DNA of 64,000 bases. Source: Apostichopus japonicus. Its lineage: Eukaryota; Echinodermata; Holothuroidea; Aspidochirotida; Stichopodidae. The notes under the pieces are model-generated. The model worked only from the letters and a program-made list of their open reading frames with translations, did not search any database and had not been told where the DNA came from. Each line of letters begins with the position of its first letter. Within the stretch, counting starts at the first letter, position 1. Shown piece after piece: positions 1 to 64,000 of this stretch. The translations under genes were made by a program, and so were the position numbers. The stretch spans positions 31,808,554 through 31,872,553 of the forward strand of contig NC_092562.1 in assembly GCF_037975245.1 (NCBI RefSeq), given 5' to 3'.

Positions 1-2046
1 GGACGCCCGTGTAGCAGGGACGCCCGTGTAGCAGGGACGCCCGTGTAGCAGGGACGCCCGTGTAGCAGGGCCGCCCGTGTAGCAGGGCCGCCCGTGTAGT
101 AGGGCCGCCCGTATAGTAGGGACGCCCGTTTAGTAGGGACGCCCGTGTAGTAGAGTCGCCCGTGGAGTAGAGTCGCCCGTGTAGTAGAGTCCCCCGTGGA
201 GTAGAGTCGCCCGTGTAGTAGAGACGCCCGTGTAGTAGAGACGCCCGTGGAGTAGGGACGCCCGTGTAGTAGAGTCGCCCGTGTAGTAGGGACGCCCGTG
301 TGGTAGGGACGCCCGTGTGGTAGGGACACCCGTGTAGTAGAGACGCCCGTGGAGTAGGGACGCCCGTTTAGTAGGGACGCCCGTTCAGTAGGGACGCCCA
401 TGTAGTAGAGTCTCCGTGTAGTAGAGTCGCCCGTGGAGTAGAGTCGCCCGTGTAGTAGAGTCCCCCGTGGAGTAGAGTCGCCCGTGTAGTAGAGACGCCC
501 GTGTAGTAGAGACGCCCGTGTAGTAGGGACGCCCGTGTAGTAGAGTCGCCCGTGTAGTAGAGTCGCCCGTGTAGTAGAGTCGCCCGTGTAGTAGAATCGC
601 CCGTGTAGTAGGGACGCCCGTTTAGTAGGGACGCCCGTGTAGTAGAGTCGCCCGTGTAGTAGAGTCCCCCGTGGAGTAGAGTCGCCCGTGTAGTAGAGAC
701 GCCCGTGTAGTAGAGACGCCCGTGTAGTAGGGACGCCCGTGTAGTAGAGTCGCCCGTGTAGTAGAGTCGCCCGTGTAGTAGAGTCGCCCGTGTAGTAGAG
801 TCGCTCGTGTAGTAGAGTCGCCCGTGGAGTAGAGTGGCCCGTGTAGTAGGGACGCCCGTGTAGTAGGGACGCCCGTTTAGTAGGGACGCCCATGTAGTAG
901 AGTCGCCCGTGTAGTAGAGTCGCCCGTGGAGTAGAGTCGCCCGTGGAGTAGAGTGGCCCGTGTAGTAGGGACGCCCGTGTAGTAGGGACGCCCGTTTAGT
1001 AGGGACGCCCGTGTAGTAGAGTCGCCCGTGTAGTAGAGTCGCCCGTGGAGTAGAGTCGCCCGTGGAGTAGAGTCGCCCATGGAGTAGAGTCGCCCGTGTA
1101 GTAGAGTCGCCCGTGTAGTAGGGTCGCCCGTGTAGTAGGGACGCCCGTGTAGTAGGGACGCCCGTTTAGTAGGGACGCCCGTGTAGTAGAGTCGCCCGTG
1201 TAGTAGAGTCTCCGTGTAGTAGAGTCGCCCGTGTAGTAGAGTCGCCCGTGTAGTAGAGTCGCCCGTGTAGTAGAGTCGCCCGTGTAGTAGGGACGCCCGT
1301 TTAGTAGGGACGCCCGTGTAGTAGAGTCGCCCGTGGAGTAGAGTCGCCCGTGTAGTAGAGTCCCCCGTGGAGTAGAGTCGCCCGTGTAGTAGAGACGCCC
1401 GTGTAGTAGAGACGCCCGTGTAGTAGGGACGCCCATGTAGTAGAGTCGCCCGTGTAGTAGAGTCGCCCGTGTAGTAGAGACGCCCGTGTAGTAGAGACGC
1501 CCGTGTAGTAGGGACGCCCGTGTAGTAGAGTCGCCCGTGTAGTAGAGTCGCCCGTGTAGTAGAGTCGCCCGTGGAGTAGAGTGGCCCGTGTAGTAGGGAC
1601 GCCCGTGTAGTAGGGACGCCCGTTTAGTAGGGACGCCCGTGTAGTAGAGTCGCCCGTGTAGTAGAGTCGCCCGTGGAGTAGAGTCGCCCGTGGAGTAGAG
1701 TCGCCCGTGTAGTAGAGTCGCCCGTGTAGTAGGGTCGCCCGTGTAGTAGGGACGCCCGTGTAGTAGGGACACCCGTGTAGTAGAGACGCCCGTGTAGTAG
1801 GGACGCCCGTGTAGTAGAGTCGCCCGTGTAGTAGGGACGCCCGTGTAGTAGGGTCGCCCGTGTAGTAGGGACGCCCGTGTAGTAGGGACGCCCGTTTAGT
1901 AGGGACGCCCGTGTAGTAGAGTTGCCCGTGTAGTAGAGTCTCCGTGTAGTAGAGTCGCCCGTGTAGTAGGAACGCCCGTGTAATAGAGACGCCCGTGTAG
2001 TAGGGACGCCCCTGTAGTAGGGACGCACATGTAGTAGGGAGGCCCG
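1..2046. repeat. 17-bp minisatellite array, about 120 copies
   Basis: The window opens inside a tandem array of a 17-bp unit with consensus gggacgcccgtgtagta. Common variants begin gagtcg, gagacg or gagtcc, or carry gtggagta or gtttagta in place of gtgtagta. An occasional 16-bp unit (gagtctccgtgtagta) shifts the register. Variant units recur in the same order: the gagtcccccgtgga variant begins at 187, 458, 662 and 1358, spaced by 16, 12 and 41 units (two spacings are one base short because a 16-bp unit is included). The array therefore grew partly by copying multi-unit blocks. It continues past the left edge and decays into unique sequence near 2046. Because 17 is not a multiple of three and the minus strand of the unit has no stop in any register, long open frames cross it; these are not genes. 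Confidence 0.97.
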
Positions 2047-4994
2047 ACATATTTTGGAGATATCACATTTTTAATGTATCTTCACACACAAGGATGAAGT
2101 TATTGAAGTCTAGTGATGACATCATCAACCATCAGGTACCCCAAGCCTTTGTGTTTCTTCATTTTATACACTATCTGTTTATTTTAATTGTGACAACGCT
2201 GTTTGCAACTGACCTTAAAAATGTGAAGAACAAAATACCCAAACAGAAAGTGAAAGGATTCAGATGCTAGTGTCACCATGACAACACATATTTACAAACT
2301 GAGAGCTGCCAGAAACCAGGGTATCTCCTAAACAGGTTTTGAAGGTCTCTATCATAAGAGATAAGATTATAGTTTGTGTCTAATTCTCTTTTTGAGTTTT
2401 ATCTAAGAGAATTGTCAAAGAAACAATTGCAATTATCTACAAACAAAAACAATTTATTTCTCAAAAGCGTAATATTATCACAGATGCTACCAAAACATGA
2501 TAAATTGATTGACAAGTAGAAAAGTGTAGAGGGCCTAGGCCCTACCCTGGTATCTACCATTAATATGGATGATATACTTTCTTATATTCAGAGTCAGACT
2601 AATCCATAATTGAAATATTTTACTGCTTGATACTCTCCATCTGCGTCTTCTACTTTGTACTAACTTAGAAAACACTGTGAGAAAACTAGGAATATCGTTT
2701 GCAGTCAAAATATTGCAGATCATTTTGTTCATCCCAAAGTGAGAGTAACAAATACACCAGTAATAAAATACAAAACTAATGGTGATTGACTGGAAAATGA
2801 TGACATCTTTACTTCATGAAAAGGGTATTGTTGAGTCTCCGTTTAGTGACGATAATAGTAAGGATATGGGTGCAAGGATAAGTTAGGTCATTAATGGCAC
2901 ACAAGTTAGATAAATAATATGAAAGATAAATACTTGATTGACTATCGGTCCTAGAGGAGTGGATGGTAAGAGAGGGGATGGGGGGGGGGGGGGGAAGAGG
3001 TGGGTGACAAGAACTCCAAATAGTCATCTCAAGTTCATTAATTTGTATAATTTCATATTAGCAATTCCTTATTGCAATAAAATACTATCATTTTTTTTTA
3101 AGGAAAAATCACAACATGATGGAGTAAATACAAACTAACAAGAACAAAATTGAAGAAACAGAACAAAAACTATCATCTCAAAACAGATTTATTTAGAAAA
3201 AGATATCAAGTTTGCAAGCTTTGAAAGCTTTTAGTTATATTGAGAACTTAAAAAAAATGTAATTTTTCCTCATGATAGTACAAAAACAATTATTTAAGTC
3301 ATATTTTCTATGTATGATTGTAAAACCAAAACAGTATATAAATTATATGGTTTATTTCAGGTTAAATGAAGACACAGAGAAGCTTCTTCTCTAGAACAGA
3401 CAATTGGTAACATTAAGCAAGTAGATATACGTATGATGGGTCTAACAGAGAATGTAAACCCACAAGACTTGCAAGGCATCAATTCAAGTACTGATCCCAG
3501 AAATGATCCACGCTTTGTGTACTGTCCAGGGAATATCTCCAAACTTGTAAAAAGAAACTTCACTAATTTCAAATTTTCTTCTGTTGGGCAAGATCCTATT
3601 TGTAGAGAAAGCTTGAACCTAATTAGACTGATGTTTACAACCACAAATATAAAGTTCATTTATGGCCCACAGGTGGAGGCAACGCAGGTATAGTTTTATA
3701 GCCTGGAATAAACCCATGTTGTACTTAGTGAGGAACAATAAGACCTGTCAACATACAGGGATGGGGGGGGGGGGGGAATCATGTCCGCAGACTTCCTGGA
3801 GTAATATTGTCACCTTTCATTAATGGTGGTTCTGGTCAGTACAAAGCAAACCACTCAGACTGTACGGAATATTGAGATGCAATGCTCAAGAAAGGTTACT
3901 TTCTCTCTGTGATTCAGAGTTATTTTGCCAGCAATATCTGTGAAGCTTTTAAGAGATCAAATCTGTAGTGGAGGTGGTTTAGGTGGAGGTGGTTTAACCT
4001 AGAATGATAGATCTTTAAAGCAAGGCACTTTTTTTTCTTGAGACTTGGAGCAAATACATAAAACTCCTAGAAAATAATAACTAGTGAACTTTATCTGAGA
4101 CTGATATAAATGGAGGTACTACTGTAGTCAGATGTGGAATATATTAAAGGATGAATTCTATATTTGAAAAATACCCTGCTGTTATGCAACATTGTATTTC
4201 TATAAACAATTTAAATTTTTAGGATATCACTCTTCAGTTAAAGTGACTGGACCAATAGGTCACAGTTGCTCTGATGCAACACAAAAATTAAAGGGAAAAC
4301 AAGAGATTATTATGGTCTCATGTGATGTGTTCACAATGCAGTATGACTTTGTCAAGGAAAAGTAATGTTGAATGTCATCCAAGGGTGCTCTGTTGTTCAC
4401 ATGAGGTTTAAAGAACATATTTTAGATGAGTTATTATTATTGATAGGACAATGAATTAACATTTAGGCCTGCACTGGAGAACTGTTGTCATCATCAATTT
4501 AGCCTTAGAGGAGCAATCCAGAGATCTGGCATATGTATAAGGTGAATATCTTGAAATCAAGAGAGCATTAGAATCAATACTTTCACTCAATTGTGTACTT
4601 TATCCTGGATCAGACACATCAAGACCAAACTTCTAGCCTGAGTCATCCTTCAACCCTCACCTAGGCCAGTACAGTAGGTGTGAGTATTACTAATATTATT
4701 ATTAATATCAAGGAGAAACATCATTCATTCATCACTTGGAACATTCCATTCAGCAAATTCAGTTAACACCCAATGTCACCCAAGACTGTGTTTTCCAGTA
4801 TGGTAATATTCTGATTGTTACTGAAGTAACAGCTTTTGCTATTTCAATACCTGCTTCTACATATGTTGTTTTCTATACCACTGTATTTCTGAATTGCTAG
4901 CTAACATGTTTATTGTACTTACTAACTTATTTTCTTTTATAGGCTGACTGAATTAAGTATTAACTACCAAATGCTTACATGATACCCTGTGTAT
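2047..4994. other. Intergenic, no firm gene
   Basis: This is AT-rich single-copy-looking sequence with poly-G runs near 2980-2994 and 3763-3777. The only protein-like stretch is at about 3372-3692 on the plus strand. It is preceded by a polypyrimidine-AG (acceptor-like) at 3359 and followed by a cag-gtatag donor-like sequence near 3689. I do not recognise the translation, and its frame has a stop just inside the acceptor. Confidence 0.5.
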
Positions 4995-5319
4995 ACATTG
5001 CTAGCTACCTTGTCTGTTATCTTAACATTCTTCTGTTGACATTGCTAGCTACCTTGTCTGTTATCTTAACATTCTTCTGTTGACATTGCTAGCTACCTTG
5101 TCTGTTATCTTAACATTCTTCTGTTGACATTGCTAGCTACCTTGTCTGTTGTCTTAACACGCTACTGTTGACATTGCTAGCTACCTTGTCTGTTATCTTA
5201 ACATGCTACTGTTGACATTGCTAGCTACCTTGTCTGTTATCTTAACATGCTACTGTTGACATTGCTAGCTACCTTGTCTGTTATCTTAACATGCTACTGT
5301 TGACATTGCTAGCTACCAT
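4995..5319. repeat. 44-bp minisatellite, about 7.4 copies
   Basis: Near-identical 44-bp units start acattgctagctaccttgtc and continue with tgttatcttaacatt(c/g). Early units end cttctgttg and later ones gctactgttg. The palindrome GCTAGC sits in every unit. The last unit breaks off at about 5319, where gctagctaccatgttg leads back into unique sequence. Confidence 0.95.
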
Positions 5320-5695
5320 GTTGTTTGCTTGAACAAGCTACTTTATGTAATATTTGCTTTCTAGTACATTGCTAGTACATTTACATTCTTTGTTTGACAG
5401 TATCGTTGCCATATGTCTTACTGGTATACCTTCTAGACATTTTATTCTATTATCAGCCACCTTCATACACCACAATTATAAATTTATTACTAAATCATTA
5501 CTGATATAAGATTTACAGTTGTTGCAAGCAAGGGATTAAACCAATACAGTTGCAACAAAGAAAACATGATATTTATTTAAGAGAGGAAAAGATTTACAAA
5601 ATCGTGCAAAAAGTAGCTGAAGCTAGGACTAATATTAAAGGTATGTTTGCTGTTAGTCTGTGAATACTGTACTACACTTCTTCTTGGAGAAGCAA

Positions 5696-6836
5696 CCTGC
5701 CAGTTTGGCTGTCCCTAACCAGTGATTAGGAATCCAACCATTAGCTAGGCCATATATGCTAACCTGCCAGTGTGGCTGTCCCTAACCAGTGGTTACGAAT
5801 CCCACCATTAACCATATATGTTAACAGTGTGGCTGTCCCTAACCAGTTACTAGGAATCCAACCATTGGCTAGGCTATATATGCTAACCTGCCAGTGTGGC
5901 TGTCCCTAACCAGTTACTAGGAATCCAACCATTAGCTAGGCCATATATGCTAACCTGTCAGTGTGGCTGTCCCTAACCAGTGGTTACGAATCCCACCATT
6001 AACTAGGCCATATATGCTAACCTGCCAGTTTGGCTGTCCCTAACCAGTGGTTACGAATCCCACCATTAACCATATATGTTAACAGTGTGGCTGTCCCTAA
6101 CCAGTTACTAGGAATCCAACCATTGGCTAGGCTATATATGCTAACCTGCCAGTGTGGCTGTCCCTAACCAGTTACTAGGAATCCAACCATTAGCTAGGCC
6201 ATATATGCTAACCTGCCAGTTTGGCTGTCCCTAACCAGTGGTTACGAATCCCAGCAATCAGCTAGGCTATATATGTTAACAGTGTGGCTGTCTCTTACCA
6301 GTGATTAGGAATGCACCATAAGCTAGGCCATATATGCTAACCTGCCAGTGTGGCTGTCCCTAACCAGTGACTAGGAATCCAACCATTAGCTAGGCCATAT
6401 ATGTTAACAGTGTGGCTGTCCCTAACCAGTGATTAGAAATCCCACCATTAGCTAGGCCATATATGTTAACAGTGCGGCTGTCCCTAACCAGTGATTAGGA
6501 ATCCAACCATTAGCTAGGCCATATATGTTAACAGTGTGGCTGTCCCTAACCAGTGATTAGGAATCCAACCATTTGCTAGGCCATATATGTTAACAGTGTG
6601 GCTGTCCCTAACCAGTGATTAGGAATGCAACCATTAGCTAGGCTATATATGTTAACAGTGTGGCTGTCCCTAACCAGTGACTAGGAATCCCACCATTAGC
6701 TAGGCCATATATGTTAACAGTGTGGCTGTCCCTAACCAGTGATTAGAAATCCCACCATTAGCTAGGCCATATATGTTAACCTGCCAGTGTGGCTGTCCCT
6801 AACCAGTGATTAGAGATCCAACCATTAGCCTAGGCC
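5696..6836. repeat. 62-66-bp minisatellite, about 18 copies
   Basis: Units read cagtgtggctgtccctaacc, then agt(g/t)a(t/c)taggaatcc, then accattagctaggcc and atatatgttaa. Some units carry an extra cctgc between atgctaa and cagt, giving the two unit lengths. It lies about 375 bp downstream of the 44-bp array and 270 bp from the 3' end of RNF170, separated from the 44-bp array by ordinary AT-rich DNA. It matches no known transposon that I recognise. Confidence 0.93.
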
Positions 6837-7106
6837 ATGTATGTTAGTTTAACTTTTGTTAACTTTGCTCTTGGAGAGCATGACAAGAAGCTTCAGAGAG
6901 TACATAGCATACCCAATGAACATTCTTATCCATCAGTCCTGAAAAATCAAGAAGACTTCCAAGGATCTTGGATCCATGTGAAAGTAAAGACCACAACAAA
7001 ATGCTTAGCATTAGCTTCACTTGTTACAGAACTAATTTAATAAATTGGGAACTGTTGATAATCTTAACTTATCAAATTAGCATTATGAACTATTAGTAAG
7101 TACCTG

Positions 7107-10100
7107 CTATGTATCAAAATTGCCTCGGTTGGCAATAACTCCTCTGTAAATTATTGAGACATAAATTGCAAGTAATAAAATAACAAAAACATCATCTAGA
7201 AGACCTAGGACTCCAAAGACTGCCTCTGGGATGATGTCAAGAGGTGAGATGAAGTAGAGAAGAGCTGCGACGAAACACACAAAGATCCGGAAACGAAACA
7301 TCCAAACAAGGCCACTGAAGGAGAAAAACTCTTGGAAAATATGTCTCAGCAACGTAGGCAGATCATAGATGTAGTCCATAAACTGTGAAAAGTCAAAGAA
7401 TATAGAAGAAATGAACAATTTGGGATGAAATGGGGCATAGGGCAACTATCATTAACTTGAAATATTATCAAAAATAACTATTTCAGTGCATGTTAAGAAT
7501 ACCAAACATTGTTAGAGTATGCCATGTCACGGCAGGTACCTGGGTAATGCACCAGTTCTATTGGTCAGGTACACAGTTATGAATTTACTGCCCGGTGTAA
7601 GCACTGAGAAATATTGATTTCAATTTTAAAGTAACATAGAGTTACTAAACAAACCACATGTAATAACTTTGAAGTTAAATATCTAGCTTAATGTACAGTA
7701 CAGTCACTTTAACAGAACTTAAGTTTACTGCAAGTTTGAATTTGCCAAAGGACACTATAATCTGGGCTGTTTCTTACAGGTACTGCAAATATCAAACATG
7801 TGTTCTTCAATGCCACTTTTACCAGAGGTTGACATCGACAGGTTAGCTTAAGGAGGGAATAAGACTTTTAAAGATCTGTTTTATTGGCTCCAATTATAGC
7901 ACTCTATAGCTAGGAAAGTTTATTGATTACATAATCGACCTGTCACCGTAATAAATCGACCTCAGGCTGTACAATTAGCCTGAGTAGGTTCTTAACACAA
8001 TTAGGCTCTTTTTGTAGACACTGTGGAAATATGTTCATGTCTACAGTGTAGTTAATCATACAGCGTTCACACAAATACCCTCATACAAGATAAAAATATG
8101 TGGCAAGCTGTTGCAGACTAATTGGTAAAAGAGGTCATTTTACTTCCAAGGCAGGTCTATTATGTAATCTCAAGATACGTTTCTATGATAGCATGCTATA
8201 CTGTAGTTGGGATCTATACAGCAGACCTTTAAGGAGGTGCAATATCTCTAATATCCTCTCTATCACTTAATCTCAAGAGACGTTTCCATGATAGCGTGCT
8301 ATAGTAGGGGTCTATACAGCAGACCTTTAAAGAGAGGGCAATACATATCCTCAGATCTATCACTTACTGGCCTTGATTCTCCTGAGAACCTTCGATTATA
8401 ATTATTTATGTCATCCATCATCCGATTAGCATCATCAGAATTAGGGTCCTCTTGAAAGACGGGGAAGAGAATCGTCACCTGAGGCACCAAAAGAAGAAGA
8501 GTAAACCTGTTTGCTGCCATCATACATTGTTTTTTTTTTGGTGTCAAAGTCAACAACAGAGAGATTGCTTTCCAACAACCTACAAACGATATGATCTCTA
8601 ACTCATGCCAGGCATGTTCTGATGAAGTATCTTAGCAAAAAATTAAATTGTGACTTGAGGCAACATACATATAAGTATCCTGAAATTCTACAACTAACAG
8701 CATACTAGTATTTATTGAGTTTTCACAACACAAATAACTCACCTGCTGCCTGCAGACTGGACAAGCGATGGCTCCTAACCAGTTACCATGTCTCCAGTAA
8801 GCAATTAGACAATCTCCTAAACAAAGAAACAGCAGATATTTTGCAAAACCACAAATTTGCGAGATAATACTTCAAAGCGTTAATATCTCTATTGTTATAA
8901 GTTTTAAGGGTTTTCTCTCCAAGGTACTAAAATATTGTTCTCTACTGCATTTATGATCTTAGTTATTGAAAACTTTCATGACTGCAGGGACGAATCAAGT
9001 TTCTTGATTTATGCAAAGGTGAGGCTAACTTAAACAGTTATTGATATGTAGTTTCTTTTAATTCCTAATGACCTCAAGTTCTTTAACACCTACCCTTGGC
9101 AAGGCAGTAATAACCAAAGTTTAAATCGATTTGTAAACTACTTTAACCAACTGTTTAAAAAGAGAAAATTAAGCAAAGACATACATTTTGGTAAAGGGCT
9201 GTCAAACTGTTGGGAGCATGCACTTGTTCATTTATTAATCACTGCTTCAGTAGAGAGAGTAAGTGACAGTAAAGAAGCAAGTAAACAACTCAACTTCAGC
9301 ATGCTCCTGAAGAAAAGAAGTAAAAATGTCTCACCACAGAAGACATGGCCACAATTAGTTTCAGTAGATAGTTGTCTTTCCTGAAGACAAACTGGACATG
9401 TGCCATCTACGGTATAGCTTGGACCTCTGTTTTGATTTCTTGTGTCACTTGCCCCACTTGTGTTAGCTGTTGATGCAGCATCATTGCGGTTCAAATGTTG
9501 TCTGGTTTCTTGGACCCTTTGCACATTTTCAGGATGAATTTGCTGGTGTCTGGTGAACCTGGGGGAGTAACATTAAGATGAAATCCTAAGAAGCTTGGTT
9601 GTAGGATTGTTCTTTTTTTCTTTGTGGACGAGTTCAAACAAGAATGTTACTAAGATGTATTGAAATTTGACAAACAAATATTAAATCCAATCATGAATAT
9701 TTGCATTTGATTTTGGTAGACAGATATTAACACATTGTATCGCTTAGTGGTATCATCAATTTGTCCTCTAGGGAGTATTGTATGTCGAGGCCTTTAAGGC
9801 ATGATATAAATACTGTCACAGATACCCAAAGTGTATTTGACTTCCACTTTTTAGTTATGCTGAGAGGGAGTGATGTCACAAGCTACAGGCATGAGAACTG
9901 TCCAGTTAGCTACACTGTATATTCAAGTTGTGAGAAGGAAATGAAGCCTCATTTTTAAATAGTTATTCTCCCTAAATGAGCCACTGCCCAAAACATATAT
10001 TATATAGATCATTAGTCACAACTCACATGTATCTTATGTAGTCAGGATGGGGAAGGATTTGGACTGGAACTGAGTTCACATTAGCAGCTAATGTCATACT

Positions 10101-10596
10101 TAATTTCATACTTTTCTCACTGTCTATTCTTTCTCCTACCTGCTGTACGAAAAAACTCTGTGCCTACACCCCTACATCATCGCCCACAAGATTACCACTC
10201 AAGCTTTCACAAGGTCACAAGACAAACAAGGGACTGTCCTCCTCCCCAAACTACTATCAACAAACCTAAAATTTAGGCCTCGTTGAGCAGAGGTAAGGAT
10301 GAGAGAAGTTGGCTGTTATTACACGGCAAAATGAAACACAAATTTTTAACTGTGGAAACTGAAGAAAGGAAAATATTTTATTTTCGCGAAACTAGTCCCA
10401 TTACACAGTCTAGCATACTTTAAGATAACATACGTAGACTAAAGTAAGTTAGGCCTGGTATTTTACGATGATCGTAAACAAACCTATGGAACATTGTGAC
10501 AAGAATGGGGACAATGACCACAACAACACCAACAAGTCCACGGATAACATCGTCTCCGACACCTTCAATAATCGTTCCGGATTCTGGCTCTGCCAT
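7107..10596 (-). CDS. RNF170: RNF170-type ER RING E3 ubiquitin ligase
   Basis: There are five coding exons on the minus strand: 10596-10484, 9558-9335, 8816-8743, 8478-8368 and 7382-7107. All have GT-AG borders and phases add up to 265 residues (human RNF170 is 258). An N-terminal membrane segment (about residues 20-36) is followed by a linker containing the family signature HQQIHPEN. A complete RING finger follows, with C92xxC95, C107, H109, C112, C115 and C131xxC134. The C-terminal DUF1232 region begins DLPTLLRH and contains [15 protein letters not shown], with two more membrane segments. In vertebrates RNF170 sits in the ER membrane and ubiquitinates activated IP3 receptors; that role is taken from the family. 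The start ATG at 10596 is chosen because its residues align with the human N terminus (IIEGVGDD against VIEGVSDQ). All zinc ligands are present, so the ligase should be active. Confidence 0.95.
8164..8370. repeat. Tandem duplication of about 105 bp beside an RNF170 exon
   Basis: Two diverged copies (8164-8268 and 8269-8370) share the order aatctcaaga(t/g)acgttt, atgatagc(a/g)tgctata, tctatacagcagaccttta and tctatcactta. The right copy ends in the genuine splice donor of the exon 8478-8368. The left copy has a decayed version (cacttaatc in place of cacttactgg), so it is unlikely to splice. Confidence 0.8.
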
Positions 10597-11042
10597 AAAC
10601 CGAACTTCGTCTTACCAGAGGACTTGAAGAAATTCACTGTTAAAAATAGCTGTAAAAGAAATTGTCCTAGGCCGGGAGCACCTATGTAATAACGTTGGTC
10701 TACAAGACTCACAAAGCCTGAGCATACCATATATGTGGGCATCTACAGGTGCTGACTATAAAAGCCCAAAAAGGGAAATTTTATAATTATGGGTAACTTT
10801 TGCAATCTAAAATGAAGAAAACTTTAATAAAATGTCTTTAAAAAAGTGCTATATGTCAGAACGTTCCCCGCGCACCAATTGTAGATGGTTGTGTTATTAT
10901 TACTTCCTGTTGGACAGCTTCAGTGGAATTATTGTTCCAACGCCTCACAATGATGCAACACTATCCATCATCCATCCTCCCCACCCGCAGGCCCCCTGCA
11001 TCATCAAATCGACAGGCCGTTAGTCTGAGCTATGAATATACA

Positions 11043-11414
11043 CAAGGGCGTAGGAACCGGGGGGCTGGGGGGGCGCCAGCCCCCCCCAGTGAAAAATGTG
11101 GAGGGGCGGAAGTATCATTCCGCCCCCCCGCTTCGCAAGTCAGAAAACCCCTTTTTCATTTCCAAATGAGAAAAAAAATCTCATTTGGAGCACCAAATTG
11201 CATCTAAGGCCAGGTGAAAATACAAATTAAGTTTTCAAAATGGAGTGAGTGTTGAAGTGTGCTATATTGTACCAAATTGCATTTGAGGCCACCTGGAAAT
11301 GCAAAAAATTCCAAAGGGGAGGGGGACACCCCCTCCCCTTAGACCCCTCCCCCAGGCCGGCCATCAGTCTTCAGCCCCCCCCCCCCCACTCAAAAGTACC
11401 TTCCTACGCCACTG
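11043..11414 (+). mobile_element. hAT-type MITE, family A, copy 1
   Basis: The element starts caagggcgtaggaac and ends ttcctacgccactg, giving imperfect inverted termini. It is bounded by the perfect 8-bp duplication AATATACA (11035-11042 and 11415-11422). An 8-bp target duplication is characteristic of hAT transposases. The interior has a G-rich/C-rich hairpin near each end and no coding capacity. Two relatives lie in the introns of the minus-strand gene at 28575 and 30010. Confidence 0.88.
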
Positions 11415-12827
11415 AATATACATCTGATAAATCAATAACATGCATGATTGAGGTATCTTCTTACTGGAAGAGATCTCACTGACAATATCTTATATATGTT
11501 TCGTCTGTTCATATAAATCCCCACTTAGCCTGTTTAGGCAAATGTAGCCTGCGTAGTAATTAAAAAAATGGTCAGTCATTCACTCTAAAAAAAATCAACA
11601 CGCATTTGGCACCACCGTCAAAACATTCCCTCTCATCGAGAGATTTAATCGACTCATATATGAATACAAAGTCAGTGTCTGCGAATAACTTAGAGGTCAA
11701 GAACCTGGAAATTTCTGTTAAGAAATTTAGCAATTTAAGCATAATAATGTTGGGACCATTTAATACTGATCACCGTTATAGATTTACGTCAATCAGCTAT
11801 AGTCATCGGCTATTCGATCCCTAAACGTTTTCTTTTGTTTGGAAAACAACTACTTTCTTTTAAAGAGAGAGAAAAAGAAAGTAAACAAATGAAAAATGAA
11901 AAAAAAAATCAGAAAAATGAAATAAACTGAGAAGATAATATATGACTTAGTTCTTACGAGATGATCAAATATAAGAATATACAGCCAAGGGAAAGGAAAC
12001 TTCAGAATATCATAGAAAAAGCCTACTACATGTCCAACGCAATGCCCAATTGAGTACCAAAAGCACGTGCTAATCGCATTAAAAAAACTTGTGCCGAAGT
12101 GAAAGAGTTTCATTTTGTAGTAATATTCTATTGTACGTTATGGAAACACTTCGTTTTAGAGAAAAAAACATAAAGCCATCTAAATTAGCAAATCTTTCTT
12201 TAGGGATAAACTAAAATCTCTGCCAAAAATGCCTGTTCACAATTAAGCAAGATATTAGACTTCAAGTGCGAAGACCAAACTAAATGTTCAATTGATGAAG
12301 TCTCAGCTAAAAAAAGGATACAAAATGGAGACTCGGTTTTGCCCATAAAATTAAGCCATTTATTCGTTACTTAAATGAGATCTAAGAATCAGAATTGAAA
12401 AAAGTGAATTTATGCATTGGAAAATGTTTAAAAAAGACCTTTCATAATTCTGGTAACACAATCTCTATCAGTAACGTTAAACGTAAGGCTCCACAGCGAT
12501 CAGGACTCGACACAAGGCGACCATCTGTTCGTGGAAAATCATGGACGATGGGGCAATCTGCGTACGGTGCTTCAAAGATTACTGTAGGCAGAATTTTTGT
12601 CTTGTTTTGTCAAAGTCCAAAAAAGAGTTTGACTGCTATTGTTATATTAATAACTATTTATATTCCAGTCTTCAATATATTAACTTGAAAAATATGCCAA
12701 ATTTTTAGGATGCTGCACCTCTATAAATGCTAAAATGAGTGTTTTTGCATTTAACTTGCTAGGCGGGGATCATCACTTAATGTCGTGCTCATCCAATTGT
12801 CGAAAGGGCACCCTTATTAAAAACCAA

Positions 12828-13001
12828 ACGGCTAACTCTACAGCATCTATTCCAGCATCATAATCGCATAGATTTGGTTCGATCCCAACGGCTAACTCCG
12901 CGGCGTCTATTCCAGCATGATAATCGCATAGTTTTGGCTCAATCCCAACGACTAAGTCCGCGGCATCTATTCCAGCATCATAATCGCATAGATTTGGCTC
13001 T
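12828..13001. repeat. Three tandem 60-bp units with an open minus-strand frame
   Basis: Three 60-bp units contain (t/c)ctattccagcatsataatcgcatag. Because 60 is divisible by three, the minus strand encodes a repeating 20-residue peptide around LCDYDAGIDAAELAVGIEP. The frame runs 13039-12773 (88 codons). No splice sites or homologous protein are obvious. It may be a short minisatellite or a fragment of a repetitive coding exon. Confidence 0.6.
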
Positions 13002-13065
13002 TTTAGTGATTTATTACTTCTTTGGATCAAGAGGAACAAAACATCAGACGGTGAGAAGTCTATAG

Positions 13066-15088
13066 TGACTATATGCCAATTGTTGTTGGATCGTTATTAT
13101 TTTGTCATTGAAATACTTCTTCCTTAAGTTTGCTCCTAAGATTGACATCAATATATATGTGCACATGGAATTTTATATTTCATATCTGCAAAGACTGCAA
13201 TCACAAACATATGATACATGCGGGCATCCAGGCCAATATATGAATTTGTTGTATCAGGTAAAAATACAAGACTCTTCTTTTATTGTTAGAAAAATTAACG
13301 AAATTGTCTGTTGACACGAAGAGAAAGTCTTTTCAGGTGACGTCAGAAAATGAGCAGTTATTTGATATGGAAATAATTGTATTTGTTTTCTGGAAGTTTC
13401 ATATGTCTATTGTTTTAGTGCTTTTTATGAACTTTAACCATCAAACACGCACGTATATGTTTTGATGAATATTTCCAACATGAAGTAATTCTAGCGTGAT
13501 TGAAGGGTACAAGGAAATAGCACACTCAAACCTCAGTTTATTCAATTAATTTGTAGAAATGTAATCGTTGCACTCAAATGACCGATTCAGTACAATTGAC
13601 TTTAGATGTACTGCGCATGCTCTGTGATCATGCAGACCAAAGCAAGGGGAATAAGAAAACAAGTTTGAACAACAAGCGGACATGACTTGGATCAACTTTT
13701 AGCTCACGTCCGGGGTAAACTTGTGATATGCTTTCAGTTTCAAGAAGACGTTATATCTGCAGGCTTTGAAGTATACCCGTACAGAGACTGGAACACAGTA
13801 GATGACTTAATAGGATAAGATATGCAACTAATTCATCGGCCGTTACTCCATCCATTCTCGGAAGTTAGATATGTTTGTATGGTGGCACTACATCGTGAAA
13901 CTAGCGAGAGTGATTTAATTCGTGCTATGGACGCAAAATTTGTGTGAAATGGTAACATAGACTACTAATTTCTATGTCTGAGTGTACGCAGGAGCAATCA
14001 AGTATTTACCATTGGGTATAAGTGAATAATTTCGTGAGAAAAAAACATTGTAAATGCGTGAATACTGGATGTGCATATACAAGAAGCCGGAAACAGCCTC
14101 TACATGGAGGAACAAACCGTATCTTTTTAATTAAGAGTGAGATATAGAGAAGGTAACGAGCAAGTTCATGGAAAAAATTTCAGTAAAGGTGAATTTCAGA
14201 TATTCCGTCGAGTCATTAAGTATTTCAATATTTGGTGATTTCTACAAATAATATTTAAATCCTTACACGTCACCTCAAATAATATTACCAAGCGGAAATC
14301 TGAATTATTTGACATTTGTAGATTTCTTTTGACTCACAAAATACTTTCATATCATGCTGATTGATTGTTTCTACCGGAAATTATACTTTACGCGGAGAGG
14401 AAAGAACTCCTACTACTCCGGACCACATATTAAACAACCAGTGCTATTAACTGGGGTTTGACTTACTACGAATTATTATTTATCGGGCGGACAATCGCGA
14501 TAAGCTTAGTCGTAAGATCGATGATAATACGGTATAAGCAACGATATCAATGACTCATTTAACGAGGCTGAATATCACCCTACAATTCTTCTAGATGGAG
14601 GGTTATAATCTTAAAATATTTCCAGCTCATGACTTCTCGTTAGTGTCATACTCTGTTTATGATGTCGTTAAAAGTATGAATGTTCGATTCATATCTTATT
14701 AATTGGAATCTTTACTGCCATGGTTACGCCAGCTATATATAGAATGGTGAGTCATTGGAATGATCTATAATACTTGGAATTGTTCAAAGATAACATGAAC
14801 TATCGTATATAGGCAATTATCGTACGCACGTGGAATATTATTCGGATATTACTCAGAATCATGGAAATGTTCTGGAGTCTGTTGGACTAAAAATATGAAA
14901 ATTCAAAATTCATTTGACAGCTACTGACTGACTAAAGAGAGTAATCCGGCTCGCAATGTGAAGAGATTACAGAACTGATGGTGAAACATTCTTCCTTATC
15001 TAGAGGACAATATACTAAACATTTATCTTGAAAGGACGGTATTTATACAACATTTACTTTGTAATAATTCAACCACTATTGAGTTGAG
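13066..15088. other. Intergenic, upstream of the GPCR
   Basis: AT-rich unique sequence. No coding region, RNA gene or recognisable transposon was found. It presumably contains the promoter and 5' untranslated region of the GPCR gene, but no TATA box or initiator could be assigned with confidence. Confidence 0.5.
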
Positions 15089-16854
15089 ATGATGAATGTG
15101 ACACGTGATCTTGACATCGGGAACGATGACTGGCCCCATCTTCGCGTGGATCCATTTTGGGTTCCAATTTATATTTCTTTTTATTTTCCGATTATGTTTT
15201 TTTCAGTCACTGGAAATCTATTGGTACTAATATCATTTTACCGAGAAGTCGAAATACGGAAGCGACGTCATAATTACTTCATAGCGAGTTTGGCTTTGGT
15301 GGATTTACTGACAGGGTTGATTGCTATACCTAGTACAGTGATAGCTAGGCTCGTAGTAACAACATTCACATGTATGGCTAAGACACGGCCTATCCTTCAT
15401 GTACCAGCTTATACACTGTGTGCAGCCTCAGTCAACCACCTCGTGGTTATCAGCTCAGACAGGTAAGCATAAAGAAGGTCACAATTAAAGGAAAATGATC
15501 AGGCTTGCATTTTTATTCAAAGAGACAGGAAGAAGAAAAAGGAAATGCTTTAATGATTAAATGCTTGAAGCAGTTTAGCTGGAATTTGCCAGGTAGAAAC
15601 TTCGGTACTATTACAGTGGCATGGGGAAGCTATCAGAGATGAGGAGGGAGGACGGGGTGGAGGAGGATGAGGAGGGATGAGGAGGGGAGAGAATAATGAC
15701 GAGGATTGGTGATTGCCTAGAAATAAAACATTTTTGATGATACGGCAGGCCAGACGGCTTAAACTTGCTCTCAAACTTAAAAATATTTTAACTCAACTTA
15801 CCACTTTAGTTTTTCGATAAATCGACTTTAAGCAAGCAATTTCTGTATTATTAACTGTTTTTTTTTTATATCAACGTTGCAACATTTCCTTTACCAAATT
15901 TCAAATTAACTTCTAAAACTTTCGACCAAATTGGACTATGTTATTTCACAACTTCTACTTAAAGTTCTCATCAGTTTAACTTTTGTTCTCGACGAATAGA
16001 GCTATTCAGAATTATTGGTGTATCTATTTATTTTTTTTTAAATCATTTATCTCGTTTGAATATTTATTTTGCCTTTAAGATAAACAATAGTTTTCTGTTT
16101 TCTACCAGCGTATATGTTAAAAGTAGTTGTATATATATTTTGCTTATCTAGATACCTGGCTGTTACTAAAGTCCTAAAATACCAATCCATCTTGACGAGT
16201 AGACGGTGTTACTTTCTCATCGCTATTGCGTGGAGCGTCGCCATTTTGTTTGGTCTGACTCCGGTTCTAGGAAGTATGAAGAATCCAGCTGATTTATCTA
16301 TATGTGATGGACATCGTTATAAAGCCAAGTCTGTTACTCTACACTCCTTGGCGATTATTGCTTTAATTCCAACCATTCTTATTATAGTTGTTGGAATATA
16401 CGTACGCGTATTGCTGGTAGCACTGAAAGCTTCACATTTGCGGACTAATATCTCTAATGCTAGCAGCAATTCTACGCCATCCGAAAGAGAAGTAACCGCT
16501 CGTCTCCGAGCAACCATCACCATGGCGATGGTTTTAGGCGCGTTTATCTTCTGTTGGCTTCCTACAGTTTTCAAACATATCTATGAAATAAAACATTGGT
16601 ATGATTTCGATATTATGTTTGCTGTGAGAACGATTGTTGAAATCATGGCCTACTTGAACTCTATGATTAACCCAATAATATATGGATACAGAAATCATTT
16701 ATTTAGGAAATCTTACAAGAAATTATTAAATCAAGTTTGTCGTCGAACTAGCGGTAAATTGTTCAATGGTCACATGAGGTCTTTAACAATAAGACTTCAG
16801 TTAACGAGTAGCACATCAGTTGATCTTGAGGGAGGGGACCACTCACAACCGTAA
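15089..16854 (+). CDS. Adenosine-receptor-like class A GPCR, two exons
   Basis: Exons 15089-15462 and 16152-16854 join in phase to give 358 residues. The intron (cag-gtaagc to cttatctag) splits the arginine codon of the DRY motif (R125). Seven hydrophobic helices are visible. TM1 has GNLLVL, TM2 SLALVDLLTG and TM3 ends SSDRYLAV. TM4 ends FGLTPVLG, very like adenosine receptors (IGLTPMLG). TM6 has FCWLP (W260, P262) and TM7 NSMINPIIYGYR. The C tail is short. An N-glycosylation site lies at N3. Two ligand contacts of vertebrate adenosine receptors differ: position 6.55 is His267 in place of Asn, and 7.43 is Tyr292 in place of His. The loop-2 Phe-Glu pair after the cysteine is absent. It should couple to G proteins at the plasma membrane; its ligand cannot be read from the sequence. 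A polyadenylation signal AATAAA follows at 16907. Confidence 0.9.
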
Positions 16855-18332
16855 ACATCTTTGAGGTCATTTGGACATGATGGAACAATCCTCGAAACCG
16901 ATTGTTAATAAAGTTACATGCCACCAGATGGAGGATGCACCTGTAATGCGGTTTTACATTAGTGTGGTGTTATACCATGAGGTTGTGATGGTGTGTATTG
17001 TCATGTCACGTCTTTATAGTCAATTAAGTTCCTTTTCATGTTATATACATCTATGAAGCTAAATAGCGAGAAGAAACAAAAAAAAATATATATATATGAT
17101 AAGGCTCAACAGAAGAGTACAGTTTTATTAGGAAATGGTGCTTTTATCGTTAACGCAAATTGAACATATCCGTGAAAAATAAGATTACACAGCCAAACAC
17201 TGGCAAGATTCATTCCTAGCAAGAAATAATATTACAATCCGCAGGTTTTTACAAGAACTAAAGATTTATAAATAAGAATAGAGTATAGGCATGAACTTTT
17301 TAGAACCAGATTAATGCATTTACGAAAGTCAAATTTAGCACAAATATTGACATCTTGTCTTAACAGTATCGACTATTTTCTAGTTTACAGTAACTTCTTT
17401 CAACAAAACAAAGGCAAGTTACCATAGAAACATAACGTTACCTGCTCTCGCACTAACCTCTGTGAACTATGATATTTATTAAAAGACATAGTTAACAACT
17501 AACGAAGTAGACATAAATAAAATACTGCAGTACATAAAAGGGTATTGTTTAGGCTATATGGGTAATAAAAATGAAGAGTAAAATTGTTTTCTACTATGAT
17601 CTTTAGATTTCCTACTGCAAAGTCTTCAAAACAAGAGATTTATGCCCTGAATTAACCTTATAGTATATGTAGACAATTTATTATTCTTATTGTTAAATGT
17701 ACTGGTACATTGAAATATGTTTGTACAATAGTCAGGTATTATGTAGATATGTATTTGGATACCATTATGACGTAGGTCGTGGTGTCTCTTACTACAGTAT
17801 TCGCAAAACAATGAATGAAACTATTATATTAAATGACAAAGATTGCAAATACGAGATGATATTAGTTTAGAAATGTTGTATATAGAATTAATGTCCGTAA
17901 ATTACCTTACGTATGTGAAATAAATTATCATTTTATGACATCGAATGTTACCGCAAGTTCACATTATATGTTCTCTCTTCTTATTTGGTCTTTATAATGA
18001 AAGAAATGACAAAACATTGGAAAAACAGTAAGAGAAACAACAATAGCTGCAAATAAGAAAACTGGTCAAACACCAGAGATTCTAGTAATATCGTTTGGTC
18101 ATATATATACCAATATATATAACGTATCAAATACACCCTGTAGAACCAATCCTTGCATCAATTCAATCTCTAAACTAGCCAACTTGTCTCGGTCAGTTTA
18201 TTTTCAACCCTGGGTGGTATATGAAGTTAATTAACAGAATACAATGACATTATAGTAATATATCGTGTGATGCCTTTTCACTATGCAGGATCAATAGAAC
18301 AACAAAATATTTGACTAAATCATTGAATAAAA
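16855..18332. other. Convergent intergenic region between two genes
   Basis: AT-rich DNA holding the 3' ends of the plus-strand GPCR (AATAAA at 16907-16912) and the minus-strand NHR-Roc-COR-Death gene (AATAAA read on the minus strand at 18202-18197). Nothing else was recognised. Confidence 0.6.
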
Positions 18333-21300
18333 TCATTCAATATTTAACTTTTCTTTGATTACATCAGCTAATTTTCCTTGGTCGACAGAATCAGCCTCCA
18401 ATGCTTGTGTTAGAATGTCTAGTTTCTTCCTCTCATCAACAGTACCGGAAGTATCTCTCCATTTAGCTAACATTTCATAGATCTGGTCTCCTACACTAAG
18501 GTTGTTATCTGCCTGGATGTGATAAAGGTCTTCTTTGGTCAGACCTAGCATTCGACCCAAAGCCTTCCATTCTTGGCCGAGTTCAGCAGAAATCTCCGTC
18601 AGCAGTATGTCTGTTAATAGTTGATCTTTACCTATGTGAACAGAATAACGAGGACCTTATATTAGATGAACAACGTCCACGTTAGGAATTGCGAAACTAA
18701 GGGAACAACACACCGTGGTAATATTTGCAAAGAGAAACTCGCTGACCATAATACATGAATGACTTTAATGCCACAGTACTAAGCAAAAACTAAATTACAC
18801 GTATAAATACGCATCCTTCCCACCAAGTTAAAGTTCTCTGCAAGTAGTTCGTGCCAAACGAAATTTGTGCATGTTTAAACCCCATGCACAGCCTGTATTC
18901 AAGGGTGCACTACCCCTAACCACATACTCATATCTAATAAATTAATATACTACAAGCGGAAATTTGGTGTTCTGTCATTATATTTGTGTAATAATCAATT
19001 TCCTTACATAGTACAGGTGCGATGCAGCCTGGGGAAGGCACAGAGGGCATATGCCTCTCCAATTTGTGTGGAACACCTGAGACTGCTCCTTTTCATAATC
19101 TAGAAGTGTCCATTTTTGTAATGAAACGTACCCTTTGGCATATTTGCATTCAAAAGTGCACTTTTGTTGTGATTTTGTAATAAACTGTTCCCTTTTATCA
19201 TTTAAGTGGTGTAGGCTATGGTAGCAGAAACTTTAAATACATGGATTTTAAATACGGAATTCACACAGGAAGCATTTCGAAGAAGCATTATTTCCCCCTC
19301 AAGTAATGTCATATATCTCACATCCCCTCACCCAGACGCAAACATGCTCTGCCACGCCACATTTCATGGCTTACCGGCACAGGAAGCCTCCGCATTGGTT
19401 GAATCTTTGAACCAGCTTTGGATGGATGACGTCTGGATCTTGTGGTTGTTTTGACACGTGACCGAAGATTTACGAAGACAGGCATCTACATCTACTAGAT
19501 TGTCACAAACTGGACACTTTACAGAGAAGGTAGACTTAAAACAACGATTGGAAGTTTTAATATTCAACTGTTTCTGAATTTCATCTTTGATCTAGTGAAC
19601 AGAGAAAGAAAAGAACTGCAGTTTACTTCAAATATAAGGATTATGATTTCATGTATAGGCCCTAACCATGTTAGGGAGGCCGACAGTCACCTGAGACACA
19701 GTGTTGTTACAAATATAAGATCTTGAAGATCAAATGACACCAAAATTGGTTGTTAAATGACAGGCGGCCATTTTGGCCTTCCATAGAGACTTTTATGTTC
19801 CTGTTAATTACAGTTGTAACTGATACCATGCTTTAACACAATCTTTGATACAGTATTCGACTCTTACACTTACATCGGAGAGATAGTTGGGGGTAAGCTT
19901 TGAAATTTGTGTACTTTATATTTAGACCCCTACAGCTCACAGAGGATATCTTTTTGTCCCTTTGTGAGGATAACTGAGCTGTAGATGAGTCGTTTTTTCT
20001 CCAAGTGTGAGATGTAACGTTAGGTTCCGACAGTACTGTTTACTACCATACTATCGGTATACGCATTGTGTGAATACAACTTAGTTTGCGTTAAGCCTAT
20101 ATTAGTGAGAAGTTGCAAGGTTACTCGATGTCAAAGTCATTTAGTATCATGATTAAAGCCACATGTCTCTTTGTAATAGCCCTGTCTTTTTCCTGTGGTT
20201 CTTAATATTTTTTTTTATAACCATCGTATTTGCGGGTGTCATATTTATAGATTCTCAAAGAAAGGACTATAATACTTGGTGGTTTTCATTAAGGGCAGGC
20301 TTATGCCACATTGAAGCCTAGCTTTAGAAATTAGATCAGACCCAATGACAATCTGTAGTACCGCTTTCTCGGGTCAGGGAGCTCGCTATGTAGGTGATGT
20401 AGTTATCTTGTCTCTCCAAATGTGTATGTTATGATGAGTCTTCATATATTCGTTACTAATTACGGTAATCTTAAACACCAAAATTGTTACTACGTATACT
20501 GCAATTGTGATCAATTTCACTCACAGCATTTGTGCTAGTCCATTTTAAAGTTGTTTTTATAATAAAAAAAAAATATTGTGGAGACAAATGAAGGCATGAA
20601 TCAACCGATACAGACCTGTAACATCAATAACCAAGCGAAAGATATTTAACACTTGTATATTCTATATGAATTCCTAGCTATCTTTTGGACAGCTACAGTA
20701 AGTTCTCTACTGGCTTGCAACCCTGCATGTGACACTGACAGTAATATCAATCAAAACCTGTTTTTTTATTGATGTATTTTTATTTCAGAGTACACAAATG
20801 GAAGTAAATTTGGTGCAAAACTTGGGTCAATTGAGGCAATTTTAGACAATTTTAGGCCTCCCAAGAGCAGTGTACGAAAATTGTTTACTACCGAGTAAAG
20901 AGGTTTGTTTACAAGTGATGAGAACTTCATGGTCTCATAGCAAAAATCTTTATGAACATAACATGAAAAACTGAAGGTGCCATAAATGGCCAACTTGTCA
21001 GCTATCCAGTGATGGGTAGAGTTTAGCTGGTTAGAACTTCTACAAGGAATAAGAGACCACATTACTTTGAAGATTTAATGTATAAGTCTGTGGGAAAAAA
21101 ATACATGGAGAATTAATCTACATGGAGAATGCTCCCAGAAACACTTACCTTGCAAACTGTCTGTGCTTTAGGTCTACTGCTTCCACCTGAAGATGTGATG
21201 TAAACCTATTGGTAGGACGTTAAACAGTTATATTAGGCAAACATTAAAGAAAGAGTTCCAAATATACGTACACTACTTTTAATGCATTACAATGCATGAT

Positions 21301-24300
21301 AATGTTATGTGAGGTCATCAAAAGTCTAGTTTCTGCTGAGGTTTGGATTGCTAGCCTAATGGTTTGTGTTGTAGATTTAGTTGTCCAGTCACTTTGACCA
21401 ATGAGACACTGATAATTAAAACATCATTCCTCGCAAACCAAGGGTAACTGAGACTGTTAGCAGTGGTTATATAGTTTAAACTTATGTCAAATCTAACTAG
21501 AGCAGCAATCCTGCAGAATATCAATCCTACTGATGAGGTTTTACTTTGATGCTCAGTGAATCAGTTAATTAGACAGGTATTGTGGGTACAAGTCATTTAA
21601 GGCATGTTGTGAACATACATTGTCATGCACAGCTCAAGTCACAGGAGAGATCACCAATACTACAGAATCACATAATGACAAGTATTGCAACATATAGCCT
21701 TAATTAGAATGACGTCACTCCCAACGAACATATCTAAGTTATAAGACCACAGCCACACTGGCAGGATAACTTTGAAAGCAACAAGTTCCTTTTCAAGATT
21801 GATATCTAAGCTGTCTAGATATAATGATATAACCTTAGATGAGCTGAGCTGTGACCTTAGATGTTTCATGCAACAAACGGAAGGCAACAGTGCCCCATAA
21901 TATGTCTCTGAAATTATTTTAGGCTTTACTAAAATAAAAACTTTGTAAAATAATTTCATATAGTATCCAGCGATCTGACAGGAGAAGCGAACAAACCATG
22001 GAGCTGTCAAGCATTACATGACGTCTACTGTGTATTGAGATCAAATATAATTCTGTGACAGGGCGTGGGGTTGCTCCCACCTACCCCCCCCCTCCCTGCA
22101 AAAAAGGATTAAGAAAAAATATAACTTTATTACGAGATAGAGCATTTTGAATTAAATTTACACTATACCTTAGCACTGTAAATAGGTCTGCACACACGGT
22201 TGTGCTAATGACTACTTTATAATGTGTGGTTGAAAGGGTGGATGGGTGTTGAAAAGTACCATGTCTCCCTGGATCCACGTACTGTATGGAATATACTTAC
22301 CCCTAGTACTGACTGGTCGAAAGTACAACGTGTTAGTGTAAGTTCTGTATCCTCCTCAATATCGAAATGACAATGACCTTTGGTCAGTCTAGACCCACCC
22401 CAGTCGTTTTCAATAGTCCATTGTCTAATCGATATGCAAAGCTCTGTAAAAATGTATTCTGCGAGGAAACAAATCAGGAACAAAGTCAGGCAAACAACAA
22501 CTATTTCACACTTCGACATCAAGTTCATTTTTATTGGTCGTGTGTTTGGTAGGAATTATTCATTCTTTTCGGTTTTTCTTTTTAGAGTGGAAGCATATAC
22601 ACATGACAATGTTATATGGCAGATTCACAGATTTTACTCATATTGGGTGTTTCGCACAAAATTGTACGTTGTTCAGCAATATCACCCGAAACAATAAATA
22701 TGAATTTAATCAACTTTAGACACCCTCTTTGATTTTTCCCAGAAGGTTTTAGAAACATGTATTAAATCATTGCAATCGGATTCAACATTTCGTCCAAAAA
22801 CACTATTTTACGATAAACTTCATCACAAACGTTTGTTAATTATTTGAAATGAAGTCTTAAGACTAATATAATGAATGAACTCACTGCTGACTATTAGTAT
22901 CGAATACCACTGCAAACTTGATCAAAATCACCTCAAACACTGACTGCTGTAAGCAAATTTAGAAGCTTAATCCTTACCAGGCATGCACCCAGCAAAATCT
23001 ACAAACAGTATGACATCATCACTGCTGGCTAATCTAATATATGAACTTAACTGCTGACTATTAGTATTGAATACCACTGTAAAGTTGATCAAAATCACCT
23101 CAAACACTAACTGCTGTAAGCAAATTTAGAAGCTTTATCCTTACCAGGCATGCACCCAGCAAAATCTACAAACAGTATGACATCATCACTGCTGGGTGTC
23201 TCTACTGGATCTGGATTCGGAAGTAGACTCGGGATCAGGAATTGTCGAGTTTTCTAGTAGATATGTAAGTATATATATATATGGGGAGAGAGATATATGT
23301 TAGTAAAATGTGTACAATAGATTACAAGAAATCATCTTGAGGAGTGCATATCAGGAGGTACTGTAGGTCTGCACTGCCCATTGGTTGTCTATCATTAAAT
23401 ATCCATAATACATATAAAAATTGTTAATCAATATTTATTGAAATTATCTCTGTTAATAGCTTTTCTCTGACAGATATGTGTTTATGAAAACCATTGAAAA
23501 AGATATATTTGAAATATGTATCTTGACACTGACCTCATTCTTTCCTGTTATGTCGTACAAGAGATGATGGAATTTCATAAAATCCAGGAGCGAGTCCTTC
23601 TCTTTGATACACTCCTTCCACATGTGACTCAGCAAATTTTCTGAAAGCACGCCCTCTTTATTCAGCTTGGTCCACATACGATCATGGGTGGACCACTGTT
23701 CATAACACACACACACAAAATGCATGCAGTTAGTACATTGATAAACTTGAAGTTAAAGTGAAAAATATTACTTAATTAGTAGAAAAAAAGTTAATAAGCT
23801 GGAATGAAAGTATTATAGTTGGAACCTGCTGTAGTGTATAAGTGGGACAAACGGACACGAAGCACTACAAGCACGTTGTTCTAACCGCCTGCAATAATTA
23901 CAATCCAAAACAAGGTTGTAAGTAGGCTGCAATAATATCACCATGGTAACAACAAATCGATCACAAACATAATGTATACTGATAAACTTACACGCTCCGA
24001 GGGATCCACGACAGTCACTGCTTTAACTGTTGCGTCCAAGGTTTTGATTGGCTCAAGGAAGACGTATGGCCCGTCACTGTTGTATCCAGTTAAAGCGTCA
24101 CCGGCCTCATTTACATAATGGAGCGCCTTCTTTATATCTGGCAACGTTTTATTCATCTCAGTACACAAAGTATCGACCTGATAATTAATATAACATTAAA
24201 CAAATATGATTTAAAAATTAAGACACAAGTTGTTACTCTTCTACAATTTCAATTTATATCTGCGATATTCCATAAATTTGAGTTAATATATACACATATT

Positions 24301-27300
24301 TATATACATTTAATTAAAAAAACAAGACTTGTAACATATTAAAAAGATATGTGTATTAATGCATGTAATTAAGTCATGCATACAACAGGCTTTGCTTCCG
24401 ATATTGGAATGACAGGTATGTGCAGGTGCCGTACACTGCATGGCACAGTGAAGTAGAAAGACAATAAAATTGTCTATCGGCACATTACGCATGTAGGCAA
24501 AACTAATTAACATGTGTGTGCCGTAACATGTTAGTTGACTCCCTGACCCTCCCCAGTTCTAGTCCTATCGTGAATGATCCAGAAACATGGTGATTGTTAC
24601 CTCCGGAGGGGATAATGACATCACTCCGCCATCTCGTTTCTTCATGAGGTTCATCTGTAGAACATGATACCAAACTGGCGTCATGGTTCCCGTTTCTAGT
24701 TCTCCATCAGCTACTCGATTAATATGTTTACGCAAGTCATCGATCTATTAAAGGAAGGTACAGCAATTAATCAATTACTTTTTACCGATATCTTTCTATA
24801 CTTTGCAGTAGGCGTATTTTATATTTAGTCATAATTCATTCAGAATAGTTTTTATTTTTGTAGCTAGTTTTCATATAGTCGTTGGAAGTTTTCATAGAGT
24901 TACGTTTTCATTACTTCTAGAACCTTCACCGATTCATCCTCTTACTGATATTACTACCCACTACCTACCCCCCCCCCCCCAACCTCATTGCTGTGGACAA
25001 TTACCATCTTCGTGCTCTTGGAGTCCATTTCACCCAGCTCTTGATGGGGGATGGCGTGGTACAGACTGATCACGTGTGGCTGGTAAACCTTCTCCTCAAG
25101 GCTGCTCCGAATCAACGATTCTATCTAAGAGATGATGATAAAAAAAACACTATTTCATACTTTTATTTGCCTGAAATATCAATCTAACATGTACTTAAGA
25201 TTACGAATTTGAAGGCAACAAAATGTTGCGACCATCTCCTTTTTCTCTGGAATCAATAATTTGAGAAAACACTATTAATATTGTTGAAGTATACAAGAAG
25301 TGAGGAAAATAGTAAGTACTGCGTATGTTACCTTCTCGATCTGCCCGTCAACTAATTTCTTTTCATCGTAAATTCCTACAACAATCACAGGTGGAGACAG
25401 ATACTGTTTATGGACTGGTTCATTAGTCTCTTCGGAAGCTCCCAAGACTCGTGTGAATATCATCCGAAGAGTATTATGAAATTGATGGAGAAATAACTGG
25501 CAAATATAACAAAACAAAACCATAACATGTATCATCAACATTGCTTTATAACAGTGATATCGCAAATATCATTGCAAGGTGCATATAGCCCATACATACA
25601 TTTGTGTTTTATGTTTAATGGCACACATAGTAAAAAACTATCTCTAGTTTATTCATGATAGATGTACACGATAAATGTCTAGTTTAACACAGTCATATAC
25701 AATATTTGTCTAATATACATAGTCACATACTATAAATGTCACATACTATGAAAATAACTATTAAAGTATGGTCTCATGAGGCAATTGATGAGCTGTAAGA
25801 CTGTTTTTTATCAGGTGGGATCAGGTAAGAGGGCAAGGACCTGCATTCATTCAATGCATGGTCAGAGTGACAGCATTCATTCAATGATACTGTGACTGCT
25901 TATAAACATTTCTGTCAAGACGTAGAGTATACTAAGACTGTTACGTAATACCCAAACAACCAGCCGCCCAAGTTTACACGAACATCTTTAACTAGTCATT
26001 GAGCTTGAGCGATGTACCTAGGTCATTCAAAGACGTAGTAATAGTTACGGCTCCAAAGAAGGGAAACATGTTTAAATGACTATCGACCAGTTGCTCTTAC
26101 ATCTGTAGCCTACCAATGGTAATTACGTTCGAGTGCTTTATTTTAACATTGCGGACATCAGTGAGACTTTGGCTCATTTGGTAAACAAATGTTCCTACGC
26201 CCGTGTACTTTGTATTGATTATAGTTCTGCTTTCAATACTATTATTCCTTCCCGGTTACATCTTAAATTATAAGAACACCTCAAACTCCCAGCTTCTATT
26301 TCTGATTGGATTCTAGATTTCTTTCTATGCTTGCAAACAGGCTGTCAGAGTGGGTACCATTCACTCAGAAGTCTCAGATGCTATTATATCGAACACAGGT
26401 ACTCCACAGGATTTTATCACCGTAAAAACTGTTCTACTACGAATGTGAAGCCGCCGGCATGCGTGCCCAACTCTTGATAAAAAAAAGTGCCCAGGTTCAA
26501 AGTTTTACCCAACTTATTTTAGAGTGTGCGCATCATACCCGTTAAAAACATTTATATTTTGTGTAGAATTTTATACTTTGTGCACACTTATATTCTATAT
26601 GTGTGCATTTATATATATTTGTGTGCTCTTATTTTTGTTCAAATATACATTTATATATTTTCGTACATTTTGCATTATGAGTGAACTTTGAAGTTTGTTT
26701 GTATATTGCATAGGTCTGTTGTTTACAATTTTGTTTTTGTTTAGAGCTCTTGCTATTACCCGATTTCCATTGCATTTTTGTATGCTTGGCGGGATAAATA
26801 CCTATATATCTATAATACACATCTATCTATAATACACATCTATCTATAATACACATCTATCTATAATACACATCTATCTATAATACACATCTATCTATAA
26901 TACACATCTATCTATAATACACATCTATCTATACTACACATCTATCTATACTACACATAGTCATATAATTTGAATGAAACACTTACCGACTCTCTTGGTT
27001 TATCTTGCTTGATATCTATAGTATCATAGTTTACAATATACAATACAGTCATTGGGTTCGTGATGGGAGCTGGCATGAAAACCTGTAACAAAACGAAAGT
27101 AATCTCGATTTAATTTACATGCTAACGTTAACCATACATTTAAAGGAACCTTAAAGTCATGCTATGACTGTACTAGCGGGCAGTACAGTAAACAACAAAC
27201 CAAACTGAGCAATGATTCTTAGCAAACAGCTTAATTTGATCCTGCCACGAGTTCATGTTTTCATTGGACAGTTGGATGAATAGATTATCTAACCGAATAT

Positions 27301-30300
27301 TGAACAGTTTATGAGTATTGATAATTTAAAATAGATTGATAAATATGTAAAACCGTGTATAACTGACCTCATGCAAAGACTTTGAAAGACATTCTTGACT
27401 GAATTCCCATATCGATAGGCGTGACCTCACTTGCTCATCTTCAGCTGTGACCTCTGTTACGTCATTGGCTGTCTTCAGCAACTTAAACTGAACTCTCCTT
27501 AAAATTCGGCTTTCTAAATCTTCATCTAAATTGTAATGGTGAACATCGAGGGTAAACTATAGTTAATATTTCTCTTACAATTTATTTTACGCAAGGTCTA
27601 TTTTCAAAATGAAAACTTTCAATGTGCTTGAATTTAAATACGTTGCAGACTAAGAATAAATTTTAAAATAAAGTTTCTTTTAACATCGTGGTATGACTTT
27701 GGTAAGTTAAGTTATCCAATTACTTGGTTTCTTCTCTAACTTACCTATATGTATCTTTCTTGCTATTGGTTCTAATGAGTTCTTCTACAGAAAAAAGAAG
27801 AATTATTTGAGGACAATAGTCGTAGGCAATACTGAATGTATTATTCTCGTGGAAACATTATACATACGGTATTTTATCCTGTACATATCTGGGTAAGCAA
27901 CTTCCGTGTCCAGGATTCACTTAAAGAGGGGAGTCGATATCAACTTCACATATCGCAATACCTACTGTCGCGCATGCGCGTCTTGCGTTATCTCCACGTG
28001 TGCGTTTACAGTTTTCAAACTACGAACGGTTGAGTCTTACATAAAACAGGTTCACTAGCAAGGAATCAACGAAGACCCCCCCCACCCCCCCCCCCGGTAC
28101 GCTACTCAAATGACGTCACAACAAACCAACGTCGATAAATGTTTACAGAACAGACGATTAATAGATGTTGTTAATGAACATTTTCAAGCCAATTTTGCCG
28201 GAATAGAAGGAAGCAGTAGTATAAATATTACATAAAAAGGTCAACATTTCATTTGCGAAAATTCTCTTGAGTATAAGTGCCTCTCTGATGCTGTTTTACT
28301 TTTTCTTTATTCCAGGACAGATAAGGTCGTATGCACATATGGACAGCGTTATGGAACTATCACATATATGCGTGTACGTATTTTGACTTGTCAAGTTGTC
28401 AGAACAGGCCCTATACGACAACAGAAAATGAACGAATAGCTTTCAGAACACCGACTTCGCAATACGTCCATATATAATGAAAGTAGGATCATTAGGACAC
28501 CCGTTTTAAATGTTTATTCTATAAACTCTACATTGTGCAGTACTATTCTTTGAGAAACTGAGTAATAAATAAGGCAGTGGCGTAGGAAGGTACTTTTGAG
28601 TGGGGGGGGGGGCTGAAGACTGATGGCCGGCCAGGGGGAGGGGGTGTCCCCTCCCGTTTGGATTTGTTTGCATTTCCAGGTAGCCTCAGATGCAATTTGG
28701 TGCAATATAGCACACTTCAACACCCACTCCATTTTGTAAACTTAATTTTGTATTTTCACCAGGCCTTAGATGCAATTTGGTGCTCCAAATGAGATTTTTT
28801 TTCTCATTTGGAAATGAAAAAGGGTTTTTTCTTACTTGCGAAGCGGGGCGGAATGATACTTCATCCCCCCCCTCATTTTTCACTGGGGGCTGGCGCCCCC
28901 CCAGCCCCCCCGGTTCCTACGCCCTTGAAATAAGTACAACTTCAAGAGGGCAAGCTGATTAAATTTATCGTTCCTCTGTAAAGCGATCTATAACCTACAA
29001 GATGGTCTGCATACCTTTAACACGTGACCCGTAGAACTATAATTAGACGCTAAGAAGGAACACTCCATTGCCAGAAAAGTAAGACATTTAAAAGTTTATA
29101 CATACCGCCTCAGTGTTGGTTTCTTTTAACTTAAACGTCACACATTCTGCGCATGCGATCTCTATCAGTCTCTCTATGTCTGAAAAGGAAATTTGAGCTA
29201 CGTTTTATGGTTTTCATGATAATCCTTTCTTCACAATATATTGTTGAAGTACAAAAGCACTTGGAATGAGCTCATTGCAAGGAAACTGCAATTAGCACCA
29301 CAACGATGTAACCAATGGGACGATTTTGAGTACTCATTTATTTTAATAAAATGAAGAGTGCCCTCACTTTATAATAATTCAATTTTACTTTAGGTATCAC
29401 CTGATTGGTGCACATTGTTTGGACTGTAAATTCAATGCTAGGAATTTACTGATGATTCTGCGCATGATCAGAAATCTTACCATTCCTCTTTAGCTTTGGT
29501 ATCCAGTCTTCACAAAATGTGACGCATGCTAAACCTGTGGAATTACCCGAGTCTCCACTGTTGATAGAAAGCGGAACAAACAAGAAAAGAAAATAAAGCC
29601 GGAAAGATAAAGTGTCCGGTATGTGTGAATGTGTAATGAAATACTACTACTGAGTATCCAAAGCGGTGGAACGCGTGTTCGGCAATAATTTGCGTGTATA
29701 TTCACAGAATCAGGCATGAGACTCTTCCGCGGAAACGCGGATTTCCGATTTTTTTTTTTTTTTCATGTTCACGTTTTTTCTCGTAATTCGCGTTTTTTAT
29801 TATTTTTTATTATTTTTTTTAATTATTATTTTTTTTTTGGCCGAACATGCTGGACTGTGAACGGAAGGAACACCCAATTTGACCAGTGGTGGAATCAAGT
29901 AGCACAAAGCAAGCAAAAAAGCCTTTTTTTGGTTCAAAAAAGCTAATAGATAAATTATACAAGCAGAAATTCCACACTTTTTTGGTGAGTTACGTGATGT
30001 GATAGATTCCAAGGGCGTAGGAACCGGGGGGGCTGGGGGGGCGCCAGCCCCCCCAGTGAAAAATGTGGAGGGGCGGAAGTATCATTCCGCCCCCCCCCCC
30101 CCCCCCCCGCTTCGCAAGTCTGAAAACCCCTTTTTCATTTCCAAATGAGAAAAAAAACCTCATTTGGAGCACCAAATTGCATCTAAGGCTAGGTGAAAAT
30201 ACAAAATTAAGTTTACAAAATGGAGTGGGTGTTGAAGTGTGCTATATTGCACCAAATCGCATCTGAGGCCACCTGGAAATGCAAAAAATTCCAAAGGGGA

Positions 30301-31790
30301 GGGGGACACCCCCTCCCCTTAGACCCCTCCCCCAGGTCGGCCATCAGTCTTCAGCCCCCCCACTCAAAAGTACCTTCCTACGCCACTGATAGATTCCATC
30401 TAGAGTCCACCATTTTGCATCTAAGCCCTCCTTACCTGACAAGGGGAGGGGGACACCCCCTCCCCTTAAACCCCTCCCACAGGACGGCGATCGATAAATT
30501 TCAGATTTTTTTTCCCCAGCTCAGTCTCATCCCTGCAGAATGCAACATGACATGTTTTATTAACCACCAGATGCATTCACTATATTATTCACCATATGTA
30601 GGCCTACATGATGAATTGAATAAGAATTGTACAAACTGCACATGTTATTGTAAGTTTGGTCCAGCTGTTAGTCATATTTAATTATAGGATATCTTACCTT
30701 CCTTGCTGTCTTATCAGACCCTTCTTGATAAATCGAACGGACTCGGAGTCGTCCCCTAACAGCACTAACCTGACATCAAGTGGCGCCAAACATCGTGAGG
30801 ACAGGAGAGCCTCGTTCAGAGCGTTGTTTGTGATAGATGGACATGTATTACTGGAGACTGTAGCTAAACGATAAACACAGTAATGTAGATATAATGCAAA
30901 TTGTACAGTTTTAGGTTTCAGGCCCATCCCAACTCAAGACACGTGCGAAGCGGGCATTATCAGTTCCAAATTCATTGGGCATTCCTCTCTATCCCCGCCC
31001 ACCCCCACCTCCTTACCAAAACGAAAACATAGAAAGGCAATGATAAAAATATTTCTGTAGCCAATTCAGTCAACAGATTCCATCTTGTCACATAATTTAG
31101 AATTGTAATTGTGAAACCCTTTCGCTCCTGTTTTATGTTTTGTATTTTGGGAAAGAGAATGATGTAGTGAGGGAGACCGAAAGTCATGGACCTTTGATAT
31201 TTTTTTACTCTTCAACATAAGTCATAGATCTCACTACGTTCACACGAAGCTATATTAAAATGTCTAAAAGTTAAAATGAGCGTTTCTTTGAACTAACCTT
31301 TTGGAATGATCAAGCGGACTTTCGTAACTGATCCATATACATCAATGATACCCCAGACGGGTTTAGCGAAATCAATATTATCTTCTGCCTCTTTAAAGGT
31401 TACTCTTGCCACATCGTTTGTGCATAAGCTGACAGATTTGTCCTCTTCACACCTTAAAGTCACCCAGTCGTACTTCCTAAGAGAATTCTCAAGAGAAACC
31501 CCCCAGTTACCAGTCTTCTGCATAAAGTCAGGAACTGATGACGTCGGCAGTCGCTTGAATGATGCGGGGTCTTGATTGGTCAGTCCGATGCAAAGGGTCC
31601 CTGAATACGAAGGGTCCACTGCTAATATTTCTACGATGATAGGGGAATTTAAATCAATTGGAGAATTGGTGAAGGTCACTCCTTGCCCGAATGTTGTGTA
31701 AGAAGCACCGGTTGGGTTCTCGCGGCTCGCTATTGTTCCATTATCGAATAAAGTGATGTTTTTACCGCAACGGTCGGCGTGGAACGACAT
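18333..31790 (-). CDS. NHR-Roc-COR-zinc finger-Death domain protein (Roco family)
   Basis: Seventeen coding exons on the minus strand: 31790-31298, 30863-30698, 29557-29481, 29179-29106, 27784-27745, 27525-27368, 27082-26987, 25496-25332, 25124-25005, 24744-24601, 24177-23992, 23695-23534, 23253-23145, 22443-22301, 21205-21149, 19591-19375 and 18631-18333. All have GT-AG borders and compatible phases, giving 901 residues. Residues 1-164 are a Neuralized homology repeat (FHADRCGKNITLFDNGT, GNWGVSLE, VWGIIDVYG). Residues about 190-463 resemble Roc but with degenerate GTP-binding motifs: LLGDDSESVR for the P-loop, WEFSQE for WDFAGQ and VGIYDE for the VGTHxD motif. Residues about 464-730 are COR (YVFLEPIKTLDATVKAV, GVLSENLLSHMWKE, FLIPSLLPNP). 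C756, C759, C776 and H780 form a likely zinc site. Residues 803-901 are a Death domain (LGQEWKALGRMLGL). Roco proteins such as DAPK1 and MFHAS1 are signalling scaffolds; here a role in Death-domain signalling is inferred. The start is the ATG at the NHR edge. Confidence 0.86.
22887..23214. repeat. Tandem duplication containing part of exon 13 of the Roco gene
   Basis: Two copies of about 145 bp lie 164 bp apart. The right one includes the end of coding exon 23253-23145 with its splice donor. The left one carries the last 51 exonic bases and an intact donor (around 22982-23032) but no acceptor. The exonic 51 bases are identical in both copies, while about five differences lie in the roughly 92 intronic bases. 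The left copy breaks off at ctgctgg and so cannot encode the whole exon. Confidence 0.88.
26020..26415 (+). mobile_element. LINE (non-LTR retrotransposon) reverse-transcriptase fragment
   Basis: The plus-strand translation contains pieces of a LINE reverse transcriptase. VVIVTAPKK and a stretch like DYRPVALTSV mark the fingers region. CIDYSSAFNTIIPSRL at about 26208-26256 is the palm A box with its catalytic aspartate. PASISDWILDFF then follows. Wording of this type is found in CR1/Rex/Jockey-like endonuclease-reverse transcriptases. It is 5' and 3' truncated and broken by several stops and shifts, including one just after the A box, so it is an old dead copy. It sits in the intron between coding exons 27082-26987 and 25496-25332, antisense to the host gene. 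Confidence 0.82.
26806..26957. repeat. 17-bp AT-rich minisatellite, about 8-9 copies
   Basis: Tandem copies of atacacatctatctata lie just downstream (in plus-strand terms upstream) of the coding exon 27082-26987, ending about 30 bp from its splice donor. Most units are identical; the last two read actacacatctatct. It is unrelated in sequence to the 17-bp array at the left edge of the window. Confidence 0.93.
28575..28927 (-). mobile_element. hAT-type MITE, family A, copy 2
   Basis: An inverted copy of family A: it begins cagtggcgtaggaagg and ends ggttcctacgcccttg on the plus strand. Flanks aaataagg (28567-28574) and aaataagt (28928-28935) are an 8-bp target duplication with one mismatch. It lies in an intron of the Roco gene. 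The interior shares the hairpin ctggcgccccccc and the atttggtgc segments with the copies at 11043 and 30010. Confidence 0.88.
30010..30388 (+). mobile_element. hAT-type MITE, family A, copy 3
   Basis: It runs caagggcgtaggaac to cttcctacgccactg, with the perfect 8-bp duplication ATAGATTC at 30002-30009 and 30389-30396. It is highly similar to the copy at 11043, implying fairly recent mobilisation. A related scrap with ggggagggggacaccccctc follows at about 30440-30490. It lies in an intron of the Roco gene. Confidence 0.9.
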
Positions 31791-32513
31791 TTCAGGGTCT
31801 GTAGTACAGCTCACAGCTGAACGCGAAACTAAAAAGAAAAAGTATCATGTGATGTAATATGACTATATATCATTGCTCTGCTGATCTTCTTTCCAAGTCG
31901 AGTAGCTGTATCCAGCAACCATGAAGACACCTCACATTCGGCTAGAAAGTTAAAGGCTTGTATAATAATAATTCATGTTAGAAAAATATACTTGAACTTA
32001 GCTATATTTAAGGCCGCAACTTAACATTAATTGCACTGAATATGTCGGATCCAAGTACACCGTATAACGTTCAACCAAGCTTCAGTTTTGGATTGATGTT
32101 GTTTACAATGTTTTCAGGTTTTGACCTCTATTGTCGTATTATGACATCTTCAACTCCGTGCAAGAAACGATATTATTCTTATACTCAAAATAAGATCAAA
32201 CAAATTGGCACAGTAATAAGTATAAAGCACATCCTAACTTTAGTTTTGAAGTTATTGCATTTTGATATCTGTTAATCTCAAATGACGTTGAACAAGTGTT
32301 ACGATCAACTCGATCAAGGCCAGAATACACCTCCCCTTGGATTCACAACTCAAATGACTAAACAATACACTGTAAAATTTAACTTTAAATATAACAATAA
32401 GTATTTATTTAATTGTGTGTTCAAGGTAATTAAAATCAAACAAAGATCATTTATCAATATCAAAGCAGTTTACACTAAAACAGATTTAATAAGTTATACT
32501 ATAATTTACTCAC

Positions 32514-32730
32514 GACCTGGTGTGTGCCGCGACGCGAGCGCAGTGACAAAAGTCCTGGCGAATATTCCAGCGAAACTTGTAGACGGACGAATGTCCAATA
32601 TTGAAGAAATCCAGCTCCCAACTTGATGACTTCCACTCCGGAGGTCGACTACTAATGAAGTTGTGCTTGCAGCTTGTTTATCCTTGGATTCCTGTCCTTG
32701 GGTAACTCAGAGGCCACAATAAGTAGTGCT
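32514..32730 (-). other. Probable 5' exon of the Roco gene
   Basis: On the minus strand a good splice donor (ccaggtc|gtgagt) ends this stretch at 32514, and the matching acceptor is at 31828 (tttttag|tttcgcg). The frame in phase with the NHR exon is open from about 32706 to the donor but contains no ATG. I therefore treat it as 5' untranslated, with translation starting at 31790. An upstream initiating exon or a non-AUG start cannot be excluded. Confidence 0.55.
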
Positions 32731-33740
32731 GACTGGCACAGAACCGAAGACGGCTACACAACGATGGGCGACTTCGAAGCCGGTAAACTTGTAGCAAATC
32801 CACTAATAAAAAGACAGCTATAACTTTACTGTCAAACTAAGTGAGTATTTACTCACACTGGAATTGTAGGATTTACTTGAGCGAGATGCTATTAAACTCC
32901 CGGAGCCAAGATGGTTAAAAACTCTCGATCTCAAATTATCAGGTGCTTAGCCTTTTCACAAGTCCAGAAAGATCTTGCAATGTCCATCCATTCTAGAAGC
33001 ATCTTACAGTAGCTCCAGCTCAGTTCAACCAATCCAAAAGGTCACTTCACCTTTCCAGGAAATCCTCACCTAGTGTTCTAAAAATAGCACAGGGGATGTC
33101 CCCTTGGCAGCATTCCAATGTTCTAGCACGTTCCAATGTGTGCTGTGTTGAGATGATCTAAATTGTTCTCAAATGTTCTAACTCTTCTAGAAGCTTCTCA
33201 ACTTTTCCAAATATTCTGCACACACCAGATATGCACACACACCAGGCAGTTCTATACTATGATTCTTAGATTAATTTATAATATTCTATAATATTGATTT
33301 ATAATACAACTAATTGTTGCAAAAATCATACAAATTATTGAGATTACTTAGGGGCCTGTAACACAAGATACATGTTGTATTTCTCGATAAGGTGGATACA
33401 CATACCATATATATAAATTTAAACCGACTTTACTCAGAACTTTTCGTGTTTACAGTGTTTTCAGACATTGACCTCTCTTGTCCTCGCATGACCTTTGAAC
33501 TTCGCAGCAAACAAGCGAATTATTCTACTGTACTCGCTAACGTGGGATAATATACAGTAGGCCTACCAACTGTACTAAATTCATTACTTTTGGAGTTATT
33601 CTATTTACAAACGTTTCAGGCTTTGTCGATCCCCAGAACGGGCGGGGTGGAGTGAGGGTGGAGATGGGAAATACAATATGTACACGTTTTACGACCATTG
33701 CTCACAAAAGTGTTGCCAGTCAGTTTTATGTGGTTATGGG

Positions 33741-34775
33741 CATAGGCGTAGGAGCCTCATTTGATTTGGGGGGCTGTAACGACTTGCCCGAAAAAATATA
33801 ACCAAACTTTTCACACGCTCCGCGCACGTTCCACATGTTAATGTGCATATCATATAGGCATTCATCGGTTATTACATCACATGCCAATAACATAAAATCA
33901 TTTTCCGTGTTATTACCCTTACATATTGGTTATAATTATTGGGGAAGTCGTTACAACAATAATGATAATAATATAAGTTTAACCATTGAAAAACACATTG
34001 CAAATTCTTCTTCTTTCAGTAGGTGCCAGTGGCGGAGCTAGGGGTATTGGTCAGGGGGAGAGAATGGTCTGTACGGGCGCTTTCGACACTATCGAAGCGG
34101 AGCGCCACCATATAGGTTGGCGCGGAGCGTACAGAAATTTTTTGAGTAAAGATACTCCCTAGATCGCCGGAAATGACCCTTTCCAGGCTTTGCTAATTTG
34201 CAGATAAATGAAGAATAAATAGGTGTCATCGCCATTTGTCAAAAAATTGCAGCAACAAAATGTGACAAATGTCAATAGGTATTTGAGAGCGCAATAATAA
34301 AGTCAATAATCGCGAATAAGTAGAAAGTGGTAAAAAGCTGAAAAGGGCGCCAGCAGTCCATTTGAGTCCGTCAGGGGGGAGGGGGGGCATCCGCCCCTCT
34401 GACCGTATGGACGCTCCGCCACTGGTAGGTGCCCGAAAAATTCTCAGCATATTGCCCAAATTTTCAGCAAAAAATTTGAAAAACACACTGCAAATTATTA
34501 TACTTTCAGTAGGTGCCCGAAAAAATTCTCAGCATATTGCCCGAATTTTCACCAAAAAATTTGAAAAACACATTGCAAATTATTCTTCTTTCAGTAGGTG
34601 CTCGAAAAATTCTCAGCATATTGCTCGAATTTTCACCAAAAAAATTGAAAAACACATTGCAAATTATTATTCTTTCAGTAGATGCCCGAAAATTTCTCAG
34701 CATATTGCCCGAATTTTCACCCCAAAAAAAGATCGGGGGGCTGCAGCCCCCCAGCCCCCGCCTCCTACGCCTATG
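33741..34775 (+). mobile_element. hAT-type non-autonomous element, family C, carrying an inserted MITE
   Basis: The termini cataggcgtaggag and ctcctacgcctatg are 14-bp perfect inverted repeats. Flanks gttatggg (33733-33740) and gttatgga (34776-34783) are an 8-bp target duplication with one mismatch. Without the insertion the element is about 630 bp. Much of its interior is an 84-bp direct repeat (gtaggtgcccgaaaaa..., starts near 34425, 34509, 34594 and 34678). A poly-G/C hairpin (cggggggctgcagcccccc) sits near the right end. No transposase is encoded. Confidence 0.87.
34027..34424 (+). mobile_element. hAT-type MITE, family B, copy 1, nested in family C
   Basis: The element begins cagtggcggagctag and ends gctccgccactg, a perfect 12-bp inverted terminal repeat. 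It is flanked by GTAGGTGC at 34019-34026 and 34425-34432, an exact 8-bp target duplication made inside the 84-bp repeat of the family C host element. It is therefore younger than that element. Confidence 0.93.
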
Positions 34776-34932
34776 GTTATGGAGACAAGTGGATTGATGG
34801 GAGGACTGTTTCGTCACAGACAAGGGTAGCTACTGTAGAGGGGGTAAGTCATCTAAGGGTCGGCGGCTTTGGTACTTTCTGGGAACCAACCAAGCTACTG
34901 CTTTGGGATCCTTCATCTTAAATTAACTTACA

Positions 34933-36121
34933 TTAAACGATCGGATAAGTTAAAAAAGTCAGGTAAATCGTACCTTGCATTAAAAGTTCAGGGTAGGTCC
35001 CATCCTCCCTGGCACCCCCCTCCCGCCACCTCTTCATAATACTCACTCCTAAATCCTAATAGCTTACCCGCATCACTCCAATGACACCTGTTTTACCGCA
35101 AAACGGATCGGAACTTCGCAAAAAGATATGAGCTTCAACGATCTAAATATCTATAGTTATCCCACCATACCATCCTTCACAAGGCCATCATCAGGTATCC
35201 TACCACACTATATAGTCTGTAGTAGGTCTATATGTGATCACACTAGACCTGGAAATAGTATATCTGTTCACACTAGACCTGTATGTTTAGTATCTCTACC
35301 CCTGTTTTGTGTATAAGTTACGTTAGCATGGTTCTTTCCGTGTTTTTGTTTATATTGGGGTGTTTTCACGCAATTTGATCGTACGATATTTAGCCGACAT
35401 GCAACAATAATGTTATCAGAACAAATAACGAAGTAAGGAAAATCGCTAAGATGACATTTCCTGTTGCCATGCTCGCCTATGGCAGATATGAATTGATGTA
35501 ATCTTTCTTTCTTCACAATATTAATCACATAATTAACAGCCTGTCGTTATTGCATCTTAACTTCCTGTCCTTTGCTTAAATTTTCAAAAGTGAAACTCTT
35601 CGACACGCCCCTCTGAGTTTTATAGTTTTACTTCCCTTTACTTCATGCATGTTCATATCATGTTTTATATATTGTGCACTTGAACTATTGAATGTTGTAG
35701 AAAAACAAATAAACGAATCGAAAGTAAGCTATATCTAAACTAGAAATTGTGTCTACGATACATCGCTTTGTCCATGAATATCTGTTTGTCATCGTGTGTA
35801 TTAAGTATGTAATTAACACACTTTCAAATTAGTTTAATATAATGAAAGGACGGTACTGTTTATGGATATATGAATGTACTGAGCAATCGGCAGCTGTCTC
35901 AATATTTTGTTTTAATGTGCTATTTTGTTTATCTTGTGCATATTACTATAAGCACCACAGATACAAGAGCAAGAGGATATTTAGAGATATTAACCCTATA
36001 GTCGCAACGCCACTTCCGATATAAGATCGGACATGGTAAACTAGTTAATTCTCGTATAAAGTGAGACCCAAGTAATTTTCCAAACTGAATATTCTCTGGA
36101 ATCGACAATTCTTCAAGGCAT
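34933..36121. other. Intergenic, no gene recognised
   Basis: AT-rich unique sequence with short open frames only. The phrase cactagacctg occurs twice at 35238-35280. No gene, RNA or further transposon could be supported. Confidence 0.5.
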
Positions 36122-36129
36122 ATGTAAAA

Positions 36130-36609
36130 TAAGGTGACCATACTTGCCTGACTGGAATCAGGGACATTTATTTCGTGACTGATATGGGGGAGGGGTGTAA
36201 GGGAAGGGGTGTCCCCTTTGGAAAATTTTCAAGTGCCTAAGGTGCTTAGATGTAAAATGGTGATGCTCAGAAGCACTTTTTAAATCAATTTTATTTTCAA
36301 AAATGTAGCTTTTCTTAGATGAAATTTACTTACTTTACGAAAGAGTGCTAGGCTAGATCGATCTAGCATATTTTAACAGTGTTTCCACTTTACACTGGCT
36401 CACCTGAAATACTGTTTAGTTCCGTTCTGCGACTGCACACGTTACTAAATTTTGTTTTTACAATTATTTTACTATAATAATGTGGGATATTTTCGAAATT
36501 CCTGAACATTTTGACGAATCGGGGACATTTTCGGGGACACTTGTTCATCGGGGACAGCACACTGTAATCGCGGACTGTCCCCGAAAATCGGGGACGTCTG
36601 GTCACCTTA
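36130..36609. mobile_element. hAT-type MITE, family E
   Basis: The termini taaggtgaccatac and gtctggtcacctta form an inverted repeat of 14 bp with two mismatches. ATGTAAAA at 36122-36129 and 36610-36617 is a perfect 8-bp target duplication. The interior includes repeated cggggaca motifs near the right end and a ggggtgtcccc hairpin. It is about 480 bp and non-coding. One copy lies in this window. Confidence 0.9.
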
Positions 36610-36824
36610 ATGTAAAATTAAGTTCATTTCCCCCCTTCCCTACCCCTCGATCTCGCCGGGTAAAACCGGTGCACGAAGGTATAACTAATACTGGGTTAAA
36701 AGCCGTAAGATACACGGGTATGTTTCAGCCACTTGCACTGTTGACCTCTCGGCGGCCTGATTACAATGATTCCATACCCTTTGACTAGCTTGACCTGTAC
36801 TCATAGCAATATATTACCTCCATG

Positions 36825-37212
36825 CAGTGGCGGAGTTAGGGGTATTGGTCATGGGGGGGGGGGGGGGAGAGAATGGTCTGTAGGGGCGCTTTCGACACTA
36901 AGCGGAGCGCCACCACAGGTCGGCGCGGAGCGCACAGATTTTTTTCAGTTAAGATACTCCCTAGATCGCCGGAAATTTGCTAATTTGCAGATAAACGAAG
37001 AATAGATAGGTGTCATCGCCATTTTGTCAGAAAATTACACCATGAAAATGTGACAAATGTCAATAGGTATTTGAGAGCGCAATAAAAAAGTCAATAATCA
37101 CGAATAAGTAAAAAGTGGTAAAAAGTTGAAAAGGGCGCCAGCAGTCCATTTGAGTCCGTCGGGGGGGGGGGGGGGATCCGGCCCCTCTGAATGTATGGAC
37201 GCTCCGCCACTG
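36825..37212 (+). mobile_element. hAT-type MITE, family B, copy 2
   Basis: It runs cagtggcggagttag to gctccgccactg. CCTCCATG at 36817-36824 and 37213-37220 is an exact 8-bp target duplication. It is close to copy 1 throughout (gggcgctttcgacacta, cggagcgccacca, gggcgccagcagtccatttg) and carries long poly-G runs. Non-coding. Confidence 0.94.
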
Positions 37213-37220
37213 CCTCCATG

Positions 37221-39051
37221 GTTGAACTATATCATCGAATTAGAACAATACATACAAAGACATAGATACCCGTAGTAGTAACTGAAAAATTGACGGACAT
37301 ACGGACAGAGAGAACGATAAATGTAATGCTGCTACGGAGTTGTCTTTTACTGTGAGTCTGTGATTCATCTCCCAGCATAAAGGAGGAAGTGAATGATAAA
37401 AGAATGAAATATCAATTAGGCCCAAGGTACACGCTTAAGCGCGATGATGGTGGTGGGGAAGGTAGGTGGGGAGGTTGGAAATTTATTCGCGCAATTTATT
37501 CGCCATCTTCTACATTCGTTGCCACTGATCTTCAGTCCGGGATTTGCCAGGAAAGCCAAACACGCCGTACGTGTGAACCTGATCAGAGCCTGCTAGATTT
37601 CAGCGGAAACGATTACTTGCGCAAACTATACTAAGTACGATATGACAGTCCATTTTCGTAAGAAAATTGAACACTGCAGGACCAGGGAACTGCTACTCTG
37701 CATTGTAGCCACCTATATGGAGTTAGTAGTTACACTGTAAAACGCACTACACTGCTATCAGGCGCAAGAGAATTTCAGTTCTGTGCTACCAGGCCGTATC
37801 ATTCCCATTGTACGTATACACTGTGTCAGCTAACCACGTAACTGGTTCGTACGACGAAAGACCTTCAACATACTTCTAAATGATAAACTACGAGAAATAC
37901 ACGTACACGTAGATTTTACAGTTCACGTCTAAATACCCACATTGCATACAGTACTCGTGTGCATATATAATTCACTAACTGTGCGGTATGCACGCCCAGA
38001 ATTAATTTCCTTGTGTGTATAGCTTTGTAATAGGGGCTTCCCGTGCAATAATAATAATACTTCAATAACCGCTGTAAGACTATTTCTCTGTTGTGCAGAG
38101 TATTCCGTCTGTAGATTCAATGAGGCACAAACAGCTGCCAGGTTTCAGCAAAGGGAAAGTCATGCAAAGATATATCATTATGAGTCAAGTTTGAACCTTC
38201 TTAAATTGAAGTAACTTACCTTAAATACAAATGTAAGAATATTAAATATCGTGGATCCCCGGAGCTCATCGATCGGAGGTATGAAATCATACAACGCTAT
38301 GTAAATAAGATGCAGTTGAGAGGTTGAATAAATTGAATTAGCCTTTGGGGGATACATGTACGGTGCGTGTAGCGTGCCATAAATCCTGAAATCGACATAT
38401 ATCGAACTAAATTTACATATGTAAGTTTCTCGTGCTTTGATTGGATAAAATCGACGCCTAGTGTGCCATAAGTCCTGACATCGACATATGTCAAATTAAA
38501 TTGACATGTGTATCGTGCTCTTATTGGACGATCAATGTCACATCATGTTTTATAGTGATTGGACGAAATCGACATATGTGAAAGAAATCGATATAGGCTA
38601 TGTAATTGGTTTCTCGTGCTCTTATTAGACGTTATGAATTTAGGGTCAATTAAGTTTATTCTATGCGGTTTATACTAACCTTATCCATTTCAAATTTAGA
38701 CGAAGATACCCGCAGTTCCAATCGAAATATAATTATACAAATGTACGTAATGATTTACTTCATTTAAATATTTAATATTACGATTTCGAGCAATTGTTGG
38801 ATCAGCAGTTATCTAGATAACCATGGAAATATTATTACAAAACCAGCAAGTTCGCGTAACATAACAAAATATACTGCCGAAAATCACAAACATTCTTCAC
38901 TGGAACTAGCTAGCATTGAAAGCAACAGCTGAGCTGTAACTTATTCTTGAAATCGTTGATACTGAGTATTTAACTTATGAGGTAATGGCGATGTGTGAAA
39001 TATAGAAGGTAGCAGTTGGGAGGAGGGGGGGAGGGGCTCAATAATGTCGGC
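37221..39051. other. Intergenic with a degenerate repeat at 38368-38632
   Basis: Mostly unique AT-rich sequence. At 38368-38632 about two and a half diverged copies of a unit near 90 bp share gtgccataa(a/g)tcctga, atcgacatat(a/g)t and cgtgct(t/c)ttattgga. No gene was recognised. Confidence 0.5.
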
Positions 39052-39437
39052 TTTCTCCCTCCCTCCCTCCCTCCCTCCCTCCCTCCCTCCCTCCCTCCCT
39101 CCCCTCCCTCCCTCCCTCCCTCCCTCCCTCCCTCCCTCCCTCCCTCCCTCCCTCCCTCCCTCCCTCCCTCCCTCCCTCCCTCCCTCCCTCCCTCCCTCCC
39201 TCCCTCCCTCCCTCCCTCCCTCCCTCCCTCCCTCCCTCCCTCCCTCCCTCCCTCCCTCCCTCCCTCCCTCCCTCCCTCCCTCCCTCCCTCCCTCCCTCCC
39301 TCCCTCCCTCCCTCCCTCCCTCCCTCCCTCCCTCCCTCCCTCCCTCCCTCCCTCCCTCCCTCCCTCCCTCCCTCCCTCCCTCCCTCCCTCCCTCCCTCCC
39401 TCCCTCCCTCCCTCCCTCCCTCCCTCCCTCCCTCCCT
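39052..39437. repeat. CCCT tetranucleotide microsatellite, about 96 units
   Basis: An almost pure run of ccct, interrupted by a single extra c near 39101-39104. Open frames on both strands (Leu-Pro-Pro-Ser or Arg-Glu-Gly-Gly repeats) are a consequence of the repeat. It directly abuts the right half of a family B MITE. Confidence 0.99.
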
Positions 39438-39611
39438 ATAAACCAACAAAATGTGACAAATGTCAATAGGTAGATGAGAGCGCACTAAAAAAGTCAATAA
39501 TCGCGAATAAGTAAAAAGTGGTAAAAGGCTGAAAAGGGCGCCAGCAGTCCATTTGAGTCCGTCGGGGGGGGGGGGGGCATCCGCCCTGACTATATGGACG
39601 CTCCGCCACTG
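39438..39611 (+). mobile_element. hAT-type MITE, family B, copy 3, right half only
   Basis: From accaacaaaatgtgacaaat to gctccgccactg this matches the right halves of the other family B copies. The left half is replaced by the CCCT microsatellite; no left terminus or matching target duplication was found before the microsatellite. Confidence 0.88.
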
Positions 39612-40077
39612 GTCAGGTCATGTATAGGCACTCAATAAACTGTCAAATAAGTCAATTGCTTCTGTTACACAGGTGTATAAATGGGGACCTTTGAAGTAAC
39701 AAGTTGTATATATACCTGAGTTGGCCTAGTTATAAATGCACCGTGTGGTATATGTGCCCATGGGGGTCACATATATGGCGCACCGTGGTTCGCCGTAAGC
39801 GACCGTTTGAAAAATAATTGTGTACACTTGAATGTGAGGGCACGTGTGACCAGTTACCATGCAGTCACCCGGGGTTTGATTATAAAGCGTCGCTGAACAT
39901 TCATTCTTCACCGAGGTTACATAAGTACCCACAATTTTAACGTATTTGACCCTCTCGTCTCTCCTCAGACGTCGATGCCTTGTAAGTATACACAATACCG
40001 TACACACGAGAAACGACTGATTTCCACTCTACAGTCTAATATGGTCTCAGCGGATTACGTCATCACAACAAAGCAAA
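39612..40077. other. TMEM59 upstream region
   Basis: Presumed promoter and 5' untranslated region of TMEM59. No TATA box or other element could be assigned with confidence. Confidence 0.45.
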
Positions 40078-43000
40078 ATGGCCCTTACGATGGCTGGAAC
40101 TACGTTCTTTTCGCTTTTAATTGTTGTTCTATGTTCAGTTAATGCAGAACAAACCACAACAAGTCCATTCGAAGGAATTTTAGAAGATGCAGCATCTTGT
40201 AAAGGAGACTGTGCTGGAACATACCCTCTTCATACTTACCCAGAAGTAGGTATTTCGTTGCTGAATATTACAGTAGGAAGTCCTAATGTTTTATCAATCA
40301 ATCTTGTATAACGTTGGCAGTCTAATATGTTGTGTGTAAACTTTGTATAGCAGTGGTATACATTGGTGAGTGTGGTACGATCATTACTGTATGTCACACT
40401 AACCGCTACTGTATGTCTACTTATCAGATTTCGGACTAGGAAGATTTAATACAAAGCATTGCTCATGGTAACATGTCAGTCACCAACCCAACTGAGAAAG
40501 GACACATACAATTTCATAGAGAAAATCTGTCAATTTTAATATATTGAGAGATGTCAAATGTACTGTAAATGTAAACAAATTTGAAACTTTAATGATAACA
40601 CAGATTGGATATAGTTATAACATTACACAAACCTTCATGTTGATAATGGCTATTCTCAGTTATAGGGAAGGGTTTGTGATATAAATATTAAATGTACTAT
40701 CAGTATGTGTATAGTGGACACTCTATCAATGTGCCACGGTGTCCTGTAAACACCTTTTGATGACCGCTGAACTTATTGTGTAGTCATAAAGTGTTCACAT
40801 TTTGTGTAGCACTTTGGAGGTTTATGGAGCAGGCAGTGACAAGATTATAGAAGTCTAGGGGATGTGTGGTCTATGATGGTTCATGTGCAACTGCTGCATT
40901 TTGGAGTGAATTTATCATTATGCTTGTTGTTACTGAGACTTGGTACTGTACTATAAATCCCAACAATAGATGGTCAGTACTATATTGTGTAATATATCTA
41001 CTGTAACAGGTAACTAGAACGGTTAGTTCCTCACCAAACTACAAGTTTGCCATCAAAATCTGATACCACGACAAACTAAACACAGTGGTACCACGTGTAA
41101 ACGGCACCATATTATGCTCAACGTGCTGGATGAAACTTGCAGATAACACAGTCTACCCTTTCTTGTCTTTTTCAACAGCCAGCCGATCTGAAAGCTTGTA
41201 GCAGAGGATGTCGTCTCTTCTCAATGATGGACTTTGTGGAAACTTCCTTTAATGAAGATTTCAACAACACTATAACAGAGTGTCGCAATGGTAGGCCTGC
41301 TGCATTACAATGCTACCACTGTATGCTTAACTTAAGATCAGTGGATAAAGTTGAAACTTCATGGCAGTTTGGCCAAATTAAAATGATTCATATGATGGTT
41401 GTTCAGTTCACATTAATGTGATGCCCCATACTGTTATTTGTCATAAATAAAAACTGTTACCATATTATGACAGCCAACATCATCTTTGTTTCTCAGGTTA
41501 GCTGTATTTACATTACAAATTATACATTGAGTGAAGGGTCTGAACTCTGAACCTCCCTCTATCCTACTTTATGGCTGGATCTTAATTCCTGTTAGCAATA
41601 ACATACTTAAAACCGAGCGTGGGATGAACCCCATGCTCGTGGTCTAATGTATGCAGGTCCATGAGTACATATGTTCATCTCACTTAATACAGTACTTTGG
41701 AAGGGAGTGGTTGTTATGTTGTAAATAGAGACAGACCATGCTTTAATTAAGATTTTTCATGTGCTCAGATTCTGTGACAGGCCATTCTTTGGGGAGAAAA
41801 GCACCTTACTGTGATAAGGTGTTGTGCTGCTACAAACCAGTGCCCCCAAAAAAAGATTGCAACAGAGTCAGTACAGCTGGTATCAGCTTATGTTTATAAT
41901 GGAATGCAGAATGGCAGAATGTTTTAGCTCACACACATTACTTGTGTGAGGTTGTGGAGTTCCTGTTGTTGTCAAAGTTTTCAACTTTTTTCAGTGACTT
42001 TTGCTTCCTGCTCTTTCCATTTGAGATTTTGTGAGCTTCTTTGGGGGAATTAAACTTCTTCTTTCTGCTCATGACTGATCATTAAGTGATAAAACTATAG
42101 GTTTTGGTAATTTTTATTATTTCCGCGAACAAATTGTTTATAAGATTTGTACATGACACAATCGTTTATTTCTGTATCAATTGGGTGTATGTATTGCCAG
42201 CCTTATGTTGAGCTCAATTAAAGTGATATGGTTAGTGTACCCCCCTTTCCTTATAATGTGGTATGTGCCGTATTCATGATACATCACTACTTTGTTCCAA
42301 CTAACAGTCAACTGATATTGTTTCCAAAGTTGCGGTTACTACTTCTATTAAGGGGTTCCGTATTAAAATCCCCTCCCCTTTAAGTTATAACTGAGCGCTG
42401 TAACTTAAATCAACTGAAGCATGTCTGATTTCACACAACCAAGTCAATGGGATGTTAGGGTGTGATTTCCGTCGCAAACTGAACTCAATGGAGAAGGCCC
42501 ATTGACAGTACTGTGTAAAAGTAAAACAACCGTTGAATCAACATTCTTGCAAAGAAGGAATCAAGAACGATCTTAACAAGAGTTATGTTGAGGTTAGATA
42601 ATAGATACTTTGTTTATTTATATACATGTTGGCTGAAGAAAGTGAAAAGATCACTGAATAAAGCAACCACATTGTGAATAACAAATCAAACAAAAGATCC
42701 CCATAGTGCCAAGATTTGTGGGTTACTCTAGTGTAACTTAGTATGGAGGTAGGATGGAGATGTTACGCTTTGGCCTGACCTAAATTAGATGTAGGCTTAA
42801 TGCTGTATGTGCTCAAAAGTCTGTTGTTTCAGGTATTGTCCGGAGGGCCGCTGGTTAGTTTGGTGTTCTAGTTTGATGAATGACCCGTTAAATGGCTATT
42901 ACAGAATTGAGTAAAAGAAAACTTAATAGATCGCAGTGGACGAGTAACACGTAATCCAGTGCTCAAACTGGAACCTACTGGGGCTAACTTTTTGGCTAAT

Positions 43001-46000
43001 TTAAAATAAAATAAAACTGACTTAGAATCTAATGTAAAGTTGTGACTTGCTCTTTCATCATTTATCTATTTGTCCTGGTGTTACCTGTCTATGCCGTCTT
43101 CTACAGGTACTTATATTTCCTTTTATGTATGATTGTATGATAAACAGATACTGTTTCTCAATGTTTGTTTCTGTTTACTTGTCAATCATAAAAGAACAAA
43201 TACTTTAAGAGTACTGTGTTGTGAGGTGCCCAGTAGAGTGTTCCATTTTGTTTGCTAGATTTCCCAATTGTTGACACAATTCCATTCAATTTCAAATGTC
43301 TTCCCAAGACCTTATAGTAATAAATGATGAGGAATTGTTACAATGAGCTTCAGAGATATAGATTGATTACTTGTGGGCCCTCTCCCATGTACACCATAAA
43401 GTTTACCCTGTTTTCACTTGATAACACTTTTCAACAGCTTGTGGTGAGGCCCATGCAGACCCAAACCAGTTACTGGCGTGTGAACTTGGCTGTAGTTATC
43501 AACTTCCATATGCTGTGGCTCTTCACAAACAGGTAAACCATTTGCTTCAGATGGTGAGAAGTAGTTTACATAAGATATGAATTTACCCCTAAGTGCTGTG
43601 AGTTTCAAGTAGGTCCTCAAACTCAAAGGTTGTATTTTATGGAACGCCAAAACGGACATTATTCAATATGCTGAGTGAAAAGATCCGCACATAATGACTT
43701 GCAATGGTTTTTCTCATTATGTGACTGTGACACACAATTTACTACTGTAGAAGGAGTAAAAGCTGCATAAAAAAATACTGAATAACGTCCATTTGGCATT
43801 CCATAGTATTTAGGCGTAGATTTGTTATCAGCATCTACTGTTATAATTATTGAGGTTCAGGATAGGGTACCTGAAAACACAAATGACAAGGCAAATTACA
43901 TATGCAAATTATATAGGTAATTACATAGGCAAATAATAACATATGTAAATTGCACCAGGAATGATAGATTTAGACACAAACATGAAAGGTTACCAATTAA
44001 ATTATTAATATGGAACCAAATTTCCTAGATTGGATGGAACAGAATTTCATTTTATTTCTAATTATGTGTTTAAGTACTGTAGCTATGGTTGGTCAGTATG
44101 GTGCAGAGTTAATATTATAATATATTTTAAATGCACTATAAAGGAAAAAAATTAAATGAAACAACTTGGTAGGGCTTGTGCAGATAAAAGATGTTTTTAG
44201 TTTATACAAGGTTTATATTACAACATGGTTGAAATACAGCTGTTGCCACTCTGTAAGAAGCAGAATGTTAACTCAAAATCCCAGCTATGTACAGTATTAC
44301 ACTCCAATGATGGAAAGTTCCTTGGCCTGAACTTTGGACAAAACTCTGTACAGCATGCAGACATTGTAGTACTGAATATCTTGTAATACAGAAGACAGTA
44401 CAGTTCTATTTAAGCTACTGTGAAGGTTCTTGTGACTGGACCATTGTAAGGACTGAATTCACTGTGAACTTACAATGATGTTCAGTGGGGCATGTCAGAG
44501 TGTATTGTACTAACAATGTACACAGACTGTCCTATTCACAAAGCTATAATTGGTAATAATTGTGTGCAGGTGGCGTGAAAGGATAATAAAGTACGTAGAT
44601 TTGTACAGCTTACAGTGTGTTGAGTTTGGTTGTGGCTGTGTTACTGAAATATCACTGAAATATTATACAGACGGCAGCTGTCAAATTATACACTTACTGT
44701 GCATTACAGTAGTGTACAGTGTACATACATTACTGTAATATATGTAAATATTAATAACTATGGTAACTACAATAACTGATGTTAAGTGCAGTAAATATAT
44801 GGATTACCACAGTGCACTGTACATTACTTTCATGTCCACACATTACTACTATCAACATGCACTATACATGTACATGATAGATCATTACAACATTTCTACA
44901 GACATACATACATTCCTACAATATAATTACAGCGTAGATGCATTCCTACAATTTACCTACAATATTACTATATACTACTTGTAGTTACAATTCTAAGCTT
45001 TAAACTATTCTAAACAAAGGTAACCCAACTGTTATCTAGTACATACAAGAGTTACTTATAGTGAACAAGGCATGGAGAATAGAGTTTGTAATTCAGTTTG
45101 AATTCAGTTTGTAATCTTAACAAAGATAAATTCTTAACAAATTGTTAACATAAAAATATATAAAATAACACTGTTAGCAAACTGCTTATCCACTAGAGAA
45201 CCTGTGTAAGAGAATGTGTAAAAGTAAGTCAGGCCAACTTACTTTTACACAAATTGTAAACATGATAACTTCAAAGTGCAGCTTGGATGAACTTCATACT
45301 TGATATTTGCAACAACCCCATTGTTTATGTTAAAGGTAAAGGTCAAAAGAGGTTAAAGACTGAATACCTATTATACATTGTCCTTTCAAAGTCAGTATGG
45401 ATTTCATACATTATAGGTAGGTCCACATCGGTGCAAGACATTTACTGTCAGCAATGGTCAAATCATTATCCTCTTGCCTGTATTTTATATTAAATGATTT
45501 CATATAAATATCTATTTTTTCATTCTTGTTCTTATGGCCAGTGGGCAGAGGAAGAAAGCAGTGTTCACCTCTTGATACCTTTGTTGAGTGTACAGAGTCT
45601 CTGGCAAGGCCTGTTGGACACCTACAGAGGTATGAGCTTATCCTACTGGACATTCTATATGGAAGATGAGAACGGCCAAGTCTATTTATTTGAATCACAA
45701 CCAGAGATTGATGTGTTTACTCTCCACCCAGAGGGTAATAAAGTGTCAGGTAAGTTATGAGGAACTTGTTTGAGGAGTAAAACTTATCTATTGATTACAG
45801 GATCCTCAGCTATTGGCAATAATTGGTATGGACTATGTGAGCATCCATAGTTAGTCAGGCATTATTATGTAATGAGCAATTAAGGTAGTCATACATTAGT
45901 ATGTGAATCTGTAAGTGCATGAGTATTGTTGAAAATATTCTTGTAACCCAGTACATTTAGTGCATGCTGTTCCAGTATTGTCCATACCCTTAATTTGGTG

Positions 46001-49000
46001 CATTTCCTCGTATATCAACCGACAAGTCTAACCACTGGTGAAATCATTTGTACACATTAATCCACCATTTCCATACCACCATTCTACAGGTTAGGATGCT
46101 CTCAGTGTTAAGTTGTATGGTAAACACACTTTATGTTCATGAAATGTCAACTGTACATTATCATGAAATAATTTATGAAGTAAGACTGATATATGTTATG
46201 TTTCAAGATGGACAACATTTTAATTTGCTTTCTCATACATTACCGTACCATAAATATTTCTAAGAATAGTGGTTCGTATAACATGTGCAACATGTAGGCT
46301 ATACAGTAGCCTATAATTGTGTAGGCCTACCATTGAAATTGTGCAGTCTTACTGCAAACATGATAATTTAATGGAAAGATGATGAGAAAACACAAATCAT
46401 TCATATTTCTATTACAATTCAGTCACATTAAGAATGCAGTAGTAAGAAACAACATTGAATGAGCAGGAATGACAAGATTGAAATGAAGAGGGACTTTACA
46501 CAGATATGGGTTAGAGTTAGGCTATAGTTTTATTATATGTATGTGTAATCGGTAGCAGCTTATAGTGGGAATTGAAATATCAGTTATCGGCAGAAGCCGA
46601 CAATGACAATATCAGTGCAACACTAATCTATATCAGTTACAGTCATTGAGTGCCTATTGTTTTTTTGTTTTCTTCTGCACTCTAGCTCGTAACTGGATTG
46701 ACTCTGACACCAATTTACGAGTATACAATCCACAGACATCTACAGATGTTAATGGCCAGAACATCTACGATGACTCTTCAACCTGGCTGGAGTGTATTTC
46801 CCGTAAATCAGGACTTCCAAGATGGCTGCTGAGTATGACTCTCTTCCTCTCTGTCCTGGCTCTCATCTGGCTCTGCTTTGTTACTTTTGTCACAGCTCCT
46901 GAGCAGCGGATATCACCACCTGTAAGTCAACCTGCTCATTCAGGCCACTATGTCATGTTGAGATGTAGGCCACTATGTCATGTTGAGATGTAGGTCACTA
47001 TATCATGTTGATATCTAGCTGACTAGCATACATATGTTAGCTACTCTAGCAGACTAGCATAGATATGCTAGCTACTCTAGCTGACTAGCATAGATATGTT
47101 AGCTACTCTAGCAGACTAGCATAGATATGCTAGCTACTCTAGCTGACTAGCATAGATATGTTAGCTACTCTAGCAGACTAGCATAGATATGCTAGCTACT
47201 CTAGCTGACTAGCATAGATATGTTAGCTACTCTAGCTGACTAGCATAGATATGTTAGCTACTCTAGCTGACTAGCATAGATATGTTAGCTACTCTAGCAG
47301 ACTAGCATAGATATGCTAGCTACTCTAGCTGACTAGCATAGATATGCTAGCTACTCTAGCTGACTAGCATAGATATGTTAGCTACTCTAGCAGACTAGCA
47401 TAGATATGCTAGCTACTCTAGCTGACTAGCATAGATATGTTAGCTACTCTAGCTGACTAGCATAGATATGTTAGCTACTCTAGCTGACTAGCATAGATAT
47501 GTTAGCTACTCTAGCTGATTAGCATATATATGTTAGCTACTCTAGCTGACTAGCATAGATATGTTAGCTACTCTAGCAGACTAGCATAGATATGTTAGCT
47601 ACTCTAGCAGACTAGCATCGATATGTTAGCTACTCTAGCAGACTAGCATAGATATGTTAGTTACTCTAGCAGACCAGCATATATATGTTAGCTACTCTAG
47701 CTGACTAGCATAGATATGTTAAATACTCTAGCAGACTAGCATAGATATGTTAGCTACTCTAGCAGACTAGCATAGATATGTTAGCTACTCTAGCAGACTA
47801 GCATATATATGTTAGCTACTCTAGCAGACTAGCATAGATATGTTAGCTACTCTAGCTGACTAGCATAGATATGTTAGCTACTCTAGCTGACTAGCATAGA
47901 TATGTTAAATACTCTAGCAGACTAGCATAGATATGTTAGCTACTCTAGCAGACTAGCATAGATATGTTAGCTACTTTAGCAGACTAGCATATATATGTTA
48001 GCTACTCTAGCTGACTAGCATAGATATGTTAGCTACTCTAGCTGACTAGCATAGATATGTTAGCTACTCTAGCAGACTAGCATAGATATGTTAGCTACTC
48101 TAGCAGACTAGCATCGATATGTTAGCTACTCTAGCAGACTAGCATAGATATGTTAGTTACTCTAGCAGACCAGCATATATATGTTAGCTACTCTAGCTGA
48201 CTAGCATAGATATGTTAAATACTCTAGCAGACTAGCATAGATATGTTAGCTACTCTAGCAGACTAGCATAGATATGTTAGCTACTCTAGCAGACTAGCAT
48301 ATATATGTTAGCTACTCTAGCAGACTAGCATAGATATGTTAGCTACTCTAGCTGACTAGCATAGATATGTTAGCTACTCTAGCTGACTAGCATAGATATG
48401 TTAAATACTCTAGCAGACTAGCATAGATATGTTAGCTACTCTAGCAGACTAGCATAGATATGTTAGCTACTTTAGCAGACTAGCATATATATGTTAGCTA
48501 CTCTAGCTGACTAGCATAGATATGTTAGCTACTCTAGCTGACTAGCATAGATATGTTAGTTACTCTAGCAGATTAGCATAGATATGTTAGCTACTCTAGC
48601 TGACTAGCATAGATATGTTAGCTACTCTAGCAGACTAGCATATATATGTTAGCTACTCTAGCAGACTAGCATCGATATGCTAGTTACTCTAGCATGCTAG
48701 CATAGATATGTTAGTTACTCTAGCAGACCAGCATATATATGTTAGCTACTCTAGCTGACCAACATAGATATGTTAGCTACTCTAACAGACTAGCATCGAT
48801 ATGTTACCTACTCTAGCTGACCAGCATAGATATGTTAGCTAATCTAGCAGACTAGCATCGATATGTTAGTTACTCTAGCATGCTAGCATAGATATGTTAG
48901 TTACTCTAGCATACATATGTTAGCTACTCTAGCAGATTAGCATATATATATGTTTGCAGAATAGCATAGATATGTTAGTTACTCTAGCAGATTAGCATAC

Positions 49001-51165
49001 ATATGTTAGCTACTCTAGCTGACTAGCATAGATATGTTAAATACTCTAGCAGACTAGCATAGATATGTTAGCTACTCTAGCAGACTAGCATATATATGTT
49101 AGCTACTCTAGCAGACTAGCATAGATATGTTAAATACTCTAGCAGACTAGCATAGATATGTTAGCTACTCTAGCAGACTAGCATAGATATGTTAGCTACT
49201 CTAGCTGACTAGCATCGATATGTTAGCTACTCTAGCTGACCAGCATAGATATGTTAAATACTCTAGCAGACTAGCATAGATATGTTAGCTACTCTAGCAG
49301 ACTAGCATATATATGTTAGCTACTCTAGCAGACTAGCATAGATATGTTAGCTACTCTAGCAGACTAGCATATATATGTTAGCTACTCTAGCAGACTAGCA
49401 TAGATATGTTAAATACTCTAGCAGACTAGCATAGATATGTTAGCTACTCTAGCAGACTAGCATAGATATGTTAGCTACTCTAGCTGACTAGCATAGATAT
49501 GTTAGCTACTCTAGCTGACTAGCATAGATATGTTAGCTACTCTAGCTGACCAGCATAGATATGTTAGCTACTCTAGCTGACTAGCATAGATATGTTAGCT
49601 ACTCTAGCAGACTAGCATAGATATGTTAGCTACTCTAGCTGACTAGCATCGATATGTTAGCTACTCTAGCTGACTAGCATAGATATGTTAAATACTCTAG
49701 CACACTAGCATCGATATGCTAGTTACTCTAGCATGCTAGCATAGATATGTTAGTTACTCTAGCAGACCAGCATATATATGTTAGCTACTCTAGCTGACCA
49801 ACATAGATATTTTAGCTACTCTAGCAGACTAGCATCGATATGTTAGCTACTCTAGCTGACCAGCATAGATATGTTAGCTACTCTAGCAGACTAGCATACA
49901 TATGTTAGTTACTCTAGCAGACTAGCATAGGTATGTTAGTTACTCTAGCATGCTAGCATAGATATGTTAGTTACTCTAGCATACATATGTTAGCTACTCT
50001 AGCAGATTAGCATCTATATATGTTTGCAGAATAGCATAGATATGTTAGTTACTCTAGCAGACTAGCATAGATGTGTTAGCAGAATAGCATACATATGTAA
50101 GCTACTCTAGCAGACTAGCATACATATGTTAGCTATTTACCAGACCAGCATAGATATGTTAGCTACTCTAGCAGACTAGCATACATATGTTAGTTACTCT
50201 AGCAGACTAGCATACATATGTTAGTTACTCTAGCAGACTAGCATAGGTATGTTAGTTACTCTAGCATGCTAGCATAGATATGTTAGTTACTCTAGCATAT
50301 ATATGTTAGCTACTCTAGCAGATTAGCATCTATATATGTTTGCAGAATAGCTTAGATATGTTAGTTACTCTAGCAGACTAGCATAGATGTGTTAGCAGAA
50401 TAGCATACATATGTTAGCTACTCTAGCAGACTAGCATACATATGTTAGCTATTTACCAGACCAGCATAGATATGTTAGCTACTCTAGCAGACTAGCATAC
50501 ATATGTTAGTTACTCTAGCAGACTAGCATAGGTATGTTAGTTACTCTAGCAGACTAGCATACATATGTTAGTTACTCTAGCAGACTAGCATAGATGTGTT
50601 AGCAGAATAGCATACATATGTTAGCTACTCTAGCAGACTAGCATACATATGTTAGCTATTTACCAGACCAGCATAGATATGTTAGCTACTCTAGCAGACT
50701 AGCATACATATGTTAGTTACTCTAGCAGACTAGCATAGGTATGTTAGTTACTCTAGCAGACTAGCATAGATATTTTAGCTTTTCTAGCATAGATATGTTA
50801 GCTCATTGATTGTTCCTATCTGTGTAACATCCAGTGTTAATTGATATACAAGGGTTAATAGCTACTTGCTATGCTGTGATCAAACAATCAATCACTTGAT
50901 TTCAGAATAGATCAATATGTTTTTACTCAGTTGATTCTTTTAATCTGGTATTTGTGAATCTCAAATCTTCCTCTTACAGAAGCTGAGTATATATGGAGAT
51001 CTGGAATACTTGAAGAAAGGAAAGGTCTCTCCGTATCCTGTTTACATCCAGAATATGGCTGCCAAGAAGCATTCTCATCCTCCCAGAGATAATGATGATG
51101 ATGATGATGATGATGAGCCTCTGCCTCTCAAGGTGGATGTAGCTGCCCATCAATCAATAATATAA
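40078..51165 (+). CDS. TMEM59: TMEM59, type I membrane glycoprotein of Golgi/endosomes
   Basis: Six coding exons: 40078-40245, 41179-41290, 43438-43532, 45542-45749, 46686-46921 and 50980-51165. All phases agree, giving 334 residues (human TMEM59 is 323). A signal peptide (about 1-23, MALTMAGTTFFSLLIVVLCS) precedes a cysteine-rich lumenal region with the family motifs TYPLHTYPE, ACSRGCRLF and CELGCSYQLPYA. SYWTFYMEDENGQVYLFESQ follows. One transmembrane helix (about 241-262) starts after LPRWLLSMTL. The cytosolic tail has KLSIYGDLEY, an aspartate run (about 310-316) and EPLPLKVDVA, as in human EAGPLPTKVNLA. Human TMEM59 promotes LC3 labelling of endosomes by binding ATG16L1 and affects glycosylation in the Golgi; this is family knowledge. 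The ATG16L1 motif is altered here. The large size of the gene comes mainly from its fifth intron, which holds a 31-bp satellite. Confidence 0.95.
47022..50805. repeat. 31-bp satellite array, about 120 copies, in TMEM59 intron 5
   Basis: The unit is tgactagcatagatatgttagctactctagc, with alternating variants (ctgac/cagac, gttag/gctag, agctac/aaatac/agttac, catag/catat/catcg/cataca). Blocks of units are themselves duplicated: the catcgat variant at 47615 and 48111, with matching neighbours on both sides, is 496 bp apart, that is 16 units. Further blocks with agcatgctagc, tttgcagaatagc and ctatttaccagacc recur in the right third. The array lies about 100 bp after the donor of exon 5 and 175 bp before the last exon. 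Confidence 0.98.
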
Positions 51166-51823
51166 ATAATAAAGGCTTCAAAAGTAGATCTTTCTCATTT
51201 GAAAGATCAATAGCTAAAGACTTAACGATTATTTTCTGTCCAAAAGTTTACTTTGTTTGAAGCAAAGAAATTGGTAAACTTTGGTCTTTTCTTTGATTTT
51301 TGTTACTTCTAACGATTGAACTGTCATGAAGATTGGTGAGTTCTTTCTTTCAATCTTTCAGTAGGTTTGATTTAAAATTTATCATTGTCTGTAGAATTCT
51401 ACTTTTTTTGTTTTGGATATGGGTAAATATTTTCATCTTTTTCGTCTGAATTAGAACCTGCAAGCTCTTATTCATTGTTTACACAATTATTGTTCACACT
51501 TAATTGCCTTCCTCATTACATGTCACTAGCATCTAAAAATTAAGACTTTGTTCTCATTTTCTAAATAATTTGGTTCAGTTAATATCATATTGTAGTCCCT
51601 ATGTCATTAGTGTGATAACTATTGTAATGCATGGCTGATCTTTGCTGACTGAGGACACTGTGACAGGATTGGTTATATTTCAACAGCACTGATAATGCTA
51701 AGTTAAGGACTCTATGACATTACAGGTAAAGTTATGTTTTGGGGCATTGTTACAACTGCATGTTTCTTAAAGTTTTGCTATATTTAGGTGTTTCTTGCTA
51801 CTTATCAATGATTTCTGGTCTGA

Positions 51824-52237
51824 TTACTACTCAAGTGATGATCAGGTCTGATGCCTGTACTCAAGTGATGATCAGGTCTGATCACTACTTAAGTGATGAT
51901 AAGGTCTGATCACTACTTAAGTGATGATAAGGTCTGATCACTACTCAACTGGTGATCAGGTATGATCCTGTACTCAAGGGATGATCAGGTCTGATCACTA
52001 CTCAAGTGATGATCAGGTCTGATCACTACTCAAGTGATGATCAGGTCTGATCACTACTTAAGTGATGATAAGGTCTGATCACTACTCAACTGGTGATCAG
52101 GTATGATCCTGTACTCAAGGGATGATCAGGTCTGATCACTACTCAAGTGATAAGCAGGTCTGATGCCTGTACTCAAGTGATAATCAGGTCTGATGCCTGT
52201 ACTCAAGTGATGATCAGGTCTGATGCCTGTAATCATA
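51824..52237. repeat. 28-bp minisatellite rich in TGATCA, about 14-15 copies
   Basis: Units read ctgatcactactcaagtgatgatcaggt, with variants catgcctgtactc or cctgtactc and ggtgatcag. Each unit contains one or two TGATCA palindromes. It begins 660 bp after the TMEM59 stop codon and could fall in a long 3' untranslated region. Confidence 0.93.
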
Positions 52238-53591
52238 TGATCTCACTTCAGGATTGATCTCTGTAATTACATTTCCAGTTCCTTACAACAACCTTTGACT
52301 TTCATTGCATCAGTATGAATATAACATTAACACAAATTTCTAGGTCAGGCAATTCCATAATAAGTAATTAATAAAGGATAGAAGAACGAGCAATCAACTA
52401 TTATGTGTTATTACTTTCCTCTTGGTAAAGAATACCGTGAAGGTTGACGTGAAGGTTGCAGCTTAAAATGAAAACATTATTTGCCAGTGTGATCAGTATT
52501 ATTAATGTTCATTATGATGACCAAAATGTGACAAGAGCAAGAAGGATGAGAAAGCAAGATTCAATTGATTGTTGTGTTTAGGAATTGTTTAGTTTAATGT
52601 ACTGGTAATAGCATAGAAATTTGATATTTGGAATAATAATCCTATATGTGAGGGCTTAATATTGGTATTGTTGACCCATTAAAAGCTTCCAGTGAAGTCA
52701 TTTCCAATTTAAATCTCCTATTTTCAGTTTATCTCACTTTTCTACAGACTGATTTTTCTACTTTTATGTAAACAGTTTGACATTTGGTCTGGTCTGCATC
52801 ACCATGGAGATGAATCTGTTAGTGTGACAGCCAGTGTGTTCCTTGACATCTGATGTAGACACACATAAAAACAGTCTCTCACTCCTTTGTTTAATCAATT
52901 TTCAGGCTATTTGTCTTAAACTTTTATGATCTTTATATTTTGTTTGTTTGGGTTTTTTTCTCTCTTTCGGAAAATCTTCTTTTTCCAAATTCTGTCAAAG
53001 CTACAATGACAGCAAACCTTTCAGTGAGAAAAACCAGAATAGAACAAAAGGTTCACAACTCCACATGTAAGACAGACACCTTAATGGTTCAACTGTCTTC
53101 TTCTTTGATCTTTACCATGTTTGGCAACTCCTGCAATACATCCACTGTGTTACCTAGTAATTGCAAAGTGACCATTTATTGCAGTGTATGTAGCAGAGAA
53201 CACTGCTTGTAGCAGCAGACGACACTGCTTGTAGCAGACGACACTGCTTGAAGCAGACGACAGTTTTCTGTGGTGCATGTACCATAGGTCTCTTGTAACT
53301 AACAAGCTTTATGTAACACTGTGCAACCTGAATAAAGTGTTGACCAGTTGGAGGATGCACAATGGTTAAAGTTGACTAAGAAATATTGAAACTACAAGAA
53401 GACTGCCTTCCCTGGTCAGGTTTTAAGTTTATTCAGTTCTGGTTAAACTCTTTTTATTATATTGTTCTTTCTAAATAAATTATGTAACGACTGATATATT
53501 ACCATTTACTTTCTACTTCTTTAGTTCTGCATTGATCATGTGTGTTAGTATTCTATGCACTATATCGCATTCAAGTACATGATGCAATTGG
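52238..53591. other. Intergenic downstream of TMEM59
   Basis: AT-rich sequence. A short run of gtagcagacgacactgctt (about three copies, 53208-53260) is the only structure seen. No gene recognised. Confidence 0.5.
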
Positions 53592-54355
53592 AAATCTTCC
53601 ATAGAATGGGGTTTGGATGCCAGGATGGATTGGGGTATCTTCCAAAGAAGGGGGTCGGGGTGCCAGGATGTAATAGGGTATCTTCCATAGAAGGGGGTTG
53701 GGGTGCAAGGATGCAATAGGGTATCTTCCATAGAAGGGGGTTGCGGTGCCATGATGTAATGGGGTATCTTCCATAGAAGGGGGTTGGGGTGCCGTGATGT
53801 AATAGGGTATCTTCCATAGAAGGGGGTTGGGATGCCATGATGGAAAAGAGTATCTTCCATAGAAGAGGGTTGGGGTGCCATGATGGAAAAGAGTATCTTC
53901 CATAGAAGAGGGTTGGGGTGCCATGATGTAATGGGGTATCTTCCATAGAAGGGGGTTGGGGTGCCATGATGTAATAGGGTATCTTCCATAGAAGGGTATG
54001 GGGTGCCAGGATGGAATGGGGTATCTTCCAAAGAAGGGGGTTGTGGTGCCAGGATGGAATAGGGTATCTTCCATAGAAGGGGGTTGCGGTGCCATGATGT
54101 AATGGGGTATCTTCCATAGAAGGGGGTTGGGGTGCCATGATGTAATAGGGTATCTTCCATAGAAGGAGGTTGGGGTGCCAGGATGGAATAGGGTATCTTC
54201 CATAGAAGAGGGTTGGGTGCCATGATGTAACAGGGTATCTTTCATAGAAGGGTATGGGGTGCCAGGATGGAATAGGGTATCTTCCATACAAGGGGTTGGG
54301 TGCCAGGATGCAATCTGGTATCTTCCATAGAAGGGGGTTGGGGTGCCAGGGTGGA
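53592..54355. repeat. 43-bp minisatellite, about 18 copies
   Basis: The unit is ggggtgccatgatgtaatag followed by ggtatcttccatagaaggggg and tt. Variants alternate between ccatgatgtaa and ccaggatggaa. Several units are 2-3 bp shorter (aagggtatggg). The minus strand has no stops in all three frames over most of its length, producing Pro/Trp-rich open frames that are not credible proteins. Confidence 0.96.
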
Positions 54356-55358
54356 ACAAAGGCGTGGCTGGCGAACAGAATGATGAACCACATGAACATT
54401 TCCAAAACACAACACGTTTACTCCATTAAACTTTTGTAAGTTTTCGTCCTTTAGTCAAAGCTTGGAGAGCTACTGTAGTAATGCATCATAAATGTACACC
54501 GACACAAGCATGAAGGGTGGGTTTGCTCAACCACCGATGGTGGTAAAATGGAAAAGCAGGTGAAATATTCTATAATATAAGTATATAGAAGCTGCTACAT
54601 CTTCACAAAGATAACGTGACATATAGATCCACCAGACCCCTAAAACCGTTACATTTGCAGCTCTGTTTACATCCATATATCCCGAATTTCACTGCGCTAC
54701 GCGGGAGGTTATTTAAAGGTCATCATTTTTATTCAGTACTCACAGTATGCTTGAAAGTTAAAATACTGGATACCGGTGTTCAAACACTATCCTGGAATTT
54801 GCTTCCAAACCCTCAAGCAGTTTCCTTCTATGACATAATTGTTTAACACAGCTTAGTGTCTGAGAATAATGTGAAGAGTAGGAGCCTCCAAATATGTGTT
54901 AAAATTGGTTTAGCAATCTTAAGTGTGGGCAACGCTAATGACCATTAAAGGTGTGTTATTATACCGCTATCCATGTGTTCAAATTCTCATTCGCAGTGAC
55001 ACATAAATCCAACATGGTCACTATCCGAGGCAAACATAATGAAAAAAAAAACCTTCCTATACTGTACACCATAAGTTCAAAAGTGAAAATAATGTAATGT
55101 GCAGTTTTGAAAACAAATCGGGATTAAACCAAAACTAGATTGCAATTAGCCCGTCTACTCGTCTTATCACATGAGCGCGAATAATACTCTGCAAGTCTCC
55201 CACACCTCCCCTCCCCTCAACAAAATCTGAAGTAATGATGCCTACGTGAATCTTTTGGTATAATGGCGCTATCATATCATTTCTTTGGAAAAACGTAGAT
55301 ACAGACACATCGATCGTATCTTGCGATAGCTAGCTGGTAGCTAGCTACAAGCCGATAA
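54356..55358. other. Intergenic, upstream of GADD45GIP1
   Basis: Unique sequence holding the presumed promoter of GADD45GIP1. GCTAGCTGGTAGCTAGCTAC at 55328-55347, a GCTAGC-rich near-palindrome, lies 16 bp before the start codon. No other feature recognised. Confidence 0.45.
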
Positions 55359-55360
55359 CA

Positions 55361-55373
55361 AAGATGGCGGCCC
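55361..55373 (+). promoter_or_regulatory. YY1-type element over the GADD45GIP1 start codon
   Basis: The start codon sits in aagatggcggcc, which matches the core YY1 consensus AAnATGGCGGC. In animal genes for ribosomal and mitochondrial proteins this element is common just downstream of the transcription start. It is assigned by motif only. Confidence 0.5.
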
Positions 55374-58169
55374 CCTGTGGAAGAACCGTTCTAACAACAG
55401 CTTACAGAATATTCACTATTTCTCCAACATGTATACGTGATAGTGCCGTAAAAGTCTCCCCACTTTCTTCGTGCAGACTCTTTGGTAGTATTCGAAAGAA
55501 AACCGATGAGTTGAAGGAAGGATATGCACCCAGGGATCAACATTTAGAGGGCAAAAGTCCAGAAGAAGTCATCAAAGACCTTCTCGCCCAAGATGCTGGA
55601 AGACCGAGGAAAAAAACTAGATCAGATTATTGTAAAGAGTAAGCATATTCAGTAATATTTACATTATCGAAGCAATGGTTCAATCATTATGTCGGCGGAG
55701 TCTTAAAATCGAAAGTCAACCTACTATTCATGTTTTCTTAGCAACATGCGTCAGCGACGAAGTCTTGTTAATTATCGCATGTCTTCTGTTGCCTACAGGT
55801 ACAGTATAAGACTAGCTTAACACTAGGCTAAGTTACAGTAGGCTATTGTCTAGCCATACTTACATACTACACATCAGATTTTATCACTCAGCAGAAAATG
55901 CTGTTACAAATTGAAAGAAGAATAGCCCACATAGGCTATAAGTATGGGACATGTGCCAAGTCTACTGTATGGTGTTGTTTTGTTATTAAAACTTGGTGCT
56001 GTCCATCCACGATCATCACAAGGATAGGGTTCATATGAACTTCGGCTAGCCTCCTTACCATTGGAATACCAAACATAACAAATATTTTCTTATCCAACAT
56101 TTTTGTGGTATGTCATAGTCCAAGAAAAAAAATTGAGTACTGGTAATATTTCTAGACCTGTTTCGGTCTTTAGATTTTCAACATTTTACTAAATCTAAGG
56201 AGTGTTCAGGACTTGAATGCGTAATGATGATAGGTGCCTTAATAGTGTTAATTCATTTTCCCATAAATGCTAATAAATCAACCAAACATGGTCTCTGAAC
56301 TTGAAAGGTTCAACAGAGCCCCCATGGGTGACTTTCAACACAATTAGCTTGTGACAAATTTGTAATAGGCCTATTCTATAACCTCTTGTCCTCCATTACC
56401 TCAAGTCATAGTGCAGTCTTATGTTTTGAGGAGCTGACCTGATGGTACAAGTGTCATAGGCTAAGTAGTTCAGCCACTTTCACTGATGAGCCTCAGGTCT
56501 CAAAAAGTTGCTTTTGAGTTGACTGGAAGACTATTACACTGCTTCAGGCCCTCAACACCTAATGTACAATAGGTGTCTAACCAGATTACAAGCTTGCCAA
56601 GAAGTACAAACATGTAGTTCATTCATGCATAGTCACATATAATGGCAACCTAGATCATTGAGTAATTTAGCAGTCCCTGAGTAATATTCAGATCATCTTT
56701 AAGTATATACCTTGAATTTTCCCATCTTTGGAATTAGATTTTAGACAAATTACTACTCTCTTTGAAAATTTCTAGAAACATGAGCATTTACCCATGATTT
56801 TTGAAAGCATACTGTACAACAACCAGAATTGAGATGGCCTTAACATTTCTCACTGTAAACACTACCTCCCCTCTCCAACCCCCCCCCCCCCCCCATTTCA
56901 TTATGAGCGGTCAACCAGCAAGACAACGTCCCTGAATTTCCGAAGTTACAAAAAGGGTTACCTTATTTAAACACCATCTACACTAAAAGTTTCCAAACCA
57001 GACAATAACATATTCTCATTTTTGAATTTTCCTTCTGACGTTGTACGATTAGAGTATTTGGTCAGTATGTTGAGAAAGTGAAAATGAATCATAACTCTGA
57101 AAACTTTGTAAATCCAGTATCTCAAGAAAGGAAAGTTGCATGAATCTAGTACACGGATACCAAATATTGTGTAGATGAAATATATTGCTTTTAATAGTAA
57201 GCATGATACCTCAAGAAATGAATTTTCAAGTATCAGGCATGCAAAGTATTTAAAAAATGATGTCATTAAAACCTCAATACATTTATTTATTTTTTCATTT
57301 TTTGCTTTATTTTTGAAATTCCTAGATATGCCCTGCATGGTAAAGCATCTGGTGTGGATCCCTCTATTATGTGGCCAACCAAAGGAGAACTTAGACAGCT
57401 TGTTGAAGATGAGAATTATTACTGCAGAAGTCTAGAATCTATGCAAGCTGATCTTTTACTGGAAAGAAAGCGTAAAGAGCTGGAAGAATTGAAAAAGTAT
57501 GTATTCAACTCACTCCACCTGCTTTTTTGTATACCATTTCTTTTTTTTTTTAAATAGTAATGTTTTAAATTGTTCATTTGTAGCATGATGTATGACAAGT
57601 GACAAATCAGGCAAGCAGACTGCATGATATGAATTATTAATTTGGCTACTGGTGTTGATAATAGAATTATAACAGGAATCTAAAGATGCTATAAAAACAA
57701 TTATCTTAAAGCTTCTACTGATCACTACTGTACTTGATACCTTGCTTGAAAATGAACTCTTTGTAAAAACTTTAATCAAAATAATATGAATTACAATTAA
57801 GTATACCACCTGATGAAGCAAATCATGTGAGTAAGTAAAGTTTGAACTATTGGATGAATTTGTAGATCTCACCTCAAGTGCAAATTTTATTGGACGAATT
57901 TCTCGTTACTCTGCAGACAAAAACATATTGAGAAATGCTTGGCGCAGTTACCCAAGTTAGAAGAGGAGCATCGCAAGAAAGAAGAAGCAAGACTACTGAA
58001 AGAGGAAGAATCCCGCAAAAAGAAAGCCGTGTTGCTGGAAGCTGCAAGGGAAAAACTGGGTTATGCAATTGATCCTAGAAGTCAAAGGTTTAAAGAAATG
58101 GTGGAAGAAATGGAGAAGGAAGAGAAAAAACAGAAAAAAGCTTTAAAGAGGAAAGGCATCGGGACATAA
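55364..58169 (+). CDS. GADD45GIP1: GADD45GIP1 / CRIF1, mitochondrial large-ribosomal protein mL64
   Basis: Exons 55364-55638, 57326-57496 and 57917-58169 join in phase to give 232 residues (human 222). The first 40 or so residues are rich in Arg, Ser and hydrophobics with no acids until later, as expected of a mitochondrial targeting peptide (MAAPCGRTVLTTAYRIF). The core matches the family: YALHGKASGVDPSIMWPTKG against human RYGAASGVVPGSLWPSPE, then HIEKCLAQLPKL against HIAECMAKMPQM, and LGYAIDPRSQRFKEMVEEME against [20 protein letters not shown]. The C-terminal half is a long charged helix ending in lysine-rich KKQKKALKRK. In vertebrates it is part of the 39S subunit near the exit tunnel and helps insert OXPHOS proteins, besides reported nuclear roles. 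Exon 1 carries the YY1-type element. A polyadenylation signal lies at 58755. Confidence 0.94.
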
Positions 58170-58229
58170 CAAAGGTGTTTATGATAATCGCATATCACTT
58201 GTATTGATATACAATGTACAGAACTATTA

Positions 58230-58500
58230 AGGTAATCAGCTGATGTCAGTCTCATGTAATTGGAATCATAGCCATGCAGGTCTGCAGGAACTTGTTGTAA
58301 CATAGCATGAGTCTCATGTAAATGGAATCATATCTATGCAGGCCTACAGGAACTTCTTGTTACATAGTGTGAGTCTCAGGTAAATGGAATCATACTGTAG
58401 CTATGCAGGTCTACAGGAACTTCTTGTTACATAGTGTGAGTCTCAGGTAAATGGAATCATACTGTAGCTATGCAGGTCTGCAGGAACCTATTGTAACATA
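58230..58500. repeat. Four tandem 62-67-bp units in the GADD45GIP1 3' region
   Basis: Units start gtctca(t/g)gtaa(a/t)tggaatcata and contain atgcaggtctgcaggaac(t/c)t and tgttacatag(t/c)(g/a)tga. The first AATAAA after the stop is at 58755, so these units are probably within the 3' untranslated region. A (ta)n tract of about 26 bp follows at 58528-58553. Confidence 0.88.
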
Positions 58501-58524
58501 GCAATATGGTAGGTATCGCATCAC

Positions 58525-58558
<34 letters not shown>

Positions 58559-58754
58559 AATACATCTTTACATTTGTATAACAATTTGTCCATATTGTAT
58601 ACATTTTGTGATGTGATACTGGATAAATTATTTCTTGTAATTGAGTAAACCAATCTAACATTCTTGTAATCTTCATCCTCCAAAGAACGAAGGTAAGACT
58701 TCCTGGAGATGGATGTTCTGTCTGCTCAGTCTGCTGTCATCAATGAAACAGGTC

Positions 58755-58760
58755 AATAAA
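58755..58760 (+). terminator. Polyadenylation signal for GADD45GIP1
   Basis: AATAAA in ggtcaataaatctctg is the first canonical signal downstream of the stop codon at 58169, giving a 3' untranslated region near 600 bases that includes the tandem units. Confidence 0.5.
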
Positions 58761-59240
58761 TCTCTGCTTATTTCTCTATGATTCTTTTTAACTCTGTCTA
58801 CATTTTTACTCAACTAAGACAGGCTGTTTCTTAACATCACTTCTCCTATGTTAAGTTGTTAATGTTGCATGGCATACAGTGTCTGTCACACTATTGAATG
58901 GGCATCTGGTGGGTAATGTTGCCCAGGAGAGCGAAGAGTGCACCAGTGGCAGGATAACATCTGATTGGATGACGAAACACTGCAGCATAAAAGCATAAAA
59001 GGAAACTGTGCAAACCCAGGCCTGCATCAGCTCTACCAACCCGATAAGGGATCAAGGAAATATATACCATAGAGATGGATGGATCTAAAAAGCTGTGTAA
59101 AGTTTAAAGATTTCCCCTTCAAGGGCTGTACTGTGGTAATTTGTGAGAATCAAAACAATTTGTAATAACTGATTCAATTTATTATAAAGGTTGCACTTAC
59201 TATAACTGCCCTCTATTGTGTTGTTTCTATGACCTATGAC

Positions 59241-59610
59241 CAGTGGCGGAGCTAGGGGTATTGGTCAAGTAGGGCGAGAATGGTCTGTAGGGGCGCTTTC
59301 GACACTAAGCGGAGCGCCACCACAGGTTGGCGCTGAGCGTACAGAAATTTTTTGAGAAAGATACTTCCTAGATCGCAGGAAATGACCCTTTCCTGGCCTT
59401 GCTAATTTGCAGATAAACGAAGAATAAATAGGTGTCATCGCCAACAAAATGTGACAAGTGTCAATAGGTAGATGAGAGCGCAATAAAGAAGTAAATAATC
59501 GCGAATAAGTAAAAAGTGGTAAAAAACTGAAAAGGGCGCCAGCAGTCCATTTGAGTCCGTCAGGGGGGGGGGGTATCCGCCCCCCTGACTGTATGGACGC
59601 TCCGCCACTG
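59241..59610 (+). mobile_element. hAT-type MITE, family B, copy 4
   Basis: It runs cagtggcggagctag to gctccgccactg. Flanks cctatgac (59233-59240) and cctgtgac (59611-59618) form an 8-bp target duplication with one mismatch. It shares the same interior as copies at 34027 and 36825, with a short deletion after gtgtcatcgcca. Confidence 0.93.
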
Positions 59611-60462
59611 CCTGTGACCCTGTTAACTTCATTGCCTTACAGCATAGTTATCCTTCATTTGCATGGAGACCCTCAATTTTCCCCATTATCATCTTTGTAA
59701 CCCTGCAAAGACAAATGTTGTTGCCTGGGGATGGAGTCTACCGGTGGCGTACCTTTCATGGTCCACAGTGCAATCAAGAGTGTTTGCAGAGGGGTACTTC
59801 ACCCGTACATGTTTATTGTCCTTACTTTTCAGCCGATAGGAATGAGTTACTGAAATCATATTTTAAGAAAAGAATAAAATGAAGCATTTGTTTCAATCAT
59901 CGGACAAAAATGTCCTTGTTAATCTAAGTAAATTTTGTAGTAAAATCCTAAAATCGTTCGTCTTTAAAATTTTCCAAAGTCCTAAACCCCCCCACTTTTC
60001 AAGGTTTTAAGCCCATTATTTGTTCAGAATTTGAAAATTCACAGTTCTCGTGAATAAATTCACTTCAAAACATACCCATAATGTTGCACAAAATTTCATC
60101 TATGGACAACCAATACAGAAAAACCTCCTTCAACCCCTAACAGACCGGTCAAAATTGCAGGAGTAGAGGGAAGTATGATGAAGAATTGTGGTCAGGGAAT
60201 TCAGACACAGTTAATTTATTGGTGTACAAATATTAAACCTCTTATAAGGGCTACTATAAAACTTCGTTGAAGAAAATGAAAAAATACCAGATATTTCCGA
60301 AACCGAACACTACACACATCTACAGTTTGGAGGCTGTTCATCCCGGAACGCCATTTTCATGCTCACTGATATGATGTGATCTGCTGTTTGCTTTAAAAAT
60401 TCGAATAATTGAAATGAGACTGAAATAAATAACTATTATCTGTTTATTGTGCAATGCTCCAC
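59611..60462. other. Intergenic, possible transposon remnant near 59742
   Basis: Unique AT-rich sequence. The phrase ccggtggcgtacctttcatg near 59740 resembles the ends of the local MITEs, but no matching right end was found. Confidence 0.4.
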
Positions 60463-61388
60463 CAGTGGCGTAACGATGAGCCTGGGGGGGGGGGGCTCCT
60501 GGCCCAAAGGGGCCCACTATCAGGAGGTCCAAGCAAGGGCGTCCGCAGAAATGTTTACAAGGGGGGAGGGATCAGTAGGTCATAAAGGTGTAACACACTA
60601 CTTGATACTATCTAATCGGAGCGCCACCATCAGTTGGCGCGGATCGTACGACTATTGTTTTGCCATAAAATACTCCGAGATCGTCGGAAAAGATACTTCC
60701 CGTTCAAGTTGCATTTACACATCGGTTATGTTGAGATCTCGTGCCTTAGGAATTTGACTTTCAATAATTTCAGTAATGCATTATGGGTCCGTTTGCAATG
60801 AACATAACTAGAGAACCGTTGGTTGGGGGAAATCCTTGAAATGTCAAATGCTTAACTTTTATTTAAATGTTTGATTTTCCAGGGGGGAGCCTAAGCCTAA
60901 TTTCCTGTTCTATTTTACTTACCAGATACACCGAAGGCATCTTTATTGTTACCTTTTATTATTATATTTATATGAAAGCCCTGCCTTCTTTTTCAAATGA
61001 ACGCAGTTTCAAGTCTGTTGGGTGTTGGGTTATTGTTTTAGAATTTTTCATAAAATCATTTGTCCCGATGTTGTACTCAGTACAACATTGGCTGGAATTG
61101 GGTTTTAAATTATATACTTCGTTTTCTATTATAATAATAAATAACACAACTAGCTCGATACAGACATTAATACCCAATAAGCCCATGATCATGATGTCCG
61201 TATTCCGTATCACGTCAAAATATGTATATTGTCTTGTTCAGTCTTTGCATGAGTTTTTCTTTCCCAGTAAAACGGGCCCTCCCTATCCAAAGAGGTATAC
61301 CCTTTTTCTGTGCATCAATTTAGCGGGGCCCCTTTTGGTCGGGGCCACCTGCTCAGCACGGTCCGAGCCCATAGGAGTTACGCTACTT
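60463..61388 (+). mobile_element. hAT-type non-autonomous element, family D
   Basis: The ends cagtggcgtaacg and gttacgctactt are a 12-bp inverted repeat with two mismatches. The flanks tgctccac (60455-60462) and tgccccac (61389-61396) are an 8-bp target duplication with one mismatch. The element is about 926 bp. It contains cggagcgccaccatcagttggcgcgg (split here as cggagcgccacca and ttggcgcgg), a piece also present in family B. A 192-codon open frame starting at 60867 crosses the right terminus and is not a transposase. Confidence 0.85.
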
Positions 61389-63215
61389 TGCCCCACATTT
61401 TTTTCATTTCGAAAGACGCACAGTTTCAAGTTCATTACACACTGAAGGCTTCGATTTTCTATCTGCCTTCAGTTTAGGGAAGATCTTGGGATTTTTATCC
61501 CTAGATATCGCTAGATATTGCTAGATATCCATACAGTACAGTGCCCTTGGGATTTCTTGGAGTTTTTCGGGCCCTGATCTTGGGAAATTGCAAAGTCGGA
61601 AGTGGTCACACGCCATGTATGTCAGTGCACGACCTCTATATGTCACTAATACACAACCCGATCACTTGTTATCGATGAAGTGGTGGGTTGCCGGATTTTG
61701 TCAAAGTCTTGGTACTACGGGCGAAGGTCATTAATTAAGTTTCGTAATTCATCAGGAAGCGATTAGAGGGGTGGGGCGTAGGGTTGTGGGCGCGCGTTTT
61801 CATGCAAATGGGAACAATCTCAAGAAGTGATGGGTGCGTCATGTTCCCCGACGACTCGGTCGAGTTCGAGACCAGCCACAGTTGGTTTCATAGTACAATT
61901 CTACAATTTAAGGCGTCCATGCACACACGCGCGTTATGATAGACCATTGTATATATAGATATCTACATTAGTGAGAGAGGAAAACTTGGAAACGTCAAAA
62001 ATGGAGTTGTCGGTGTAAGGGGTAGGGTGAGGCGCACACCCCCTCCGTAATCCTCGATTCGTCACTGGCTACCCTGTGTATATAATAGTGATCAGCGCTG
62101 TAATAATGATTGTTCCTCTTCTCTTCCCGGTGTCTTGGCGTTTATCTTCTACTCCCTCCTTTTCTCCTTTTTCTCTCTTTCTTCATTTTCTTTTCCCTTC
62201 CTTCCTCTTCTTCCTCTTCTTTTTCCCCCTCTTTTTCGCCTTTTTTCTTTTCTTTTTTTTTCTCTCCGCTTTTTCTTACCCGGGGGGCGCGCGCCCCCAA
62301 CACCACCCTTGGATACGCGCCTGATATTTTGCCAAAATATTTTTGCAACGCTACGCTCCAAGCAGGGTGGCGCTCCGCTTAGATAGTCTTTGGGACGTCC
62401 AAGTCCCCATACCTTTCAGGCCTTAGGGGCAAACCCTGCTGGCATCCCTGAGTCGATCTTTACAGAAATTTTTGAGCACCTGCAAGAGAGCTGGTACTCC
62501 AAGTTGGAGGGGCACCAACATCGTATGGAGGGGCACCAATAATTAAAGGAGGGGCACAATACGCATGTGCTGTATACTTGTGAAGTATTTGTGCACGTGA
62601 TGGTGGGACAAATTAAGGGGGTGAGGGTGGGAGAACACTATTCTGAAAGTGGAAGGGGTATGCCCCTGGGCCCAGCATGGCTACTAGACTACTGGGAAGG
62701 GTTTCATACACAAATGGAGACATATAGCCAACTTAGACAAATGCTCAGTGAATGACTGATTGGGAGGGGTTCATATTCAAATGGAGCCATAAAGCCACCT
62801 TAGACATATATGCTCAGTGCATATGATAAACTGATACACATTGTAAAGTCATGTTGAGGTAAAACGTTTGCCTGAAAAAGCTCAGTAAAAGATCTTCGAA
62901 AAATTACTGCATTTTTAACTGAAAGGCACCCCACAGTAATGAAACAAAACCCATGCAGAGGCCATTATTGTTGTGTATAACTTTATGATGCAGGTGCTTT
63001 GAAAAATAGGTCAAACGCAAAAAGATTTTGGGTAGAACTTCACGCAGTGTCACATTGCCTAAGTGGATACGAGTATATTGATACTTGCTAAATGATAGTA
63101 GAGATGGATAAGAGTAGGCTTTAATATCCTCTCTTATCCCCCCCCCCCCTTCCTGCATACAATGGATTTTACAAATGGCTTTTTACAAAGTGCATAACCA
63201 GGCACCATCATAAAT
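61389..63215. other. Intergenic with transposon scraps
   Basis: Contains a pyrimidine-rich tract at 62140-62275 and a gggggcgcgcgccccc hairpin at 62283-62298. A segment ggtggcgctccgctta at 62368-62383 is the reverse complement of sequence inside families B and D. Three ggaggggcac(c/a) phrases occur at 62505-62555. No complete element or gene could be delimited. Confidence 0.45.
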
Positions 63216-63688
63216 GTAGGCCTATCACGTCGGGGTCACCAAATTGTGGAGGTGGTATTTATAAAACTTAAAAGTCTTACCTATTCCTTATGGCTGTGAG
63301 TGTTCACGAAAAGGTGGTGTTTCTGGAATCTGCTGCGCCGGCCCGTAAGTCGGATTCACGACAGGTATGATGGCGGCAGACAGAATTGAAATTATTGTGT
63401 TGAGGTTAGAACTTTTACATTCATTACTATTTACCTTTCCGTTGGACACCTTAAGTCCATGAACGTTTATTATAAAACATGTGAGCTCTGATTCCAGCTT
63501 ATTTATATTTTTTGTGAGTGGATTAACGTTTCAACACAGTAATTTCAATTCTGTCTGCCGCCATCACACCTGTCGTGAATCCGACTTACGTGCCGGCGCA
63601 GCAGATTCCAGAAACACCACCTTTTCGTGAACACTCACTAAGGTAAGACTTTTAAGTTTTATAATTATAACCGCCTCCACAGGCCTAC
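63216..63688. mobile_element. Fold-back (long inverted repeat) element
   Basis: Left arm about 63216-63409 and right arm about 63523-63688 are reverse complements at high identity. They share gtaggcct, aaaacttaaaagtcttacc, gtgttcacgaaaaggtggtg, ctgctgcgccggc and atggcggcagacagaattg. The spacer is about 115 bp. The left arm is slightly longer because of small insertions. No target duplication or open frame was found, so the family is undetermined. Confidence 0.88.
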
Positions 63689-64000
63689 AGACGTGTATTG
63701 CAGCATTTTTAGTAGTCTGCAGCGTTCGGTGGTGCATGTTGACTCACATGTGCATACGCACAACCTCAAAAATAATGCATACATTTACAACAAGCATTTA
63801 ATCTTCATCGTCATTTGTTTGGAAGGTACAAGGACTCCGTTGTGTTAAATCTTACACTCTAAAAACTGTTGGGCAAAACTGGTTGAGCAAACAAAGCATT
63901 GCCCAATATGAGTAAATATTAACCAACAACTGACTGAGTAAAAGAAATTACACAACTGATATGGGTGAACTTTGCTGTGCAAAAATTAAGATGTATTTTA
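63689..64000. other. Right edge, nothing recognised
   Basis: AT-rich unique sequence; phrases such as gttgggcaa/attgcccaa and actgagtaaa recur loosely in 63868-63950 but no feature can be supported. Confidence 0.4.

Follow-up and report, generated by a model that had tools for sequence, protein, structure and literature searches.

We analyzed a 64,000-nucleotide stretch of Apostichopus japonicus DNA (the window), in which a predicted gene of 17 coding exons lies on the minus strand from 31790 to 18333 (Table 1). As the sequence-only reading of this DNA had claimed, the exons joined in phase when assembled by script, with compatible phases at every join, GT...AG at 16 of 16 introns and all frames open, and the outer coordinates proved to be those of the initiating ATG and of the last base of the stop codon. 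The joined exons came to 2721 nt with the stop, or 906 amino acids (aa), instead of the 901 residues given in that reading. A 167-bp tandem duplication (22863-23195) takes in the 3′ part of exon 13. Immediately upstream of the ATG, we observed a splice acceptor (first exon base 31828), which implies a 5′ exon, probably non-coding. The candidate for this exon has a possible donor after base 32514 and an open frame into exon 1 without an ATG; its upstream limit is only that of the open frame. A rhodopsin-type receptor gene adjoins on the opposite strand, at 15-17 kb; the neighboring open reading frames considered were eight chosen by eye out of 62.

Table 1. Features of the gene, in positions of the window and in the order of transcription
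Feature	Positions	Strand	Residues (aa)	Content
Candidate 5′ exon, probably untranslated	32514..32706	-		followed by GTGAGT; predicted from sequence
Exon 1	31298..31790	-	1-165	start ATG and entire NHR (Neuralized) domain
Exon 2	30698..30863	-	165-220	linker and β1/P-loop-like DVRLVLLGDDSESVRF (degenerate G1)
Exon 3	29481..29557	-	220-246	Roc-like region
Exon 4	29106..29179	-	246-270	Roc-like region
Exon 5	27745..27784	-	271-284	Roc-like region
Exon 6	27368..27525	-	284-336	switch II/G3-like LSIWEFSQE
Exon 7	26987..27082	-	337-368	Roc-like strand VLYIVNYDT
Exon 8	25332..25496	-	369-423	PPVIVVGIYDEKK at G4 position, without [TN]KxD
Exon 9	25005..25124	-	424-463	Roc-like part ends; bacterial Roco profile match from aa 453
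Exon 10	24601..24744	-	464-511	COR-A
Exon 11	23992..24177	-	512-573	COR-A
Exon 12	23534..23695	-	574-627	COR-A
Exon 13	23145..23253	-	628-664	COR-A to COR-B
Exon 14	22301..22458	-	664-716	COR-B
Exon 15	21149..21205	-	717-735	
Exon 16	19375..19591	-	736-808	COR-B match ends at aa 742; candidate zinc site CPVC...C...C..H
Exon 17	18333..18631	-	808-906 and stop	Death domain, apparently nearest CRADD/RAIDD
AATAAA, possible poly(A) signal	18197..18202	-		about 130 nt past the stop

The NHR was the first domain that we found in the model, and an additional coding 5′ exon is possible. It matched Pfam Neuralized at 5.1e-27 over profile positions 1-148 of 149, and PDB chains of Protein neuralized at 2.5e-8. 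Other NHR matches in the A. japonicus genome resembled genes that we take to be NEURL1, NEURL2 and NEURL4, whose NHR domain is common to them and the window protein. However, the NEURL1-type gene has a RING nearby, whereas no RING family matched the 906 aa in Pfam at E up to 10, and the window protein thus differs from NEURL1-type proteins with their C-terminal RING. Among the 60 of 129 candidates scored, a search with aa 165-906 found no Roco or Death parts at the NEURL-type genes of the genome.

The exon 1 donor contains an in-frame stop (TAG), at which an unspliced read terminates, and retention of intron 1 gives a 165-residue NHR protein. Together with the confinement of the NHR to exon 1, this would suit two adjoining genes, a one-exon NHR protein ending in the exon 1 donor and a Roc-COR-Death gene beginning near exon 2. 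However, the donor of exon 1 and the acceptor of exon 2 are in phase across the 434-bp intron, and this intron has no AATAAA or ATTAAA on the minus strand, whereas one is present past exon 17. Furthermore, the available parts of PMC5094078 and PMC9334734 describe Neuralized joined with Death and TIR, in a Roc/COR context, in other phyla. We consider two genes quite improbable.

Pfam COR-A matched residues 507-638 at 8.9e-5, with 22.9 bits, below the curated cut-off of 35.3. A profile of bacterial Roco proteins (at least 115 loci, yielding 98 usable Roc-COR segments and 76 after removal of near-duplicates, in a set selected on intact G motifs) aligned co-linearly with residues 453-742, that is, with COR-A and COR-B across exons 9-16 (hhalign E 6.9e-6, one comparison). 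None of 150 shuffles equaled the real score of this segment, which had been picked as the earlier profile match. The COR thus lies C-terminal to the Roc-like part, as in Roco proteins. A chance chain of open reading frames was ruled out, since the COR homology spans seven exon joins and both NHR and Death lie far above their cut-offs. The NHR is all in exon 1 and the Death domain all in exon 17, so joins 1-9 and 16-17 rest on phase and splice signals.

Ahead of the COR, a Pfam search reaching E 10 found nothing for residues 165-486. The best match of the Roc-like part to the bacterial Roco profile fell only at switch II/G3 (E 0.059), and 6 of 150 shuffles equaled it. For Roc homology, aa 180-470 gave E 0.062 locally and 0.97 globally, and global or forced alignment gave nothing further; a single-sequence hhalign comparison with LRRK2 did not rise above chance, since 46 of 300 shuffles did as well and the reversed sequence scored higher. 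Such non-significant matches, and the lack of a Pfam match, would be expected if the stretch between NHR and COR were an unrelated linker fold and the protein NHR-COR-Death. However, the best profile match sits exactly on switch II, and strand-like stretches (DVRLVLLGDD, LSIWEF, VLYIVNYD and PVIVVG) lie ahead of the COR, as in a G domain. We regard a linker fold as unlikely; the identity of the region as a Roc domain is suggestive only.

At the places of the G motifs, we read GDDSESVRF, WEFSQE and GIYDEKK for G1, G3 and G4, placements that come from individually non-significant alignments. Aligned with G-alpha-o, G1 read GDDSE-SVR against GADNSGKS (E 0.4), without GK[ST]; the G3 place stood against WDFGGQE or WDFAGRE of Roco proteins, without DxxG, and the G4 place against GTHLDVS, without [TN]KxD. 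Because G1, G3 and G4 look degenerate, GTP binding by the Roc-like part is unlikely, and the window protein is probably a pseudo-GTPase variant. The GTP-driven mechanism implied by the Roco label therefore found no support. A Roco GTPase that retains nucleotide binding and switches as DAPK1 or LRRK2 do, but on NHR input, would agree with the COR (supported by the bacterial Roco profile and the shuffles) and with the Roc-COR-Death order, which matches DAPK1 as presented in the available part of PMC6337361. The aligned places without G1, G3 and G4 motifs argue against such a switch, although partial mis-splicing or misalignment could mask a motif, and we regard it as unlikely.

A candidate zinc site (CPVC...C...C..H) starts at residue 761. 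Its profile score was matched by 25 of 150 shuffles, and a Pfam RNF220 match at the same place lay below the cut-off. After the COR, CxCxxC occurs in 41 of the 76 bacterial Roco sequences and a longer zinc pattern in 2 of the 76. The window has CxxC...C...C..H, so no firm link between the zinc sites can be drawn, and the site in exon 16 stays a candidate.

The Death domain matched Pfam Death at 7.1e-12 (45.7 bits against a cut-off of 22.6), as expected of a Death-domain adaptor. Its best PDB match was CRADD (1.6e-4), and at its best match in the genome outside the window (1.4e-7, 38% identity), the neighboring open frames encode a CARD and a Death domain. By pairwise E-values, not by a tree, the window Death domain appears nearest to CRADD/RAIDD, the best match in both PDB and the genome. 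However, CRADD/RAIDD has a CARD, whereas the window protein has NHR-Roco instead. From the domain list of the sequence-only reading, NHR, COR and Death were upheld by Pfam and the bacterial Roco profile, and a single gene is the best reading; the Roc was suggested weakly, and the zinc site found no homology support.

With 60 of 129 candidates scored and E allowed up to 10, aa 165-906 gave 61 matches in the genome, 14 of them the window gene and the other 47 all in the Death part. No second match to aa 165-801 was found at E up to 10 among the 60 of 129 candidates scored, a search that weak copies may escape. We therefore rejected the idea that the gene is a pseudogene from a larger family, since aa 165-801 had no other genome match among the candidates scored and all frames are open. 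A scan of genome contigs with LRRK2 found no relative, a scan of viral contigs with the window model gave no match, and an NCBIfam search returned only two weak polymerase matches. No kinase was found in the model by Pfam, and it thus lacks the N-terminal CaM-dependent kinase of the DAPK family.

Pfam found no TIR family in the 906-aa model, which thus departs from the MyD88-like order of TIR after Death. A TIR could lie on a missed further exon or isoform, making the protein a MyD88-like adaptor; in the available parts of the sources, TIR_2 stands beside Death in published relatives (PMC5094078) and an Aplysia MyD88-like protein bears a Roco domain (PMC9334734). However, exon 17 terminates in a stop codon, a possible poly(A) signal follows 130 nt later, the next gene is the receptor gene on the other strand, and a regular expression run over all six frames of the 64 kb gave no motif resembling TIR box 1, although an intron-split box would escape such a pattern. 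We consider a missed TIR very improbable.

DAPK1 carries ankyrin repeats. In vertebrates, the Roco family comprises LRRK1, LRRK2, DAPK1 and MFHAS1 (PMC6337361, available part). According to the same text, DAPK1 resembles the window protein in joining Roc-COR to a Death domain without LRR; however, it has a kinase ahead of Roc-COR where the window protein has the NHR, and GTP binding has been reported for its Roc, whereas the G motifs of the window protein look degenerate. LRRK1/LRRK2, MFHAS1 and bacterial Roco proteins share COR-A/COR-B with the window protein, as supported by the profile of bacterial members, but have LRR, kinase or other parts (PMC6337361, available part). The G motifs of LRRK2 and of the bacterial set, which was chosen on those motifs, are intact.

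The combination of domains, which the sequence-only reading did not recall as described, turned out to have published counterparts. In the available part of PMC5094078 (2016), Neuralized takes the place of Pkinase and SH3 in the proteins that a database search ranked nearest to a Pkinase-SH3-Roc/COR-Death-TIR gene; these matches are from Strigamia maritima (centipede) and Crassostrea gigas (oyster), and theirs is the closest domain combination to that of sea anemone NG3 (kinase-SH3-Roc/COR-Death-TIR). The Strigamia and Crassostrea proteins, compared by description only, carry TIR_2, whereas no TIR was found in the window protein, and that text does not state Roc/COR for each. For the TIR/COR proteins of Aplysia, the domains named in the Fig. 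6 legend of PMC9334734, in the portion available, include NHR, ROC, COR, Death and TIR; the same paper describes a Roco-bearing MyD88-like protein, LOC101861518. However, the TIR/COR set is TIR-centered, and the likeness is one of domain list, without the order per protein. From these partial accounts, the family had already been glimpsed. We found no NHR-Roc-COR-Death protein without TIR in the literature searched, and the window gene appears to be related to the protostome NHR-Roc/COR-Death-TIR proteins but to be TIR-less.

Overall, our analyses favor an adaptor of animal Roco type, with NHR, degenerate Roc, COR, a candidate zinc module and Death, that would act as an NHR-triggered, GTP-free Death-domain scaffold; we hold this to be fairly probable. 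The gene probably encodes a genuine adaptor for immunity or cell death, whose transcript, cell location, dimerization, binding partner and pathway we infer from sequence. The NHR, a SPRY-like β-sandwich, would most likely bind a protein partner or ligand. Having probably lost GTP cycling, the Roc-COR core may dimerize via the COR and keep the Death domain ready. Partner binding would then allow the Death domains, as a pair, to seed or cap a Death-domain complex, whose other members would most likely be of the CRADD/RAIDD, PIDD or MyD88 type. The earlier proposal of an NHR sensor coupled to a Death-domain scaffold seems a reasonable one. Whether the gene represents a deuterostome Roco adaptor that lost GTP binding and TIR, in which NHR and COR dimer drive CRADD/PIDD-type assembly as a fourth animal Roco architecture, is a tentative proposal that we rate as possible but doubtful. 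If true, this adaptor would have no nucleotide switch, and its architecture would stand beside LRRK, MFHAS1 and DAPK1. A deuterostome Roco protein with an NHR front, a Death tail and a worn G domain would suggest a GTP-free COR scaffold in immune or death signaling. Such an architecture would parallel the bacterial Roco (AP-GTPase) conflict proteins, in which, according to the available part of PMC8195603, variable sensors and effectors are coupled to the same core.

The 17 exons of the minus-strand gene join in phase, as the sequence-only reading had proposed: spliced, they give 2721 nt encoding 906 aa and a stop, every intron is GT...AG, and all exon phases are compatible. A pyrimidine-rich acceptor sits 38 nt 5′ of the exon 1 ATG, implying a 5′ exon. 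The frame from a candidate upstream exon into exon 1 is open and lacks an ATG; the start codon is therefore likely at 31790. AATAAA lies ~130 nt 3′ of the stop; on the minus strand, intron 1 contains no AATAAA or ATTAAA. A 167 bp tandem duplication spans the 3′ part of exon 13, its donor, and part of the next intron, the extra copy falling in intron 13. No second copy of the gene was found within the window by tblastn with the model. The window (C2, 31808554–31872553) has a GC content of 38.8%. Two copies of an interspersed element with C-rich stretches sit in introns of the gene, and some of the four long minisatellite arrays contain lengthy repetitive reading frames that do not represent genes.

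Features of the window, in order of position
Feature	Position	Strand	Detail
Minisatellite array	4–2037		unit 17 bp
DUF1232 exon and RING-like exon, presumably RNF170-like	7107–9572	−	DUF1232 1.5e-12; RING-like, best 1.4e-4, below cut-off
Related interspersed element with C-rich stretches	about 11.0–11.4, 28.6–28.9, 30.0–30.4 kb		by eye
Rhodopsin-family receptor gene, at least 2 exons	15083–16854	+	Pfam 7tm_1 1.5e-10 and 7.4e-23
Gene under study, 17 exons	31790 to 18333	−	
Tandem duplication	22863–23195		94% matches
Minisatellite array	39055–39437		unit 4 bp
Exon, presumably TMEM59-like	41134–41421, perhaps starting 40021	+	Pfam BSMAP 0.0014, below cut-off; no Pfam match in frame at 40021
Minisatellite array	47014–50789		unit 31 bp
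Minisatellite array	53594–54356		unit 43 bp
GADD45GIP1-like gene	57858–58169, perhaps starting 55334	+	Pfam CR6_interact 5.9e-17; no Pfam match in frame at 55334

The NHR of the predicted protein matched Pfam Neuralized (E 5.1e-27) and, in the PDB, chains of Protein neuralized (E 2.5e-8). The Death domain matched Pfam Death (E 7.1e-12), with CRADD as the top PDB chain (E 1.6e-4), followed by RIPK1, ankyrins, and PIDD. COR-A fell below the Pfam cut-off (E 8.9e-5; 22.9 bits against 35.3). As an independent test of COR, we looked in prokaryote genomes for DNA that encodes the switch II motif of bacterial Roco proteins (at least 115 loci), extracted 98 Roc-COR segments from the loci listed, and aligned the 76 left after removal of near-duplicates. 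LRRK2, the positive control, matched this profile at E 2.1e-31. The window protein matched it at E 6.9e-6; the alignment covers aa 453–742 and runs co-linearly from where Roc ends through COR-B. This segment scored 44.9, against a mean of 14.6 and a maximum of 22.8 for shuffles (0 of 150 as high). The alignment runs across the exon junctions between exons 9 and 16, further supporting the gene model.

Upstream of COR, aa 165–486 had no match in Pfam at a threshold as loose as E 10. A Roc-only profile matched best at aa 318–339, with SRLSIWEFSQECLSKSLHEVFM aligned to FRLNIWDFGGQEIYHATHQFFL (E 0.059; 6 of 150 shuffles as good); with LRRK2 added, the profile matched aa 180–470 at E 0.062 in local and 0.97 in global alignment. 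LRRK2 alone took the same register, yet at chance level (46 of 300 shuffles as good; reversed sequence 18.9 versus real 18.5). For the first strand, phmmer set GDDSE-SVR against GADNSGKS of G-alpha-o (E 0.4). If these weak placements are correct, the nucleotide-binding motifs G1, G3, and G4 all lack their defining residues; on that reading, we name the region Roc-like and judge that it probably cannot bind GTP. The candidate zinc site, CPVC...C...C..H, lies C-terminal to COR-B; CxCxxC follows COR in 41 of the 76 bacterial Roco proteins, and the candidate site had no significant match to their profile (25 of 150 shuffles as good). The predicted protein shows the domain order and, at the aligned places, lacks the G motifs; NHR, COR, and Death were recovered by profile, and neither Roc nor the zinc site reached significance.

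We searched the A. japonicus assembly (671,581,487 bases, 35 contigs). Of the 14 matches to the Neuralized model, one is the window gene, two are on C5 with RING in nearby DNA, one is on C3, and ten are on C11; judged by their sequences, the last three sets are presumably NEURL1-, NEURL2-, and NEURL4-type, respectively. A search with aa 165–906 (E up to 10; 60 of 129 candidates scored) gave at least 61 matches, 14 of them the window gene itself. The other matches listed, at least 47, all lay in the Death part (query 638–740, aa 802–904), at least 29 of them on one contig (C12, 19.4–34.2 Mb), which suggests a large expansion of Death-domain genes there. The best off-window match listed (C20; 38% identity, E 1.4e-7) falls among open frames for CARD and Death, a CRADD-like set taken as a single gene. 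COR-A matched two other places, both below cut-off (C20, E 9.0e-6; C21, E 0.0108), which we take to be LRRK-like. Within these searches, the Roc-COR part appears to stand alone in the genome.

The sequence-only reading had treated this combination as apparently undescribed. A passage of PMC5094078 describes a sea anemone gene that combines kinase, SH3, and Roc/COR with Death and TIR. The database combination closest to it, from Strigamia maritima and Crassostrea gigas, carries Neuralized where that gene has kinase and SH3; Strongylocentrotus purpuratus has a less similar one. A figure legend (Fig. 6) in PMC9334734 names NHR, ROC, COR, Death, and TIR as domains of a set of Aplysia proteins, and the paper describes one MyD88-like protein bearing a Roco domain. 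Excerpts of PMC8195603 record that SPRY-like domains, Neuralized among them, occur joined to domains of the Death superfamily, and they also note conflict proteins of the bacterial Roco (AP-GTPase) type; the Roco groups in an excerpt of PMC6337361 do not name NHR. In the open-access literature searched, no example of a TIR-less NHR–Roc–COR–Death protein turned up.

Overall, the window gene is real and unusual, yet not without precedent. In the mechanism we propose, the NHR would bind a partner, COR would dimerize, and the Death domain would pair with CRADD/PIDD- or MyD88-type partners. The CRADD-like Death domain points weakly to a PIDDosome-type assembly, and the TIR carried by the protostome relatives points to a possible MyD88-like ancestry of the gene.
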